A stretch of DNA of 64,000 bases from Tetracentron sinense (Eukaryota > Streptophyta > Magnoliopsida > Trochodendrales > Trochodendraceae). The position numbers were made by a program, and so were the translations under genes. Location of the stretch: positions 15,438,547 through 15,502,546 of the forward strand of contig CM026556.1 in assembly GCA_015143295.1 (NCBI GenBank), in the 5' to 3' direction. This document shows, piece after piece, positions 1 through 64,000 of this stretch; the stretch's first letter is position 1; the number at the start of each line of letters is the position of its first letter. Below the pieces are notes generated by a model. That model worked only from the letters and a program-made list of their open reading frames with translations, was not told where the DNA came from and did no database searches.

Positions 1-1130
1 TCCTCCTGAGGTGCTTTTCCTGTCATCAGCATTTCCGGCCCAATCGGCATCGGAACATCCAACTATCGTGGCATTTGTATCAAAAGAATACAAGAGGCCA
101 AATGATAGAGTTTCACTCACATATCGAATGATACGCTTAACTGCAAGCAAGAGAGACTCTTTTGGGCTCGCTTGATAGCGGGCACATGCACCAACACTAA
201 AGGCTATGTCAGGTCTAGTAGCAGTTAGGTAGAGTAAACTACCAATCATGCTTCTATAAGAAGTTTGATCAACATCTTTGCCTGACGCATCTTTACTAAG
301 TTTTGTAGTAGAACTCATAGGAGTTCTTACATGCTTAGCAGAGCTCATGCCAAATTTCTTCACTAGATTTTTAGCATATTTGATTTGAGATACTGAGATC
401 CCAGAATCCAATTGCTTGATCTGAAGACCAAGGAAGAAACTTAGCACACCAACCATGCTCATTTCAAATTCATTTTTCATTTGTTCAGCAAATGAACGAG
501 CATGTAAGTCTAATGTGGAACCAAACACAATGTCATCAACATATATCTGGGCGATGACAATTTCACCTTTCACATTCTTTATGAAAAGGGTTCTGTCTAC
601 TCCCCCTCTCGAAAATCCATTTTCCAAGAGATAAGTAGTCAGCCTCTCATACCAAGCTCTTTGAGCTTGCTTTAAACCATAGAGGGCCCCTTTTAGCCGA
701 TAGACTTGATCAAGGTGATGTGGATCTTTAAACCCTTTTGGTTGTTCCACATAGACTTCTTCATGTAGAATGCCATTCAGAAAGGCACTCTTAACATCCA
801 TTTGAAAAAGTTTGAATTTCATATTGCAAGCCACAGCTAGAAGAATTCTTATTGATTCTAGCCTGGCTACAGGAGCAAACGTTTCATCAAAGTCAATACC
901 TTCAATTTGGGTGTATCCTTGTGCAACTAACCTAGCCTTATTTCTTATGATAGTAACTTTTTCATCAGATTTGTTCTTGAAAATCCATTTGGTACCTATC
1001 ACATTTGTATTGTTAGGCCTAGGTACTAAATACCAAACATCATTCCTAGTAAACTGAAGTAACTCTTCTTGCATTGCATTTATCCAATTATCATCTGCAA
1101 GAGCTTCAACTACATTCTTGGGTTCAAAAG
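1..1130 (-). pseudogene. pol: Reverse transcriptase and start of RNase H of the copia element
   Basis: Copies element RNA into cDNA inside virus-like particles. The minus-strand frame is open from about 2052 to the window edge. RT motifs in order are a KWIFKNK segment, [18 protein letters not shown], the [11 protein letters not shown] block and the catalytic YVDD box at about 536-525. RNase H begins near the left edge with ADWAG and a DDRKSTSG block at about 45-5. I see no stop or frameshift in this part. It is untranslatable only because of upstream nonsense codons in the single Gag-Pol frame. The start and end are domain estimates, since this is one polyprotein and not a separate gene. Confidence 0.9.
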
Positions 1131-2052
1131 ATGAAGTATAGCAAATGTAGCTAACTTCATTTTCAATTTGTTTCCTCGTTCTCACTCCACTTTCAACATC
1201 ACCAATTATATTAGTGGGGGTGTGAGGACTCATGACCCTAGGATGTGTAGGTTTTGATGGAGATGTTTGCTTATCAATAAGTGGAGTTGAAACAGTTTCA
1301 ACATTTTCATTATGAGCACTTTCATCATCCTCAAGTTGCACATTTTCAACACTGGAGTCATCCACAACTACATTTATGGACTCCATAATTGTAGAGGTTC
1401 TCAAATTATACACTCGATAAGCTCTACTGTTGGTGGAATATCCAAGAAATATCCCTTCATCACTCCGGGATTCAAATTTCTCCAGTTGCTCTCTATCCTT
1501 AAGGATATAGCATTTACTTCCGAATTCTCGAAAGTACTTGACACTAGGTTTTTTGTTATTCCACAACTCATATGGGGTTTTCCTTGTTCTAGGTCTTACA
1601 AAAACTCTATTAACTATATAGCAAGCAGTGTTAACTGCCTCAGCCCAGAAATGAGAAGCTAGATTGTTGCTATGAAGCATAACTCTAGCCATCTCTTGGA
1701 GAACCCTGTTCTTCCTCTCTACTACACCATTCTGCTGAGGTGTAATAGGTGCAGAAAATTCATGTTTGATACCCGACTCATCACAAAAGTCGTTGTACTT
1801 AGAGTTTTCAAACTCCTTTCCATGATCACTTCGTATTCGAGTGATTGGGCATCTTTTCTCATTTTGAATTTTCAGGCAAATACTTTTGAAATTGTCAAAA
1901 GCATCGGATTTCTCTCTTATAAATGCCACCCATGACATTCTTGAGAAATCATCAGCAGTAGAAGGCTTTCCTAGTTTGGGAACACCTCTCACAAGCTCTT
2001 GCTTAGAGATTTTGCATAGGTCTTTGAAGTTCATGTGACCTAGTCTTCGGTG
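1131..2052 (-). pseudogene. pol: Integrase of the copia element, with internal in-frame deletion
   Basis: Would insert the cDNA into host chromatin. The frame starts after the TGA at 2055-2053 with HRRLGH, the H-H half of the zinc-binding domain. It then passes directly from [10 protein letters not shown] to DDFSRMSWV. In copia integrases this interval, from memory, carries the CX2C half of the zinc finger and the first catalytic Asp (DLMGP block), about 50 residues. Both are missing, with the junction at about 1955-1968, and the frame is kept. The second Asp ([11 protein letters not shown]) and catalytic Glu (NGVVERKNR) are present, followed by the usual C-terminal core. The enzyme must be inactive regardless of the nonsense codons. 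Confidence 0.85.
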
Positions 2053-2829
2053 TCACAAATCAACCTCCTCAATTTTAGTCTTATAACAGACATTTGAGGG
2101 ATTAGGACTGGGAGTTAAGCCGTAGCAATTGTCAGTGGTTCTCAATACTTCTAGAACACACTTACCTTTACCATTAATGACTAAGCATTTATTATGGGTA
2201 AAGTGCACAGCATGGTTATCATCACATAGTTGACTTATGCTAATTAAATTAACTTTCAGTCCTTCAACAAACAAGGCATCTTTCAATTTAGGTATGCCTG
2301 GTGAATCGATGATACCCTTCCCTTTGACTAAAGACTTGCTTCCATCACCAAAAGTAACAGTCCCATCTGGACAGTCCTCAAATTGAATAAATAAGGACTT
2401 GTTAACTGTCATATGCCGAGAACACCCACTGTCGAAGTACCACATTTCTGTGTTTTGGGCTTTCAAGGCAGTATGAATGACAAAGCACTTAAGGTCATCC
2501 TTTCTTACATACATAGTCTTTAAACTTTGTTTAGATCTTTGATCATTAATCTGTGTAGTAGAGACCTTTTTCCTTTTTTTCCTCCTTGACCTTTTTCTGT
2601 TTTGTTCAGTTCTAGCTTTTTGATAAGTCAAATTGTTTCCTCTTGAATAATCATTTGGAATAAATTGACCAGTTCTTGTCCTAGAGATTTGAGCAATTCT
2701 ATTAATATCTTCGCTCAATATTCTAGACTTTTCAGCCAGAACCTGAATCTGCCTTTGAAGAGTCCCTTGAATTTGATTTTGGTTCCATGAACCATTTTGA
2801 GGAGCTCTCCTAAAAGCATTACAATTTGG
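2053..2829 (-). pseudogene. pol: Protease and pre-integrase region of the copia element
   Basis: Aspartic protease that would cut the Gag-Pol polyprotein. The motif WYFDSGCSRHMT is visible, with catalytic DSG at about 2433-2425. The second half contains FGDGSKSLVKGKG and VNLISISQLCDD, typical of copia proteases. A basic linker (RKRSRRKKRKK) precedes it. The segment is bounded by TGA at 2832-2830, where GHI-stop-PNC breaks the second Gag zinc knuckle (an ancestral CGA codon is the simplest source), and by TGA at 2055-2053, in place of the Trp of the expected LWHRRLGH. Both are transitions expected from deaminated 5-methylcytosine. Confidence 0.88.
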
Positions 2830-4761
2830 TCATATGTGACCTCTCACACCACAAAAGTGACATGTGGGTATGAATCTTGGGAGAGGAGGAGGATTTCTTC
2901 TAATAGGAATTTGATTCCTCAAAGCATTCACTCTAGGAGCTGTATTACTAGGCTTTGCAAAATTTATATAAGCCTTAGCACTTGATGTAGAAGGTAGATT
3001 CACTTTAGGATCAGAATGTATTGGCTCAAACACTACACTAGCCATTGTACCAACAGCTAAAGGACCAGCTGGTGTGTCAGCATGTCCTATCCCAGATCTA
3101 CTTGAATTTGACCCATACTTTCTAACTAATTCATCTAGGCAGCTAGTGTTACCAAACATTCTTACTTCTTTTTCAAGAGTATAGACCTTCTGAATCAAGT
3201 CAGTCTTGTCTTTAAGGGTAATTTGATGTTCTTTTTCAAGAGATTTCACCTTATCAACAAGAGAGTCTTTAAAAGTTTCCAGCTCCATTTGCAGAGTTCT
3301 TAACTCTTCAATTTCTTTCATGGAAGTGTCTCTTTCAACTTCTAATTTTCTAATCACATTAGTCAATGAGACATTCTCTTCCAAAAGACATTGAACTTTC
3401 ATAACAAATGCTTCTTTTTCATTTTCCAACTGACTAACTAGAGCACTCTTCTCTTCTGCTACTAGTTTACAAATATCTCTTTCATTTTGAATGATTTTGA
3501 GTTTTTTGCTCAAGGAGATTTTTGTTTTAGTCAGCTTCAAACTTTCAGCATACAACTTATCATCAGTTGTTTTCAAATCTTCATCACTTTCAGAGTCAGT
3601 TTGACTCTTCTGTAAGTCATCACTAGACTCAGTATGAACACTATCATCACTTCTATCCTTTTCATCAACCTCAGAGGTAGTCTCAAGAATCCCAGAAAGG
3701 GAAACAGTGAAAGCCGTATGATTTCCAGTACCTTCACTTGAAGAGGAACTGTCTGATTCTTCATTCTCGGAATCACTCTCATCCTAACAGGCATTCATCA
3801 CCTTGCCCTTACTATTCTTCTTGTTAGGACAGTTAGGTGAAATATGATCGAAGCCATGGCATTCATAACATTGAACACCTTGGGATTTCTTGTCGCCACT
3901 CTTGGAATTTTTCTTGTTTTCCCAGGGCTTAGACTTTGACTTCTCAAAAGATTTTCCTCCCTGTTTGGGATTAAACCTCTTTTTCGTTCTAAAAAATTTT
4001 CGAAATTTTTTAACGAAGAGAGCCATTTCTTCCTCATTCATATCTCCATCATTGTCATCCTCATCCAAAGTTTCCTTGATGGATTTCAAGGCTAAAGATT
4101 TGTTCTTCTTGGATGGACGTAGATTGAGTTCATAGGTTTGGAGTGATCCAACCAATTCCTCAATCTTCAGAGAGTCAACATTTTTACTCTCTTCAATTGC
4201 AGTGACTTTGGGTTGAAATCTCTCTGGGAGAGATCTAAGGACTTTTCTAACTATTTTGGACTCAGATATTTTCTCACCTAAATTGAAACTAGCGTTGACA
4301 ATGTCACTAAGTTTTGCATAGAATTCATCAAAAGTGTCATTGTCTTCCATGTTTAAATGTTCAAATTTGGTGGTTAACATTTGGAGTTTTGAGATTTTAA
4401 CAGTGGTAGTACCCTCATGGGTAATTTCAAGAATGTCCCAAGCCTCCTTTGCTGTTTCACATGAAGAAATTCGTCTGAATTCCTCAGCAGTGACTGCAGT
4501 AAAGATAGCATTGAGACCTTTAGTGTTCCATCCACTTGACTCAAGCTCTTCTCTGGTCCATTCATCAGAATATTTGACTACAGTCAAATCACCTACAGTT
4601 TTTATGGGTGTAGTCCACCCATTCTGTATAGACATCCAAATTCTCTCGTCAATAGATTTGAGAAAGGCTCTCATTCTAGCTTTCCAATAAGCATAATTAT
4701 TCCCATCAAAAAGTGGGGGACGAGAGACGGATCCACCTTCTCTTAGAGTACTCATGATCAC
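2830..4761 (-). pseudogene. gag: Sirevirus-type Gag (capsid, coiled coil, two zinc knuckles), one nonsense codon
   Basis: Structural protein that packages element RNA. The ATG at 4761 follows the PBS by 47 nt. The N-terminus carries the family block RPPLFDGNNYAYWKARMR. The first CCHC knuckle, CYECHGFDHISPNC, lies near residue 300. A TAG at 3786-3784 then interrupts the frame, which continues unchanged through an acidic Ser/Glu-rich stretch, a long coiled coil (about 3580-3130; heptad-rich KLEVERD and LEKEHQ segments) and the second knuckle CHFCGVRGH at about 2860, broken by TGA at 2832. The long coiled coil between two knuckles is the Sirevirus hallmark. No frameshift was needed to read the whole region. 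Confidence 0.9.
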
Positions 4762-4808
4762 GGATAATACAGGATCACACTTAAGGGATTAGCCTTATCA
4801 GTGAACAA

Positions 4809-4820
4809 GCTCTGATACCA
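4809..4820 (-). promoter_or_regulatory. Primer-binding site, tRNA-iMet
   Basis: On the minus strand this reads TGGTATCAGAGC, the complement of the 3' end of plant initiator tRNA-Met. It is separated from the LTR end by two bases (AT) and primes minus-strand cDNA synthesis. Confidence 0.95.
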
Positions 4821-5500
4821 ATTGAAATTTATCCAGATCAATGATCTCTAAGACCTAGAGGGGGGGTGAATAGGTCTATCTAATAATTTCTAACCAATTT
4901 TAATTTTTTCAATTAATATGTTTAGAAATCAATGAACAAGTCAATCAGACAATCCACACAAATCAAACACAGAAGATTTTTACGTGGAAAACCCTAACGG
5001 GAAAAAATCACGGCACCTTGTCCAACAATAAACTTCACTATGAAAAGATATCAAGTACAAGACAAGACCTTACCAAAACAGAAACGACGTTCCTAGGTAT
5101 AGACTCTTACTCTTGATTTCCACGAACCAGCAGGTTCAATCTCCGCCGTAGCAGCTTCGGTTCCACACCGACCAAATCTTTTCAAGCTACTTCAAAACCA
5201 CGATCACACACGATCGATCTCCTTCCACGAAGGCTCCGGATCAAACACCGTACACACACACAAGGTGTAGGGTTGTGAATTAATTTAAGAAATTTCAAAC
5301 CCTAGAGGGATCTCATACAGATCTGAGATCACACAATGCAAGATCAAAGGTTAGATCTATACTTGCATTCTCTAGGATCTAAGAAAGAGGACAGATCAAC
5401 AAAGATCTAATAAAAGCAATAAGAAAAACCCTAGAAGAGTTTCTCAGACCTCTACTCTTTCAAAAATATCAAAGACAAGAACTAGGTCTCCAAAAATTTG

Positions 5501-5510
5501 TTTATATAGG
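5501..5510 (-). promoter_or_regulatory. Probable TATA box of the copia LTR
   Basis: CCTATATAAA in sense orientation, 45 to 230 nt downstream of the palindrome array. Transcription should start about 30 nt further, near 5470, defining R. Confidence 0.6.
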
Positions 5511-5554
5511 GTTTAAGAAAAGAATCCACAAAAAGAAAAATTCTTTTTACGGGG

Positions 5555-5740
5555 ACCGATCGATCGGTGCTCACTACCGATCGCTCGGTCCAAAAATGAT
5601 CGCTCGGTCCTCATGACCGATCGCTCAGTTATAAATCATCTCTCTGGAAAAATACCCCATACAAACTTTTTGTCCAGTCGATAGCCACCGATCGCTCGGT
5701 AGGCCACCGATCGATCGGTCTCAACACCGAGCGATCGGTT
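5555..5740 (-). promoter_or_regulatory. Array of ACCGATCGATCGGT-type palindromes in the copia LTR
   Basis: About seven copies of a 14-bp palindrome, perfect (ACCGATCGATCGGT at 5555-5568) or with one change (ACCGATCGCTCGGT at 5576-5589, then near 5599, 5616, 5687, 5706 and 5727). They flank a spacer at 5641-5686 that is also found in Ty3/gypsy LTRs in this window. The position just upstream of the TATA box suggests a dimeric transcription-factor site or enhancer (inference). Conserved palindromes in Sirevirus LTRs are, to my knowledge, a described feature of the lineage. Confidence 0.8.
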
Positions 5741-6033
5741 GAGACAGAATTGTTTTCAAACCATGATTCATTTCATTGTTATTTGATTCAAATGAGATCA
5801 AACAACTTTGTTAGGTTTAAAACTATCCTCCTAGGTATGTTTAGAGTTATCTAAGCCAAATCCAACCTAGGTAGGGGTCTCTAAGTCCATTACCTGTCTA
5901 GATCCAGAGTAGAATCTTTTTCTTCTCTTTCTTCAATCTTCTTTAAGCTTTAGCTCTTTTCTTCTGACAAGTTGAACATGACTCGACGACTCGACTCACA
6001 TGACCTATCTAATGATCACGGAATTTGCCAACA

Positions 6034-6723
6034 ACTATTTAGGGATTTACAGTGGTCAAGGACGTCAGTAAAAATTCCATTTTTTGAGTCAAGTCTTGTA
6101 TAGTTCTTTTCTATAAAATGGTCTTTTTCCAAGCATGACTCAACATTTTTGTAAAAATGCCGAAAAAAAAAGTTCATGATGGTACGGCCTAAATCTTTTC
6201 AGAAGAGTTAGTGATTTAAAGCCACCCAAAAAAATAAAATTCTTATACTAACTAAGCTTGTTGGTTTAATGAGGGATTGCCCGAATATTCACCAAGCCAT
6301 CCACTTCAATTTCATAGTATCTAGGGGCAGCATATGTTAATGAGCAAGAAAAAGAAACCTCCAAAAGAGATCCTCAACCCCACTGAGCCAAGCCAAGTAA
6401 GAGAAAGCTCAATAATGACCCTAAGTATACAAAGATTAGCACCTTGCTAGGCCAAGTGCTAAGAGCGCAATGATACTACTTGCAACATGGTTACAAGTGG
6501 AGCATTCACTAAGTAGATTGGGGCATCATCGGGATAGACATCTTACAGTCTAAGGCATGGGCCATGTATAATCTCCTGAAGCACTCAATTCGTTCCACCA
6601 ATTTCAAGCTTCCAATCATCAATACAAGTAGAGCATTCACTAAGCAGATTGGGGCATCATTGGGATAGACATCTTACAGTCTAAGACATGGGCAATGCCA
6701 GCATTCAAAAGCTTGATAATTCA
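6034..6723. other. Non-coding stretch, probably internal 3' region of the Tat-type element
   Basis: No coding potential seen. It lies between the copia LTR end and the TSD of E1, and continues after E1 at 15713. It holds a 75-bp direct repeat (6492-6566 and 6623-6697, offset 131 bp, about 90% identical). Assignment to the Tat element is by position only. Confidence 0.4.
6492..6697. repeat. 75-bp direct repeat, two copies
   Basis: Both copies contain GAGCATTCACTAAG and GGATAGACATCTTACAGTCT in the same order. Copies at 6492-6566 and 6623-6697, separated by 56 bp. Confidence 0.85.
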
Positions 6724-6728
6724 TGCAC
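6724..6728. repeat. Target-site duplication TGCAC (left) of E1
   Basis: TGCAC immediately precedes the LTR start TGTAGAG. The same five bases recur at 15708-15712 after the 3' LTR. Confidence 0.85.
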
Positions 6729-6962
6729 TGTAGAGCCCCAAATCTTTATTGCACTAAGTGATGAATAGTGTGTGAATAGTACTCAAGTGTCGTTCTGTGC
6801 ACTAATGGACTTTATGTTAATATACGAGTTTGGATTTATGGCGTGCATGTTTCAATGGGCCTAGATATCACTAAGGAGCATGTATTAAGCATAAAAGAGT
6901 GTTAGAATGATATTGGAGGAGTTTCAAGTAATCGGAACAAGGTTTTACAGCAAAACAGGAGA

Positions 6963-7114
6963 TCACCGATCGCTCGGCGCCATCCTCCGATCGACCGGTC
7001 ATCTACCGATCGATTGGTAGCTATCGACTGGTCAACTTTTTTGTATGGGGAAATTTTCCGGAGAGGGTGTTTTCAACTGATCGCTCGGTATGTACCACCG
7101 ATCGATCGGTTATA
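6963..7114 (+). promoter_or_regulatory. CGATCG palindrome array in the E1 5' LTR
   Basis: Five or six copies of ACCGATCGATCGGT-like sites, with the shared GTATGGGGAAATTTTCC spacer at 7019-7080 in the middle. It ends about 50 nt upstream of the TATA box. Same arrangement as in the copia LTR. Confidence 0.8.
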
Positions 7115-7165
7115 CGCAGATTTTCTTCATCAAGGGTGTTTAAGACTTTAGCCACCACCCTTTGC

Positions 7166-7174
7166 CTATATAAG
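7166..7174 (+). promoter_or_regulatory. TATA box of the E1 5' LTR
   Basis: CTATATAAG in both LTRs (7166-7174, 14254-14262). Confidence 0.65.
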
Positions 7175-8578
7175 GGCTGGGTTTGTGCCTTAGGGTTTCA
7201 CAAACCCTTTGTACATTATTTTGGAGGATTGTGAAGAGGAGAAGAAGGTGAGGAACTACTTGTTGATCAAGCTTCTGGAAGATCAAGGTTCTTCCACTTC
7301 CTTTGGCGATTCTCAACCAAGAACTCAAGGTTCTTGCTTGTTCAAGCTCTTGAGAATCAAAGTCTTTGATTTCACCAAGGTAGATACACTCTACTACCAA
7401 TCTTGCAATCGTACTAAGTTACTAAATGATGTTCTTCTAAATCTATACTACTTATGTATATATATCTTAAATGTTTATGGTGTGAAAGTATGTTGTTTAT
7501 ATACTTGGGTGAAAGATACTATTATGATGCACTCTCAGTGTTTGATGAAATACCTCTAAGGGATTTTATGCTTAAATATGATGATTTATCTCATATGCTC
7601 ATATGCTCGCATGTCTCGCATGAATCAATGTTTTCCATGGATTTCTCAAAGTACGAAAAGGGGTTTTTCACTAGATGACTAATGAGGAACGATTCTAAGT
7701 AACTATATGATTTCTCTAAGATCATTTCACAAGCTCTACGGATCATGCTATGCTCACAAGGAACTCTATGATAGGCTCTAAGATCGTCTCACAAGCTCTA
7801 CGGATCATAAATGTAACGCTCTAAGATCTCTAAGGATATGCTCTATGTTGTGCTCTATGGTATCTCCATGTCTCTACAGATCATAATGACTCTAAGTAAC
7901 TCCATGAACTCACAAGAACTCACAAGGCTATGATTATCGCATGACTCACATGGTTACAGTTTTGGTTTTGGTTTCGAACCTCATCTCACATGTTATTTCA
8001 TGGTTTCCATGCTCTTACATGTTTTTAAGGATTTCATTCTCCATGATTCGTATGCTCTATGCTTAATGCTTTTTTGTTATTAGTTTGTATACGCTGAGTA
8101 TTCCACGCTCAGCCGAATTTGTTATCAGCGGCAGGTGCTTGGGCTCTGTTTGATATATGTGGCACGGAACCATGGTTAGAGGAAGAGTACTTCGACCCGG
8201 AGCCTTCCATGGATCATTATCAGGATGATGGTCCTATAGATAGGTGTCGAGACTTCGACTTTTGTTGATCGGCAGACTTAGAACTTTAAGATGTTATTTT
8301 GTTACGTGAGGGTGGGGTTTGTCCACTCCACTTTTGGGTTTCTCACATGTATATACTTTTGTTGGTTCATACTTGAACTGAGTTATAGGAGTATCGCTTT
8401 GCTTCCTCTATGTTTAGTATTTTATTCCGCTGTGCATTCTTTATCGCTTTCGCTAGATATGTTTGTGTTTCTGACAGGTCTCCACATGTGCCTTATGTAT
8501 TATACTGGAGGTATGATACGGCGGTGACGAGTCAATGTATCCCTAACTCCTAGGGGGTATTTTGGGTCACGACAAACT

Positions 8579-8590
8579 TGGTATCAGAGC
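8579..8590 (+). promoter_or_regulatory. Primer-binding site of E1, tRNA-iMet
   Basis: TGGTATCAGAGC four bases after the 5' LTR end. Confidence 0.95.
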
Positions 8591-9008
8591 CTAGGCATTA
8601 GGTCATGTAGGCTAGTGTCCTTTAAGTTGGAACTAGAGTTATCTTACTCTAGGAAGTTGTCCCTAGTAAGCAGAAGTAGTTCTCTGAGTTGAACTTAGAA
8701 CTCAGATGGACTTGATGTCTTAGGCTTATTACTACGACATAACGGGTATCAAGCTAGTCCTTCGGTCAGTCTAGGATCTTAGTCTAGGTGCTAGTTTAGA
8801 CTATGTCCTGAGTTTTATTCTAGAAAGGGTAGATGCCCAACTTAGTCACGCTAGGACACTCTAAGTTATACTTATCTTATTATGTGTATACCTCGATGTA
8901 TACAATATGCGTTATAGCAATTCATGTATATTGAACTGCTATATGATGTGTGAGGTTGGTATCCAAGTTAGACTCATGTTTTGCCAATGGATCTCAGGAT
9001 TTGATATC

Positions 9009-10229
9009 ATGAGACTCGGCACTCGGGGTCCTCGAGGTTACCATACTCGGAGGGCTGAGAGTGAAGTTCCAAGAGAAGAGGAACCGTTGTATTTCACGAA
9101 TGCTATGGACTCTATAGCCGAGACTTTGGCATTGTTGGTAGCGAGGCCTACTCCTACCCCATCGGCTACTCCAATGCCTACATCGGTGCATCACACTGTG
9201 AGGCTTGAAGCTTTCCAGAGACTACGACCTCCGACATTTTACGGTACTCTGGACCCAATGGTGGTGGAGTCTTGGATTATGCAGCTGGAGAAGACCTTCC
9301 GGGCTCTCCGATGTACTAAGGAGCAAAGAGTGGAATGGGCTTCCTTCGTGATGGAAGGTGAAGCCGAACACTGGTGGAGAGCTACCCAAAGGCAGAGAGA
9401 TGTTGCAAAGAAAGGAGTGCCCTGGACTTGGGCAGAGTTCTTAGAGACCTTCAAAGAGCAGTACTTTCCCAGGTTTATTCGAGAACAAAAAGCGAGGGAG
9501 TTTATGTTTTGGAGCAAGGGTCGATGAGCGTAGCTGAGTATGAGGCTAAGTTCACCGAATTGTCAAGGTTTGCTCTGCATTTGGTTGCTACTGAGGACCT
9601 ACGGGTCAGGAAGTTTGAGATGGGCTTGAAGGCCTTTATTCGAGATCGGGTGTCCATTCTCCAAGCGGAGTCTCAGAGAGAGATAGTAGGGAAGGCAAAG
9701 ATCGTCGAGAAGAATACGGAAGACTTTATGAGAAGAAGAGATAGTGGCCTTGGAAAAAGCATGTCTCGGGTTCAGTCTAGTGGTTCATCGTCCGAGAAGA
9801 GGACTAGGACAACACCGTACTAGTTCTCCCAGCCGATGCCGGCTCAGAGACCTTCTTTTGTGCCTCAGGCACCACGCCCTATGAAATCACAAGCTATGAG
9901 GGTTATGCCTCTGGCTTCCTTCGCATTACATACTTTTGAGGAATGCGCCGTCTGTGGTCGTCGGCACAACACAGGGGATTGCCGAAGAATGTCAGGTAGA
10001 TGCTTCCACTATGGAGAGATGGGCCATATGATTCGAGATTGCCCGCGTAAGCAGTCACGGACTGGGCCATAGGGAGTTCGGCCTCCAGGTAAGCAGTCTT
10101 CATTGCAGGGGTCTTCATCGCAGGCCTCTAGATCCGTGCCACCCACCCAACAGCCTCGTCAGGCTAACCAAGGTAGGGTCTTTGCCATGACTGATAGAGA
10201 TGCACAAGCATCTAATGATGTTGTGCAAG
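9009..10229 (+). pseudogene. gag: Gag of E1, frameshifted, upstream exon of gag-pol
   Basis: Capsid and nucleocapsid protein. I choose the ATG at 9009 (MRLGTRGPRG) because it aligns with MRRGTRGRG of E2 and MRRGNRSRG of E3; an upstream in-frame ATG at 8907 lies in leader. The capsid block FRALRCTKEQRVEWASF is in the first frame. A 1-nt loss at about 9505 (after REFM) shifts the frame, which resumes at LEQGSMSVAEYEAKF and ends at TAG 9821-9823, then continues to TAG 10070-10072, both probable CAG to TAG changes. Two knuckles follow: CAVCGRRHNTGDC is intact, the second (CFHYGEMGHMIRDC) has lost one Cys to Tyr. The exon ends ASNDVVQ-G at a splice donor. Confidence 0.88.
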
Positions 10230-10377
10230 GTACGCGCAAGTTTGATCTTGTCTAAGTTTTAATGTTACCATGATGTGTGGTATATATGTATCCTATGTGA
10301 TGTTTTGCGATGCTTGTATCGATATGTATAGTTTGTGTTATGGTTTATGGTATAACTTGGGTGATTACAATTCTCAG
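10230..10377 (+). other. Intron between gag and pol of E1 (148 nt)
   Basis: Donor CAAG|GTACGCG and acceptor TTCTCAG|GT fit plant U2-type consensus. Splicing joins codon G (g|gt, phase 1) and gives DVVQ-G-SLLVNE in frame with the protease. Unspliced RNA ends after GTRKFDLV. E2 has the same site, phase and flanking residues, and E3 keeps the donor. Confidence 0.75.
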
Positions 10378-13300
10378 GTTCGTTACTAGTGAATGAGTGC
10401 TTAGCAAGGGTGTTAATCAACACGGGATCCACTCATTTGTTCGTCTCACCTAGCTTTACAAAAGGCTTTACATCCTAGCCGAGTAAGCTACCTCAGGAGT
10501 TGTCCATTTTGACCCCATTGGGCAAGTCTATAGAGACAAATAAAGTGTATCGGGGTAGTGTTGTGTAAGTTATACAGCACGAGTTGCCAGTAGACCTGAT
10601 CATTCTGGGATTTCAGGATTGGGATTTCGACGTCATTCTAGGTATGGATTGGCTCTCAGCTCACCATGGGCACGTGACATGTTTCGAGAAGGTGGTGAAT
10701 TTTAAACCCGCTAGGTTGAAGCCATTTCATTTCAGAGGACTTCAGAGGAGAGACATTGCTCATTTTGTAGCTCTTAGTCTCGAGAAGGTGGAAGTACGGG
10801 ACTCCACATCCATGCATGTTGTGTGTCAATATATGGATGTCTTTCCGGAGATCTTACCGAGATTGCCTCCTGATCGGGTAATTGAGTTCGCGATTGAGTT
10901 GGCTCTAGGCATGGCACCGATTTCTAGGGCTCCACACAGGATGGCCCCTATTGAGCTAAAGGAGTTAAAGGGCTAGTTTGAAGAATTGCAAGGCCTTGGT
11001 TTCATTCAGCCAAATGTCTCACCTTGGGGAGCTCCGGTGCTCTTTGTGAAGAAGAAAGATGGGTCTATGCGTATGTGCATTGACTACAGGCAATTAAATA
11101 AGGTCACGATCAAGAATCGTTATCCATTGCCTCGGATAGACGGCTTGTTTGATCAGCTGAAAGGTGCGAAGTTCTTTTCCAAGATTGACCTTCGATCTGG
11201 TTACCATCAGTTGAAGATCAAGAAGGAAGACATTCCGAAGACAGCGTTCAAGACTCGATACGGCCATTACGAGTTTCTAGTCATGTCTTTCAGGCGGACT
11301 AACGCACTAGCAGCATTTATGGATCTGATGAATCGGGTGTTCAGATCATCTCTCGATCAGTGTGTGATTGTGTTTGTAGATGATATCCTTGTGTATTCAC
11401 AGTCACAGGATGATCACACGAGAGATCTCCGCTTTGTATTGCAGACTCTTCGAGAGCATAGTCTGTATGCTAAGTTGAGTAAGTGCGAGTTTTGGCTGAA
11501 CAAGATGTCCTTTCTTGGACATGTAGTCGATCCTGCAAAGATTGAGGTAGTGATGAATTGGAAAAGGTCGAAGAGTGTTACCGAGATTCGTAGTTTTCTC
11601 AGCCTGGCAGGAAACTACAGGAGGTTTGTGGAGGGATTTTCAAGCTTAGCCGCTCCGCTTACCTATCTCACGCGGAAGAACACTAAGTTCACTTGGAGTG
11701 ACAAGTGCGAGGTGAGTTTCCAAGAGTTGAAGAAGAGGCTTACCACAGCTCCTATCCTCACAGTTCCATCCGGAAGCGGTGGCTTCGAATCTATAGTGAT
11801 GCCTCACTAGTTGGACTGGGATGTGTTTTGATGTAGCATAAATAGGTGGTTGCCTATGCTTCCCGTCAGTTAAAGGAGCATGAGCAAAACTACCCCACTC
11901 ACGACTTAGAGCTTGCAGCCATCGTGTTTGCATTGAAAATTTGGCGTCACTACCTCTATGGGGAAGAGTTCGTGGTGTTCACGGACCCCAAGAGCTTGAA
12001 GTATCTCTTTCTCCAGAAGGAGTTGAATATGAGGCAGCGACGATGGATGGAGTTTATGAAGGACTACGATTGTTCTATCCAGTACCATCCGGGTAAGGCT
12101 AATGTGGTAGCCGATGCTCTTAGTAGGAAACCTTATGGGGTTATGGCTCACTTGAGTGTACAAGAGTAGAAGTTGTTGAATGATATGTGTAACTTAGACA
12201 CTACTCTCAGGCATGTCACCTATGGGTTAGTGATGTCCAACATTGTGGTTAGGCCATATATTCTAAACCGGATCAAAGAGTTGCAAGATTCGGATGTCGA
12301 ATTGCTTGCTTACCGAGACAAGTCGGTTAGTAATGGCAGTCAAAAGTTTGCTTTGAATGGTGATGGTGCTATCACGTTCAAAGACAGGTTGTGCGTTCTA
12401 GCCGACACGGTGTTCAGGGGTGAGATTTAGGACGAGGCTCACCGATCCAAGTATACGGAACACCCGGGAGGTACCAAGATGTATCAGAATCTAAAGAAGC
12501 ACTACTGGTGGCGAAACATGAAGAGGGAAGTCACTGAGTATGTTGCTAGATGTTTGGTGTGCCAGCAGGTGAAAGCCGAGCATCAGAGGCCGGCAGGTCT
12601 TTTATAGTCCCTCCCTATTCCGGAATGGAAATGAGAGAATATCTTGATGTATTTCATCGTGGGTTTGCCATGAACGGTGAAGGGCTCCGATGCTATTTGG
12701 GTGATTGTAGACAGATTGACTAAGTCTGCACATTTCCTTCCGTATCGGACTACGTTCAATACAAATCAGTTAGTAGCCCTGTATGTCAAGGAGGTGGTTC
12801 GTTTGCATGGTGTGCCAGTTTCTATCGTATCTGATCGAGATCCTAGGTTTACTTCTAGGTTCTGGAAAACTTTTCAGGATGCTATGGGTTCTCGTTTGGA
12901 CTTCAGCACCGCCTTTCATCCTCAAACTGATGGGCAGACTGAATGGGTGAATCAGGTTGTGGAAGATTAGCTCCGAGCTTGTATGCTAGACTTTCAGGGT
13001 AGTTGGGAGGAACAATTGCCGTTGGTTGAGTTTGCCTACAACAATAGTTATCAGGCAAGCATCCAGATGGCGCCTTTCGAAGCTCTGTATGGTCGCAGTT
13101 GCAGATCTCCGCTATAATGGGATGAAGTTGGTGAAAGGAAAGTTCTTAGTCCTGAGTTGATCGAGCGGACCGTAGAAAGGGTCAAAGTTATCTGGGAGTG
13201 ATTGAAAACTGCTCAGGATAGGCAGAAGAGCTATGCGGATACTCGCTGTAGAGATTTGGAATTCCGAGTTGGAGATCGGGTCTTTGTGAAGATTTCGCCA

Positions 13301-13687
13301 AGTCGGGCAATCATGCGATTCGGAAAGAAGGGAAAGCTCAATCCTAGGTACATAGGACCATTTGAGATCATCACGAGGGTTGGTGAGGTTGCTTACAAGG
13401 TAGCACTACAGCCTCACATGGCAGCGATCCATAATGTATTTCACATCTCTATGCTTAGGAAATACATTTCGGATCCGTCTCATGTCATTGCTCTTTATCC
13501 TATGGAGAATAGAGAGGATCTCATGTTGGTTGAGCAACCAGTTCAGATTTTGGATCGTCGCGATCAAGTATTGCGTAAAAGGACTATCCCTTTAGTCCTT
13601 GTGAGATGGCAGCATCATTCTACGGAAGAGGCTACATGGGAACGAGAAGCAGATGTGAAGGAGAAGTACCCTCACTTGTTCGAGTAG
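10378..13687 (+). pseudogene. pol: Pol of E1: protease, RT, RNase H, integrase, chromodomain (many stops)
   Basis: Starts at the intron acceptor, in frame with gag. Protease: VLINTGSTH (Asp of DTG replaced by Asn) with TAG 10476 and TAA 10566. Linker ILGMDWLSAHHG. RT 10977-11780 is open, with the catalytic FVDD at 11373-11384, but lacks about seven residues after FLGHVV relative to E2. A 1-nt loss near 11788 moves the frame at the RNase H start (YSDAS). Stops follow at 11834, 11843, 12167, 12428 and several more through integrase. Integrase keeps CLVC, DRDPRF and DGQTE motifs. The last segment (13202-13687) holds the GPFEI domain and the chromodomain with VLVRWQHHSTEEATWERE. Confidence 0.9.
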
Positions 13688-13763
13688 TTTTTCCTTGTTA
13701 GTTTTGTATTTTGGTTCTGGTATGTTTTGGGTGTCGTTCTAATTTCGAGGACGAAATTCTTGT

Positions 13764-13776
13764 AAGGGGGGAGGGA
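13764..13776 (+). promoter_or_regulatory. Polypurine tract of E1
   Basis: AAGGGGGGAGGGA directly before the 3' LTR start; primes plus-strand DNA synthesis. Confidence 0.93.
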
Positions 13777-15707
13777 TGTAGAGCCCCGAATCTTTATTGC
13801 ACTAAGTGATGAATAGTGTGTGAATAGTACTAAAGTGTGGTTTTGTGCACTAATGGGCTTTATGTTAATATACGAGTTTGGATTTATGGCGTGCATGTTT
13901 CAACGGGCCTAGATGTCACTAAGGAGTATGTATTAAGCATAAAAGAGTGTTAGAATGATATTGGAGGAGTTTCAAGTAATCGGAACAAGGTTTTACAGCA
14001 AAACAGGGGATCACTGATCGCTCGGAGCCATCCTCTGATCGACCGGTCAACTACCGATCGATCGGTAGCTATCAACTGGTCAACTTTTTTGTATGGGTAA
14101 ATTTTCTAGAGAGGGTGTTTTCAACCTATCGCTCGGCTGAAACCACCGATCGACCGGTAAGCCACCGATCGCTCGGTATGTACCACCGATCGATCAGTTA
14201 TACGCAAAGTTTCTTCATTAAGGGTGTTTAAGACTTTAGCCACCACCCTTTGCCTATATAAGGGCTGGGTTCGTGCCTTAGGGTTTCACAAAACCTTTGT
14301 GCATTATTTTGGAGGATTGTGAAGAGGAGAAGAAGGTGAGGAACTACTTGTTGATCAAGCTTGTGGAAGATCAAGGTTCTTCCACTTCCTTTGGCGATTC
14401 TCAACCAAGAACTCAAGGTTCTTCCACTTCCTTTGGCGATTCTCAACCAAGAACTCAAGGTTCTTGCTTGTTCAAGCTTTTGGGAATCAAAGTCTTTGAT
14501 TTCACCAAGGTAGATACACTCTACTACCAATCTTGCAATCGTACTAAGTTACTAAATGATGTTCTTCTAAATCTATACTACTTATGTATATATATCTTGG
14601 ATGTTTATGGTGTGAAAGTATGTTGTTTATATACTTGGGTGAAAGATACTATTATGATGCACTCTAAGTGTTTGATGAAATACCTCTAAGGATTTTATGC
14701 TTAAATATGATGATTTCTCTCATATGCTCAGCTCGCATGTCTCGCATCAATCGATGTTTTCCATGGATTTCTCAAAGTACGAAAAGGGGTTTTTCACTAG
14801 ATGACTAATGAGGAACGATTCTAAGTAACTATATGATTTCTCTAAAATCTTTTCACAAGCTCTACGGATCATACTATGCTCACAAGGAACTCTATGATAA
14901 GCTCTAAAATCGTCTCACAAGCTCTACGGATCATAAATGTAACGCTCTATGATCTCTAAGGATATGCTCTATGTTGTGCTCTATGGTATCTCCATGTCTC
15001 TACGGATCATAATGACTCTAAGTAACTCCAAGAACTCACAAGAACTCACAAGAACTCACAAGGCTGTGATTATTGCATGACTCACACGATTACAGTTTTG
15101 GTTTTGGTTTCGAACCTCATCTCACATGTTATTTCAAGGTTTCCACGCTCTTACATGTTTGTACGGATTTCATTCTCCATGATTCGTATGCTCTATGCTT
15201 TATTGTTATTAGTTTGTATACGCTGAGTATTCCACGCTCAGGAGAATTTGTTATCATCGGCAGGTGCTCGGGCTCCGTTTGATATATGTGGCACGGAACC
15301 ATGGTTGGAGGAAGAGTACTTTGACCAGAGCCTTCCATGGATCATTATCAGGATGATGGTCCTATAGATAGGTGTCAAGACTTCGACTTTTGTTGATCGG
15401 CAAACTTAGAACTTTAAGATGTTATTATGTTACGTGAGGGTGGGGTTTGTCCACTCCACTTTTGGGTTTCTCACATGTATATACTTTTGTTGGTTCATAC
15501 TTGAACTGAGTTATAGGAGTATCGCTTTGCTTCCGCTATGTTTAGTATTTTATTCCGCTGTGCATTCTTTATCGCTTTCGCTAGATATGTTTGTGTTTCT
15601 GACAGGTCTCCACGTGTGCCTTATGTATTATACTGGAGGTATGATACGGCGGTCACGAGTCAATGTATCCCTAACTCCTAGGGGGTATTTTGGGTCACGA
15701 CACGACA
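13777..15707 (+). repeat. 3' LTR of E1 (1931 bp)
   Basis: Matches the 5' LTR but has extra palindrome units (array 14011-14196), a 42-bp tandem duplication (14375-14416 and 14417-14458; one copy in the 5' LTR), and an extra CGACA at the very end. Taking 15707 as the end yields the exact TSD TGCAC; taking 15702, as in the 5' LTR, does not. Confidence 0.85.
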
Positions 15708-15712
15708 TGCAC
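15708..15712. repeat. Target-site duplication TGCAC (right) of E1
   Basis: Identical to 6724-6728. Confidence 0.85.
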
Positions 15713-17430
15713 TAAAGTAATACTATACAGTATGAGAGGTCAGGCTATCAAACCTTGGTAAAAGGAAGATACTTGTATGGAAAAAGTCAGAAGAAGCAGA
15801 ACAGATTCCAGTGTATCTCAAGTAGCTGAGTAACCATATCAGTCAGGGCTACAAGCCAGAGCATTAGAGGAAGATGATCCCATCTTCACACTAGAATCAT
15901 TAGCTCATTCAATACCAGGGAAAAAAATATGTCCATTTTTGAAGGCCCATACGGTTAGTCAAAGATTCTCTGAATACTCTTCGACTTAGCCGCATGGAGG
16001 ACGAAGACCTCCTAGAGCTTGTCAGCATAAATCATAACAGAGAAGCACCATGCTTAGGATCTTGCCAAGAAACTGCCTGTACTCTTAGTCTGTTTGGGAA
16101 ATGAAAGAAAGCCATGTTTGGTACAGCATTCCTCCTTATTCGTTATAACCTATTAAATTCACATTAATGAAGACTGCTAGTAAGCCCTTTATGCCTAATA
16201 GCCTTTCTTTCATTACACTTCTATACCGGGACACTCCATGCAAAATTTTTTATGAGCATGAACTACGTCATGACCTGATCCTAAAAAGGGTACATAGGCA
16301 GCATGAAAAATAGGTACAGTCAAATCAATCAACTTTCTTGAGCAAACTAAAGTATCTCAAAAGAAAATAAATCAAAAGCCAAAGACAAAGGCAAAATTTT
16401 AATTAAAAAAAAAGACCAAAATCAAAAGAGACAAAAGCCAAATAGAAAATCTCAAAGAAATGCTCAAGAAAGCTCAAAGGCAAAAAGGGTGTCCCAAATC
16501 TTCGACCCCCTAGCCTACGTTTTGTCCTATCCCAAGTCCTCCTAGATCCCTCAGAGACTATGAGTACTAGCAGATTGACTGACAAATATCAAAAGCTATA
16601 CATCCCATCTGCAAGGCAATGACAAGAGAGGACAGTTTGACTCAGAAGATCGCAAGCCCAATGAAAACCAGAAATGGCACTGAGGCACAAAAGTCATGCG
16701 AGCCTAGCCCTGATGTTATTATTAGGGGCAAAAAAGGGAACAAGAAAATCAACTTCGTAGGCATGAGTGAAAACCGGGAATGGCCTCATTGCGCAAAAAT
16801 TATGCGATCCCCAGACTTGGTTATTCCAAGGGTAAAAAAGGAAAAATTTGAACTCTAGTAACAAGATCCTAACAACGGTTATCCCAGATCCCCGGCAACA
16901 TATCTACAACCAACTTAGACTGAAGAACTCAACGTCATTTGCAATCCGAAGCCCTTGGATCCAAGCAAGACCAAAATCAGTATGCAATAAAGTTGGAATT
17001 GAGTAACTATCTTCCTTAGCTGAGCACAGAAGATCAACATTGCTCATTGCTATATCCTGCCCTTTGAGGGCAAAGCATTCGATCTTCAGTGAGGGTAGAA
17101 CCTCCTCACAAACCAACAAACAAAGAAAGCACTTATTTTGGAAAACTCGAAAGTCATTTGTTTTCAAAACATTTTTAGTCTTTAATCAATGTCTAATGTG
17201 GTTTATGACTTGGTCGAAATCAACCTCACTATAGCGAGCACTCCAACAAAAGTAGGCAAAGCCTAGGATCTCAAGTCATCAAGAAGTGAGAGCAAGACTG
17301 GATTATAGGGTGAGTCATGTTTTTTATATTCATCGCATGTCATGCATACGCATATGTCAACTAAATCACACATTGCACATGCTTCACAAATTGCACACCA
17401 ACACATGTACATTCACACCCATTTCTATTA
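15713..17430. other. Non-coding internal region, probable Tat-type element
   Basis: No conserved protein found on either strand. Short ORFs (such as 16619-16858) show no domain and lie in diverged repeats: a unit of about 100 bp recurs around 16659 and 16761 (GAAAACC.G.AATGGC then ATGCGA). Together with the minisatellites downstream this resembles the long 3' non-coding part of Tat-lineage elements. Confidence 0.45.
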
Positions 17431-17432
17431 TC

Positions 17433-17640
17433 TTTGTAAGTCACCCTCATTCGGTGCACCCCAGATGCATCATGTTTGATGCATCATTCTTTGTTAGCCA
17501 CCCTCATTCGGTGCACCCCACATACATCATGTTTGATGCGTCACTCTTTGTTAGTCACCCTCATTCGGTGCAGTCCTGTTGCATCACATCTGATGCATCT
17601 CTCTGTGTAAGCCACCTCATTTAGCGCACCTTTTGATATG
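17433..17640. repeat. Tandem repeat, about 58-bp unit, four copies
   Basis: Each unit contains CACCCTCATTCGGTGCA followed by GATGCATCA-like sequence. The fourth copy is diverged. Confidence 0.8.
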
Positions 17641-17730
17641 TCTTATTTGATACATTCACTGTGCACATACATTCACAATGTTATCTACACTATATACATA
17701 CTTTCACATAGTTTGTCGTACTACGCACAC

Positions 17731-18292
17731 ACATTCGCCATGTTAGCTCACTATGCATGCACATTAAGTAAGTCACACTCTGCACATATATCTACATAGA
17801 TTAGTTGCATTATACTTACTTCCACTTAGCTGCACACTACATAGCCACTACATGTGTTTGTACTACACACAAACATTTACCGCCCACTACGCACGTGCAT
17901 TCACAATGTTAATAAAACTTTGCACACACATTCACATAGTTAGTCGCACAGCATTCACAATGTTAGTTGCTCTCTGTACGCACATTCCACATGGTCAACC
18001 ACACTGCACACACATTCGCCATGCTAGCTCACTATGCATGCACATTAAGTAAGTCACACTCTGCACATATATCTACATAGATTAGTTGCATTATACTTAC
18101 TTCCACTTAGCTGGACACTGTATAGCCACTACATGTGTTTGTACTACACACAAACATTTATCGCCCACTACGCAGGTGCATTCACAATGTCAATAAAACT
18201 TTGCACACACATTCACATAGTTAGCCGCACAACATTCACAATGTTAGTTGCTCTCTGTACGCACATTCCACATGGTCAACCACAATGCACAC
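17731..18292. repeat. 281-bp tandem duplication
   Basis: The block starting ACATTCGCCATG at 17731 repeats from 18012 with about 95% identity. It is rich in CACACATTCAC words, so the larger unit grew from a simpler one. The ORFs here are repeat shadows. Confidence 0.88.
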
Positions 18293-18475
18293 ACAAAATC
18301 ATGATGTTAGTTGTACTATTCACACACATCTGCACCGCAGACACTCACAAAATAAGTCACACTCTATGCAGACACATCCATGTAGTTGCACTATGCACTC
18401 ATATCAGACGTAACAAACTACACACACGTCCACTAGCCAAATGAAATAAGTGAAGCTTGATTCTCAAAAGGATCT

Positions 18476-18690
18476 CTCGGCTTTCTGTTAGCATTTCCCC
18501 ACGGTCCGTGCGCAACTTGGCTTTCCTTAAGCATTTCCCCACACTCCATGCGCATCTCAGCTTTCCGTAAGCATTTCCTTGCGTTCCGTTCGCATCTCAG
18601 CTTTCTGTAAGCATTTGCCCACGCTTTGTGTGCATCTCAGCATCCCGTATCCATTCCCAGCGCTCCGTGCGCATCCCAGCATTCCGTTTG
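18476..18690. repeat. Tandem repeat, about 45-bp unit, five copies
   Basis: Units share CTTTC(C/T)GTAAGCATTT, then CC-CGC-CCGTGCGCATC-like sequence. Confidence 0.8.
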
Positions 18691-18782
18691 TACACCTATA
18701 GTACCTCGAGTGCACCACTCTAGCATTCCTGTGCATTGCACAACACCTGCAAACTAAAATTCATGTACTTCTCACTCACACC

Positions 18783-18905
18783 TGTCGGTTGACATCGTAA
18801 TGTGTTGTCATCCACCCCTTCAATCTGGTTGGCATCGTAATGTGTTGTCATCCACCATCCCATCACCCATCTAGTTGACATCGGAATGGTTGTCACCCAT
18901 CATTT
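18783..18905. repeat. 39-bp minisatellite (first block)
   Basis: Three diverged copies of GTTGACATCGTAATG...TCATCCAC, the same family as the large array at 22028-23060. Confidence 0.75.
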
Positions 18906-18925
18906 CAATCTTCAACACTTCAAAA

Positions 18926-19067
18926 TCAATCCCTTCTCTGAAGAGGTTAAAAGCAACACTTCAAAATCAATTCCTCCTGTGAAGAGGCTAAAAGCAATAC
19001 TTCAAAATCGATCCCTCCTATGAAGAGGCTAAAAGCAACACTTCATAATCGATCCCTCCTGTGAAGA
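18926..19067. repeat. 41-bp minisatellite, left part
   Basis: About 3.5 units of GAAGAGGCTAAAAGCAACA plus TTCAAAATCGATCCCTCCTG. The array is cut by the solo LTR and resumes at 21517. Confidence 0.9.
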
Positions 19068-19782
19068 TGTAACGCCCCGAAATACCCCCTAGGAGTTTAG
19101 GGATATTTTAGGTGTCACACTGCGTACCTATCAAACCATCATGTAATGCACAAGATAAAATACAATACTAACAACGATAATCAGAGCGCGGAAACTATCA
19201 TATATGCGGAAGCGTAAACAAATTTTCATTTCTTCTGATGATCCAAAATAGTATTCCAAGTTAACATAAATACAAGACATGTCTAAGTCTAAGGTGGACA
19301 GGCCCACCTATCAAAATATCAAAATACACAAGACCCTCTCATACTCTCCCCTCAACAGTAGTCGAGGTATGGCCACGCATCGAGGTCTCGGTCCGCCTGA
19401 GACTGTAATGGAATAGCCGGCTCTCTCTCCTCTATATACTCTTCCTCAACCCAAGGCTCTGGGTCGAGGGCTCCCTCAGTACCTGCCGACATGAAAGTAC
19501 GACTGAGCATGGAATACTCAGCGAGTACAAGCTACTAGCAGACCATAACAATAATAAAACACACAATAGTAATATCATACAAGCAGTAATAGAAACATCA
19601 CAAAGAAACAGTATAGGGCATGACACAATACAAGCATCCTGACGTGTGTACATGAATGCGAAAACGCCGATAAAACTCATGCTTGAAAACCCCTGTCATG
19701 TCCCGGTATGCCTCGTAGAAATCATGTATGCGTGCATGCATGAATGCATGATCATCATCTTGTAAACCTCCATCTTGTAACT

Positions 19783-20132
19783 TGTGAGCCAGAGGCTAGC
19801 ACCCGAATCTCCCTGGGCTGCCAACCTCCTTGATATGCAATGCACTTGTGAGCCAGAGGCTAGCACCCGAATGTCCCTGGGCTACCAACCTCCTTGTTAT
19901 GAAATGCATGGTTTTCTTGTGAGCCAGAGGTTAGTACCCGAATGTCCCTGGGCTACCAACCTCCTTGACAATAGGTGATTTTTATTACTTGTTTAGTTTT
20001 CTTGTGAGCCAGAGGCTAGTACCCGAAGGTCCCTGGGCTACCAACCTCCTTGACAATAGGTGTTTTAAGGGTTATCTTGTGAGCCAGAGGTTAGTACCCG
20101 AATGTCCCTGGGCTACCAACCTCCTTGACATG
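19783..20132. repeat. Tandem repeat in the solo LTR, five units of 64-86 bp
   Basis: Each unit reads TTGTGAGCCAGAGG(C/T)TAG then CCCTGGGCT(A/G)CCAACCTCC. The halves GAGGTTAGTACCC and GGGCTACCAACCTC can pair as a hairpin of about 12 bp with one mismatch and one bulge. Confidence 0.85.
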
Positions 20133-21117
20133 CAATATTTTCTTGTTGTTTATTATATGCACATGCTCTTGAAATCACGGTTCATGCTATCATGCGTGCT
20201 CGTGTACGTGTCCATAGTGACAATCATGATAATGGGAATAACCAAGATATGACATTATAATTCAATTCATGATATGAACATAGGTAACATAAGTAGTTTG
20301 CATAACATTTGATCAATTTATCATTTATAAGAACGCATGCATAAAACCCATTTCTATATTCTTCATTGAGATCATTTATTCATAGTTTAGGTATTTTGTC
20401 AAACACTTTCATACATTATTCCTTAGTAGTTTATCTCCTTCTTTTAAATGCATATTTTCCATTCAATCACACAATGGTAAGTTTGTTATTTGTACTATGC
20501 CCATCCTCCATTTTCCAATCCACAACCCACACATCATACATCACACATTCGGCATCCAATCGCCGTATCCAACCTCCATCCAAGCATCCCTACCCTTTCT
20601 TTATCTTGTTTATATTTATTATAGATGACACATTTTGCAAGGAATAAAACATACTGACAAGAATCATATTTCATAAGGAAAAACCTAGATTTATTGCTAG
20701 GGTAAGTTAGTAGGGTGTACTAACCTTGCTCAAGGCTTGATCCTTGGTGGGAAACTTGATTGAAGCTCCAACTTGAAAGAAGAACACCTTTGCTTGAAGG
20801 AGACTTGAGTTGGAAAAGAAACCCCTTTCAAAAACGTGTTTGGGTTGCTGCCCTAGCTTGGAGAATGGTTCAGACACGAGCTTGAGCCTTGAACTTGAAG
20901 CAAATCCAAGTTTGAGGACGACCTAGGATGGTCCACCCCTTTGATTCCTTCCTCAATGGAAATCCTAGGTTAGAAACCCCCTTCTTCTCACTCTCTATCT
21001 CTCAAAATCTCTTAAGTGACGAGAATGAGGCCCTAAGGCTCGGGCAACGCCTTATAGGAAAGGGTTTAACCCCCAAAAGACGAAAACGCCCTTAATGAAA
21101 TTTCTGCAAAAACGCAA

Positions 21118-21310
21118 AGACCGAGCGATCGGTGGTTATGACCGATCGATCGGTTGCCTACCGAGCGATCGGTTGATTGACCGAGATCTCGGTCAAAAAT
21201 CAACTCTCTGGAAAATTTCCCCATACAAATTTTTTGACCGTGCGATAGCTACCGATCGATCGGTTATGGACCGATCGATCGCTGACTGGACCGAGCGATC
21301 GGTTCTCTGT
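21118..21310 (-). promoter_or_regulatory. CGATCG palindrome array in the solo LTR
   Basis: Copies of ACCGATCGATCGGT-like sites on both sides of a spacer (21195-21252) homologous to the spacer in the copia and E1 LTRs. Lies upstream, in sense, of CCTATAAG at 21058-21051. Confidence 0.8.
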
Positions 21311-21516
21311 ATGTCTGGACTGTTTTGACCATATCTTTTGACTCGCTCGTCGGATTTTGACGATTCAACTTGCGTTGGGTTCGTCTTTCGAAAACGCACA
21401 TTTCTGACGTTTCGCAATTTCTGATTTCTCTCCTATTTATCAATTAGACTACGTAGAAGGCCATTTAACTACGAAATACTTATTCATTTAAAGATGGGAA
21501 AGTCTGGGGTGCTACA

Positions 21517-22025
21517 GAAGAGGCTAAAACCAACATTTCAAAATCGATCCCTCCTGTGAAGAGGCTAAAAGCAACATTTCAAAATCGATCTCTCCTGTGA
21601 AAAGGCTAAAAGCAACATTTCAAAATCGATCCCTCCTGTGAAGAGGGTAAAAGCAACACTTCAAAATCAATCACTCCTGTGAAGAGGTTAAAAGCAACAC
21701 TTCAAAATTGATCCCTCCTGTGAAGAGGCTAAAAGCAACATTTCAAAATCGATCCTTCCTGTGAAGAGGCTAAAAGCAACATTTCAAAATCAATCCCTCC
21801 TATGAAAGGTTAAAAGCAACATTTCAAAAATCGATCCCTCCTATGAAGAGGCTAAAAGCAACATTTCAAAATCGATCTCTCCTATGAAGAGGCTAAAAGC
21901 AACATTTCAAAATTGATCCCTCCTATGATGAGACTAAAAGCAACATTTCAAAATCGATCCCTCGTGTGAAGAGGTTAAAAGCAACACTTCAAAATCAATC
22001 CCTCCTGTGAAGAGGCTAAAAGCAC
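21517..22025. repeat. 41-bp minisatellite, right part (about 12 units)
   Basis: Continuation of 18926-19067; units differ mainly by single transitions. Confidence 0.92.
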
Positions 22026-22027
22026 AT

Positions 22028-23060
22028 TTGATCTGGCTGACATCGTTGGGCTTGTCATCCACTCTTACAATCCGGTTGACATCGCCTCGCTTATCATGCA
22101 CCCTTTCAATCTGGCTGACATTGCTATGGTTCTCATCTACCCTTTCAATCTGGCTGACATCACTATGGTTGTCATGCACCCTTTCAATCCGATTGACATT
22201 GCTATGGTTGTCATCCACCTTTTCAATCCGGCTGACATCGTTACGGTTGTCATCCACCTTTTCAATCCGGCTGACATCGCTATGGTTGTCATCCATCCTT
22301 TCAATCCTGCTGATATCGCTATGGTTGTCATCCACCTTTTCAATCCGGCTGACATCGCTATGGTTGTCATCCACCTTTTCAATCTGGCTGACATTGCTAT
22401 GGTTGTCATCTACCTTTTCAATCTGGTTGACATCGCTATGGTTGTCATCCACCTTTTTAATCCTGCTGACATCGCCAATATTATCATCCACCCTTTCAAT
22501 CCAGCTGACATCGCTATGGTTGTCATCCACCTTTTCAATTCGACTGACATCGCTATAGTTGTCATCCACCTTTTCAATCCGGCTGAGATCGCTATGGTTG
22601 TCTTCCATCATTTTCAGTTCGACTGACATCGCTATGGTTGTCATTCACCTTTTCAATCCGATTGACATCGCTATGGTTTTCGTCCACCTTTTCAATCCGG
22701 CTAACATCATATGGTTATCATCCACCTTTTCAATCCGACTGGCATCGCTTTGGTTGTCATCTACCTCTTCAATCCGACTGACATTGCTATGGTTGTCATC
22801 CACCATTTCAATCCGGCTGACATCACTATGGTTATCCATCTTTTCAATCCGGCTGACATCGCTGTGGTTGTCATCCATCATTTTCAATCCAGCTAACAAC
22901 ACTATGGTTGTCATCCATCTTTTCAATCCGGCTGACATCACTATGGTTGTCATCCATCATTTTCAATCCGGCTTACATCACTTTGGTTGTCATCCATCCT
23001 TTTCAATCTGGTTGACATCGACCCGCTTGTCATCCACCTCTCAATCTGGCTGACAGCATA
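22028..23060. repeat. 39-bp minisatellite, about 26 units
   Basis: Unit GGCTGACATCGCTATGGTTG plus TCATCCACCTTTTCAATCC. Because 39 is 13 codons, several frames stay open, giving long artefactual ORFs such as minus-strand 22644-21934 with the 13-residue repeat DDNHSDVSRIEKV. No gene is inferred. Confidence 0.92.
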
Positions 23061-23391
23061 ATGTATTGCCACCCCTTTTCTTAATACTCCAGACATGAGT
23101 ATGCTTCTTTCTTCCCTCCGCAATGAGGCGAAGAACTATCTCTCGCATATCTCAAATGTTTCATCACAAAGTATGAACCATCCATTTATCCTCTATCCCC
23201 AGCAACTGAATAGGTTCTCCCATCAATCCCGACCTCTAGAATTCCATTTGTGGCAAGCAGTCTAAGCATAATATAATTTTCCTTTTTTTACTCTTTTTTT
23301 TTCAAACTCACAAGTTTTTCCTCGTGTGCAAAATTAAGGTCTATAACCTTTGTCGTTCACGTGCCCGCACCCTCCGACAAAGAGGGGCAAC
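23061..23391. other. Non-coding sequence and PPT before the Tat-type 3' LTR
   Basis: T-rich stretch with no ORF. It ends in a purine-rich tract ACAAAGAGGGGCAA (23378-23391 with trailing C) immediately before TGTAAGCACCCC, suitable as the plus-strand primer. Confidence 0.5.
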
Positions 23392-23868
23392 TGTAAGCAC
23401 CCCAATTTTGCACCCCTCTAGTTTTTTATATACTCTTAAAAACTCTCTTTTAAAACCCTCTTTCCAAGTGCTTCGATTTTCAAAAATAGCCTAGAGATGA
23501 AAAAATGACCAAAATACTCCCAGGGAAAAAATGACCAAAATACCCCTGGAAAAGTGCTAAAAAGTTGTCACTTGGTTCAAAATGATTTGAGAAATTTTTC
23601 GATGAATTTTGACTGTTTTCTGGTTAGAATTGGAGTTAAAATGGTAAGAAATGACTAAAATACCCCTGTGGTTTAAAAAGACCAAAATGCCGCTAGAAAA
23701 GTGTTCAAAATGTATCATTTTGTCTAAAATAATTTTACAAAATTTTTGACTCAATTTTGACTATATTTGGGATCAAAACGGACTTAAAACGAAGAAACGG
23801 TTTTGGACGCGACACGTGGCAAGTCAAAAGTCAATAAAACAAAAAAAACAAAAATTTGCCCCTTAATA

Positions 23869-24068
23869 AGGGCGCTACTTCAAACAGCGCCCCTAGAGGG
23901 GCCCTTTTTTTGGACGTGTCCGTAGGCTATTTTCCAAAACCCAACTAGGGGTGCTGCTTCAAATAGCGCCCCCTAGTTTACGTCCGCTTTTGTTGCCCTA
24001 CTGTTCACTACCGCCTCGCTTTTTGGGGTTTTTATCCAAAGGGGGTGCTACTTGAAGTAGCGCCACCC
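23869..24068 (+). promoter_or_regulatory. Three GC-rich inverted repeats upstream of the Tat LTR TATA box
   Basis: Hairpins at 23869-23893 (GGGCGCTACTTCAAACAGCG core), 23945-23976 (CTAGGGG...CCCCTAG ends) and 24041-24068 (GGTGCTACTTGAAGTAGCGCC). Same theme, different arms, just upstream of 24081. Confidence 0.75.
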
Positions 24069-24607
24069 AATTTTGAAAAACTATAAATATCCCCCACCCC
24101 CTCACTTCATTCTCATTCCATTCCACTTGCTCTCTTCTCTCTCCTCTTTTGAAAACACCTCTTTAGCGTTGGCGATCCCGAGAATTCGATTTTGAAGAAT
24201 CATTCTTGGGAGCACTTATTTCAGAGACCCATTTGGGTTTCCCGGAAGGTAATATCGCCAAACTTTGACATTTGCTTTGTCTTTTATTAGTTTTAATTAT
24301 TTTATTGTTTTTAAATACTTAGACTGCTTACCCTGTTGAAACTCTGCCTAGTTTTGTTTAAACTTAGCCTACCCTGTCGAACCTCTGCCCGAACTTCTGT
24401 TCAAACTTAGCCTACCCTGTCGAACCTTTGCTTAAACTTCGGTTCAAACTTAGTCTACCCTATCGAACCTCTGCCAAACTTCGGTTCAAACTTAACCTTA
24501 CTTGCCTAGTCGAACCCCTGCCCAAATTCCCATTCAAATATAGCCTCACTTAGTCAAACCCCTGCCCAAATCCCAGTTCAAATATAGCCTTGTCTAGTCG
24601 AACCTCT

Positions 24608-24775
24608 GGCCAAAAACCCTGATTAAACCCTGGTTAAACCCTAGCTAATCCTGATTAAAACCCAGTTAAACCCTGATCAAACTCTGATTAAACCCTAAGT
24701 AAACCCTACCTAAACCCTAGGTAAACCCTAGCTTAACCCTAGGTAAATCTTAGCTTAACTCTAGTTAAGCCCTAC
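24608..24775. repeat. Telomere-like interstitial repeat in the Tat LTR
   Basis: Degenerate 12-14-bp units containing TAAACCCTA, the plant telomere word, interspersed with TGATTAAACCCTGG variants. Confidence 0.7.
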
Positions 24776-25494
24776 TTACATGGTCAAACCCCTGTCAGAG
24801 CCTCAATTCAAACCCTGTTCAAATACTCACCTCGCCAGGCTCCCCGACACGAGCTTAAACTGCCCAATCGCTCCTTAGCACAAGCTTAAAAGGCCATTTC
24901 GCTCCAAAACCAACGAAATGCATCAAATCAAATCATCCAACCTTTCCTTCCTCAGCACAAGCTTAAAAGGCCACCTCGCTCCTCAAATAGGAGCAAAAAC
25001 CCTCAACCTTTCAATCACCCACAACCCAGTCCAATCAAATCAACTCAAATGATCAATACTTCGAAACTAAATGCAGCTTGATTCCACCGACAGTGGATAC
25101 GTAGGCAACCCTGATCGGGTTCAGCTCCCCCTATGATAGAATCCCTATTCTGTTTCTACCCTGTTTATCTCAATTCATTTATTTTTAATATTACATTTCT
25201 CAGCATATAGATCAAATTGCAAGGTTCTTTATGGTTTCCTTTATTTAATTCAGACTTAGGGAGTAGGTAACCATCTTAGAATGGGGGTTTAGGGTTGCCT
25301 AACACCTTCCCCTAACTCAACTGAATCCCTTACCCTGACCTATGACTTCCAGACCATGCTTTATCCAAACAATTTCAGAGACCTATTTCCCTCAAAATTA
25401 GATAGTTGGCGACTCTCAACCCAATTATAATTTATCACAGTTCATTATAGGATTTATCCTGATCTGGAATGAGGGTAAAATTCAGGTACTCACA

Positions 25495-26214
25495 GCAGTC
25501 ATGAGTTGGACGAGGCCCAAGAGTGTCACAGAGATCCGTAGTTTCCTTGGGATGGCAGGCTATTACTGGAGATTCATTGAGGGGTTCTCTAGTCTAGCAA
25601 TACCACTCACATATCTGACCAGGAAGAATGCCAAGTTTGTGTGAAGCGATAGGTGTTAAGTAAGCTTCATGGAGTTGAAGAAGCGGCTCACTACAGCCCT
25701 CATCCTTACAGTGCAATCAGGGTGTGGTGGATTCATGGTGTACAGTGGTGCCTCCCACGTGGGATTGGGATGTGTGCTCATACAGCACGGTAAAGTCATT
25801 GCCTATGCCTCAAGGCAATTGAAGGAGTATCAGAAGAATTATCCCACTCACGATTTGGAACTCACCGCGGTTGTTTTTGTCTTGAAGATTTGGCGGAACT
25901 ATCTCTATGGGGAGCAGTCTGAAGTGTTCATGGCACACAAAAGTCTAAAGTATCTGTTTTCCCAAAAAGAGTTGAATCTGAGGCAAAGAAGATGGGTAGA
26001 ATTTTTGAAAGATTATGAGTGCTCCATCCAATACCACCCAGGTAAGGCAAACGTGGTGGTAGATGCATTGAGTAGGAAGTCACATGGGCTTGTTGCATAT
26101 ATGATGGTTCGAGAGTGGAAGTTGTTGGAGGATGCCTCCAATTTTGACATTAGTTTTAGTCCTTTTACGCATGGGCCATTGATGGCAAATATCACGATGA
26201 AGCTGTGCATCTTA
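25495..26214 (+). pseudogene. pol: Element A pol fragment: end of RT and RNase H
   Basis: Tekay-type pol interrupted on both sides. It starts mid-domain with AVMSW at the Tat LTR boundary and continues TEIRSFLGMAGYYW, then RNase [13 protein letters not shown] (first catalytic Asp of YSDAS replaced by Gly), [19 protein letters not shown], and the YHPGKANVV block. Stops at about 25642 and 25657, both plausible TGG/CAG-type changes. The last codons CILD lead straight into the E4 insertion. The frame resumes at 32464 with DRIREL, so both pieces are one gene. Confidence 0.9.
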
Positions 26215-26219
26215 GATCA
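26215..26219. repeat. Target-site duplication GATCA of E4 (left)
   Basis: Right copy is GATCG at 32464-32468, one transition different. The duplicated bases are the Asp-Arg codons of the host pol. Confidence 0.8.
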
Positions 26220-27187
26220 TGTAAAGTCCATGTTTTTGTATTGGCATCCGGTGTCAAAACAATGAGTCTAGGTGCCTAGGAGTGTTACTTGTGTCATTGC
26301 CGTCAATCATCTACAACAAGTGAAGTTGAAGACTATTGAAGACTCGGTTTGATCATTTCCTTCATAGGATGGTAAGTGACCTAGAAACCATGCTACCATA
26401 GGTGGGAATTGACTTAGAATAATCCTAACATGTTGCCTTAGGTGGTAAGTGTCCTAGAGTAACCATACGGACACTAGGTGATGAGATAAACAGTTCAAAA
26501 CTTCTTTATAATTCTAAAATTTTTCAAAAACCCAAGGTTTCTTGTTTTGGACTTATCTCTTAAACCGTAGCTCGGAGTTTGCTCCATAATATGTCAAATC
26601 GATGGTGTCGAAAAGAGCTACAACTTTTGTGAAGGGACTGAGAGCTAAAAATGAGGTTTGAAATTTGGTTTTCACCTCAGGGTCGACCCTGGGCATTGAG
26701 GGTCGACCCTGAAGTGCTAAAATTAAGTATGGTGCAATTTAACAGAAAGTTCAAAATTTGAAGGTCGTGGACTATTTTCAAGACACAAAGAGAAGTACGA
26801 GTAGCTGCGGTTGATCACAGGACTTGAGAGTACGTGATGATTTTTTGAGGCGTGGAGGACTAAGAACTGAAGGATCGAAGTGTCGAGTTTGAAGGAGTCA
26901 AGTTCGAGTCTTGTAAGTTCTTGTTTACTTTGTCTTAGTGGATTCTCATGGCTGGACTAGGTGCCGTGGATTTTCCCGAAAGGGTTTCCACGTAAAAATC
27001 CTTGTGTTATGGTTTGATTGTTTTTCCTAGTTTCGCACTTAAATTTTATCATCCCTTAAATTAATAACTTAATTGTTAAAATCATCAAAAGGGTAGATAG
27101 ACTTTTAGGAAAACCGTACCATCCCCTTGAACTTGTGAGATTCTCAACTCAAACATCTGATTTGAGGTTCACCGAATTGATTTTTCA
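26220..27187 (+). repeat. 5' LTR of E4 (968 bp, internally deleted)
   Basis: Starts TGTAAAGTCCATG and ends GATTTTTCA. Lacks about 525 bp present in the 3' LTR (matching 31516-32039). GGTCG occurs at both deletion edges. The missing part includes the giant palindrome and probably the core promoter. Confidence 0.92.
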
Positions 27188-27189
27188 AT

Positions 27190-27201
27190 TGGTATTAGAG
27201 C
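27190..27201 (+). promoter_or_regulatory. Primer-binding site of E4
   Basis: TGGTATTAGAGC, one transition from the tRNA-iMet complement; two bases after the LTR. Confidence 0.9.
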
Positions 27202-27250
27202 AGGTTTACTAACTTTTTAGTGTGATCTTGTCTCATATTTTTCGGTGAAT

Positions 27251-29178
27251 ATGAATCTCCAAAGAGAGGGAGGATCCATCTCTTGTCCCCTATTATTTGA
27301 TGAGAATAATTATGCCTATTGGAAAGCTCGAATGAGAGCATTTCTAAAATCATTAGATGAGAGAGTATAGTTCTCCATTGAACAAGGCTAGACCCATCCA
27401 ACAAAGACCATAAATGACCAGACTATCCCTAAACCTTCCTCTGAATGGACCAATGTAGAACTTGAAAGTTGTTAATGGAATAGTAAGGGTCTAAATGCAA
27501 TCTTTGCCACTGTCACACTCGAAGAATTTCGACATATTTCTAAATGTGACACTTCAAAGGAGGCATGGGACATTCTTCAAATTACCCATGAAGGTACTAC
27601 AAATGTCAAGATCTCCAAACTTCAATTGCTGACCTCTAAGTTTGAAAAGTTGATGATGGATGATAATGAAACTTTTGATAGTTTTTTATGCTAATCTGAG
27701 TGACATTCTCAATTCTAGTTTCAATCTAGGGGAAAGAATTCCAGAGTCCAAAATTGTTAGGAAAATTTTGAGATCTCTACCTGAGAGATTTCGATTGAAG
27801 GTTACCGCCATCGAGGATAACAAAAATGTTGATGCTCTCAAACTTGAAGAGCGGGTTGGTTCTCTCCAAACCTATGAGTTAAATCTGAACCCATCAAAGA
27901 AACCAAAATCCATTGCCTTGAAGTCCATCAAGGAATCCATAGATGGTTCAGATAGTGACTCTAAGGATGAAGAAGAAGAGTTAACTTTATTTGCAAAGAA
28001 ATTCAGAAAATTTTTGAAACTCAATAAGAGACTTAATCTGAAAGGACAAAAATCTCGTGAAAAGCCCAAGTCCAAGCACTTTGAAAACAAGAAACATTTT
28101 AAGAGTGTAGACAAGAAATCCCAAGGTGTTCAATGCTATGAATGCCAAGGCTATGCCCATATTGCCGCTGAATGCTCTAATAAGAAAAGATTTTAGGGCA
28201 AGGCAAGGGATGACAGTGAATCTAAATCTAAGGAATTAGAAAGTTCTTCTTGTGAGGAGACTAGGGGTTATGTGGCCTTCACTGGATCCTTATCTGGGAT
28301 TGAGGAATCTTCTTCAAATACTGTGAGTAACCAACACTGTAGTGATGGTGAGGAGGATGATGAGAGTCAAAAAGACTCAGATTCTGAGGGAGACCTTGAG
28401 GCAGCCTATGATGAACTATTTCAAGAATGCCTCAAGCTGAAAAAGGTTCAGTTTTCCATGTCCAAAAAGATCAAATCTATTGAACTGGAAAAAGATGCCT
28501 TAGACCAAGTGGCTTCAGGGTTGAGAGCTCTTGTGTCCCAGCTTGAGGAAGAGAAGGCTTCCCTCCTTGCCAAGTCTCAACTTCTTGAATCTGATTTGCA
28601 TGTTTGTCGTGATGAAAAGACAACTCTTGAAATCAAGTTGGCTGAGCTTGAGGAAAATCAGAGGTGTGGAGATGAGAAGGGAACTCCATTCACCTCGAAC
28701 CCTGAGCCTGGTGCTAAAAGGTGCCCTCCTGCTAAAGGGAAAGACCCTTCTACTCAGAAATTCATTCCTACATGTCATAAATGTGGAGTGAAGGGTCATA
28801 TTAAGCCTCGATGCCCTAAACTTTGAAGAATGCCCAATCATGGTTCGAGGAACGAACATAATTTTAATGGGAATCTTCAAAGGAGAGTTGAGGTCCTAGT
28901 AGAGAAGTCTAGGAGTTAGTGTGAAGATGTCATGAAAATTGCTGACAACTCTAGACAGTGGCATGGTCATAACACTCCTCATGCTAGATATAGAGGAGGT
29001 AACAGGGAGAACCATAATGCCCACCATAATTTTAGGACTCAATCCTAGAAAAGGAGGAACAGGTTGAAGAGGCAAAAGGTCATACCTATCTCAATTGAAA
29101 CGGTTAGAGACCAAAGGGTCAATCAAACTTCTAAAACCATGTGGGTGAGAAAGGAAGACCTGAAGGGCTTCACTTAGC
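27251..29178 (+). pseudogene. gag: Sirevirus-type Gag of E4, with stops and a frameshift
   Basis: Starts MNLQREGGS and shares LLFDENNYAYWKARMRAF with the copia element at the window start. Two TAG codons and one TAA (about 27367-27474) interrupt the N-terminal half. A T-run insertion near 27685 shifts the frame. The second frame gives FYANLSDILNSSFNLGER, knuckle one CYECQGYAHIAAEC (about 28132-28173), a TAG at about 28194, an acidic and coiled-coil region, then knuckle two CHKCGVKGHIKPRC (28773-28814). Weak homology continues to MWVRKEDLKGF at about 29170, the equivalent of MYVRKDDLKCF just upstream of protease in the intact relative. Nothing of pol follows. Confidence 0.88.
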
Positions 29179-30957
29179 CCGTGCCTGTCATAGCCTAGGA
29201 TGTGCTATTAGTGTTCTATCTTGTCCTACTGCTATGCTATTTGTGTATACTAGTAGTCTTTCTTTTTACTAGTGTTTATTTGCTTTGGTATGTTTTTCTG
29301 TTTTCTTTATTTTGAAAAATCCAAAAACATTGAAAAACCATAAAATCCAAAAAGATTTTTTTCATGTTGCCCATGCTTGACTTGCATGATCTGCATTCCT
29401 TGTGTGATCTTTATTTCTATACTTGTCCAGGGTTAAACATGAATTTGTTGCTGATTGAGGATATATCACCTTCATAGTCTCTTTGTTAGGCTAAAAATTA
29501 GACCGATTTTATCTTGAACAGTTAGAGACTTATTCATGTGTGTATGCTTTATAAATTTCACATGCACTCTGACTGATTCTGTTGAGAGGTCTATTTTCCA
29601 ATCTGTAGGTGTTTGTCTTATCCCAATAGTGTGACCTTGGATCACCAATCTAGAATGATCATATTTGTTAGTCATCCCCATTTTGTGTATCCTCCATGAG
29701 CTAAAATTGTTACAATAAAAAGGGCTACCTACTGAGAAAGTTGAAGTCACTATTAGATGCAAACAGTATGAAATGGCTACCTAGGCGGACAGTAGGTATC
29801 TATCTAGGTCACTAGAGTGAAAGCCCCTATTGCTAATAGCCAGGACTACCTACCTAGATAGTGTGAAAGCCATCATTGCATGAAAAAGATATGATCAGAT
29901 AAAGATCATCAAAAGAAATCTTACAAAGTCTGGAGGTATTTGACCAATAGTAAAAGAAAAATAATGAGTCAAATAAAATGGATAAAGGTTATCAAAATAT
30001 AAAAAATCAGCATATCTAGATCTAACTAGATTTGACTTCTAAGATTTATGTCTTCGGGAGTCCCCTTAGTGGTTAATGTCATATCCTTGGAAAGGGAAAG
30101 AAACCTTGATCTGGTATCTAGTCAGACCACCACTACACACAATGCTTCACTTTTGAACTATTCACTAAATGTGTCTAAGTGAATTGACTATAATTTAGCA
30201 TTCTGTGAGATTTAGTTAGATGTGTATCCTTAGTCGGACTAACTAATCATGTTCTTCATTGGATTTGTAATCTTAAATTACTACTGCTTGGAATGCTTTT
30301 GATGCATGTTTGTATGGCACATGATATTTTTTTTGTGTGTTTCTTTTTGTTTGGCATGGGCCTTTCTAGCATAGGTGCCCTGTTTTTGGTGGTCTCCTTG
30401 ATCTTAGGGGGAGAAGATCAAGTTGAGTTGATGAGGGGGAGTTGGTGATTGATTTGTTGAGGGGAAGTTTGTGCTTGATTTGTTGAGAGGGAGTTTATGT
30501 TTTATATTTCTATTTTGCTCCCCGCTCTTTAGTCCCCTCATTATCTGCATTTTATTGGTTGTTTGTGATTGCCTTGATATTTAACATGTGTTAAACTGTT
30601 ATATTTCTTGGTGAAATTGACATCATGATTACCTTTGGCAATTGTGTCAAAAAGGGAGAGAATGTTAGGGTAGTATTTTCCCAGTTCAGTACATTCCTTG
30701 CTTTACCTGTGGTTACTTATTTTCATATTCCACACATGCTTCACTAGGTGTTTTGTTTATGAGCATGTGCAGGTGCAGGGTTGCAATAGACTGATTTTAC
30801 TTGACAAGAGCTTAAGTGTCTTAATTTAAGATGATTTGTCAATTGATGCCATGTAAGAGTGTTGGAGTCATGTAATGTCCTAATTCACCATTTTGATGTG
30901 TTTGGGTGAGTTTGTGTCAAGTCATGTACTTCGGTTTAGTTTTGCCAAGGAATTACC
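29179..30957 (+). other. Pol-less 3' region of E4
   Basis: No protease, integrase, RT or RNase H motif on either strand in about 1.8 kb. Contains short repeats around CTACCTA(C/G)CTAG (29780-29870). Near the end come four purine tracts of GGGGGAG or GGGGAAG type (about 30406-30494), like the multiple PPT-like motifs of Sireviruses. The true PPT AAGGGGGAGA lies at 30960-30969. Confidence 0.75.
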
Positions 30958-30969
30958 CAAGGGGGAGAT

Positions 30970-32463
30970 TGTAAAGTCAATGTTTTTTTATTGGCATATT
31001 CCGATGTCAAAACAATGAGTCTAGGTGTCTAGGAGTGTTTCTTGTGTCATTGTCGTCAATCATCCACAACAAGTGAAGTTGAAGACCGTTGAAGACACGG
31101 TTTGATCATTTCCTTCATAGGATGGTAAATGACCTAGATACCATGCTACCATAGGTGGGAATTGACTTAGAATAATCCTAACATGTTGCCTTAGGTGGTA
31201 AGTGTCCTAGACTAACCATACGGACCCTATGTGATGAGATAAACAGTGCAAAACTTCTTTAAAATTCTGAAATTTTTCAAAAAACCAAGGTTGCTTGTTT
31301 TGGGCATATCTCCCAAACCGTAGCTCGGACTTTGCTCCATAATATGTCAAATCGATCGTGTCAAAAAGAGATACAACTTTTGTGAAGTGACCGAGAATTC
31401 AAAATAAGGTTTCAAATTCGGTTTTCACCTCAGGGTCGACCTTGGGCTTTGAGGGTCGACCCTGAAGTGCTAAAATTAAGTATGGTGCAATTTAATAGAA
31501 AGTTCAAAATTTGAGGGTCGGCCCCCAAGGATACTTGGGTCGACCCAAGTGCACATTTGGGTCGACACAAGTATCCTTGGGGGTCGACCCTGGTATGGGA
31601 GTTATGCTAAATCAACCCCTTTGCTTGCCTCTTTGGTTTTTAACCTATTTTAGCAACTTCTAGATATATTTTTTGATCCTCTATTTATCATGAACCCTTC
31701 TATTTCGTGGAGTATAACTTAGGGAGTGTGTGGAGAGAGTTTTTAAGTTTCTCCAGAGGTTATAGAACCCATGAAAATTTTTTTTCTCTACCCCCTTTGT
31801 TAGTGCATTCAACCTAGAGTTTGCAAGCCCAAAGTTCCAATTTTGCTTGTTTAGACTTGTCCTTTGAAAGAGTTCATCTAGGTGTTGATTCTTATCAAAC
31901 CATCAACCCATTCTAGATAGAACACCTTGGCCGGAGTGTTCCGGAGCCTTTGCGAAGGAGATCGATCCGAAACAGATCATGGTAGTGTGATTTGGTCGAT
32001 GGAATCCAAAGCCGTCATTGACGGAGACCGATCGGAAGGTCGTGGACTGTTTTCGAGACACAATGAGAAGTACGAGCAGCTACAGTTTATCACGGGACTT
32101 GAGAGTACGTGATAACTTTTTGAGGCTTGGAGGACTAGAAACTGAAGGATCGAACTGTCAAGTCCGAAGGAGTCAAGTTCGAGTCTTGTAAGTTCTTGTT
32201 TACTTTATCTTAGTGGATTCTCATGGCTGGACTAGGTCCCGTGGTTTTTCCTGAAAGGGTTTCCACATCAAAATCCTTGTGTTATGGTTTGATTGTTTTT
32301 CCTATTTCCACACTTAAATTTTATCATCCCTTAAGTTAATAACTTAATTGTTAAAATCATCAAAAGGGTAAATAGACTTTTAGGGAAACCATACCATCCC
32401 CTTGAACTTGTGAGATTCTCAACTCAAACATCAGATTTGAGGTTCATCGAATTGATTTTTTCA
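30970..32463 (+). repeat. 3' LTR of E4 (1494 bp)
   Basis: Starts TGTAAAGTCAATG, ends GATTTTTTCA. Contains GGGTCGACCC motifs (31434-31590) including a 76-bp inverted repeat. Confidence 0.92.
31515..31590. repeat. Near-perfect 76-bp palindrome in the E4 3' LTR
   Basis: Arms 31515-31550 and 31555-31590, 36 bp each with three mismatches by hand alignment, loop GCAC. An inner perfect 18-bp palindrome ACTTGGGTCGACCCAAGT sits at 31533-31550. Confidence 0.9.
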
Positions 32464-33884
32464 GATCGGATCCGGGAGTTGCAAGTAGTGGATGCCGAGT
32501 TGGTTGCTTTCCATGATAAGATGGTTAGCAGAGGAAGTGATGAATTCACCACGAACAATGATGGGGCAATCACGTTCAAGGGTAAACTTTGTGTCCCGGT
32601 CAGCTTACATCTCCGAAGAGAGATTCTGGATGATGTGCACCATTCCAAATATACGATGCATCCTAGGGGTACGAAGATGTACCGAAACTTAAAGGGGCAC
32701 TTTTGGTGGCAGAACATGAAGAGGGATGTTGCAGAGTATGTATCCCGGTGCTTGGTGCGTCAACAAGTGAAAGCAGAGAACATGAGACCGGCGGGTCTAT
32801 TATAGTCTCTCCCTATTCCCGAGTGGAAATGGGAACACATCTCTATGGACTTCATTGTTGGCTTGCCACATACGGCAAGGAACTCAGATTCAATATGGAT
32901 TGTAGTAGACCATTTGATGAAGTCTGCGCATTTCCTACCCTATCGAACTATGTTCAACTCGAGCTAGTTAGCGGCATTGTACATCAAGGAAGTGGTTTGG
33001 TTGCACGGGGTGCCTATCAACATTGTATCAGATCGGGATCCAAGATTCACATCCAGGTTTTGGAAGAGCTTTCAGAGTGCCATGAGTTCTCGACTCGACT
33101 TTAGCACCGCCTTTCATCCATAAACGGATGGACAGACCAAGAGGGTGAACCAAATCATCGAGGACATGCTCCGGGTATGTATGTTAGATTCAAGGGCAGC
33201 TGGGAAGAGCAATTACCTTTGGTGGAGTTCGCCTACAATAATAGCTACCAGGCGAGCATCCAAATGGCACTATTTAAGGCCTTGTATGGACGAAGTTGTA
33301 GGTCTCCTCTCTACTGGGATGAAGTAGGAGAGAAAAAAGTGCTAGGTCCTGAGTTGATTGAACTGACCACGGATAAGGTTAAGATCATCCAGGATCAGTT
33401 GAAAGCTGCCCAAGATCATCAGAAGAGTTATACGGACGCTCGCCATAGGGACTTGGAATTCTAGGTTAGGGATCAAGTCTTTGTGAAGATATCTCCTAGC
33501 AAGGGGAACATGAGGTTCGGGAAGAGGGGCATGCTCAATCCTCGATATGTTGGGCCATTTAAAATTATCACTAGAGTTTGTGAAGTTGCGTACCGAGTGG
33601 CTCTCCTAACTCATATGGCCGCAGTCCACAACGTGTTCCATGTGTCGATGCTCCGGACATACATCTCCAATCCTTCACATGTGATCGACCATGAGCCGCT
33701 GTAAATCCGAGAGGATCTCACACTAGTAGAGAAGCCAATTGAAGTCTTGGATCAGAGAGATCAAGTGTTGCGTAACAAAACAATTCCATCGATGCTTGTG
33801 TAATGGCAACATCATACTAGAGAAGAGGCCACATGGGAACGCAAGGCTGAAGTCAAAGAAAGATAACCAGAGTTGTTTGCATAG
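32464..33884 (+). pseudogene. pol: Element A pol fragment: integrase and chromodomain
   Basis: Continues the frame broken at 26214. Zinc-binding region with HHSKYTMHPRGTKMYRN and CLVR (the second Cys of CLVC replaced by Arg). Catalytic core: [24 protein letters not shown] and the E block DGQTKRV (Glu replaced by Lys). Stops TAG 32803, TAG 32965 and TAA 33121, a 1-nt loss near 33190, then TAG near 33462 and more. The C-terminus has GPFKIITRV and the chromodomain piece REEATWERKAEVK, ending at TAG 33882-33884. Several catalytic residues are lost, so it is an old pseudogene. Confidence 0.9.
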
Positions 33885-33965
33885 GGTATTATGATTTGCC
33901 ATGTAAAATTTATTATCGTTTTGAACATGTAAGTATTGTCCAAATTTCAAGGATGAAATTTTTTA

Positions 33966-33978
33966 TAAGGGGGAAGGA
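33966..33978 (+). promoter_or_regulatory. Polypurine tract of element A
   Basis: TAAGGGGGAAGGA just before the LTR start TGTAGCACC. Confidence 0.9.
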
Positions 33979-36004
33979 TGTAGCACCACAGATATTTTTG
34001 ACATGTATTAAAGCCTTAAGGTCATTTTCTTGAGTTAAAAATTGGATTTTTGAAGTCGGGTCTATTGAAAACCCGGGCTGTTGAAACCCAATTGCAGACC
34101 AGTCAGCTTTAGGGGTAATTTGGTCCATGAATAAATAAGAATTGAAATATTCTAAAATGCCAGAATTTTTCATCTCCGAATGACGAGTCCAATGCAAGTT
34201 GAATTGTCAAAATCCGACGAACGAGTCAAAAGTTATAGCCGAAATACCAAAATAGGAAAATCTGGAAAAATTTTGTCAAATTTACGAACAATCGTACAGA
34301 CCCTACGAACGATCGTAGGTGAGTTACGATTGATCGTAGAAAATCTACGATCAACCGTAGAATTCCAAAAATTGCCAAACTCTCTATAACATTTACGATC
34401 GATCGTAGAAACTTACGACCAGTCGTAGAGATGTTACGATCGATCGTAGAAAACCTACGATCGATCATAGGTCGCAAACCCATAATTTTTTTACAGGATT
34501 TTTGGGGTTTCTCCCTTTGCCTATAAATAGGGGTTACATTTGGGGTTTTTGGTTTACCCTAAACCTAGAGAGAGTCTTTGGGAGATTAAGAGAAGAAGAG
34601 GGCTTCTAAGACAGGGTTTTCATCCTTAAGGAGAGTTGGATCATTTGGGTGATCTAGATCATCCCCAAAGCTTGGATTCTTCAAATCCAAGGCAAAGCAT
34701 GTAAGGAGCACGTCCTCCAAGCTCGGCAGCAACTTCATTCACGATATTGAGGGTTTTCTCTCATCCATTTGAAGGTCGGTACCTCTATTCCCCAATTTGT
34801 CATGTTTTCATTCCTTTATTAATTGTATGCTCTAATTTCTTACTTTTCCCTAAATGTTTACATGATATGAGATGAATCCCATGAATAGATGATGAACTTG
34901 GATGATGGATGCTATGGATGGTTGAAATGTGATGAGAAAATGAAAATGACATTTTATTCATAATAAACACACTTGATTTGGTGAATGAAATAAACTTTAC
35001 TCACTTTCTAGAATGGCATGATTGTAGATTTACTCGCTTTCTAGAATTGCATAATGGTAAATTTACTTGCTTTTAATTAATTGTTGCCTTGAAAATATTC
35101 AATTTCTATGTCTTGAATTGTACATGAACCACGAGCACGACATGTAGGTCATGAATTAGGGTTTTTCAAGTATGAACATCGAGTTTTGATTTCAAGAAAA
35201 CAAGAATAAAATGACTCGATTCACAAACACCATGACAAGGCCAAATGTAAGGGTTGGTAAAAAGGTAGGGCATATCCTCAGGTATGTCCTATCTCACTTT
35301 TCACAAGGACAAGCAAGATGTTAGTGCACCTTTCAAGCATGCATGTTTCCATGAAGGGTGCTTGCACCTGACTTCAAGTTGCTTCTATTGCATTTTTGCT
35401 GAAGGGAGTTTATACTCCTGACTTCAAGTACACGATGATTTACCAAAGTTTCACCGATCATGATTTCAAGCATGCGTGAATATCAATTGCTTGCTATTAT
35501 GTTTAATGTTATTTTTCTGCTTATTGTTATTATTATTATTATGCACTGCTTCCATGACTTGTTGGTTAGTAGTAGGTACCCGCTGAGTATTCCATGCTCA
35601 GCCGTACTTTTGATGTCCACAAGTGTTAGTGGAGCAACTGCTCCTTTTGATATATGTGGTCTCGGTCCATGGGAGAAAGAGGAGTACGTAGAGGAGGTTC
35701 CAGCTAGTGAGTCGAGGATGGGGAGAAATGGCCTTATCTAAATTATGTCTAGTGACTTTGAGAGTGCAAGAGAGAGATACTTGTGTATTTTGCTGTGGGC
35801 ATGTCCACCTTGTCTTTTGGATATTGTATATAATTTGGGATACTTATTACATATATATGTGAGATAGGTATTTTGCTTCCACTGTATCATGTATTTGTTT
35901 CCACTATTACATCCTCTGACTCTCTTTTGCAGGATTGTCGCCAAGTCATGTCAAGTCTAGTCCAAGATTCACTCTAAGTCCTAGGGTGGGTTTGGGGCAC
36001 GACA
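33979..36004 (+). repeat. 3' LTR of element A (2026 bp)
   Basis: Starts TGTAGCACCACAG, ends GGGGCACGACA. Contains the conserved block (34181-34245), a TACGATCGATCGTA palindrome array (34282-34471), TATA CTATAAATAG (34521-34530), a hairpin (about 35262-35295) and two CTGACTTCAAG repeats (35370-35430). The next bases GGTTA would be the TSD; the left copy is outside the window. Confidence 0.88.
34282..34471 (+). promoter_or_regulatory. TACGATCGATCGTA palindrome array in the element A LTR
   Basis: About eight copies of TACGATCGATCGTA-like sites, perfect near 34392 and 34436, ending about 50 nt upstream of the TATA box at 34521. The core CGATCGATCG equals that of the E1 and copia LTRs but the flanks differ (TA..TA in place of AC..GT). 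Confidence 0.8.
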
Positions 36005-37507
36005 GGTTAAGCACATGGTACCACAACTGGAAATAGGAGATCCCTTTAGATCCCACACACTAGGACCTTCTTAAAGCTTTTAATTTAATTATTAATTTAA
36101 TTAATTAATTTCTCTAAGTAAAACACTATATGGTATAGTGAAGCTCTAATAGGTGAAATCACATAGGATGTGATTAACCAAATGGGTAGGACTCATTGAG
36201 AATTTTGATACAGATCAAAAGATGACCTAAGGAGTTTAGAACTCCTTATAGGGGTCTGTGGAAGTGGAGCCCACCCAGGGTGGGACGCCCACTTTAATGT
36301 GGAGCCTTATCTTTTAATTAGTTAGTTACTAATTAATGACTCCTTACTAGATAAGGATAAAATTAGTTAGTTACTAATTAATGATTTCTTATTTGATAAG
36401 GATAAAATTAGTTTGTTACTAATGGATAAGGTTAGTTTCTTTTAAGATAAATCCTAATTAATTAGGAATAATCATTAAGGAATCTTTTAAGGGAATTCTA
36501 ATTGGATTAGGATAAGAATGAGGAGTATTGGATTCCAAGCAAAGCAATCCAAGAGGTTTTCTATAAATAGGTGGACGTCCACCTCTTGGAAGATAACTCT
36601 TCTCCAACGTTTTCTCTCTCCCTCTCCTCAAGCTCAAGCCCCCCTCTCTCCTCTTGTGGAAGTGTACGGTCATCCATCTCTCTTCTCTCTTGGTTCTAGT
36701 TTTGATCTTGAGCAAAAGCATAACTAATCTTGTTAATCAAGAAAGGATCTTGAGTTCAGGAAAAGAACGAAAGATCATAGAGCTTGAATTGGAAGGGCCA
36801 TTAGCTTCCATTAGAGAAAGCTTTAAAGGAAAAATAAGGTTCGTGTGAATCAGGAAGGAGACTTTACGCTTCCGAAGTTTTACAGGCATTGTTCTATCAT
36901 AGATTTGACTTATCAATATCAAAGTCGCAAAGGTGATTGCTGTTTTTATCCTTCATTGAATAAAATCAATTAGAATCTTAGTCAGATCTTGAGATTAGAT
37001 GTATGGCCCCCAAGAACTGTTTTTCTAAAATTAAAAAGAGACATACTTTCAATGTGAGAATGGCAGTAGGTTTTATGGCTATATTTAATTATCTCTTCCA
37101 ATAAGTCAGCAACTCTTTTCCTCTTATGACATATGAAGCACATAGATACGAAGAACTCAACCACATGTTCAAGAAGCCCTGGTACTTGATATGTCCATCT
37201 GATATGAGGATAATGTCTTTATAGAGATCTTAAGTCTCAGGGGCTAGCTGGAGGAGAAAGATGACAACAGTTTCATTAAGAATGTGAATGGATTACTCGA
37301 GTGAATTCAAAATCTAGATGGTTGTTGAACTGTCCAAACCGATTAATATCTCTAAAATTAAAGAGAGAGAAGATATGGAAAGTTAGAAGGGTTTTCGTTA
37401 CATCGAGGATTTGTCGAGTAATCGCCAAGTTTGGACCTACATTTTTTACTACTAAGGAGAGTTTAAGAAGAGACCTCAAATACTGCCAAGTTTGCTAAAA
37501 CTCCTCT
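36005..37507. other. Background sequence with a possible old copia LTR
   Basis: No coding region found. A 50-55-bp repeat (TTAGTTAGTTACTAATTAATG core) occurs about three times at 36314-36440. A TATA box CTATAAATAG (36563-36572) is followed by palindrome GGTGGACGTCCACC and a CT-rich leader, then sequence around 36840-36935 (TTCGTGTGAATCAGGAAGG) resembling U5 of some copia LTRs. No boundaries or PBS seen. Confidence 0.35.
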
Positions 37508-37512
37508 AAGGT
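37508..37512. repeat. Target-site duplication AAGGT of E3 (left)
   Basis: Right copy is AAGGC at 55602-55606, one transition different. Confidence 0.7.
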
Positions 37513-38448
37513 TATCACGGCCCAAAATAACCCCTAGGAGTTAGGGATACTTTAGCTCATGACCGCTGTGTCATACCATCCTGTATAACACATAAGGCTT
37601 ACACACCATCCTGTGAGAGAGCATACAAGGCATACTAAATAGTGAACCTAAAAATTTCTTCTATATAATAAGGTTCCATGTACAAGAGTCAACTAAGACT
37701 GAATGAGAACTAAACCTTTTATAAAAAATTCATCCCTTGAGTTACCAACTCAAGTAAGATGCAAAACCCCCTAAATGAAACTCCAAATACATGACACTCT
37801 CCCTCAAAGATAAGGCCACATCTCCAGGCCCCTATATTCAACATGATGATCCCTAGCAAGCTCCTGCTCAACCCTCAGTTCTGGAGCACGATCATCCAAC
37901 CTGGAACCTACCGATATAATAGTTCTGCTGAGCATTGAATACTCAATGTATACAAACTACTAACTGACAATGTTATAAAACATTAACATGTCATACAGAG
38001 TACAGTTCAACACAACATATACATAATCAGAGTGCGGTAGTTTAAAACAATATAACAATTGCATAGTCTCGAAAAACATCCTTTAAATCATAATTGTGTT
38101 CGTACATTCACAAAACACATTTCAAATATCTCATGAGTCTTATATGTCCTATGAGTTCCCCTTATGAGTTCTTAAGAGCTTGTGCGTGGCTTATGAGATT
38201 CTCTGCTTCTTAGTACCTTACGAGTTCTTGAAAGTTCTTTGTGAGTCTTATGAGTTTCTTATACATTGCTTATGAGAGTCTTATGAGCTTTTTAGCATCT
38301 TGTGAGTTCCTTATGAGATCATACTTTTCACTTATCTTATACTCATTTGGAGAAAGATGCTAGTACCCGTACTTGGTCATAGTATACTAACATCCTCTCT
38401 TGCTTTCATGGAACAGATGATAGTGCCCGTACCTGATCATAGTACACT

Positions 38449-38453
38449 AAAAC
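38449..38453. repeat. Target-site duplication AAAAC of E2 (left)
   Basis: Identical copy at 48710-48714. The uninterrupted site is seen in the right LTR of E3 near 53540 (CACTAAAACATCC). Confidence 0.95.
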
Positions 38454-40967
38454 TGTCGCGACCCAAAACCCACCCTAGGAGTTAGAGTGAACTTTGGACG
38501 ACTAATCATGGATTACATGACTTGCTTGACAAACCAACCTGCAAAAACCCACAGAGCATATACAAGAGAGGACATAAATAGCGGAAACATACTCTAACAT
38601 AACACAGCGGAAGACTAACAAACCTCTATGTATATACATACGTAAATCTAAGTTTATACAAAAAGAATCCATAAGAAAGTGCGAACAGACCCGCCAAAAT
38701 ACATGAGTGTATCTCTCATCTCACCCACAGCTATCCACTCAGAATCTAACACCACCTACTGATAACTCTCTACGGGAGGTTCCTCCAAAGGCTTCTCAAC
38801 GTACTCCTCTTCCACCCATGGACCAGGAGCACAAACATCAAATGGAGCAGCAGCTCCCTCAGAACCTGCCGACATAAGAAGTACGGCTGAGCATGGAATA
38901 CTCAGCGGGTACTAAATACTAACCAACAATTATAGCATAAACATGGCAATACATAATCAGGAGCAATTCATATATGTCAAACGGAAACAATTCATATCAT
39001 ACAAGGAAGTAAAGCAGTTTATAATCATGCTTGTAATTCGTAGAAAACCGATAAATCCTCTTGAAAACATCGTGCACTTGACTTGACTTGAAATATCTTT
39101 TCGTACGTGAAAGCTTGTCTTGTCTATCTTGCTTGATTCTTGTATGTCGTGTCATGTCATGCATGCTTGCTTGTCATCTTGTAACTTGTGAGATGCTCTT
39201 GTGAGATGCACTTGTGAGATGCCTTGAGAGGGAAGGGAGACCCTTCATTATGCAATGCACTTGCGAGGGAAGGGAGACCCTTCTTTATGATATGTATGTA
39301 CTTGCGAGGGAAGGGAGACCCTTCTTCATGATATGCACTTGTGAGTGAGGGGAGACCCCTCGTGGAATGTTGGTTCTTGTCTTCTTGTGAAAAGCGAGGT
39401 AAAACATATCGTAGGATATGTCCCACCTCTAACCATGTTCTTGAAAACCTCGATAAATCATGCCATGCATGCCGTGCTCGTTGGAACCGTGTACATACTT
39501 GCATTCCAATTTAAAGATGACATTGGGTAATTTCACAACACATATAGCATCAAAGATTGAGCAATTCAATATTCATAGCATTTAGGGAAAGCAGGAAACA
39601 CACTATCATAGGCCCTAGCAATATTCAGAATTTCTTAGGTATGCATTTCCTAATTCACAGCTCACTTTATTCACCTTGGCATTTCATCAAACATGGTGTG
39701 TTCATTATGGATTTACCCTACAACATGCTTTTCTAGATGGGTTTTTACTCAATCATACATGTATGTTCATTATTGGAACAATGCCCTTCCCCATTTGTTC
39801 ATCACACACAACCATTGGCATCCAATCGCCCATTCCATCTCCATTCACCATTCACCATTTACCATTCACCATTCACCATTCACCATTCATCCATCTCATA
39901 GCACATGTGCAAATGAAAGAAAATCAAAAGAAAGGAAGGGGAAAGAAGAACTATAACTAGGAGGGTAGTAAAAAGTACCGACCTTGAAGAGGTGAGGAAG
40001 AAACCCTCTTTCCAAATGACTGTGTAGCTGCTGCCCTAGCTTGGATCGCGAGCTCCACAATGCCTGAACCGAAATCTTGAAGAAAACGGGCTTGAGTTTG
40101 ATCTAGGGTTTCAAACCCTTTGATTTCTCTCCAAAATGGAAACCCTAGATTGGAATCGCCTTCTCCTCTTTCTTCTATTCTCTCAAACTCTCTAAGTGTT
40201 GAGAATGAGCCCTAAAGGCTCGGGTTAAACTCTTAAGGTAAGAGTGAACTGACAAAAGAGCATAACACCCTTACTAAATTTCTTGTAAAAACACGAGTGT
40301 CGAACTCGTGGTGCTGTGAACACTGCCAACCCGTGGTGTTGTGAACAGTGCCAACCCGTGGTGCTGTGAACAGTGTCAAACACATTGTCCGTTGTGAAGG
40401 GTGCCGAACCCGTTGTCACGTTGTGTAGTGCTTAGTGCTGAGCTCGTAGTCCGTTGTGTTGTGCCTAGAGCTGAACACGTTGTCCGTTGTGAAGGGTGCC
40501 AAACCCGTTGTCACTTTGTGTCGTGCATAGTGCTGAGCCCGTAGTCCATTGTCTTATGTACAACGTGCCCGTGGTGAGCTGCACAACGTGCCCGTGGTGA
40601 GCTGCACAACGGATGTACACAGTATACGTTATCAGAGTACGTTGTCTGTGCTACGTTATCAGAGTACGACGTTAGAGCACGTCCTTAGTGCCTTCCGAGC
40701 TACGTCCTCAGTGCATAACCGAGCTACGTCCTTAGTGCATCACCGAGCTACGATTTCCTACAGGTCCAGACTGTTTTGGCCATATCTTTTGACTCGTTTG
40801 TTCGATTTTGACGATTCAACTTGCGTTGTGTTCGTACTTCGAAGAGGAAAATTTCTGACATTTCGAAATTTCTAAATTCTTCCTCATTTATTAATTATAC
40901 CTCTTAAAAAGGCAAAATGACAACGAAAGTGTCATGTATTAAGCATGAAAAAGTCTGGGGCTCTACA
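38454..40967 (-). repeat. 3' LTR of E2 (2514 bp)
   Basis: Plus strand starts TGTCGCGACCC, ends GGGGCTCTACA. Contains a hairpin minisatellite (39206-39365), GTGCTGTGAACAGTG units (about 40310-40380, three), CGTGGTGAGCTGCACAACGT units (two) and CCGAGCTACG units (40698-40752). Confidence 0.95.
39206..39365 (-). repeat. Hairpin-forming minisatellite in the E2 3' LTR
   Basis: Units of 45-60 bp each carry GAAGGGAGACCCTTC, a 6-bp stem with AGA loop. The last unit has GAGGGGAGACCCCTC, a base-pair swap that keeps the stem. Also at 46920-47060 in the other LTR. Confidence 0.8.
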
Positions 40968-40980
40968 TCCTCCCCCCCTT
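40968..40980 (-). promoter_or_regulatory. Polypurine tract of E2
   Basis: AAGGGGGGGAGGA in sense, directly before the 3' LTR. Confidence 0.93.
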
Positions 40981-41067
40981 ACAAAATTTCGTCCTCGAAA
41001 TTCAGACACTACTTGCATTACAAACCAAAAGAACATTACAAGTCATATACAGACTTCACGCAGAAAC

Positions 41068-44000
41068 TCATTCAAATAATTCTGGGTACTTTGCTTTGAC
41101 TTCGGCTTCACGCTCCCATGTAGCTTCTTCCCGAGCATGGTGTTGCCATTGTACAAGAACCAAAGGGATTGTCTTGTTGCGAAGCACCTGATCTCTTCGA
41201 TCCAAAATCTGAACCGGCTTTTCAATCAAGGTGAGATCCTCTCGAATCTCCAACGGTTCCAAGTCTATGACATGCGAAGGATCCACAATGTACTTCCGAA
41301 GCATAGACACATGGAAGACGTTGTGAACTGCGGCCATGTGAGGTGGAAGAGCTACTCGATAAGCAACTTCACCAACCCGTGTGATAATCTCAAAAGGCCC
41401 AACATACCGAGGACTGAGCTTGCCTCGCTTTCCAAATCTCATGATCCCTTTGCTAGGAGATACTTTCACAAAGACTTGATCCCCTACTTGAAATTCCAAG
41501 TCCCTACGGCGCGTGTCCGCATAGCTTTTCTGGCGATCTTGAGCGGCTTTCAATCGATCCCGAATGATCTTAACTGTGTTTGCAGTTTGCTTAATCAACT
41601 CCGGACCAAGTACTTTCCTTTCTCCTACCTCATCCCAATAGAGAGGAGACCTACAACTTCGCCCATACAAGGCCTCAAATGGTGCCATTTGGATACTCGC
41701 CTGATAGCTGTTATTATAGGCAAATTCAACCAAAGGTAAGTGCTCTTCCCAACTGCCTCTGAAATCTAACATACAAGCCCGAAGCATGTCTTCAATGACT
41801 TGGTTCACTCTCTCGGTTTGTCCATCCGTCTGTGGATAAAAAGCGGTGCTGAAATCAAGTCGGGAACCCATAGCCTCCTGGAAGCTTTTCCAGAATCGTG
41901 ATGTGAATCTTGAATCCCGATCCGACACAATACTGACTGGCACCCCATGTAGTCTAACTACTTCTTTGATGTATAGTGCAGCCAACTGACTAGAGTTGAA
42001 GGTAGTACGGTAGGGTAAGAAATGAGCGGACTTTGTCAAACGATCCACTACTACTTATATCGCATCTGAGCCCCTTGCCGTCTTTGGCAAGCCAACTATG
42101 AAATCCATGGATATGTTCTCCCATTTCCACTCGGGAATAGGAAGAGAATGCAATAGACCGGCGGGTCGCATGTGTTCTGCTTTCACTTGTTGACACACCA
42201 AGCACCGTGCTACATATTCCGCAACATCCCTCTTCATATTCCGCCACCAAAAGTGACTCTTGAGGTTCCTGTACATCTTTGTGCCCCCTGGATGCACTGT
42301 GTACTTCGAACGATGTGCCTCATCCATGATCTCTCGTCGAAGATCTGCGTTGGCCGGAACACACAACCTTCCTTTGAATGTGATAGCACCCCGACTAGTG
42401 AGAGAGAAGTCCTCACTACCCTTAGCAACTTCCTTGTCCCGATAAGCCAACAATTCCGCATCCATGGCTTGATATTCTTGGATCAAATCTATAATGTACG
42501 GCCGAACCGTAACATTTGCCAAGATAGGACCACGGACAGAGTTATTCACACTGATGTCCAGATTTGCCAAATCTTCTAGTAGCTTCCATTCTTGAACCAA
42601 CATGTGTGCTAACAACCCTTGAGGTCTTCTACTCAAAGCATCAGCCACTACATTTGCTTTACCCGGGTGGTATTGAATGGTACAATCATAGTCCTTCAGA
42701 AATTCCATCCAACGCCGTTGCCTAAGATTCAGCTCCTTTTGGGAAAAGAGATACTTGAGACTCTTGTGATCAGTGAACACATAGAACTCCACCCCATAAA
42801 GGTAATGACGCCAAATCTTAAGTGCAAACACGACCGCCGCAAGCTCCAAGTCGTTCGTGGGATAATTCTTCTCATGCTCCTTCAACTGCCTCGATGCATA
42901 GGCAATGACTTTCTTGTGCTGCATGAGTACACACCCAAGTCCAACGTGTGAGGCATCACTATACACCTCATACCCATAAGGTCCGGATGGCACAGTAAGG
43001 ACCGGGGCTGTAGTAAGCCTCTTCTTCAGTTCCGTGAAACTGATCTCGCACTTATCACTCCATACAAACTTGGCGTTCTTCCTTGTCAGGTAAGTGAGCG
43101 GTGCTGCAAGGCTAGAGAAACCCTCTACGAATCTCCTGTAGTAGCCTGCCAACCTAAGAAAACTACGTATCTCTGTGACACTCTTGGGCCTTGCCCAACT
43201 CATAACTGTTTCTATCTTCTTCGGATCTACCGAGATACCTTCTGCAGAAACAATGTGGCCTAGGAATGCCACCTCTTCCAACCAAAACTCACACTTGCTA
43301 AGTTTGGCGTATAGCTTGTGCTCTCTTAGCATTTCCAAAGCAAGGCATAGGTCGCGTGTGTGATCTTCCCGTGTCTGGGAATAGACCAAAATGTCATCTA
43401 CAAATACAATCACGCACCTATCAAGATATGGCCGGAACACCCGGTTCATCAAATCCATAAAGGCTGCCGGCGCGTTCGTGAGTCCAAAAGGCATCATCAA
43501 GAACTCGTAGTGTCCATACCGAGTCCTGAAAGCAGTTTTGGGAACATCTTCCACCTTAATCTTCAACTGGTGATAACCCGATCGAAGGTCTATCTTCGAG
43601 AAAAATCTCGCTTCCTTCAACTGATCGAACAAGTCATCAATCCTAGGCAAGGGATACCTATTCTTTATAGTGACTTTGTTCAATTGCCGGTAATCGACAC
43701 ACATCCGCATCGAGCCATCCTTCTTCTTAACAAACAACACTGGGGCACCCCACGGTGAGACACTTGGTTGAATGAAGCCAAGGCTTTGTAATTCTTCCAA
43801 CTGAGTCTTCAACTCCTTGAGTTCAATAGGGGCCATTCTATATGGAGCTCTGAAAACAGGAGCTGTGCCTGGTGCAAGCTCGATCACAAACTCAATCTCC
43901 CTGTCTGGGGGCAATCCCGGCAACTCCTCTGGAAATACATCCAGGAATTCACTCACAACCGGAATAGTCGATGAGCCCTTTGCCTCGGGGTTAGCTAAGC

Positions 44001-44393
44001 TCAACGCCGCAAAACGAGCAATAGATCTACTTTTCAACCCGCAAAAGTGGAATGGTTTTCCTTCTACTGGCTTGAAGAGTACCATCTTCTCAAAGCAAGC
44101 TACATGCCCATGATGTGCTGCTAACCAATCCATTCCCAATATAACATCAAAGTCTTGGAATCCAAGGACGATGAGATCAACCGCCAATTCGTGGCTTCCA
44201 ACTTGGACCACACTATTTCTATACACTTTATCTGTCCATACTGTTTTGCCAAGAGGAGTCGAAATGGCTAACTCCGGTTCTAGCTGACTTGGCTCTACAA
44301 AAAAGCCTTCTGAAAAACTCGGCGAGAGAAATGAATGAGTAGACCCGGTATCGATCAACACTCGAGCCAAATACTCATTGACTAGTAGGGTTC
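41068..44393 (-). pseudogene. pol: Pol of E2: protease, RT, RNase H, integrase, chromodomain (one nonsense codon)
   Basis: Starts at the intron acceptor; the joined codon gives [16 protein letters not shown]. Protease has [11 protein letters not shown] (DTG at about 44352-44344) and [14 protein letters not shown] has the [16 protein letters not shown] and CVDYRQLNK blocks and catalytic FVDD at about 43404-43393. RNase H has [11 protein letters not shown] and FTDHKSL. Integrase has [30 protein letters not shown] and DGQTERVNQ, so the zinc ligands and D-D-E are present. The C-terminus (41215-41071) is a chromodomain with LVQWQHHAREEATWEREAEV, which in chromoviruses is thought to steer integration to modified histones. 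The only lesion seen is TAA at 42057-42055, where Trp is expected after GSDAI. Confidence 0.93.
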
Positions 44394-44537
44394 CTAAAAT
44401 TTTAACTAGCTACGTCAATTCAAGCATCAACAGAGTATACACATAGGTATATACATATATAGCATACCAAGTATGTACACAAGGAATAAAACACAACATA
44501 TCAATAACGAATAACGAAAATAACTTCAAACGCGTAC
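44394..44537 (-). other. Intron between gag and pol of E2 (144 nt)
   Basis: Sense donor CAAG|GTACGCG, acceptor ATTTTAG|GA, with a TTGAC branch-point-like word about 25 nt upstream of the acceptor. Joining restores one frame, phase 1, at the same codon as in E1. If retained, the gag frame runs on into the intron and stops at 44410, adding about 40 unrelated residues. Confidence 0.78.
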
Positions 44538-45786
44538 CTTGCACCACATCATCAGATGCAAGTGCATCACCCTCTGTCAAAGCAAATACACGCCCCTGGC
44601 TCGCCTGGTGAGACTGTGGGGTAGACCGGGTAGTCTGAGATGACACCTGGTATGATCCTGCTGGGCGTGCTGGTGGACTAATCCCCTGAGACTGGCCTGG
44701 TAAATGCCGACTGGGGCAATCCCTGATCATATGGCCTTGGCGACCACAATGAAAACATCCACCCGATGCTCTTCGGTAATCCCCTGCCGGGTCCCTTCGG
44801 CCGCATAAAGTGCAAACCTCGTGTGCATAAGTCGGAGGGGCCGGAGGTGGAGCATACCTCACCGTCTGAGGTGCAACAGGCCGTGGGGCTGGAAGAGCCT
44901 GAGGTCGCGGTACCTGAGGCACATACTGCCGTGGAGCTGGAGGCACATAGGATGGCCTCATCGGTGATGCTAGCCACGCATACTGATAAGGACCAGTCCG
45001 GGCCCGCCTCTCTAGAGGTGCTGGACCACTGGATTGGCCTCTCGCCAACTCCCTCTTCTTGGACACTGTCTCTGAATTGGCCTCGACCAATAAGGCCTTG
45101 TCTACTACCTCAGGGTAGGTAGCATGCCTGAAAATGGAAACCTTCTCCATAATCACATCCTTGAGCCCTTGCTCAAATCTTCTCGCCTTCATTGCCTCAG
45201 TAGCAACCATATGAGGCGCAAATCTCGACAACTCCGAGAACTTGGCCTCGTATTGTGCCACCGACATCAAACCTTGTTCAAGGTTGATGAATTCTCTCTC
45301 TTTCTTTTCCCGTGCTCCAATCGGAAAATACTTCTTGTAAAAAGTATCCTTGAACTCCTCCCAAGTCCAAGGTAGACCCTGCATGGTCAGATCTCGCATC
45401 CTCAATGCGGACAACCACCAATGGTGGGCTTCACTCTCTAGCATGAAAGCTGCCCATGCTACTCTCTCCTCCTCTGTAGGTGAGAGGACCGTAAAGATCT
45501 TCTCCATCTAGAGGATCCATGCCTCTGCAGCAAGAGGGTCCACACTCCCATGGAATGGTGGAGGCCTCAATCTCCTGAATGCCTCAACTCCAGCGGTACG
45601 ATGTACTGGAGCTGCGGGCGGTGGAGTAGCTGCCGCCGACGATGGTATAGCCTGCCGAGCCGCCAGTATGGCGAGTGTCTCAGCAATAGAGCCTAAGACC
45701 TGAGAGAGGTCCGGCTGCTCATCCTCATCTCTGGAAGAAGATGAAGCTCTGGTGTGTGGTCCACGACCCCGTGTGCCCCGCCTCAT
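44538..45786 (-). pseudogene. gag: Gag of E2, one nonsense codon
   Basis: Capsid and nucleocapsid protein. ATG at 45786 (MRRGTRGRG) is conserved with E1 and E3. A TAG at 45510-45508 splits EAWIL from MEKIF, where E1 has Gln (IMQLEKTF), so CAG to TAG is the likely change. The rest is open: VAWAAFMLESEAHHWW, then YEAKFSELSRFAPHM, a Pro-rich stretch (PPAPRQYVPQVPRPQ) and the zinc knuckle CFHCGRQGHMIRDC at about 44761-44720. The upstream knuckle-like CTLCGRRDPAGDY has lost its His and last Cys relative to E1 and E3. The gag exon ends LASDDVVQ-G at the splice donor. Confidence 0.92.
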
Positions 45787-46131
45787 GACTAAAGTCCTGA
45801 GAACAATAGCACCACATGAGTCTCACTTGAAACCACAATTTATTTCAACGCCATTTCACAATAATTCAATTTGTATTAGTAATATAATACTAATATACAT
45901 CACATCGAGTCATCAGAGTATTCATCACATTATACTTATACTTTAGCGTTCTAGCGTACCTAGGACCCGTACTTGGTTAAAGCAACCATTTTAGACTAAG
46001 ACTAAAGTCTAGTCTTACACTTGGATCAAGACTCTCTTCCGACTTACTTTCTTCCTAACTTGTTTCCTGACATATGCTCTTGTCAAGCCGTGGTATAAGA
46101 TTCGAAGTGACCCTAGAGACCTAAAGCCTAA

Positions 46132-46143
46132 GCTCTGATACCA
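46132..46143 (-). promoter_or_regulatory. Primer-binding site of E2, tRNA-iMet
   Basis: TGGTATCAGAGC in sense, four bases from the 5' LTR. The leader to gag (46131-45787) has no ORF. Confidence 0.95.
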
Positions 46144-46147
46144 CTTC

Positions 46148-48709
46148 TGTCGCGACCCAAAACCAACCCTAGGAGTTAGAGTGAACTTTGGACGACTAAT
46201 CATGGATTACATGACTTGCTTGACAAACCAACCTGCAAAAACCCACAGAGCATATACAAAAGAGGACATAAATAGCGGAAACATACTCTAACATAACACA
46301 GCGGAAGACTAACAAACCTCTATGTATATACATACGTAAATCTAAGTTTATACAAAAAGAATCCATAAGAAAGTGCGGACAGACCCGCCAAAATACATGA
46401 GTGTATCTCTCATCTCACCCACAGCTATCCACTCAGAATCTAACACCACCTACTGATAACCCTCTACGGGAGGTTCCTCCAAAGGCTCCTCAACGTACTC
46501 CTCTTCCACCCATGGACCAGGAGCACAAACATCAAATGGAGCAGCAGCTCCCTCAGAACCTGCCGACATAATAAGTACGGCTGACAATGGAATACTCAGC
46601 GGGTACTAAATACTAACCAACAATTATAGCATAAAAATGGCAATACATAATCAGGAGCAATTCATATATGTCAAACGGAAACAATTCATATCATACAAGG
46701 AAGTAAAGCAGTTTATAATCATGCTTGTAATTCGTAGAAAACCGATAAATCCTCTTGAAAACATCGTGCACTTGACTTGACTTGAAATATCTTTTCGTAC
46801 GTGAAAGCTTGTCTTGTCTATCTTGCTTGATTCTTGTATGTCGTGTCATGTCATGCATGCTTGCTTGTGATCATGTAACTTGTGAGATGCTCTTGTGAGA
46901 TGCACTTGTGAGATGCCTTGAGAGGGAAGGGAGACCCTTCATTATGCAATGCACTTGCGAGGGAAGGGAGACCCTTCTTTATGATATGTATGTACTTGCG
47001 AGGGAAGGGAGACCCTTCTTCATGATATGCACTTGTGAGTGAGGGGAGACCCCTCGTGGAATGTTGGTTCTTGTCTTCTTGTGAAAAGCGAGGTAAAACA
47101 TATCGTAGGATATGTCCCACCTCTAACCATGTTCTTGAAAACCTCGATAAATCATGCCATGCATGTCGTGCTCGTGGGAACCGTGTACATACTTGCATTC
47201 CAATTAAAGATGACATTGGGTAATTTCACAACACATATAGCATCAAAGATTGAGAAATTCAATATTCATAGCATTTAGGGAAAGCAGGAAACACACTATC
47301 ATAGGCCCTAGCAATATTCAGAATTTCTTAGGTATGCATTTCCTAATTCACAGCTCACTTTATTCACCTTGGCATTTCATCAAACATGATGTGTTCATTA
47401 TGGATTTACCCTACAACATGCTTTTCTAGATGGGTTTTTACTCAATCATACATGTATGTTCATTATTGGAACAATGCCCTTCCCCATTTGTTCATCACAC
47501 ACAACCATTGGCATCCAATCGCCCATTCCATCTCCATTCACCATTCACCATTCACCATTTACCATTCACCATTCACCATTCATCCATCTCATAGCACATG
47601 TGCAAATGAAAGAAAATCAAAAGAAAGGAAGGGGAAAGAAGAACTATAACGAGGAGGGTAGTAAAAAGTACCGACCTTGAAGAGGTGAGCAAGAAACCCT
47701 CTTTCCAAATGACTGTGTAGCTGCTGCCCTAGCTTGGATCGCGAGCTCCACAATGCCTGAACCGAAATCTTGAAGGAAACGGGCTTGAGGTTGATCTAGG
47801 GTTTCTAACCCTTTGATTTCTCTCCAAAATGGAAACCCTAGATTGGGATCGCCTTCTCCTCTTTCTTCTATTCTCTCAAACTCTCTAAGTGTTGAGAATG
47901 AGCCCTAAAGGCTCGGGTTAAACTCTTAAGGTAAGAGTGAACTGACAAAAGACCATAACACCCTTACTAAATTTCTTGTAAAAACACGAGTGTCGAACTC
48001 GTGGTGGCTGTGAACAGTGCCAACTCGTGGTGCTGTGAACAGTGCCAACCCGTGGTGCTGTGAACAGTGCCAACTCGTGGTGCTGTGAACAGTGTCAAAC
48101 ACGTTGTCCGTTGTGAAGGGTGCCGAACCCGTTGTCACGTTGTGTAGTGCTTAGTGCTGAGCTCGTAGTCCGTTGTGTTGTGCCTAGAGCTGAACACGTT
48201 GTCCATTGTGAAGGGTGCCGAACCCGTTGTCACTTCGTGTCGTGCATAGTGCTGAGCCCGTAGTCCGTTGTCTTATGTACAACGTGCCGGTGGTGAGTTG
48301 TACAACGTACCCGTGGTGAGCTGCACAACGTGCCCGTGGTGAGCTGCACAACGGATGTACACAGTATACGTTATCAGAGTACGTTGTCTATGCTACGTTA
48401 TCAGAGTACGACATCAGAGCACGTCCTTAGTGCCTTCCGAGCTACGTCCTCAGTGCATAACCGAGCTACGTCCTTAGTGCATCACCGAGCTACGATTTCC
48501 TACAGGTCCAGACTGTTTTGGCCATATCTTTTGACTCGTTAGTCCGATTTTGACGATTCAACTTGCGTTGTGTTCGTACTTCGAAGAGGAACATTTCTGA
48601 CATTTCGAAATTTCTAAATTATTCCTCATTTATTAATTATACCTCTTAAAAAGGCAAAATGACAACGAAAGTGTCATGTATTAAGCATGAAAAAGTCTGG
48701 GGCTCTACA
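46148..48709 (-). repeat. 5' LTR of E2 (2562 bp)
   Basis: Same termini as the 3' LTR. It carries one more GTGCTGTGAACAGTG unit (four, about 48005-48095) and one more GTGGTGAGCTG unit (three, about 48285-48345), together explaining the 48-bp difference. Confidence 0.95.
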
Positions 48710-48714
48710 AAAAC
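48710..48714. repeat. Target-site duplication AAAAC of E2 (right)
   Basis: Identical to 38449-38453. Confidence 0.95.
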
Positions 48715-50775
48715 ATCCTTCCTTAATTCTTGGAAACAGATACTAGTGCCCGTAACTGATCATAGTACACTAGATCCTTTCATATTCTTTCTTGGAGACA
48801 GATACTAGTACCCGTACCTGGTAATAGTATTCCAGTATCCTCTCATACTTAGTTGGAAACAGATGATAGTGCCCGTACCTGGTCATAGTACACTAAAACA
48901 TCCCTTCACATTCTTAGGAGCTTGCCTTTTCCTTTTCTTATGAACCTTTCTTGTGAGTCTTATGAACTTTTACTTTCTTATTCTTATGAGAAACCTCGGT
49001 CAAACACGTCATACATGTGCATAGTGTGCTTCTGAGCATCATCGACTACATGTGAGCATCATAGAGATCATGGAAAGCTTTTAAACATTGAGTCACATGC
49101 ATAGAGTACTTATGAGTATCATAGTAGAGAGTATTGAAAACGTTATAATAGATCATGTAATTTCACTCATGGAGTTATCATAGCATATACATGGTTTACT
49201 TAGCCCCTTTTGTCAAATCATAATTTCAAGCTTACTTTTAGGTAAAACCATCATTTTGATACTTATACTTAATACATAAACAAACCCATCATAAAAGTGT
49301 AGTAATCATATGCATAATTTATGATTTATAGGGTAAGCAAGAAAATCATAAAGTATAATAAAATTTTAATTTCATTTTATTTCTTCAATAGCATACGCAT
49401 ATAAGGCTATATGCCTTAGTTTTCTCAAAAACATACATCAATACTCACTATTTCATTTCATTCATGTTAATAGTATATAGTAGTATATACATACGAGGCT
49501 ACAGACCTTACTTTCCTCAAGAACATGCAACAAAGCTTACTAACAAGGCTATACACCTCAATTTCTACAAAAACCATGCTTTACTAATTATTAAGCATGA
49601 ATGAATCATAACAAGGTAGTTAGTAGATTGTTCTACCTTTTGAAGGATTGACTTCCTTCAATCAAGAGCTTTTAGAAAGCTTGAGGGATTAATATCCAAG
49701 CTTTGAGAAGGTTATAGAAATCTTGAAACTAGAACAGAGTTTCACTTTTGCTTCTAAACACCAACCACGAACTCACTTCCGAGAATTCCCAACTTGATGA
49801 TTCACTTTGGAATCAAAATCCAGGTGTTAGAACACCAAGAAGGCAAGAAGAACTCTTCCTTTGATGGCAAAACATGAACTCAAAACATCCAAACAATTCT
49901 CAACTTTCTTCTTCTTCTTCTCTTCTTCAATCTCTCACAAATCCAAGCTTAGGGTTTAAGTAGATCAAACCCACGAAATCCCCTTCTATTTATAGTCTAA
50001 AAGTTGGCAAAATATCCCAAAAGATCTCAGAAAATATCCCAAAATATTTCCCAAGGTCGGTGGAAAAGTTCCAGACGTTTTTACCATCATCTGGGTTGAA
50101 TTCGTCGATGAAATTCGGCCCCCAGCACACTTCGTCGACGAATTTGGGTCCCCCTCAGCAATTCGTCGCCAAAATTGCATGACAGGGCCCCCGATTTTCC
50201 CACTTTGGTATTTTGAGCTTAACTTTTGACTCGTTTATCCGATTTTGATGATTCGACTTGCGTTGGATTCTTCTTTAAGAGGGTTACAAATTTCATGTTT
50301 TGTAAAATTTATAATTCTTCTTTCTTCATATACAAAATTTTCCTAAAAGCTGATTGGTCTGACAATGGAATTCAGCAGCCCAGATTTTCAGTAGACTCAT
50401 TTCCGGAAATCTGACGTTTGACCCATCCTCGACTCAAAATCTGAAAATGTGATAAACATTAACCTTGAAGAGGGTTTCCATACGTTTCCAAAAATTCAAG
50501 AATCACTCATTCCGATCAGCGATGAGAATTTTAAAGCTCTTCAAAGTTTAGGGTATGTTTAGGTATCCCTTTCTTTGACACTTGGAGTATGTCATACTCT
50601 CATTTTTCATTTGTCCGTAACCTCCAAAAACACTTTCCATACATATTTTGATTCATTCAAAACCTCTTTTCATTTCAAAACATGAACCCATAATTTCATT
50701 AAGGCTTTAGGCCTTGAAGGCACTATTCATAGCACTATTCACATGAACAGTGAACCTAAATTCCGGGACTCTACA

Positions 50776-50789
50776 TCCTCCCCCCCTTA
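50776..50789 (-). promoter_or_regulatory. Polypurine tract of E3
   Basis: AAGGGGGGGAGGA in sense next to the 3' LTR, preceded by ACGAAATTCTTGT as in E1. Confidence 0.92.
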
Positions 50790-50932
50790 CAAGAATTTCG
50801 TCTTCGAAATTTGGATACACTACGCAACCAAGCGGAATACTTTTCCCACACTTCGACAAGCTTAATGAAGCTAGGCTCGACAAAATAAGATATTGATCTT
50901 GCATCGCTAAACACATAACTACAATCCATTGC

Positions 50933-51040
50933 CTGAAAGATTCTAAATCATATACATAACATATAAATATCATGTTGTTGTACACTTTTCGAATTTAGCA
51001 CACACATATCAGATTATGCAACCATCATAATTTCAAGTAC
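50933..51040 (-). other. Intron-like segment after gag of E3 (108 nt)
   Basis: Donor TTCAAG|GTACTTG is at the position homologous to E1 and E2 (ADVVQ-G). The best acceptor is ATCTTTCAG|GC at 50933. Splicing would give only GNGL and a stop, because pol is missing. Retention stops at once (GT-stop). The donor is homologous; the acceptor is inference. Confidence 0.55.
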
Positions 51041-52240
51041 CTTGAACCACATCCGCAGATGCCTGGGTATCCCTTTGTGATATAGCGAAGGCTCTACCCT
51101 GGCTCACCTGGCGAGATGACTATGTAGGTTGATGGAGCCTTGAAGCCTGGAAAGACTCCTTCTACGTGGGCAATGGAACTGGGAGGTTGCTCCCCTGGGT
51201 TTGGGATTGTGGCTGATGGCATGGACAATCTCTAACCCGGTGTCCTGGGTCACCACAATGGTAACATGCACCTGTGAGCGCTCGGCAATCTCCAGCCAAG
51301 TGTTTTCTCCTACAATAGCCACAAAACTTGACTACAGACGTAGACGATGCGGTCTGCTCATGTCGAGTGATTTGCGTAGTAGTAGGGCAAGGAGCCTGAG
51401 ATGCAATAGGAGGCCTCTGTGCTTGTGTTGGTCTAGAGGATTGGCAAAGATTAATCCTGGCCCTCTTCTCAGGTGGTGCGGAGTCACTATACTGGCTTCT
51501 CATCATTTCTCTCTTTTTGACATATTCCCTGGCATTTTTCTCTGCTAGCTGAGCTTTATCATTGACCTCCGCATAGGTCTCATGCTTGAACATGGACACT
51601 CGGTCTCTAATATAGGCTGTCAGCCCCTTCTAGAACTTCTTGGCCCTCATAGCCTCAATGGCTATCACGTGTGGAGCAAACCTCGACAACTCAGAGAACT
51701 TGGCCTTGTACTCGGCCACTGTCATATTCCCTTGTTCCATGGTAAGGAACTCCACTTCCTTCTTCTCTCTGACTCCTATGGGGAAATATTTCTTGTAGAA
51801 GATGTCAAGAAACTCTCCCTAAGACCATGGCTCCCCTGCCTTGGTGGCCTCTCTTTGCCTCAATACAGACCTCCACCAATGTTCGGCTTCACCTTCCATC
51901 ATAAAGGAAGTCCATTCAACTCTCTGCTCATCAGTGCAGCGAAGCGCCCTGAAGGTCTTCTCTAGTTGCATGATCCAGGCCTCGACGACCGTATGATCAG
52001 GAGTCCCATAGAAAATTGGAGGTTGCAGTTTCCTAAAAGCCACAAACCTGCGGTGGGAGGCGCAGATGGAGGTACGGTTGCAGTAGCAGAATTTGCAACA
52101 GGCTGCCTGCCTACCATAAGTGTCATGGCCTCAGCAATCTGCCCTAAAATCTGCATAAGATCGGGCTACTCACCACCCAATGGAGTGTCCCCTCTATTAC
52201 TCCTAGTCTGATAACCACGACTTCGATTGCCACGTCTCAT
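51041..52240 (-). pseudogene. gag: Gag of E3, several lesions, no pol downstream
   Basis: ATG at 52240 (MRRGNRSRGYQTRS). TAG at about 52170, then a small deletion near 52045 shifts the frame from RTAG to VAFRKLQPPIFYGTPD. The capsid block FRALRCTDEQRVEWTSFMM follows, TAG at about 51820 (WS-stop-GEF), another TAG near 51630, then a clean stretch. Both zinc knuckles are intact: CGYCRRKHLAGDC and CYHCGDPGHRVRDC (about 51315-51230), the only complete pair among the three gypsy Gags here. It ends ASADVVQ-G at the conserved donor. Confidence 0.88.
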
Positions 52241-52589
52241 GATCAAGCCTGAGAACAACGCCAAAACATGAGTCTAACTTGGTACCAGTTCACTAAACAT
52301 AGCACAAGGTACGATCACAGCATATATCATATATCAACACATGATCCGCACAACACCTAATAGTATAAACATACAATTGTTTCAGTTTCTAGCGAAACTA
52401 AACACTACATCCAGTTGATATAGCAACTGGTTTAAATAGTCTAAACTTGAAATACCATTTCCTATACGGACCTAATACCCTTGCTTGATACCCATTATGT
52501 CATTGTAACAAACCTAAAATTTAAAGTTCATCTGAGTTATAACTTCAACTCAAAGAACACCCTTCAGTCCCTCTGGTTTTAATGCCTAA

Positions 52590-52601
52590 GCTCTGATACC
52601 A
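52590..52601 (-). promoter_or_regulatory. Primer-binding site of E3, tRNA-iMet
   Basis: TGGTATCAGAGC in sense, four bases from the LTR. The leader 52589-52241 is non-coding. Confidence 0.95.
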
Positions 52602-52605
52602 AGTC

Positions 52606-55601
52606 TGTCACGACCCAAAATACCCCCTAGGAGCTAGGGATACTTTAGCTCATGACCGCCGTGTCATACCATCCTGTATAACACATAAGGCTTACACACC
52701 ATCCTATGAGAGAACATACAAGGCATACTAAATAGTGAACCTGAAAATTTCTTCTATATAATAAGGTTCCATGTACAAGAGTCAACTAAGACTGAATGAG
52801 AACTAAACCTTTTATACAAACTTCATCCCTTGAGTTACCAATTCAAGTCCGATGCAAAACCCCCAAAATGAAAATCTAAATACATGTCACTCTCCCTCAA
52901 CCATAAGGCCACATGTCCAGGCCCCTATAATCAACATGATGATCCCTAGTAAGCTCCTGGTCGACCCTAGGTTCTGGAGCACGATCGTCCAACCTGGAAC
53001 CTACTGACATAACAGTTCGGTTGACCATTGAATACTCAGCATATATAAACTACAAACTGACAATGTTATAAAACATTAATATGTCATACAGAGTACAGTT
53101 CAACAGAACATATGCATAATCAGAGTGCGGGAGTTTAAAACAATATAACAATTACATAGTCTCGAAAAACATCCTTTGAATCATAATTGAGCTCGTACAT
53201 TCACAAAACACATTTCAAATATCTCATGAGTCTTATATGTCTTGTGAGTTCCCCTTATGAGTTCTTAAGAGCTTGTCCATGGCTTATGAGATTCTCTGCT
53301 TCTTAGTACCTTACGAGTTCTTGAAAGTTCCTTGTGAGTCTTATGAGTTTCTTATACGTTGCTTATGAGAGTCTTATGAGCTTATTAACATCTTGTGAGT
53401 TCCTTATGAGATCATACTTTTCACTTATCTTATACTCATTTGGAGACAGATGCTAGTACCCGTACTTGGTCATAGTATACTAACATCCTCTCTTGCTTTC
53501 ATGGAATAGATGATAGTGCCCGTACCTGATCATAGTACACTAAAACATCCTTCCTTAATTCTTGGAAACAGATACTAGTGCCCGTACCTGGTCATAGTAC
53601 ACTAGATCCTTTTATATTCTTTCTAGGAGACAGATACTAGTACTCGTACCCGGTCATAGTATACCAGTATCCTCTCATACTTAGTTGAAAACAGAAGATA
53701 GTGCTCATACCTGGTCATAGTACACTAAAACATTCTTTCATATTCTTATGAGCTTACCTTTTCCTTTTCTTATGAACCTTTCTTATGAGTCTTATGAACT
53801 TTTACTTTCTTATTCTTATGAGAAACCTCGGTCAAACACATCATACATGTGCATAGAGTGCTTGTGAGCATTATCGACTACATGTGAGCATCATAGAGAT
53901 CATGGAAAGCTTTTAAACATTGAGTCACATGCATAGAGTACTTATGAATATCATAGTAGAGAGTATTGAAAACGTTATAATAGATCATGTAATTTCACTC
54001 ATGGAGTTATCATAACATATACATGGTTTACTTAGCCCCTTTTGTCAAATCATAATTTCAAGCTTACTTTTAGGTAAAACCATCCTTTTGATACTTATAC
54101 TTAATACATAAAAAAAAACCTATCATACAAGTGTAGTAATCATATGCATAATTTTTGATTTATAGGGTAAGGAAGAAAATCATCAAGTATAATAAAATTC
54201 CTAATTTCATTTTATTTCTTTAATAGCATACACATATAAGGCTATATGCCTTAGTTTTCTCAAAAACATACATCAATACTCACTATTTCATTTCATTCAT
54301 GTTAATAGTATAGAGTAGTATATACATACGAGGCTACAAACCTTACTTTCCTCAAGAACATGCAACAAAGCTTACTAACAAGGCTATACACCTCAATTTC
54401 TACAAAAGCTATGCTTTGTTAATTACTAAGCATGAATGAATCATAACAAGGTAGTTAGTAGATTGTTCTACCTTTTGAAGGATTGACTTCCTTCAATCAA
54501 GAGCCTTTAGAAAGCTTGAGGGATTAATATCCAAGCTTTGAGAAGCTTATAGAAATCTAGAAACTAGAACAGAGTTTCACTTTTGCTTCTAAACACCAAC
54601 CATGAACTCACTTCTGAGAATTCCCAACTTGATGATTCACTTTGGAATTGAAATCCAGGTGTTAGAACATCAAGAAGGCAAGAAGAACTCTTCCTTTGAT
54701 GGCAAAACATGAACTCAGAACATCCAAACAATTCTCAACTTTCTTCTTCTTCTTCTCTTCTTCAATCTCTCACAAATCCAAGCTTAGGGTTTGAGTAGAT
54801 CAAACCCACGAAATCCCCTTCTATTTATAGTCTAAAAGTTGGCAAAATATCCCAAAAGATCTCAGAAAATATCTCCCAAGGTCGGTGGAAAAGTTCCGGA
54901 CCTTTTTAACATCGTCTGGGTTGAATTTTTCGACGAAATTCGGCCCCCAGCACACTTCGTTGACAAATTTGGGTCCCCCTCAGCAATTCGTCGCCGAAAT
55001 TGCATGACAGGGCCCCTGGTTTTCCCGCTTTGGTATTTTGAGCATAACTTTTGACTCGTTTATCCGATTTTGACGATTCAACTTGCGTTTGATTCATCTT
55101 TAAGAGGGCTACAACTTTAATATTTTGTAAAATTTCTAATTCTTCTGTATTCATATACCAAATTTTCCTTAAAGCTGACTGGTCTGACAATGGAATTCAG
55201 CAACCCAGATTTTCAGCAAACTCATTTCCGGAAATCTGACGTTTGACCCATCCTTGACTCAAAATATGAAAATGTGATAAACATGAACCTTGAAGAGGGT
55301 TTCCATACATTTTCAAAAATTCAAGAATCACTAGATTCCGATCAGCGATGAGAATTTTAAAGCTCTTCAAAGTTGGGGGTATGTTTATGCATCCATTTCT
55401 TTGACACTTGGAGTATGTCATACTCTCATTTTTTATTTGTCCATAACCTCCAAAAACACTTTCCATACATATTTTGATTCATTCAAAACCTCCTTTCATT
55501 TCAAAACATGAACCCATAATTTCATTAAGGCTTTAGGCCTTGAAGACACTATTCATAGCACTATTCACATGAACAGTGAACCTAAATTCCAGGGCTCTAC
55601 A
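52606..55601 (-). repeat. 5' LTR of E3 (2996 bp)
   Basis: Plus strand starts TGTCACGACCC, ends AGGGCTCTACA. Contains TATGAG-rich simple repeats (53220-53440), five GATGCTAGTACCCGTAC-type units (53443-53735), TATA CTATAAATAG (54840-54831), TTCGTCGACGAA-type palindromes (54926-55000, diverged) and the conserved block (55036-55095). Confidence 0.93.
53443..53735 (-). repeat. Hairpin-type tandem repeat in the E3 5' LTR, five units of about 60 bp
   Basis: Same family as the array at 61005-61497, in opposite orientation because E3 is minus. Sense units read GATNNTAGTNTACTATGACC then GTACGGGTACTAGCATCTG. Confidence 0.85.
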
Positions 55602-55606
55602 AAGGC
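55602..55606. repeat. Target-site duplication AAGGC of E3 (right)
   Basis: Four of five bases match 37508-37512; the difference is C/T. Confidence 0.7.
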
Positions 55607-56130
55607 TGCCACGTAACCCCTTTACTACTTAGGTTTCATTGTAAGTAATAATCGTTGCAATTTGATGAGATTATATATACCGGACAACAAGAATAAAGGC
55701 AATGCCGGAGGCTATTCCAGTGAGGAGAGCATGCTAAAGATGGAAAGCAAAAAGGCATTGCAATAGCAATCTCTTCATTATCATTAGAGGTTTCGATGAT
55801 CGTGAGTAAGGTCTCAATGCACCTTATTCCTACGATCACCCTGCAATTACAAGAACAAAACATAAATCGAATAAAAACCTGATTTTGTACTCAACTAACT
55901 AGATCATGAGAATGAAAAGAATGTATACCAGATAGAATTCGAGTTTGATTTAGCTGATAAATCAACCCCAAGAGTTTCCTTAAAATCACATTCGATTTAG
56001 GGTTTCTTCACAACCTAAATTGTAGAGAGAGAGAGAGAGAGAGGAGGGAATAGCGTTTCTATAGAGAGAGAAAGAGATGGGAGAGAAATTATGGATGATT
56101 TTTAGCGTAAAAAATTTCAATGTCGCGGGA
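55607..56130 (-). other. Possible 5' end of a host transcription unit (unknown product)
   Basis: In minus sense: a CT-rich leader with a (CT)n tract (about 56045-56026), GTTGTGAAGAAACCCTAAATC, then a good intron, donor CTG|GTATACAT at 55928 and acceptor TTGTAATTGCAG at 55841 (88 nt). The following exon has short open frames, one with a hydrophobic run (LLTGIASGIAFILVVRYI, about 55720-55665). I do not recognise the protein. The unit is cut by E3 at 55606. It could equally be a gene relic. Confidence 0.3.
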
Positions 56131-57250
56131 AAAAGGAGAATAAGTGAAATAACATAGTGGTGACCATTAGGGCTGTCAAAGAGTTGAGCCAGGCCAAGGC
56201 CTAGGTTTACTGGGCCCAACCCTCATTCACCGGGGTGAGGCCCTAGCCCAGCCCTAGCCCTCAGAGGGCTTGAACTGGCTAGGCCCAAGACCTACCCTCA
56301 AGGGCTAGGGCCACTCTAGGGTCGGGCTAGGGCCGAAAGAACATAAAAATATAATGTTATAACAATTTGTTCTAAATTGATTGCTAATCTGAAGTAAAAT
56401 TCTCCTACTATATTTGGGCTTGGGACCAACAATGCAATTCAAAGATCACAACGATGGAGTTTTAGTACTCTGCAAAATCAATGGTGACTTCTCCAAGAAG
56501 ATGACCTTTTGATGAGCCCTACAAGAATGCATAAAATTAGAGCACACAAGCAAAAACCTAGCAGAAGAAAATAAGAAAAAGAAACACCAAAAGAGATTGA
56601 CATTGTTTTACATGAATTGGTAGATTTTCCCATGATAGGCATAGGCCCTATCATGGGGGATACTAATCCTACCGATGATTAGAGGATATTTGGCCTCCAA
56701 TATGTAAAGATCAAAGCCGTGGCCAACTCAGAAAGGTAAAAATTTAACGGATTTCTAGCAGTTTGATGGAGGTGGTTCCAACTGCCATCAAGGGACTCCA
56801 AGATATTGATCGAATATGTTGTATCCTCCTTCACCACAATCATGGAAACCGAACTCTCAGTTGCAAGTGGTGGAAGCCATGAAGCAGTAGTCATCCCAGA
56901 GAAAGAACAATATGAGTTTCAATTTTAATCTAAAATATTCAGAAAACCCTAACCTAGAGAAGGAGAGGGAGAGGGAGAGGGAGAGGGAGAGGGATTTGAG
57001 GAAATAGTCACCGAAACCTTAGCTAAAATAGAGAAAATTTTAGGAGAACTTTCTGTTCGACGGGCTTTGAAGGAGGTCGAACTGGCGAAAACACTATTGG
57101 GAGAGATTGGGTCGAGAGGGAGAGAGGCGTATGATAATCTGAGGATTGAGATCGGGTTTAGTTAAGTAAATGGGACTAAAAACGACGGCTATTGTTTGTC
57201 ATTAATATCACAACGGCCACAAACGGTTGTTTTTAGCGAAACGACGGTCA
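56131..57250. other. Background sequence with purine repeats and one weak ORF
   Basis: A GC-rich segment (56170-56335) repeats GGGCTAGGGCC-like words and starts TAGGGCTGTCAA, reminiscent of hAT-type ends, but no partner end was found. A (GAGAGG)n tract lies at 56958-56994. A 71-codon minus ORF (56894-56679, MTTASWLPPLATESS) follows that CT-rich leader in sense but matches nothing I know. Confidence 0.3.
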
Positions 57251-59149
57251 TATAAGAAAATGATAACCACCAAAGGAGTATATGGTGATGTGGTGTAGAC
57301 TTCAGGCTGTCGATGTGCCATAAATCATATTTGATAACAATTAAGTGGTAAATTTCAAAAGATACAATGTACTTGAAAGGTCATTTACAGATTTATTGTC
57401 CATTAGATTGACACTTTAGACAATGTAGATAAGAGGTATTGATTTGCAACATCATGATACATATAAATAATAGAAAACTTAAAAAGAATGATAAGGTTGC
57501 AAACCACTTACATCACGATGAATTATAAATAGAAATGGAAGTAGAAGAATGAATGACATTACAATCAACATGTTGGTTTGAAGGTTAGGTAATACCTGTT
57601 ATTTCTTGGGTGATAGTGTGCTAGAGGATTCTTAATGCAAGTGCACATATCACTCCACTTAGAATGATTTTTCATATTATTAGTGCTTACAACGAACAAT
57701 TAAATTTGGATTTTTTTAGAAAATAATTTGATGCGATTCTCACATCCTAAACCATAAAATATGACAACTTACCGATCAAAGAAAAAAAACCTACACCATA
57801 AAATACAACAAATGAAATGTTTATCCGACTCAAGTAAAGTACAAAAATAGCCTTCTATTGTTGCTTAAGGCAATTCTCAGTTATACAAAATTGCTACTTC
57901 AAAATGGATGACAGTTACCTATCACTATGGCTTAAATACTCTAGAAATCTGCAGTAACATTTGATTTTTTTATTAATATCTAGACATGCGCATTAATAGT
58001 TCACATCATTAGAAGCAAATAGAAACATGTGTTGTATGGTGCTTTCCTATAGGGACCTACCGGCCCACAACAATCAGTAATTGCTAATAGCTTTTGTGTC
58101 ACCAACATCATTTAAGGCTCTAAATATATCAATTCAAAATGACAATTTTTTTTAATATCATGTAACATAGTGTACAATATCTAAGTTCTACAAATATGAT
58201 ACATTACGAAAAGGTACCACAAAGGGGTCTAGTTCATGGCATTCCTACTTTATCGTTTCGATTTATCGTTGATGTAACACTTGGTTTTAAAAAATAAACC
58301 TTCAATATGGTCAGAATAGATAGCAATTAGCTGAAAGATAACTTTTTAGTGGACTCAATAACTTGAAGGTTCTCAGTCTAAAAATGTAACCACAATTTTA
58401 GTAATAAATTTGTAGGATCCATAACAATAACAGTGAAGGAAAATTAAAGGGGTACTTGGTTTCGGACCTCAATCAAAGACCTAACCTTTAAGTCAAAAAT
58501 CCAAACTTAGGAACTTAAATTCCCAACTTCCAAAATGAAATCAATGGAAGAGGTACTTGGTTTTGGACCTCAATCATACATTGGCCATCACTTACAGAAA
58601 TCGATAAAATTGTCCAAATTGTTTACAAGAAACCTAGTATAAATCATGAAAACATGAAGAAAAAAGAATTTGGGCAACCCACAAACAAATTGGGCAAACC
58701 CATGCTAAATCTCTAAGAAAGAAGAAGATGAATACTGTTAAAACTTTGAAAAGAGAAATACAACAACACCGAAAAAAAATCTGCCAAATCACAAGTAACC
58801 AAATGAAGCCTGTAAATTCTGGGATAAAAAATAATAAAAATCCACAAACATATTCTACAAACCCAACTTTCATGATTTCCAGTCAAAACAAAAAAATCCT
58901 CCTCGACCAAATTACAACAAGAGTGCGAGAGAGAGACAAATAGAAGGAAGGATGATAGAGATGGAGAAGGAAGAGATTGAGACTTACCTATTGTGGAGAG
59001 ATGTTGCCGGTGGGATTCCTACGAATAGCATTTGGGGTTTGTTTTCAAGCCCTAACTCACCTCCCCAAAATAATGGATTAGGTTTTAAAAAAATAGTTAA
59101 AATGCTTATACATAAAGGGTATAAAAGACTTTTCTCATTGTGAGGGTAT
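57251..59149. other. AT-rich non-coding background
   Basis: No gene seen. A direct repeat GGTACTTGGTTT(C/T)GGACC occurs at 58451 and 58552. Short ORFs near 58640-59143 show no domain and no consistent codon signal. Confidence 0.5.
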
Positions 59150-59154
59150 AAATG
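59150..59154. repeat. Target-site duplication AAATG (left) of the solo LTR
   Basis: Identical to 62240-62244. Confidence 0.93.
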
Positions 59155-59767
59155 TGTAGCACCCCGAATTTCAGATGCACTGTTCATGTGAATAGGGCAA
59201 TGAATAGTGCCATGAACAATATCTACGGCTGAATGCCTAAGGTATGGTCTTGAACGATTCTCAACGAAAATGAGGGATTGGTTTTCAACTTTGTTTGAAC
59301 AATATATATTAATGTGTATGAAGGCCTTAGCAACGTTTTCATAGGTTATGGGTGTTGAGAATAAAAGGTGGAAAAGGTTCTAGGTGTTAAAAAGAGGGAA
59401 GTCTCTACATGACCTCCACTTGAGGGAAGTCTAGTTTTCTCACCTCTTATTGGAATCAAGTGATTCTTGAGTCATTAGAACCGTATTGGAACCCCTTCGA
59501 GGTTCATGTTTAACGTTTTTCCATATTTTGATCCTAAGATAAGTCAAATGTGAGTTTTCCATCATTGTTCTGTTGAATTTTTTGACATAGTCACTTTATA
59601 GCCACTTTGCTCCATGAATAAAGAAGAATTGGACGATTCTAACATGCTAGAATTGTTCCTTTTCAAATGACGAATCCAATGCAAGTTGAATCGTCAAAAT
59701 CCGACAAACGAGTCAAAAGTTATGGCCAAAATATCAAGATAAGGAAAATCAGCAAAATGGGCAAACC

Positions 59768-59915
59768 ACAGACCAACCAGTCGACTGCTCTCACTACCGG
59801 TCGACCGCTCGCCTACCGATCGACTGCTCGACCCACTGGTCAACCGGTGTCACACTAAAATATGTATGGGAGAATTTTCCTGTGAGGGGTTTTTGGACCG
59901 ATCGACCGCTCCTCG
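59768..59915 (+). promoter_or_regulatory. CGGTCGACCG-type palindrome array in the solo LTR
   Basis: Sites such as CCGGTCGACCGC, ACCGATCGACTGC and ACCGATCGACCGC, about 70 nt upstream of the TATA box, on both sides of the shared spacer at 59859-59894. Confidence 0.7.
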
Positions 59916-61004
59916 GGTATTTTGCCTAATTTGGTTGGTTTTACCAAATCATTGAGGGTAGGTTGGTCATTTGACCTCACCTTTATCTATATACACCCAA
60001 TTTCGTGGGTTGAGGGTTTCATAAACCCTCAAGCTTGCATTTGAGAGAGATTAGAGAGGAAGAAGAGGGAAGAAGCTAGGGTTTGCTCAAGTAGGGTTGG
60101 GTGATCAAGGGGGAGCTTGGATATTTTCTTCAAGGTTGGGAAATTCAATCTCCAAGCTTGAATCTCTTTCCTTAAGTCCCCACAAGTTATTCTCCAATCT
60201 TAAAGGTTTGTACACCCTCCTAGTTAACATTAGGAGTAACCTAGGTTTTCTTTCACATTAATTATGATTTGAGCATGATTACTTTAAATTCTTATCTTAA
60301 AACCAAGGATTTCCTAAATTACTACAAGATAAACTAAAGATGGAAAGATGGATGGAATGTGTGGGTGTTGAGGCAATTGGATGCCGTGTAGTGGTGATGT
60401 GTGTGATGAAAATGGTGGAAGGGCATTGTACTCATAATGAATACACCCATGTGTTTGATGAAATGTTGGAATGAGAAATTATGAAATAAAGGATTTTTAA
60501 AATGTGAACATTACATGTTTGATAAAATGCATGAATGAGTTGAAAAACCTAAGACTAAGGGAACATGAATAAAGCTTTGAAGAAATGTTGCATGTAAGGT
60601 GTTTGATGTAATGTATGTGTGGAATGTGGAACAAAAGTTAAGAGATATGAACTAGGGATCTTTCCCCAAAAATTTAGTAAACATGAAAATATGCTTTATG
60701 AGTTTCCTAATTCTCATGTGCCTATAATTGTTGAAATGCTATATGTTGCCTCAATCTTTTCATGTCATCACTATGTTCACAAATTGTCACACACCATATG
60801 TATGCATGCATGGACTGAGGATTTCAAGTGTATGTATATAAGAAACAACAAGAACAAGAAATGTGATTCATGAAACAAATGATAAAGCCGAACATCGGGC
60901 CGGTCAAGGGTAGGGCATACCCTAGGATATGTCATACCTGGCTCACAAGGAAAACAAGACAAGAACAAGTCAAGAAGAAAATTAAGAAACGTAAATCATG
61001 GAAG

Positions 61005-61497
61005 GATGTTAGTGTACTAAGACCAGGTACGGGAACTAACATCTGTTCCCCAGCAAGCATGAAAATGTGTTAATGTACCAAGACTAGGTATGAGCATTAA
61101 CATCTGTTTCCAAGACATGATAAAGAATTATGGAAGGATGTTAGTGTACTAAGACCAAGTACAGGCACTATCCTCTGTTCCCTAGTAAACATGAGTCGAT
61201 GTCAGTATAATTAGACCAGGTATGAGTACTTGCATCTGTCTCCAAGTTAAATGAAAAATATGAAAGTATGCTAGTGTACTAAGACCAGGTACAGGCACTA
61301 GTATATGTTTCCAAGAGAAGCATGAAAGGGTGTTAATGTACCAAGACTAGGTACGGGCATTAACATCTGTTTCCAACAAGTATGAGAGGATACTAGTATA
61401 CTAAGACCATGTATAGATACTAGTATCTGTCTCCAAGCAAGAATAAAGAAATATGGAAGGATGACAGTGCACTAAGACCAGGTACAGGCACTATCAT
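61005..61497 (+). repeat. Tandem array of eight hairpin-forming units in the solo LTR
   Basis: Units of about 60 bp. Stem pairs: GATGTTAGT/ACTAACATC (61005-61043), TGTTAATG/CATTAACA (61068-61102 and 61331-61365), GATACTAGTAT/ATACTAGTATC (61389-61427). The loop AAGACCAGGTA is more constant than the stems. Confidence 0.88.
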
Positions 61498-62239
61498 CTG
61501 TTCTCATGCAAGCAAGATTGTAAGAAACTCATGAACAAGTTAACAAGAAGACATGCATAATTCTCGCAAGAAAAGAACAAATCTAATAAGATGTGTAAAG
61601 TAACTACTAGATGCATGAGAAATATAAGGAACTCACGAGGTAAAGGAAAACACATTGGGTTAAAGCATGATCTAATATGATATGTTCAAGTTTACATTGT
61701 TATTTTGTCTTAGCTTTCGCACTCTAATTTTGCATATGTGATAATGAACTGTACCATGCATGTTATATTATCGTTATTACTATTGTTAGCTAGGGGCTTG
61801 TACTCGCTAAGTATTCTATATATGCTCAGCCGTACATTTTATGTCGGTAGGTACGCTATACGATATATGTACCTGGTTCTTAGGATTGAGGTAGTTCATG
61901 GAGAGCAGAAGCTTATTCGGATTGTCATCCAGATGTTAGAGGGTTTTGACAGGTGACCTCATGGTTGGGTTGAGTAGAGGGAGAGAGATGTATTTTGGGT
62001 TTTTATTTTCAGGGATATGTGTATCACTTGAGTTGGTAACTCGAGTTATGGATTTTATGTACATGTCTTAGTTTATCTTCAGTTATTGTAATCAATTGCA
62101 CTTGGAATATAGTTAAGATATTAAAGAAATTTTTAGTTCACTATTTAGCTTGCCTTATATGCTTCTGCAGGATGGTTGTTGTATTAAGTAACGAGCCTAA
62201 ATATCGCCTAACTCCTAGGGGGTATTTTGGGGCGTTACA

Positions 62240-62244
62240 AAATG
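62240..62244. repeat. Target-site duplication AAATG (right) of the solo LTR
   Basis: Identical to 59150-59154. Confidence 0.93.
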
Positions 62245-63560
62245 ACTTTTCATATTTTGTTTACTTTACAAAAATGCCCTTAAAAGGTATTTTATTTTTG
62301 AAGGGTATAAATGTCTTTTGACGTTTTTCTTAAACTACAAAAATGCCATTAAGAAGGTTATATTAGACTTTTCACAGTTTTTTTAATTACACAATTGCCA
62401 TCCGAACCCTGCATGGTAAATTCTTTGGGTTTACGTCCGTTTTGGTCAATTTTTTCGATTCCAAGCATTCTGCGGTAGTTGTTCCTAAAACATTCCCGAA
62501 GCCAACTTGCTCAAGGGAGAGTATAAGTTAGCTCGAGTGAGTACCACAAAGAAAGTTATTGGAGTAACTTTCATCCTCTCTATATGTTGGGTTGCCTATA
62601 TGTTCAAATCGTTCCTTAGAACGAATGAAGGTCTTAGATGTTGATCGATTGTGTTGGATCGTGGATCATGTCTACTAGGGATCATCTATTGATCATCGGA
62701 GCCACTACGATGGAGATCGAAATTTCGGGTTTGTGGTTTGCAAACGCTAAGAACTTGTATTGAGGGTCGTTGTGTTTAGTCGATTGGGTAAGGTTTGTAT
62801 TCTGTTTCTTTTGTCATAGTGATCATCACTTTTGGTGGACAAGGTCTCTTAGTTTTTTCTAAAAGAGTTTCCACGTATAAATCTATATGTCTTACGGTTT
62901 GTGGGTTGTCTCAAATTTAACTTAATCTAAAAATCTATAAATAATCCTTAGTAGACATATTCATCCCATCTAGGTCTTGTGACCTCATAGTAAAGGGTAT
63001 TTTCAAAATGGGAAGGCACGTACCAAGGTTTTTGACTAATGGTTTGTGCATTCACTCAAGCCAACCTAGGCTCGCTGCGAGACGATATATTTCTAGAAAT
63101 GGGACCTGTTTTGCTCTGGGATAACTGACATACATGATATATTCTTGATGAGAAAATGAGCAGAGCATAGCTGTTCGAAAGAGACTGATCTTGCTAGAGC
63201 AAAAACCTTGTTTGGAAATCTCGCTCAATTGGCTAGAGCAAGGCGATTGGGTTTTGACTGAATTGGGTTTAGGTTGGATTGAGCTGTTGATAGGGGTTGA
63301 ATTAGTCGGAGGTTCCTTGGAGCTTTGAAGGAAATAGGAGAGGAGTTTGGGGTGCAAAAATTGGGTGTTTACATGTCTCACAAACAGTACTCCTAAGCAC
63401 AAGCTTAAACTTGTATATCATTAATGCCCCTTGAAAAACAGCCTTAGACATCAGTCTAAATTGTCTGGCGTGCATGCCAAGCAAGTCCTAAAATTCCAAG
63501 CGCATACTCCACCTGGGAGACATGTAATACTTCCTCCACAACACGACTATGAACTATGTC
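62245..63560. other. Background sequence with a degraded copia LTR fragment
   Basis: AT-rich to about 62400. The part around 62820-62940 (AAAAGAGTTTCCACGTA, then ATCTATATGTCTTACGGTTTG) parallels U5 of the E4 LTR (AAAGGGTTTCCACGTAAAAA), suggesting a truncated Sirevirus-like LTR on the plus strand. Nothing recognisable at 62990-63560. The 116-codon minus ORF at 63402-63052 has no domain I know. Confidence 0.4.
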
Positions 63561-63565
63561 GATTT

Positions 63566-63998
63566 GCAGTAGCTTGTGCTACAAGGGGGTGTGTGTGCGT
63601 GTGATAGTGTGTTATGTTTACGTCTCATAAAAAAAAACCTATAAAACTTAGTCCCACATCAGTGGGTTAGGTCTTCTTTTTTTCCCTTATAAAGCACTAC
63701 CTCCCTCTCTTTTTTGAGAGGGTTGTGTGGTTGCGGTAGCTTGTGTTACAAGGGTGTGTGTGCGTGTGATAGTGAGTGTGTGTTATGTTTACCTTTAAAC
63801 AACAAAACGTTTAAACTTAGTCCCACATCGGTGGCCAGGTCTCCTTGTGTACCTTATAAAGGACCACCTCCCTCTCTCTTTTGAGACGATTGCATGGTTG
63901 CGGTAGCTTGTGGTACAAGGGTGTGCTGCGTGTCATAGTTTGTGAGTGTTATGTTTACCTCTAATAAAAAAAACTATGTGAATTGTAAACCATGCTCA
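63566..63998 (+). repeat. 167-bp tandem repeat with snRNA-type promoter motifs, at least 2.6 copies
   Basis: Units start at 63566, 63733 and 63900. The first two complete units hold AGTCCCACATCA or AGTCCCACATCG (from 63650 and 63819) followed after 25 and 23 nt by TTATAAAG (63687-63694, 63854-63861). RTCCCACATCG is the upstream sequence element of plant snRNA and 7SL genes. No snRNA or 7SL body was recognised downstream. The array continues past the window. Confidence 0.7.
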
Positions 63999-64000
63999 GA

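Follow-up and report, generated by a model that had tools for sequence, protein, structure and literature searches.

LTR promoters are usually treated as a property of the lineage, and dyad boxes have so far been described as a Sirevirus trait; a 2016 paper that, by its title, concerns palindromes in the LTR regulatory region names maize Sireviruses only in that title. The RM boxes of Sireviruses are palindromic and form CpG islands ahead of the TATA box (Bousios et al. 2010, PMC2829016). The same account, whose abstract names Ty1/copia only, calls these boxes Sirevirus-specific relative to other Ty1/copia elements, with Tnd-1, ACAATCGATTGT, as an exception to the CGG-CCG signature (PMC2829016). 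On the gypsy side, the LTRs of Del elements are described as carrying plastic CpG islands, defined by composition and not by dyads (Cruz et al. 2014, PMC4029996). Reports that LTR retrotransposons recombine and switch templates concern members of one family and complex Triticeae insertions (PMC5668417, PMC1950507).

Here, we analysed a stretch of 64,000 nucleotides of Tetracentron sinense DNA (the window), a sample that holds one LTR of the copia element concerned. The first-pass annotation had noted a likeness between this LTR (5686-5625, minus strand) and that of a nearby gypsy element (7019-7080, plus strand), which we recover as 47 of 62 identical positions (75.8%) without gaps, using LTR slices with other or approximate ends. 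The shared unit exceeds 62 nt and forms a U3 cassette in which CpG-rich 14-bp dyads (ACCGATCGATCGGT type) lie on either side of a 43-nt core. It is a discrete homologous block that stands in sense, before the TATA box, on the LTR backbones of two superfamilies.

The superfamily labels given to the two elements agree with their proteins. The copia element (copia1) has both a copia-type gag (frame 3787..4788, minus strand, PF14223) and an RVT_2 reverse transcriptase, in a pol frame that is cut by the window end (1..2052, minus). Its LTR of 1229 bp (4823..6051, minus) adjoins the primer-binding site and starts with TGTAAATC, as placed by alignment with the LTRs of a second copia element (copia2). 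The LTR end and junction, read at 4824-4809 on the minus strand, is CA/ATTGG/TATCAGAGC, the 5' LTR junction given for Sireviruses (PMC2829016), by which copia1 would be a Sirevirus (Ty1/copia). Near the LTR end, where a polyC-rich integrase signal was sought, CACCCCCCCTCTAG was read by eye, unaligned, at about 4868-4855. A protein search with the pol frame scored 8000 candidates; identity was 49-64% among the at least 120 matches listed, and those listed with an organism name were plants. The cassette occupies 5555..5739 (minus), with six dyads by the strict scan and in-register blocks, its core lies at 5630..5674 (minus, by PWM), and the TATA box (CTATATAA) lies at 5502..5509 (minus). In LTR positions, the dyads span 313-497 of 1229 and the TATA box starts at 543, which places them in the upper half shortly before TATA.

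As a comparator, the LTR of copia2 (30971..32463, plus strand, with a second copy at about 26219-27190; all ends approximate) carries a different dyad array (GGGTCGACCC type) in the part that corresponds to the copia1 cassette. This element appears to be nested in a gypsy element at 25660-35600, with an RNase H frame before it, an integrase zinc-binding frame after it and an LTR from about 33979. In a gapped alignment, another stretch (62632-62943) shows 62% similarity to the LTR of copia1 in the 3' part of that LTR, and is perhaps a third copia LTR; a model search found no cassette near it.

The nearby gypsy element (E1) combines an RVT_1 reverse transcriptase (10977..11807, plus) with a chromodomain (13202..13684, plus, PF00385), which would make it a chromovirus (Ty3/gypsy). 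E1 and a second element in the window, E2, may belong to the Del/Tekay lineage. Their reverse transcriptases are 81% identical, and the best BLASTP match of the E1 reverse transcriptase to the copia1 pol has an E-value of 0.14. The 5' LTR of E1 (6729..8574, plus) was delimited by the LTR pair, its start and the primer-binding site, and the 3' LTR spans 13777..15702 (plus) or possibly ends at 15707: TGCAC stands directly before the 5' LTR, at 6724, and again a few bases past the aligned end of the 3' LTR, at 15708. The cassette lies at 6965..7110 in the 5' LTR (core 7031..7075 by PWM) and at 14013..14198 in the 3' LTR, all on the plus strand, the latter with 40 bp of array absent from the 5' LTR. 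The pair differs by repeat-unit gaps of 40 bp and 42 bp (7075, 7282) and by substitutions, and these gaps are best omitted when the element is dated by LTR identity.

Closest to copia1 is the cassette of a complete solo gypsy LTR (solo21; 19068..21516, minus), at 21120..21303 with its core at 21194..21238 (minus, by PWM). A minisatellite of 41-bp and 39-bp units (18817-19067 and 21517-22960) is split by solo21, so the GAAGA at 19063-19067 and 21517-21521 is a clean target duplication. A weaker cassette (w598) lies in a gypsy-type LTR at 59782..59912, with its core at 59852..59896 (plus, by PWM). Two further gypsy LTRs serve as comparators: that of E2 (5' end at 48709) has a non-palindromic tandem array at 47986..48496 (minus) in the place where solo21 has the cassette, and another (g34), in an LTR starting near 33979, has a TACGATCGATCGTA array at 34283..34470 (plus). 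A tandem unit some 61 nt long (AGTGCCCGTACCTGGTCATAGTACACTA type) recurs beside or in gypsy-type LTRs at 38329-38449, 48712-48895, 53422-53727 and 60998-61517.

In sense order, copia1, E1 and solo21 share three 14-bp dyads, a degenerate fourth, the 43-nt core and then more dyads. If the core is counted from the end of the third dyad, with the degenerate dyad included, 23 nt of it precede TGTATGGG, and 34 nt separate TGTATGGG from the start of the next dyad, so that the distances between third dyad, TGTATGGG and next dyad are equal across the three LTRs. A strict scan, which required 14-nt dyads with no fewer than 6 of 7 pairs and 2 CpG, returned 28 dyads in the window against a shuffle mean of 4.1 (range 2-7, n=20). 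By position, 27 of them fall in stretches known or inferred to be LTR, and the remaining one, at 32785, falls in a coding frame. Successive dyads in copia1, both E1 LTRs, solo21 and g34 are 19-21 nt apart in 14 of 20 cases; the remaining six distances (38 to 92) bridge either the core or units that the scan missed. The window holds five full-length cassette matches, two of which are the E1 LTR pair, and all five lie in LTRs, in sense, before TATA. The orientation proposed by the first-pass annotation stands, as does the location upstream of TATA, but the claimed constancy of position holds only roughly: from TGTATGGG to TATA the distance is 154 nt in copia1, 124 nt and 164 nt in the 5' and 3' LTRs of E1, 170 nt in solo21 and 124 nt in w598. 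RNA folding of the copia1 and solo21 arrays gives z of about -6.4, a value that the palindromes themselves account for and that does not count as separate evidence.

A second block of about 120 nt (GACGAATCCAATGCAAGTTGAATCGTCAAAATCCGACGAACGAGTCAAAAG type) is common to several gypsy-type LTRs just before their arrays, at 21300-21463, 34127-34265, 40751-40914, 48493-48656, 50190-50310, 55015-55136 and 59614-59731. Six copies of this gypsy block (near 21300-21440) were compared with copia2; out of 300 shuffles, 7, 0, 1, 210, 149 and 9 reached the antisense score and 84, 36, 46, 148, 259 and 15 the sense score, so that a possible counterpart in opposite orientation is marginal.

Local alignment against shuffled controls, a check of the kind that had been suggested for the whole genome, was clear for unmasked LTRs and less so once the dyads were masked. 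With LTR slices of other or approximate ends (approximate also for E2, g34 and g50), unmasked scores were 73 for copia1-E1, 92 for copia1-solo21 and 26 for copia1-w598; the highest scores among 200 shuffles per pair were 22, 19 and 20. After dyad masking, copia1-solo21 remained clear (32 against a maximum of 19 in 200 shuffles), copia1-E1 became marginal (20; shuffle mean 14.3, maximum 21, 200 shuffles) and copia1-w598 was not significant (17 against a maximum of 25 in 200 shuffles). Because the masked copia1-E1 score is marginal, the copia-gypsy case leans more on the solo21 pair and the common register than on the copia1-E1 core. Leave-one-out core PWMs scored 36.8 for copia1, 32.8 for E1, 45.7 for solo21 and 24.5 for w598, and the best scores in 40 whole-window shuffles were 18.5, 18.5, 19.5 and 18.5, respectively; both the solo LTR near 21 kb and the weaker copy near 59859-59894 to which the first-pass annotation had pointed carry the module on this evidence.

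To follow backbone and array separately, each LTR was divided into a 5' flank, the array and a 3' flank (100 shuffles for copia1, 60 for solo21). The 5' and 3' flanks of copia1 match the 3' LTR of copia2 (z 9.6 and 13.3) and its 5' LTR (z 5.8 and 11.2), and its array shows no match to copia2 (z 0.1 and 1.8, 100 shuffles). This array matches E1 (z 23.4) and solo21 (z 37.4), and the copia1 flanks match neither (z 2.9 and -1.4 for E1, 1.0 and 0.6 for solo21). For solo21, the flanks match E2 (z 37.6 and 35.7), g34 (13.3 and 20.4) and w598 (19.3 and 7.8), and the array matches copia1 (33.8), E1 (28.7), w598 (9.4) and g34 (5.4) but not E2 (1.5, 60 shuffles). Homology between E2 and solo21 halts at the first dyad and restarts 6 nt past the last, with the different tandem array of E2 in between. 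One comparison counts against a clean mosaic, namely the slight similarity of the 5' part of E1 to copia1, whose score of 32 (z 3.5) is matched by the best shuffle. From these z-scores, backbone and array assort independently here: the LTRs are mosaics in which related backbones carry different arrays and unrelated backbones the same array.

Within the cassette, divergence is uneven. Core identity is 37/43 between copia1 and solo21, 30/43 between copia1 and E1 and 32/43 between E1 and solo21, so that the closest partner of copia1 is solo21 and not E1. The dyads are identical at 60 of 70 positions in each pair among these three, and the spacers are near chance (3/17, 4/18 and 6/17, taking the better of two end alignments), which means either that the exchange lies some way back or that spacers evolve quickly. 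In the E1 LTR pair, CpG-type transitions make up 8 of 11 differences in the array, 2 of 10 in U3 before the array and 12 of 46 in the rest. In the absence of selection, CpG dyads thus seem to be lost quickly, and array length changes; together with the conservation of dyads among near-random spacers, this decay suggests selection. An unrooted tree of the five cassettes joins the E1 pair (support 81) and then adds solo21 (60), by which the gypsy copies could still be one clade; copia1 is left with w598, which sits on a long branch, and the tree, which does not show copia1 inside gypsy, is too weak to decide.

The first-pass annotation had left a choice between exchange of promoter cassettes and strong convergent selection. 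The mosaic favours exchange, the near-chance spacers point to selection, and both may apply; the partnership with solo21, the varying distance to TATA and the likeness to Sirevirus boxes had not been foreseen. Convergence or very strong purifying selection, by which host factors would impose the same dyads and core without any exchange, draws on the conservation of dyads and core among these spacers, on the arrays of differently spelled dyads that other LTR types have in this position, and on a weak core-like match in copia2 that keeps this explanation alive. At the aligned place, a gypsy-only PWM, applied to LTR slices with other or approximate ends, scores 13.2 and 10.2 in the two copia2 LTRs; of 2000 LTR shuffles, 53 and 377 reach these scores, and the best score of a whole-window shuffle is on average higher (14.5, 60 shuffles). 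Elsewhere in the window, the copia2 PWM scores highest at the core of solo21 (19.4) and next at sites in E2 (18.2). Against selection by itself, the array is less conserved than the flanks where backbones are common (solo21-E2 and, with an array z of 5.4, solo21-g34), and a core identical at 37 of 43 positions in one register is long for convergence. We regard this explanation as unlikely, although it keeps real weight.

It is improbable that the match reflects a single event without wider meaning, in which a gypsy LTR, such as the neighbouring inverted one of E1, converted or patched this copia copy. The two elements face opposite ways, with the start of E1 about 0.7 kb from copia1, and the window has only one copia1 LTR; yet the copia1 core is closer to that of solo21 than to that of E1, whose own LTRs agree at 43 of 46 core positions, which makes a recent conversion by the E1 LTR unlikely. 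Nor did any gypsy flank come along, which also speaks against insertion of a whole gypsy LTR in copia1, and copia2 holds an array of its own in the corresponding part of its LTR. The match of the array alone, together with its position, makes the objection raised beforehand, that the segment is a gypsy fragment in this one copia copy, less likely for the one copia1 LTR at hand. The end dyads form inverted repeats and the edges against E2 are sharp, as would suit a small mobile element of foldback or MITE type inserted in each LTR. This account we consider highly improbable: the five full-length matches are all in LTRs, in sense and before TATA, E2 has another array at the place and not an empty site, and no target duplication was seen by eye at the edges in solo21.

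We give a probability of about 0.6 to the reading that one homologous U3 cassette was exchanged between the LTR backbones of the two superfamilies and that selection then kept its dyads and core. The likeliest route would be template switching at the repetitive array while both elements were expressed, and DNA gene conversion a less likely one; selection may then have retained dyads and core as the spacers drifted. The direction from gypsy to Sirevirus would be slightly favoured, since three gypsy LTR types and one of the two copia LTR types compared carry the cassette; against the exchange reading, the weak match to the core in copia2 is what one would expect if copia had possessed it earlier. 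We infer from sequence that the cassette has promoter function and binds protein: the 43-nt core, which lies 124-170 nt upstream of TATA, and the CpG dyads on either side of it would act as an enhancer, probably as sites for a dimeric host transcription factor; the dyads have no loop and follow one another at about two helical turns. That plant LTR promoters are modular in general, with a dyad-bounded U3 cassette passing between Sireviruses and chromoviruses, swapping among gypsy backbones and bringing unrelated elements of one genome under shared host control, is a proposal to which we give even odds. If exchange took place, copia and gypsy nucleic acids would recombine, a cross-superfamily cassette would account for shared expression patterns in unrelated elements, and dyad arrays could serve as markers of copia-gypsy exchange.

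Searches elsewhere returned little. In viral_contigs, two exact 20-mer matches were found, and the cassette model fits only over about that stretch. The degenerate core pattern gave no hits in viral_contigs or genome_contigs, the double-dyad pattern none in viral_contigs, and two protein scans of viral_contigs no relative, which says little because both collections are described as viral and prokaryote ones. A literal literature search for the core and dyad strings matched one bacterial paper, and no report of one array and core in both superfamilies appeared among the titles and abstract openings listed in literature searches that covered few subscription journals.

Like Sirevirus RM boxes, the palindromic CpG boxes of copia1 cluster in the upper LTR half, a short way ahead of TATA, and show strong identity within the element and divergent flanks (PMC2829016). 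Unlike RM boxes, which number at least eight copies in the order CGG-CCG, copia1 has six strict dyads in the order CCG...CGG, and the portion of the Sirevirus account compared here describes neither a shared core nor a gypsy LTR with the same boxes (PMC2829016). The resemblance to Del elements lies in a variable CpG-rich stretch of changing length in the 5' half of chromovirus LTRs; this locus has CpG dyads, and the eudicot Del elements covered in the portion of that work compared here all lack CpG islands, and no copia counterpart is given there (PMC4029996). Studies of template switching offer a possible route of exchange, their sections considered here making no mention of exchange across superfamilies (PMC5668417, PMC1950507). 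The class of array is therefore known on both the copia and the gypsy sides, and what appears to be new is one array that has the same core, in the same register, in both superfamilies.
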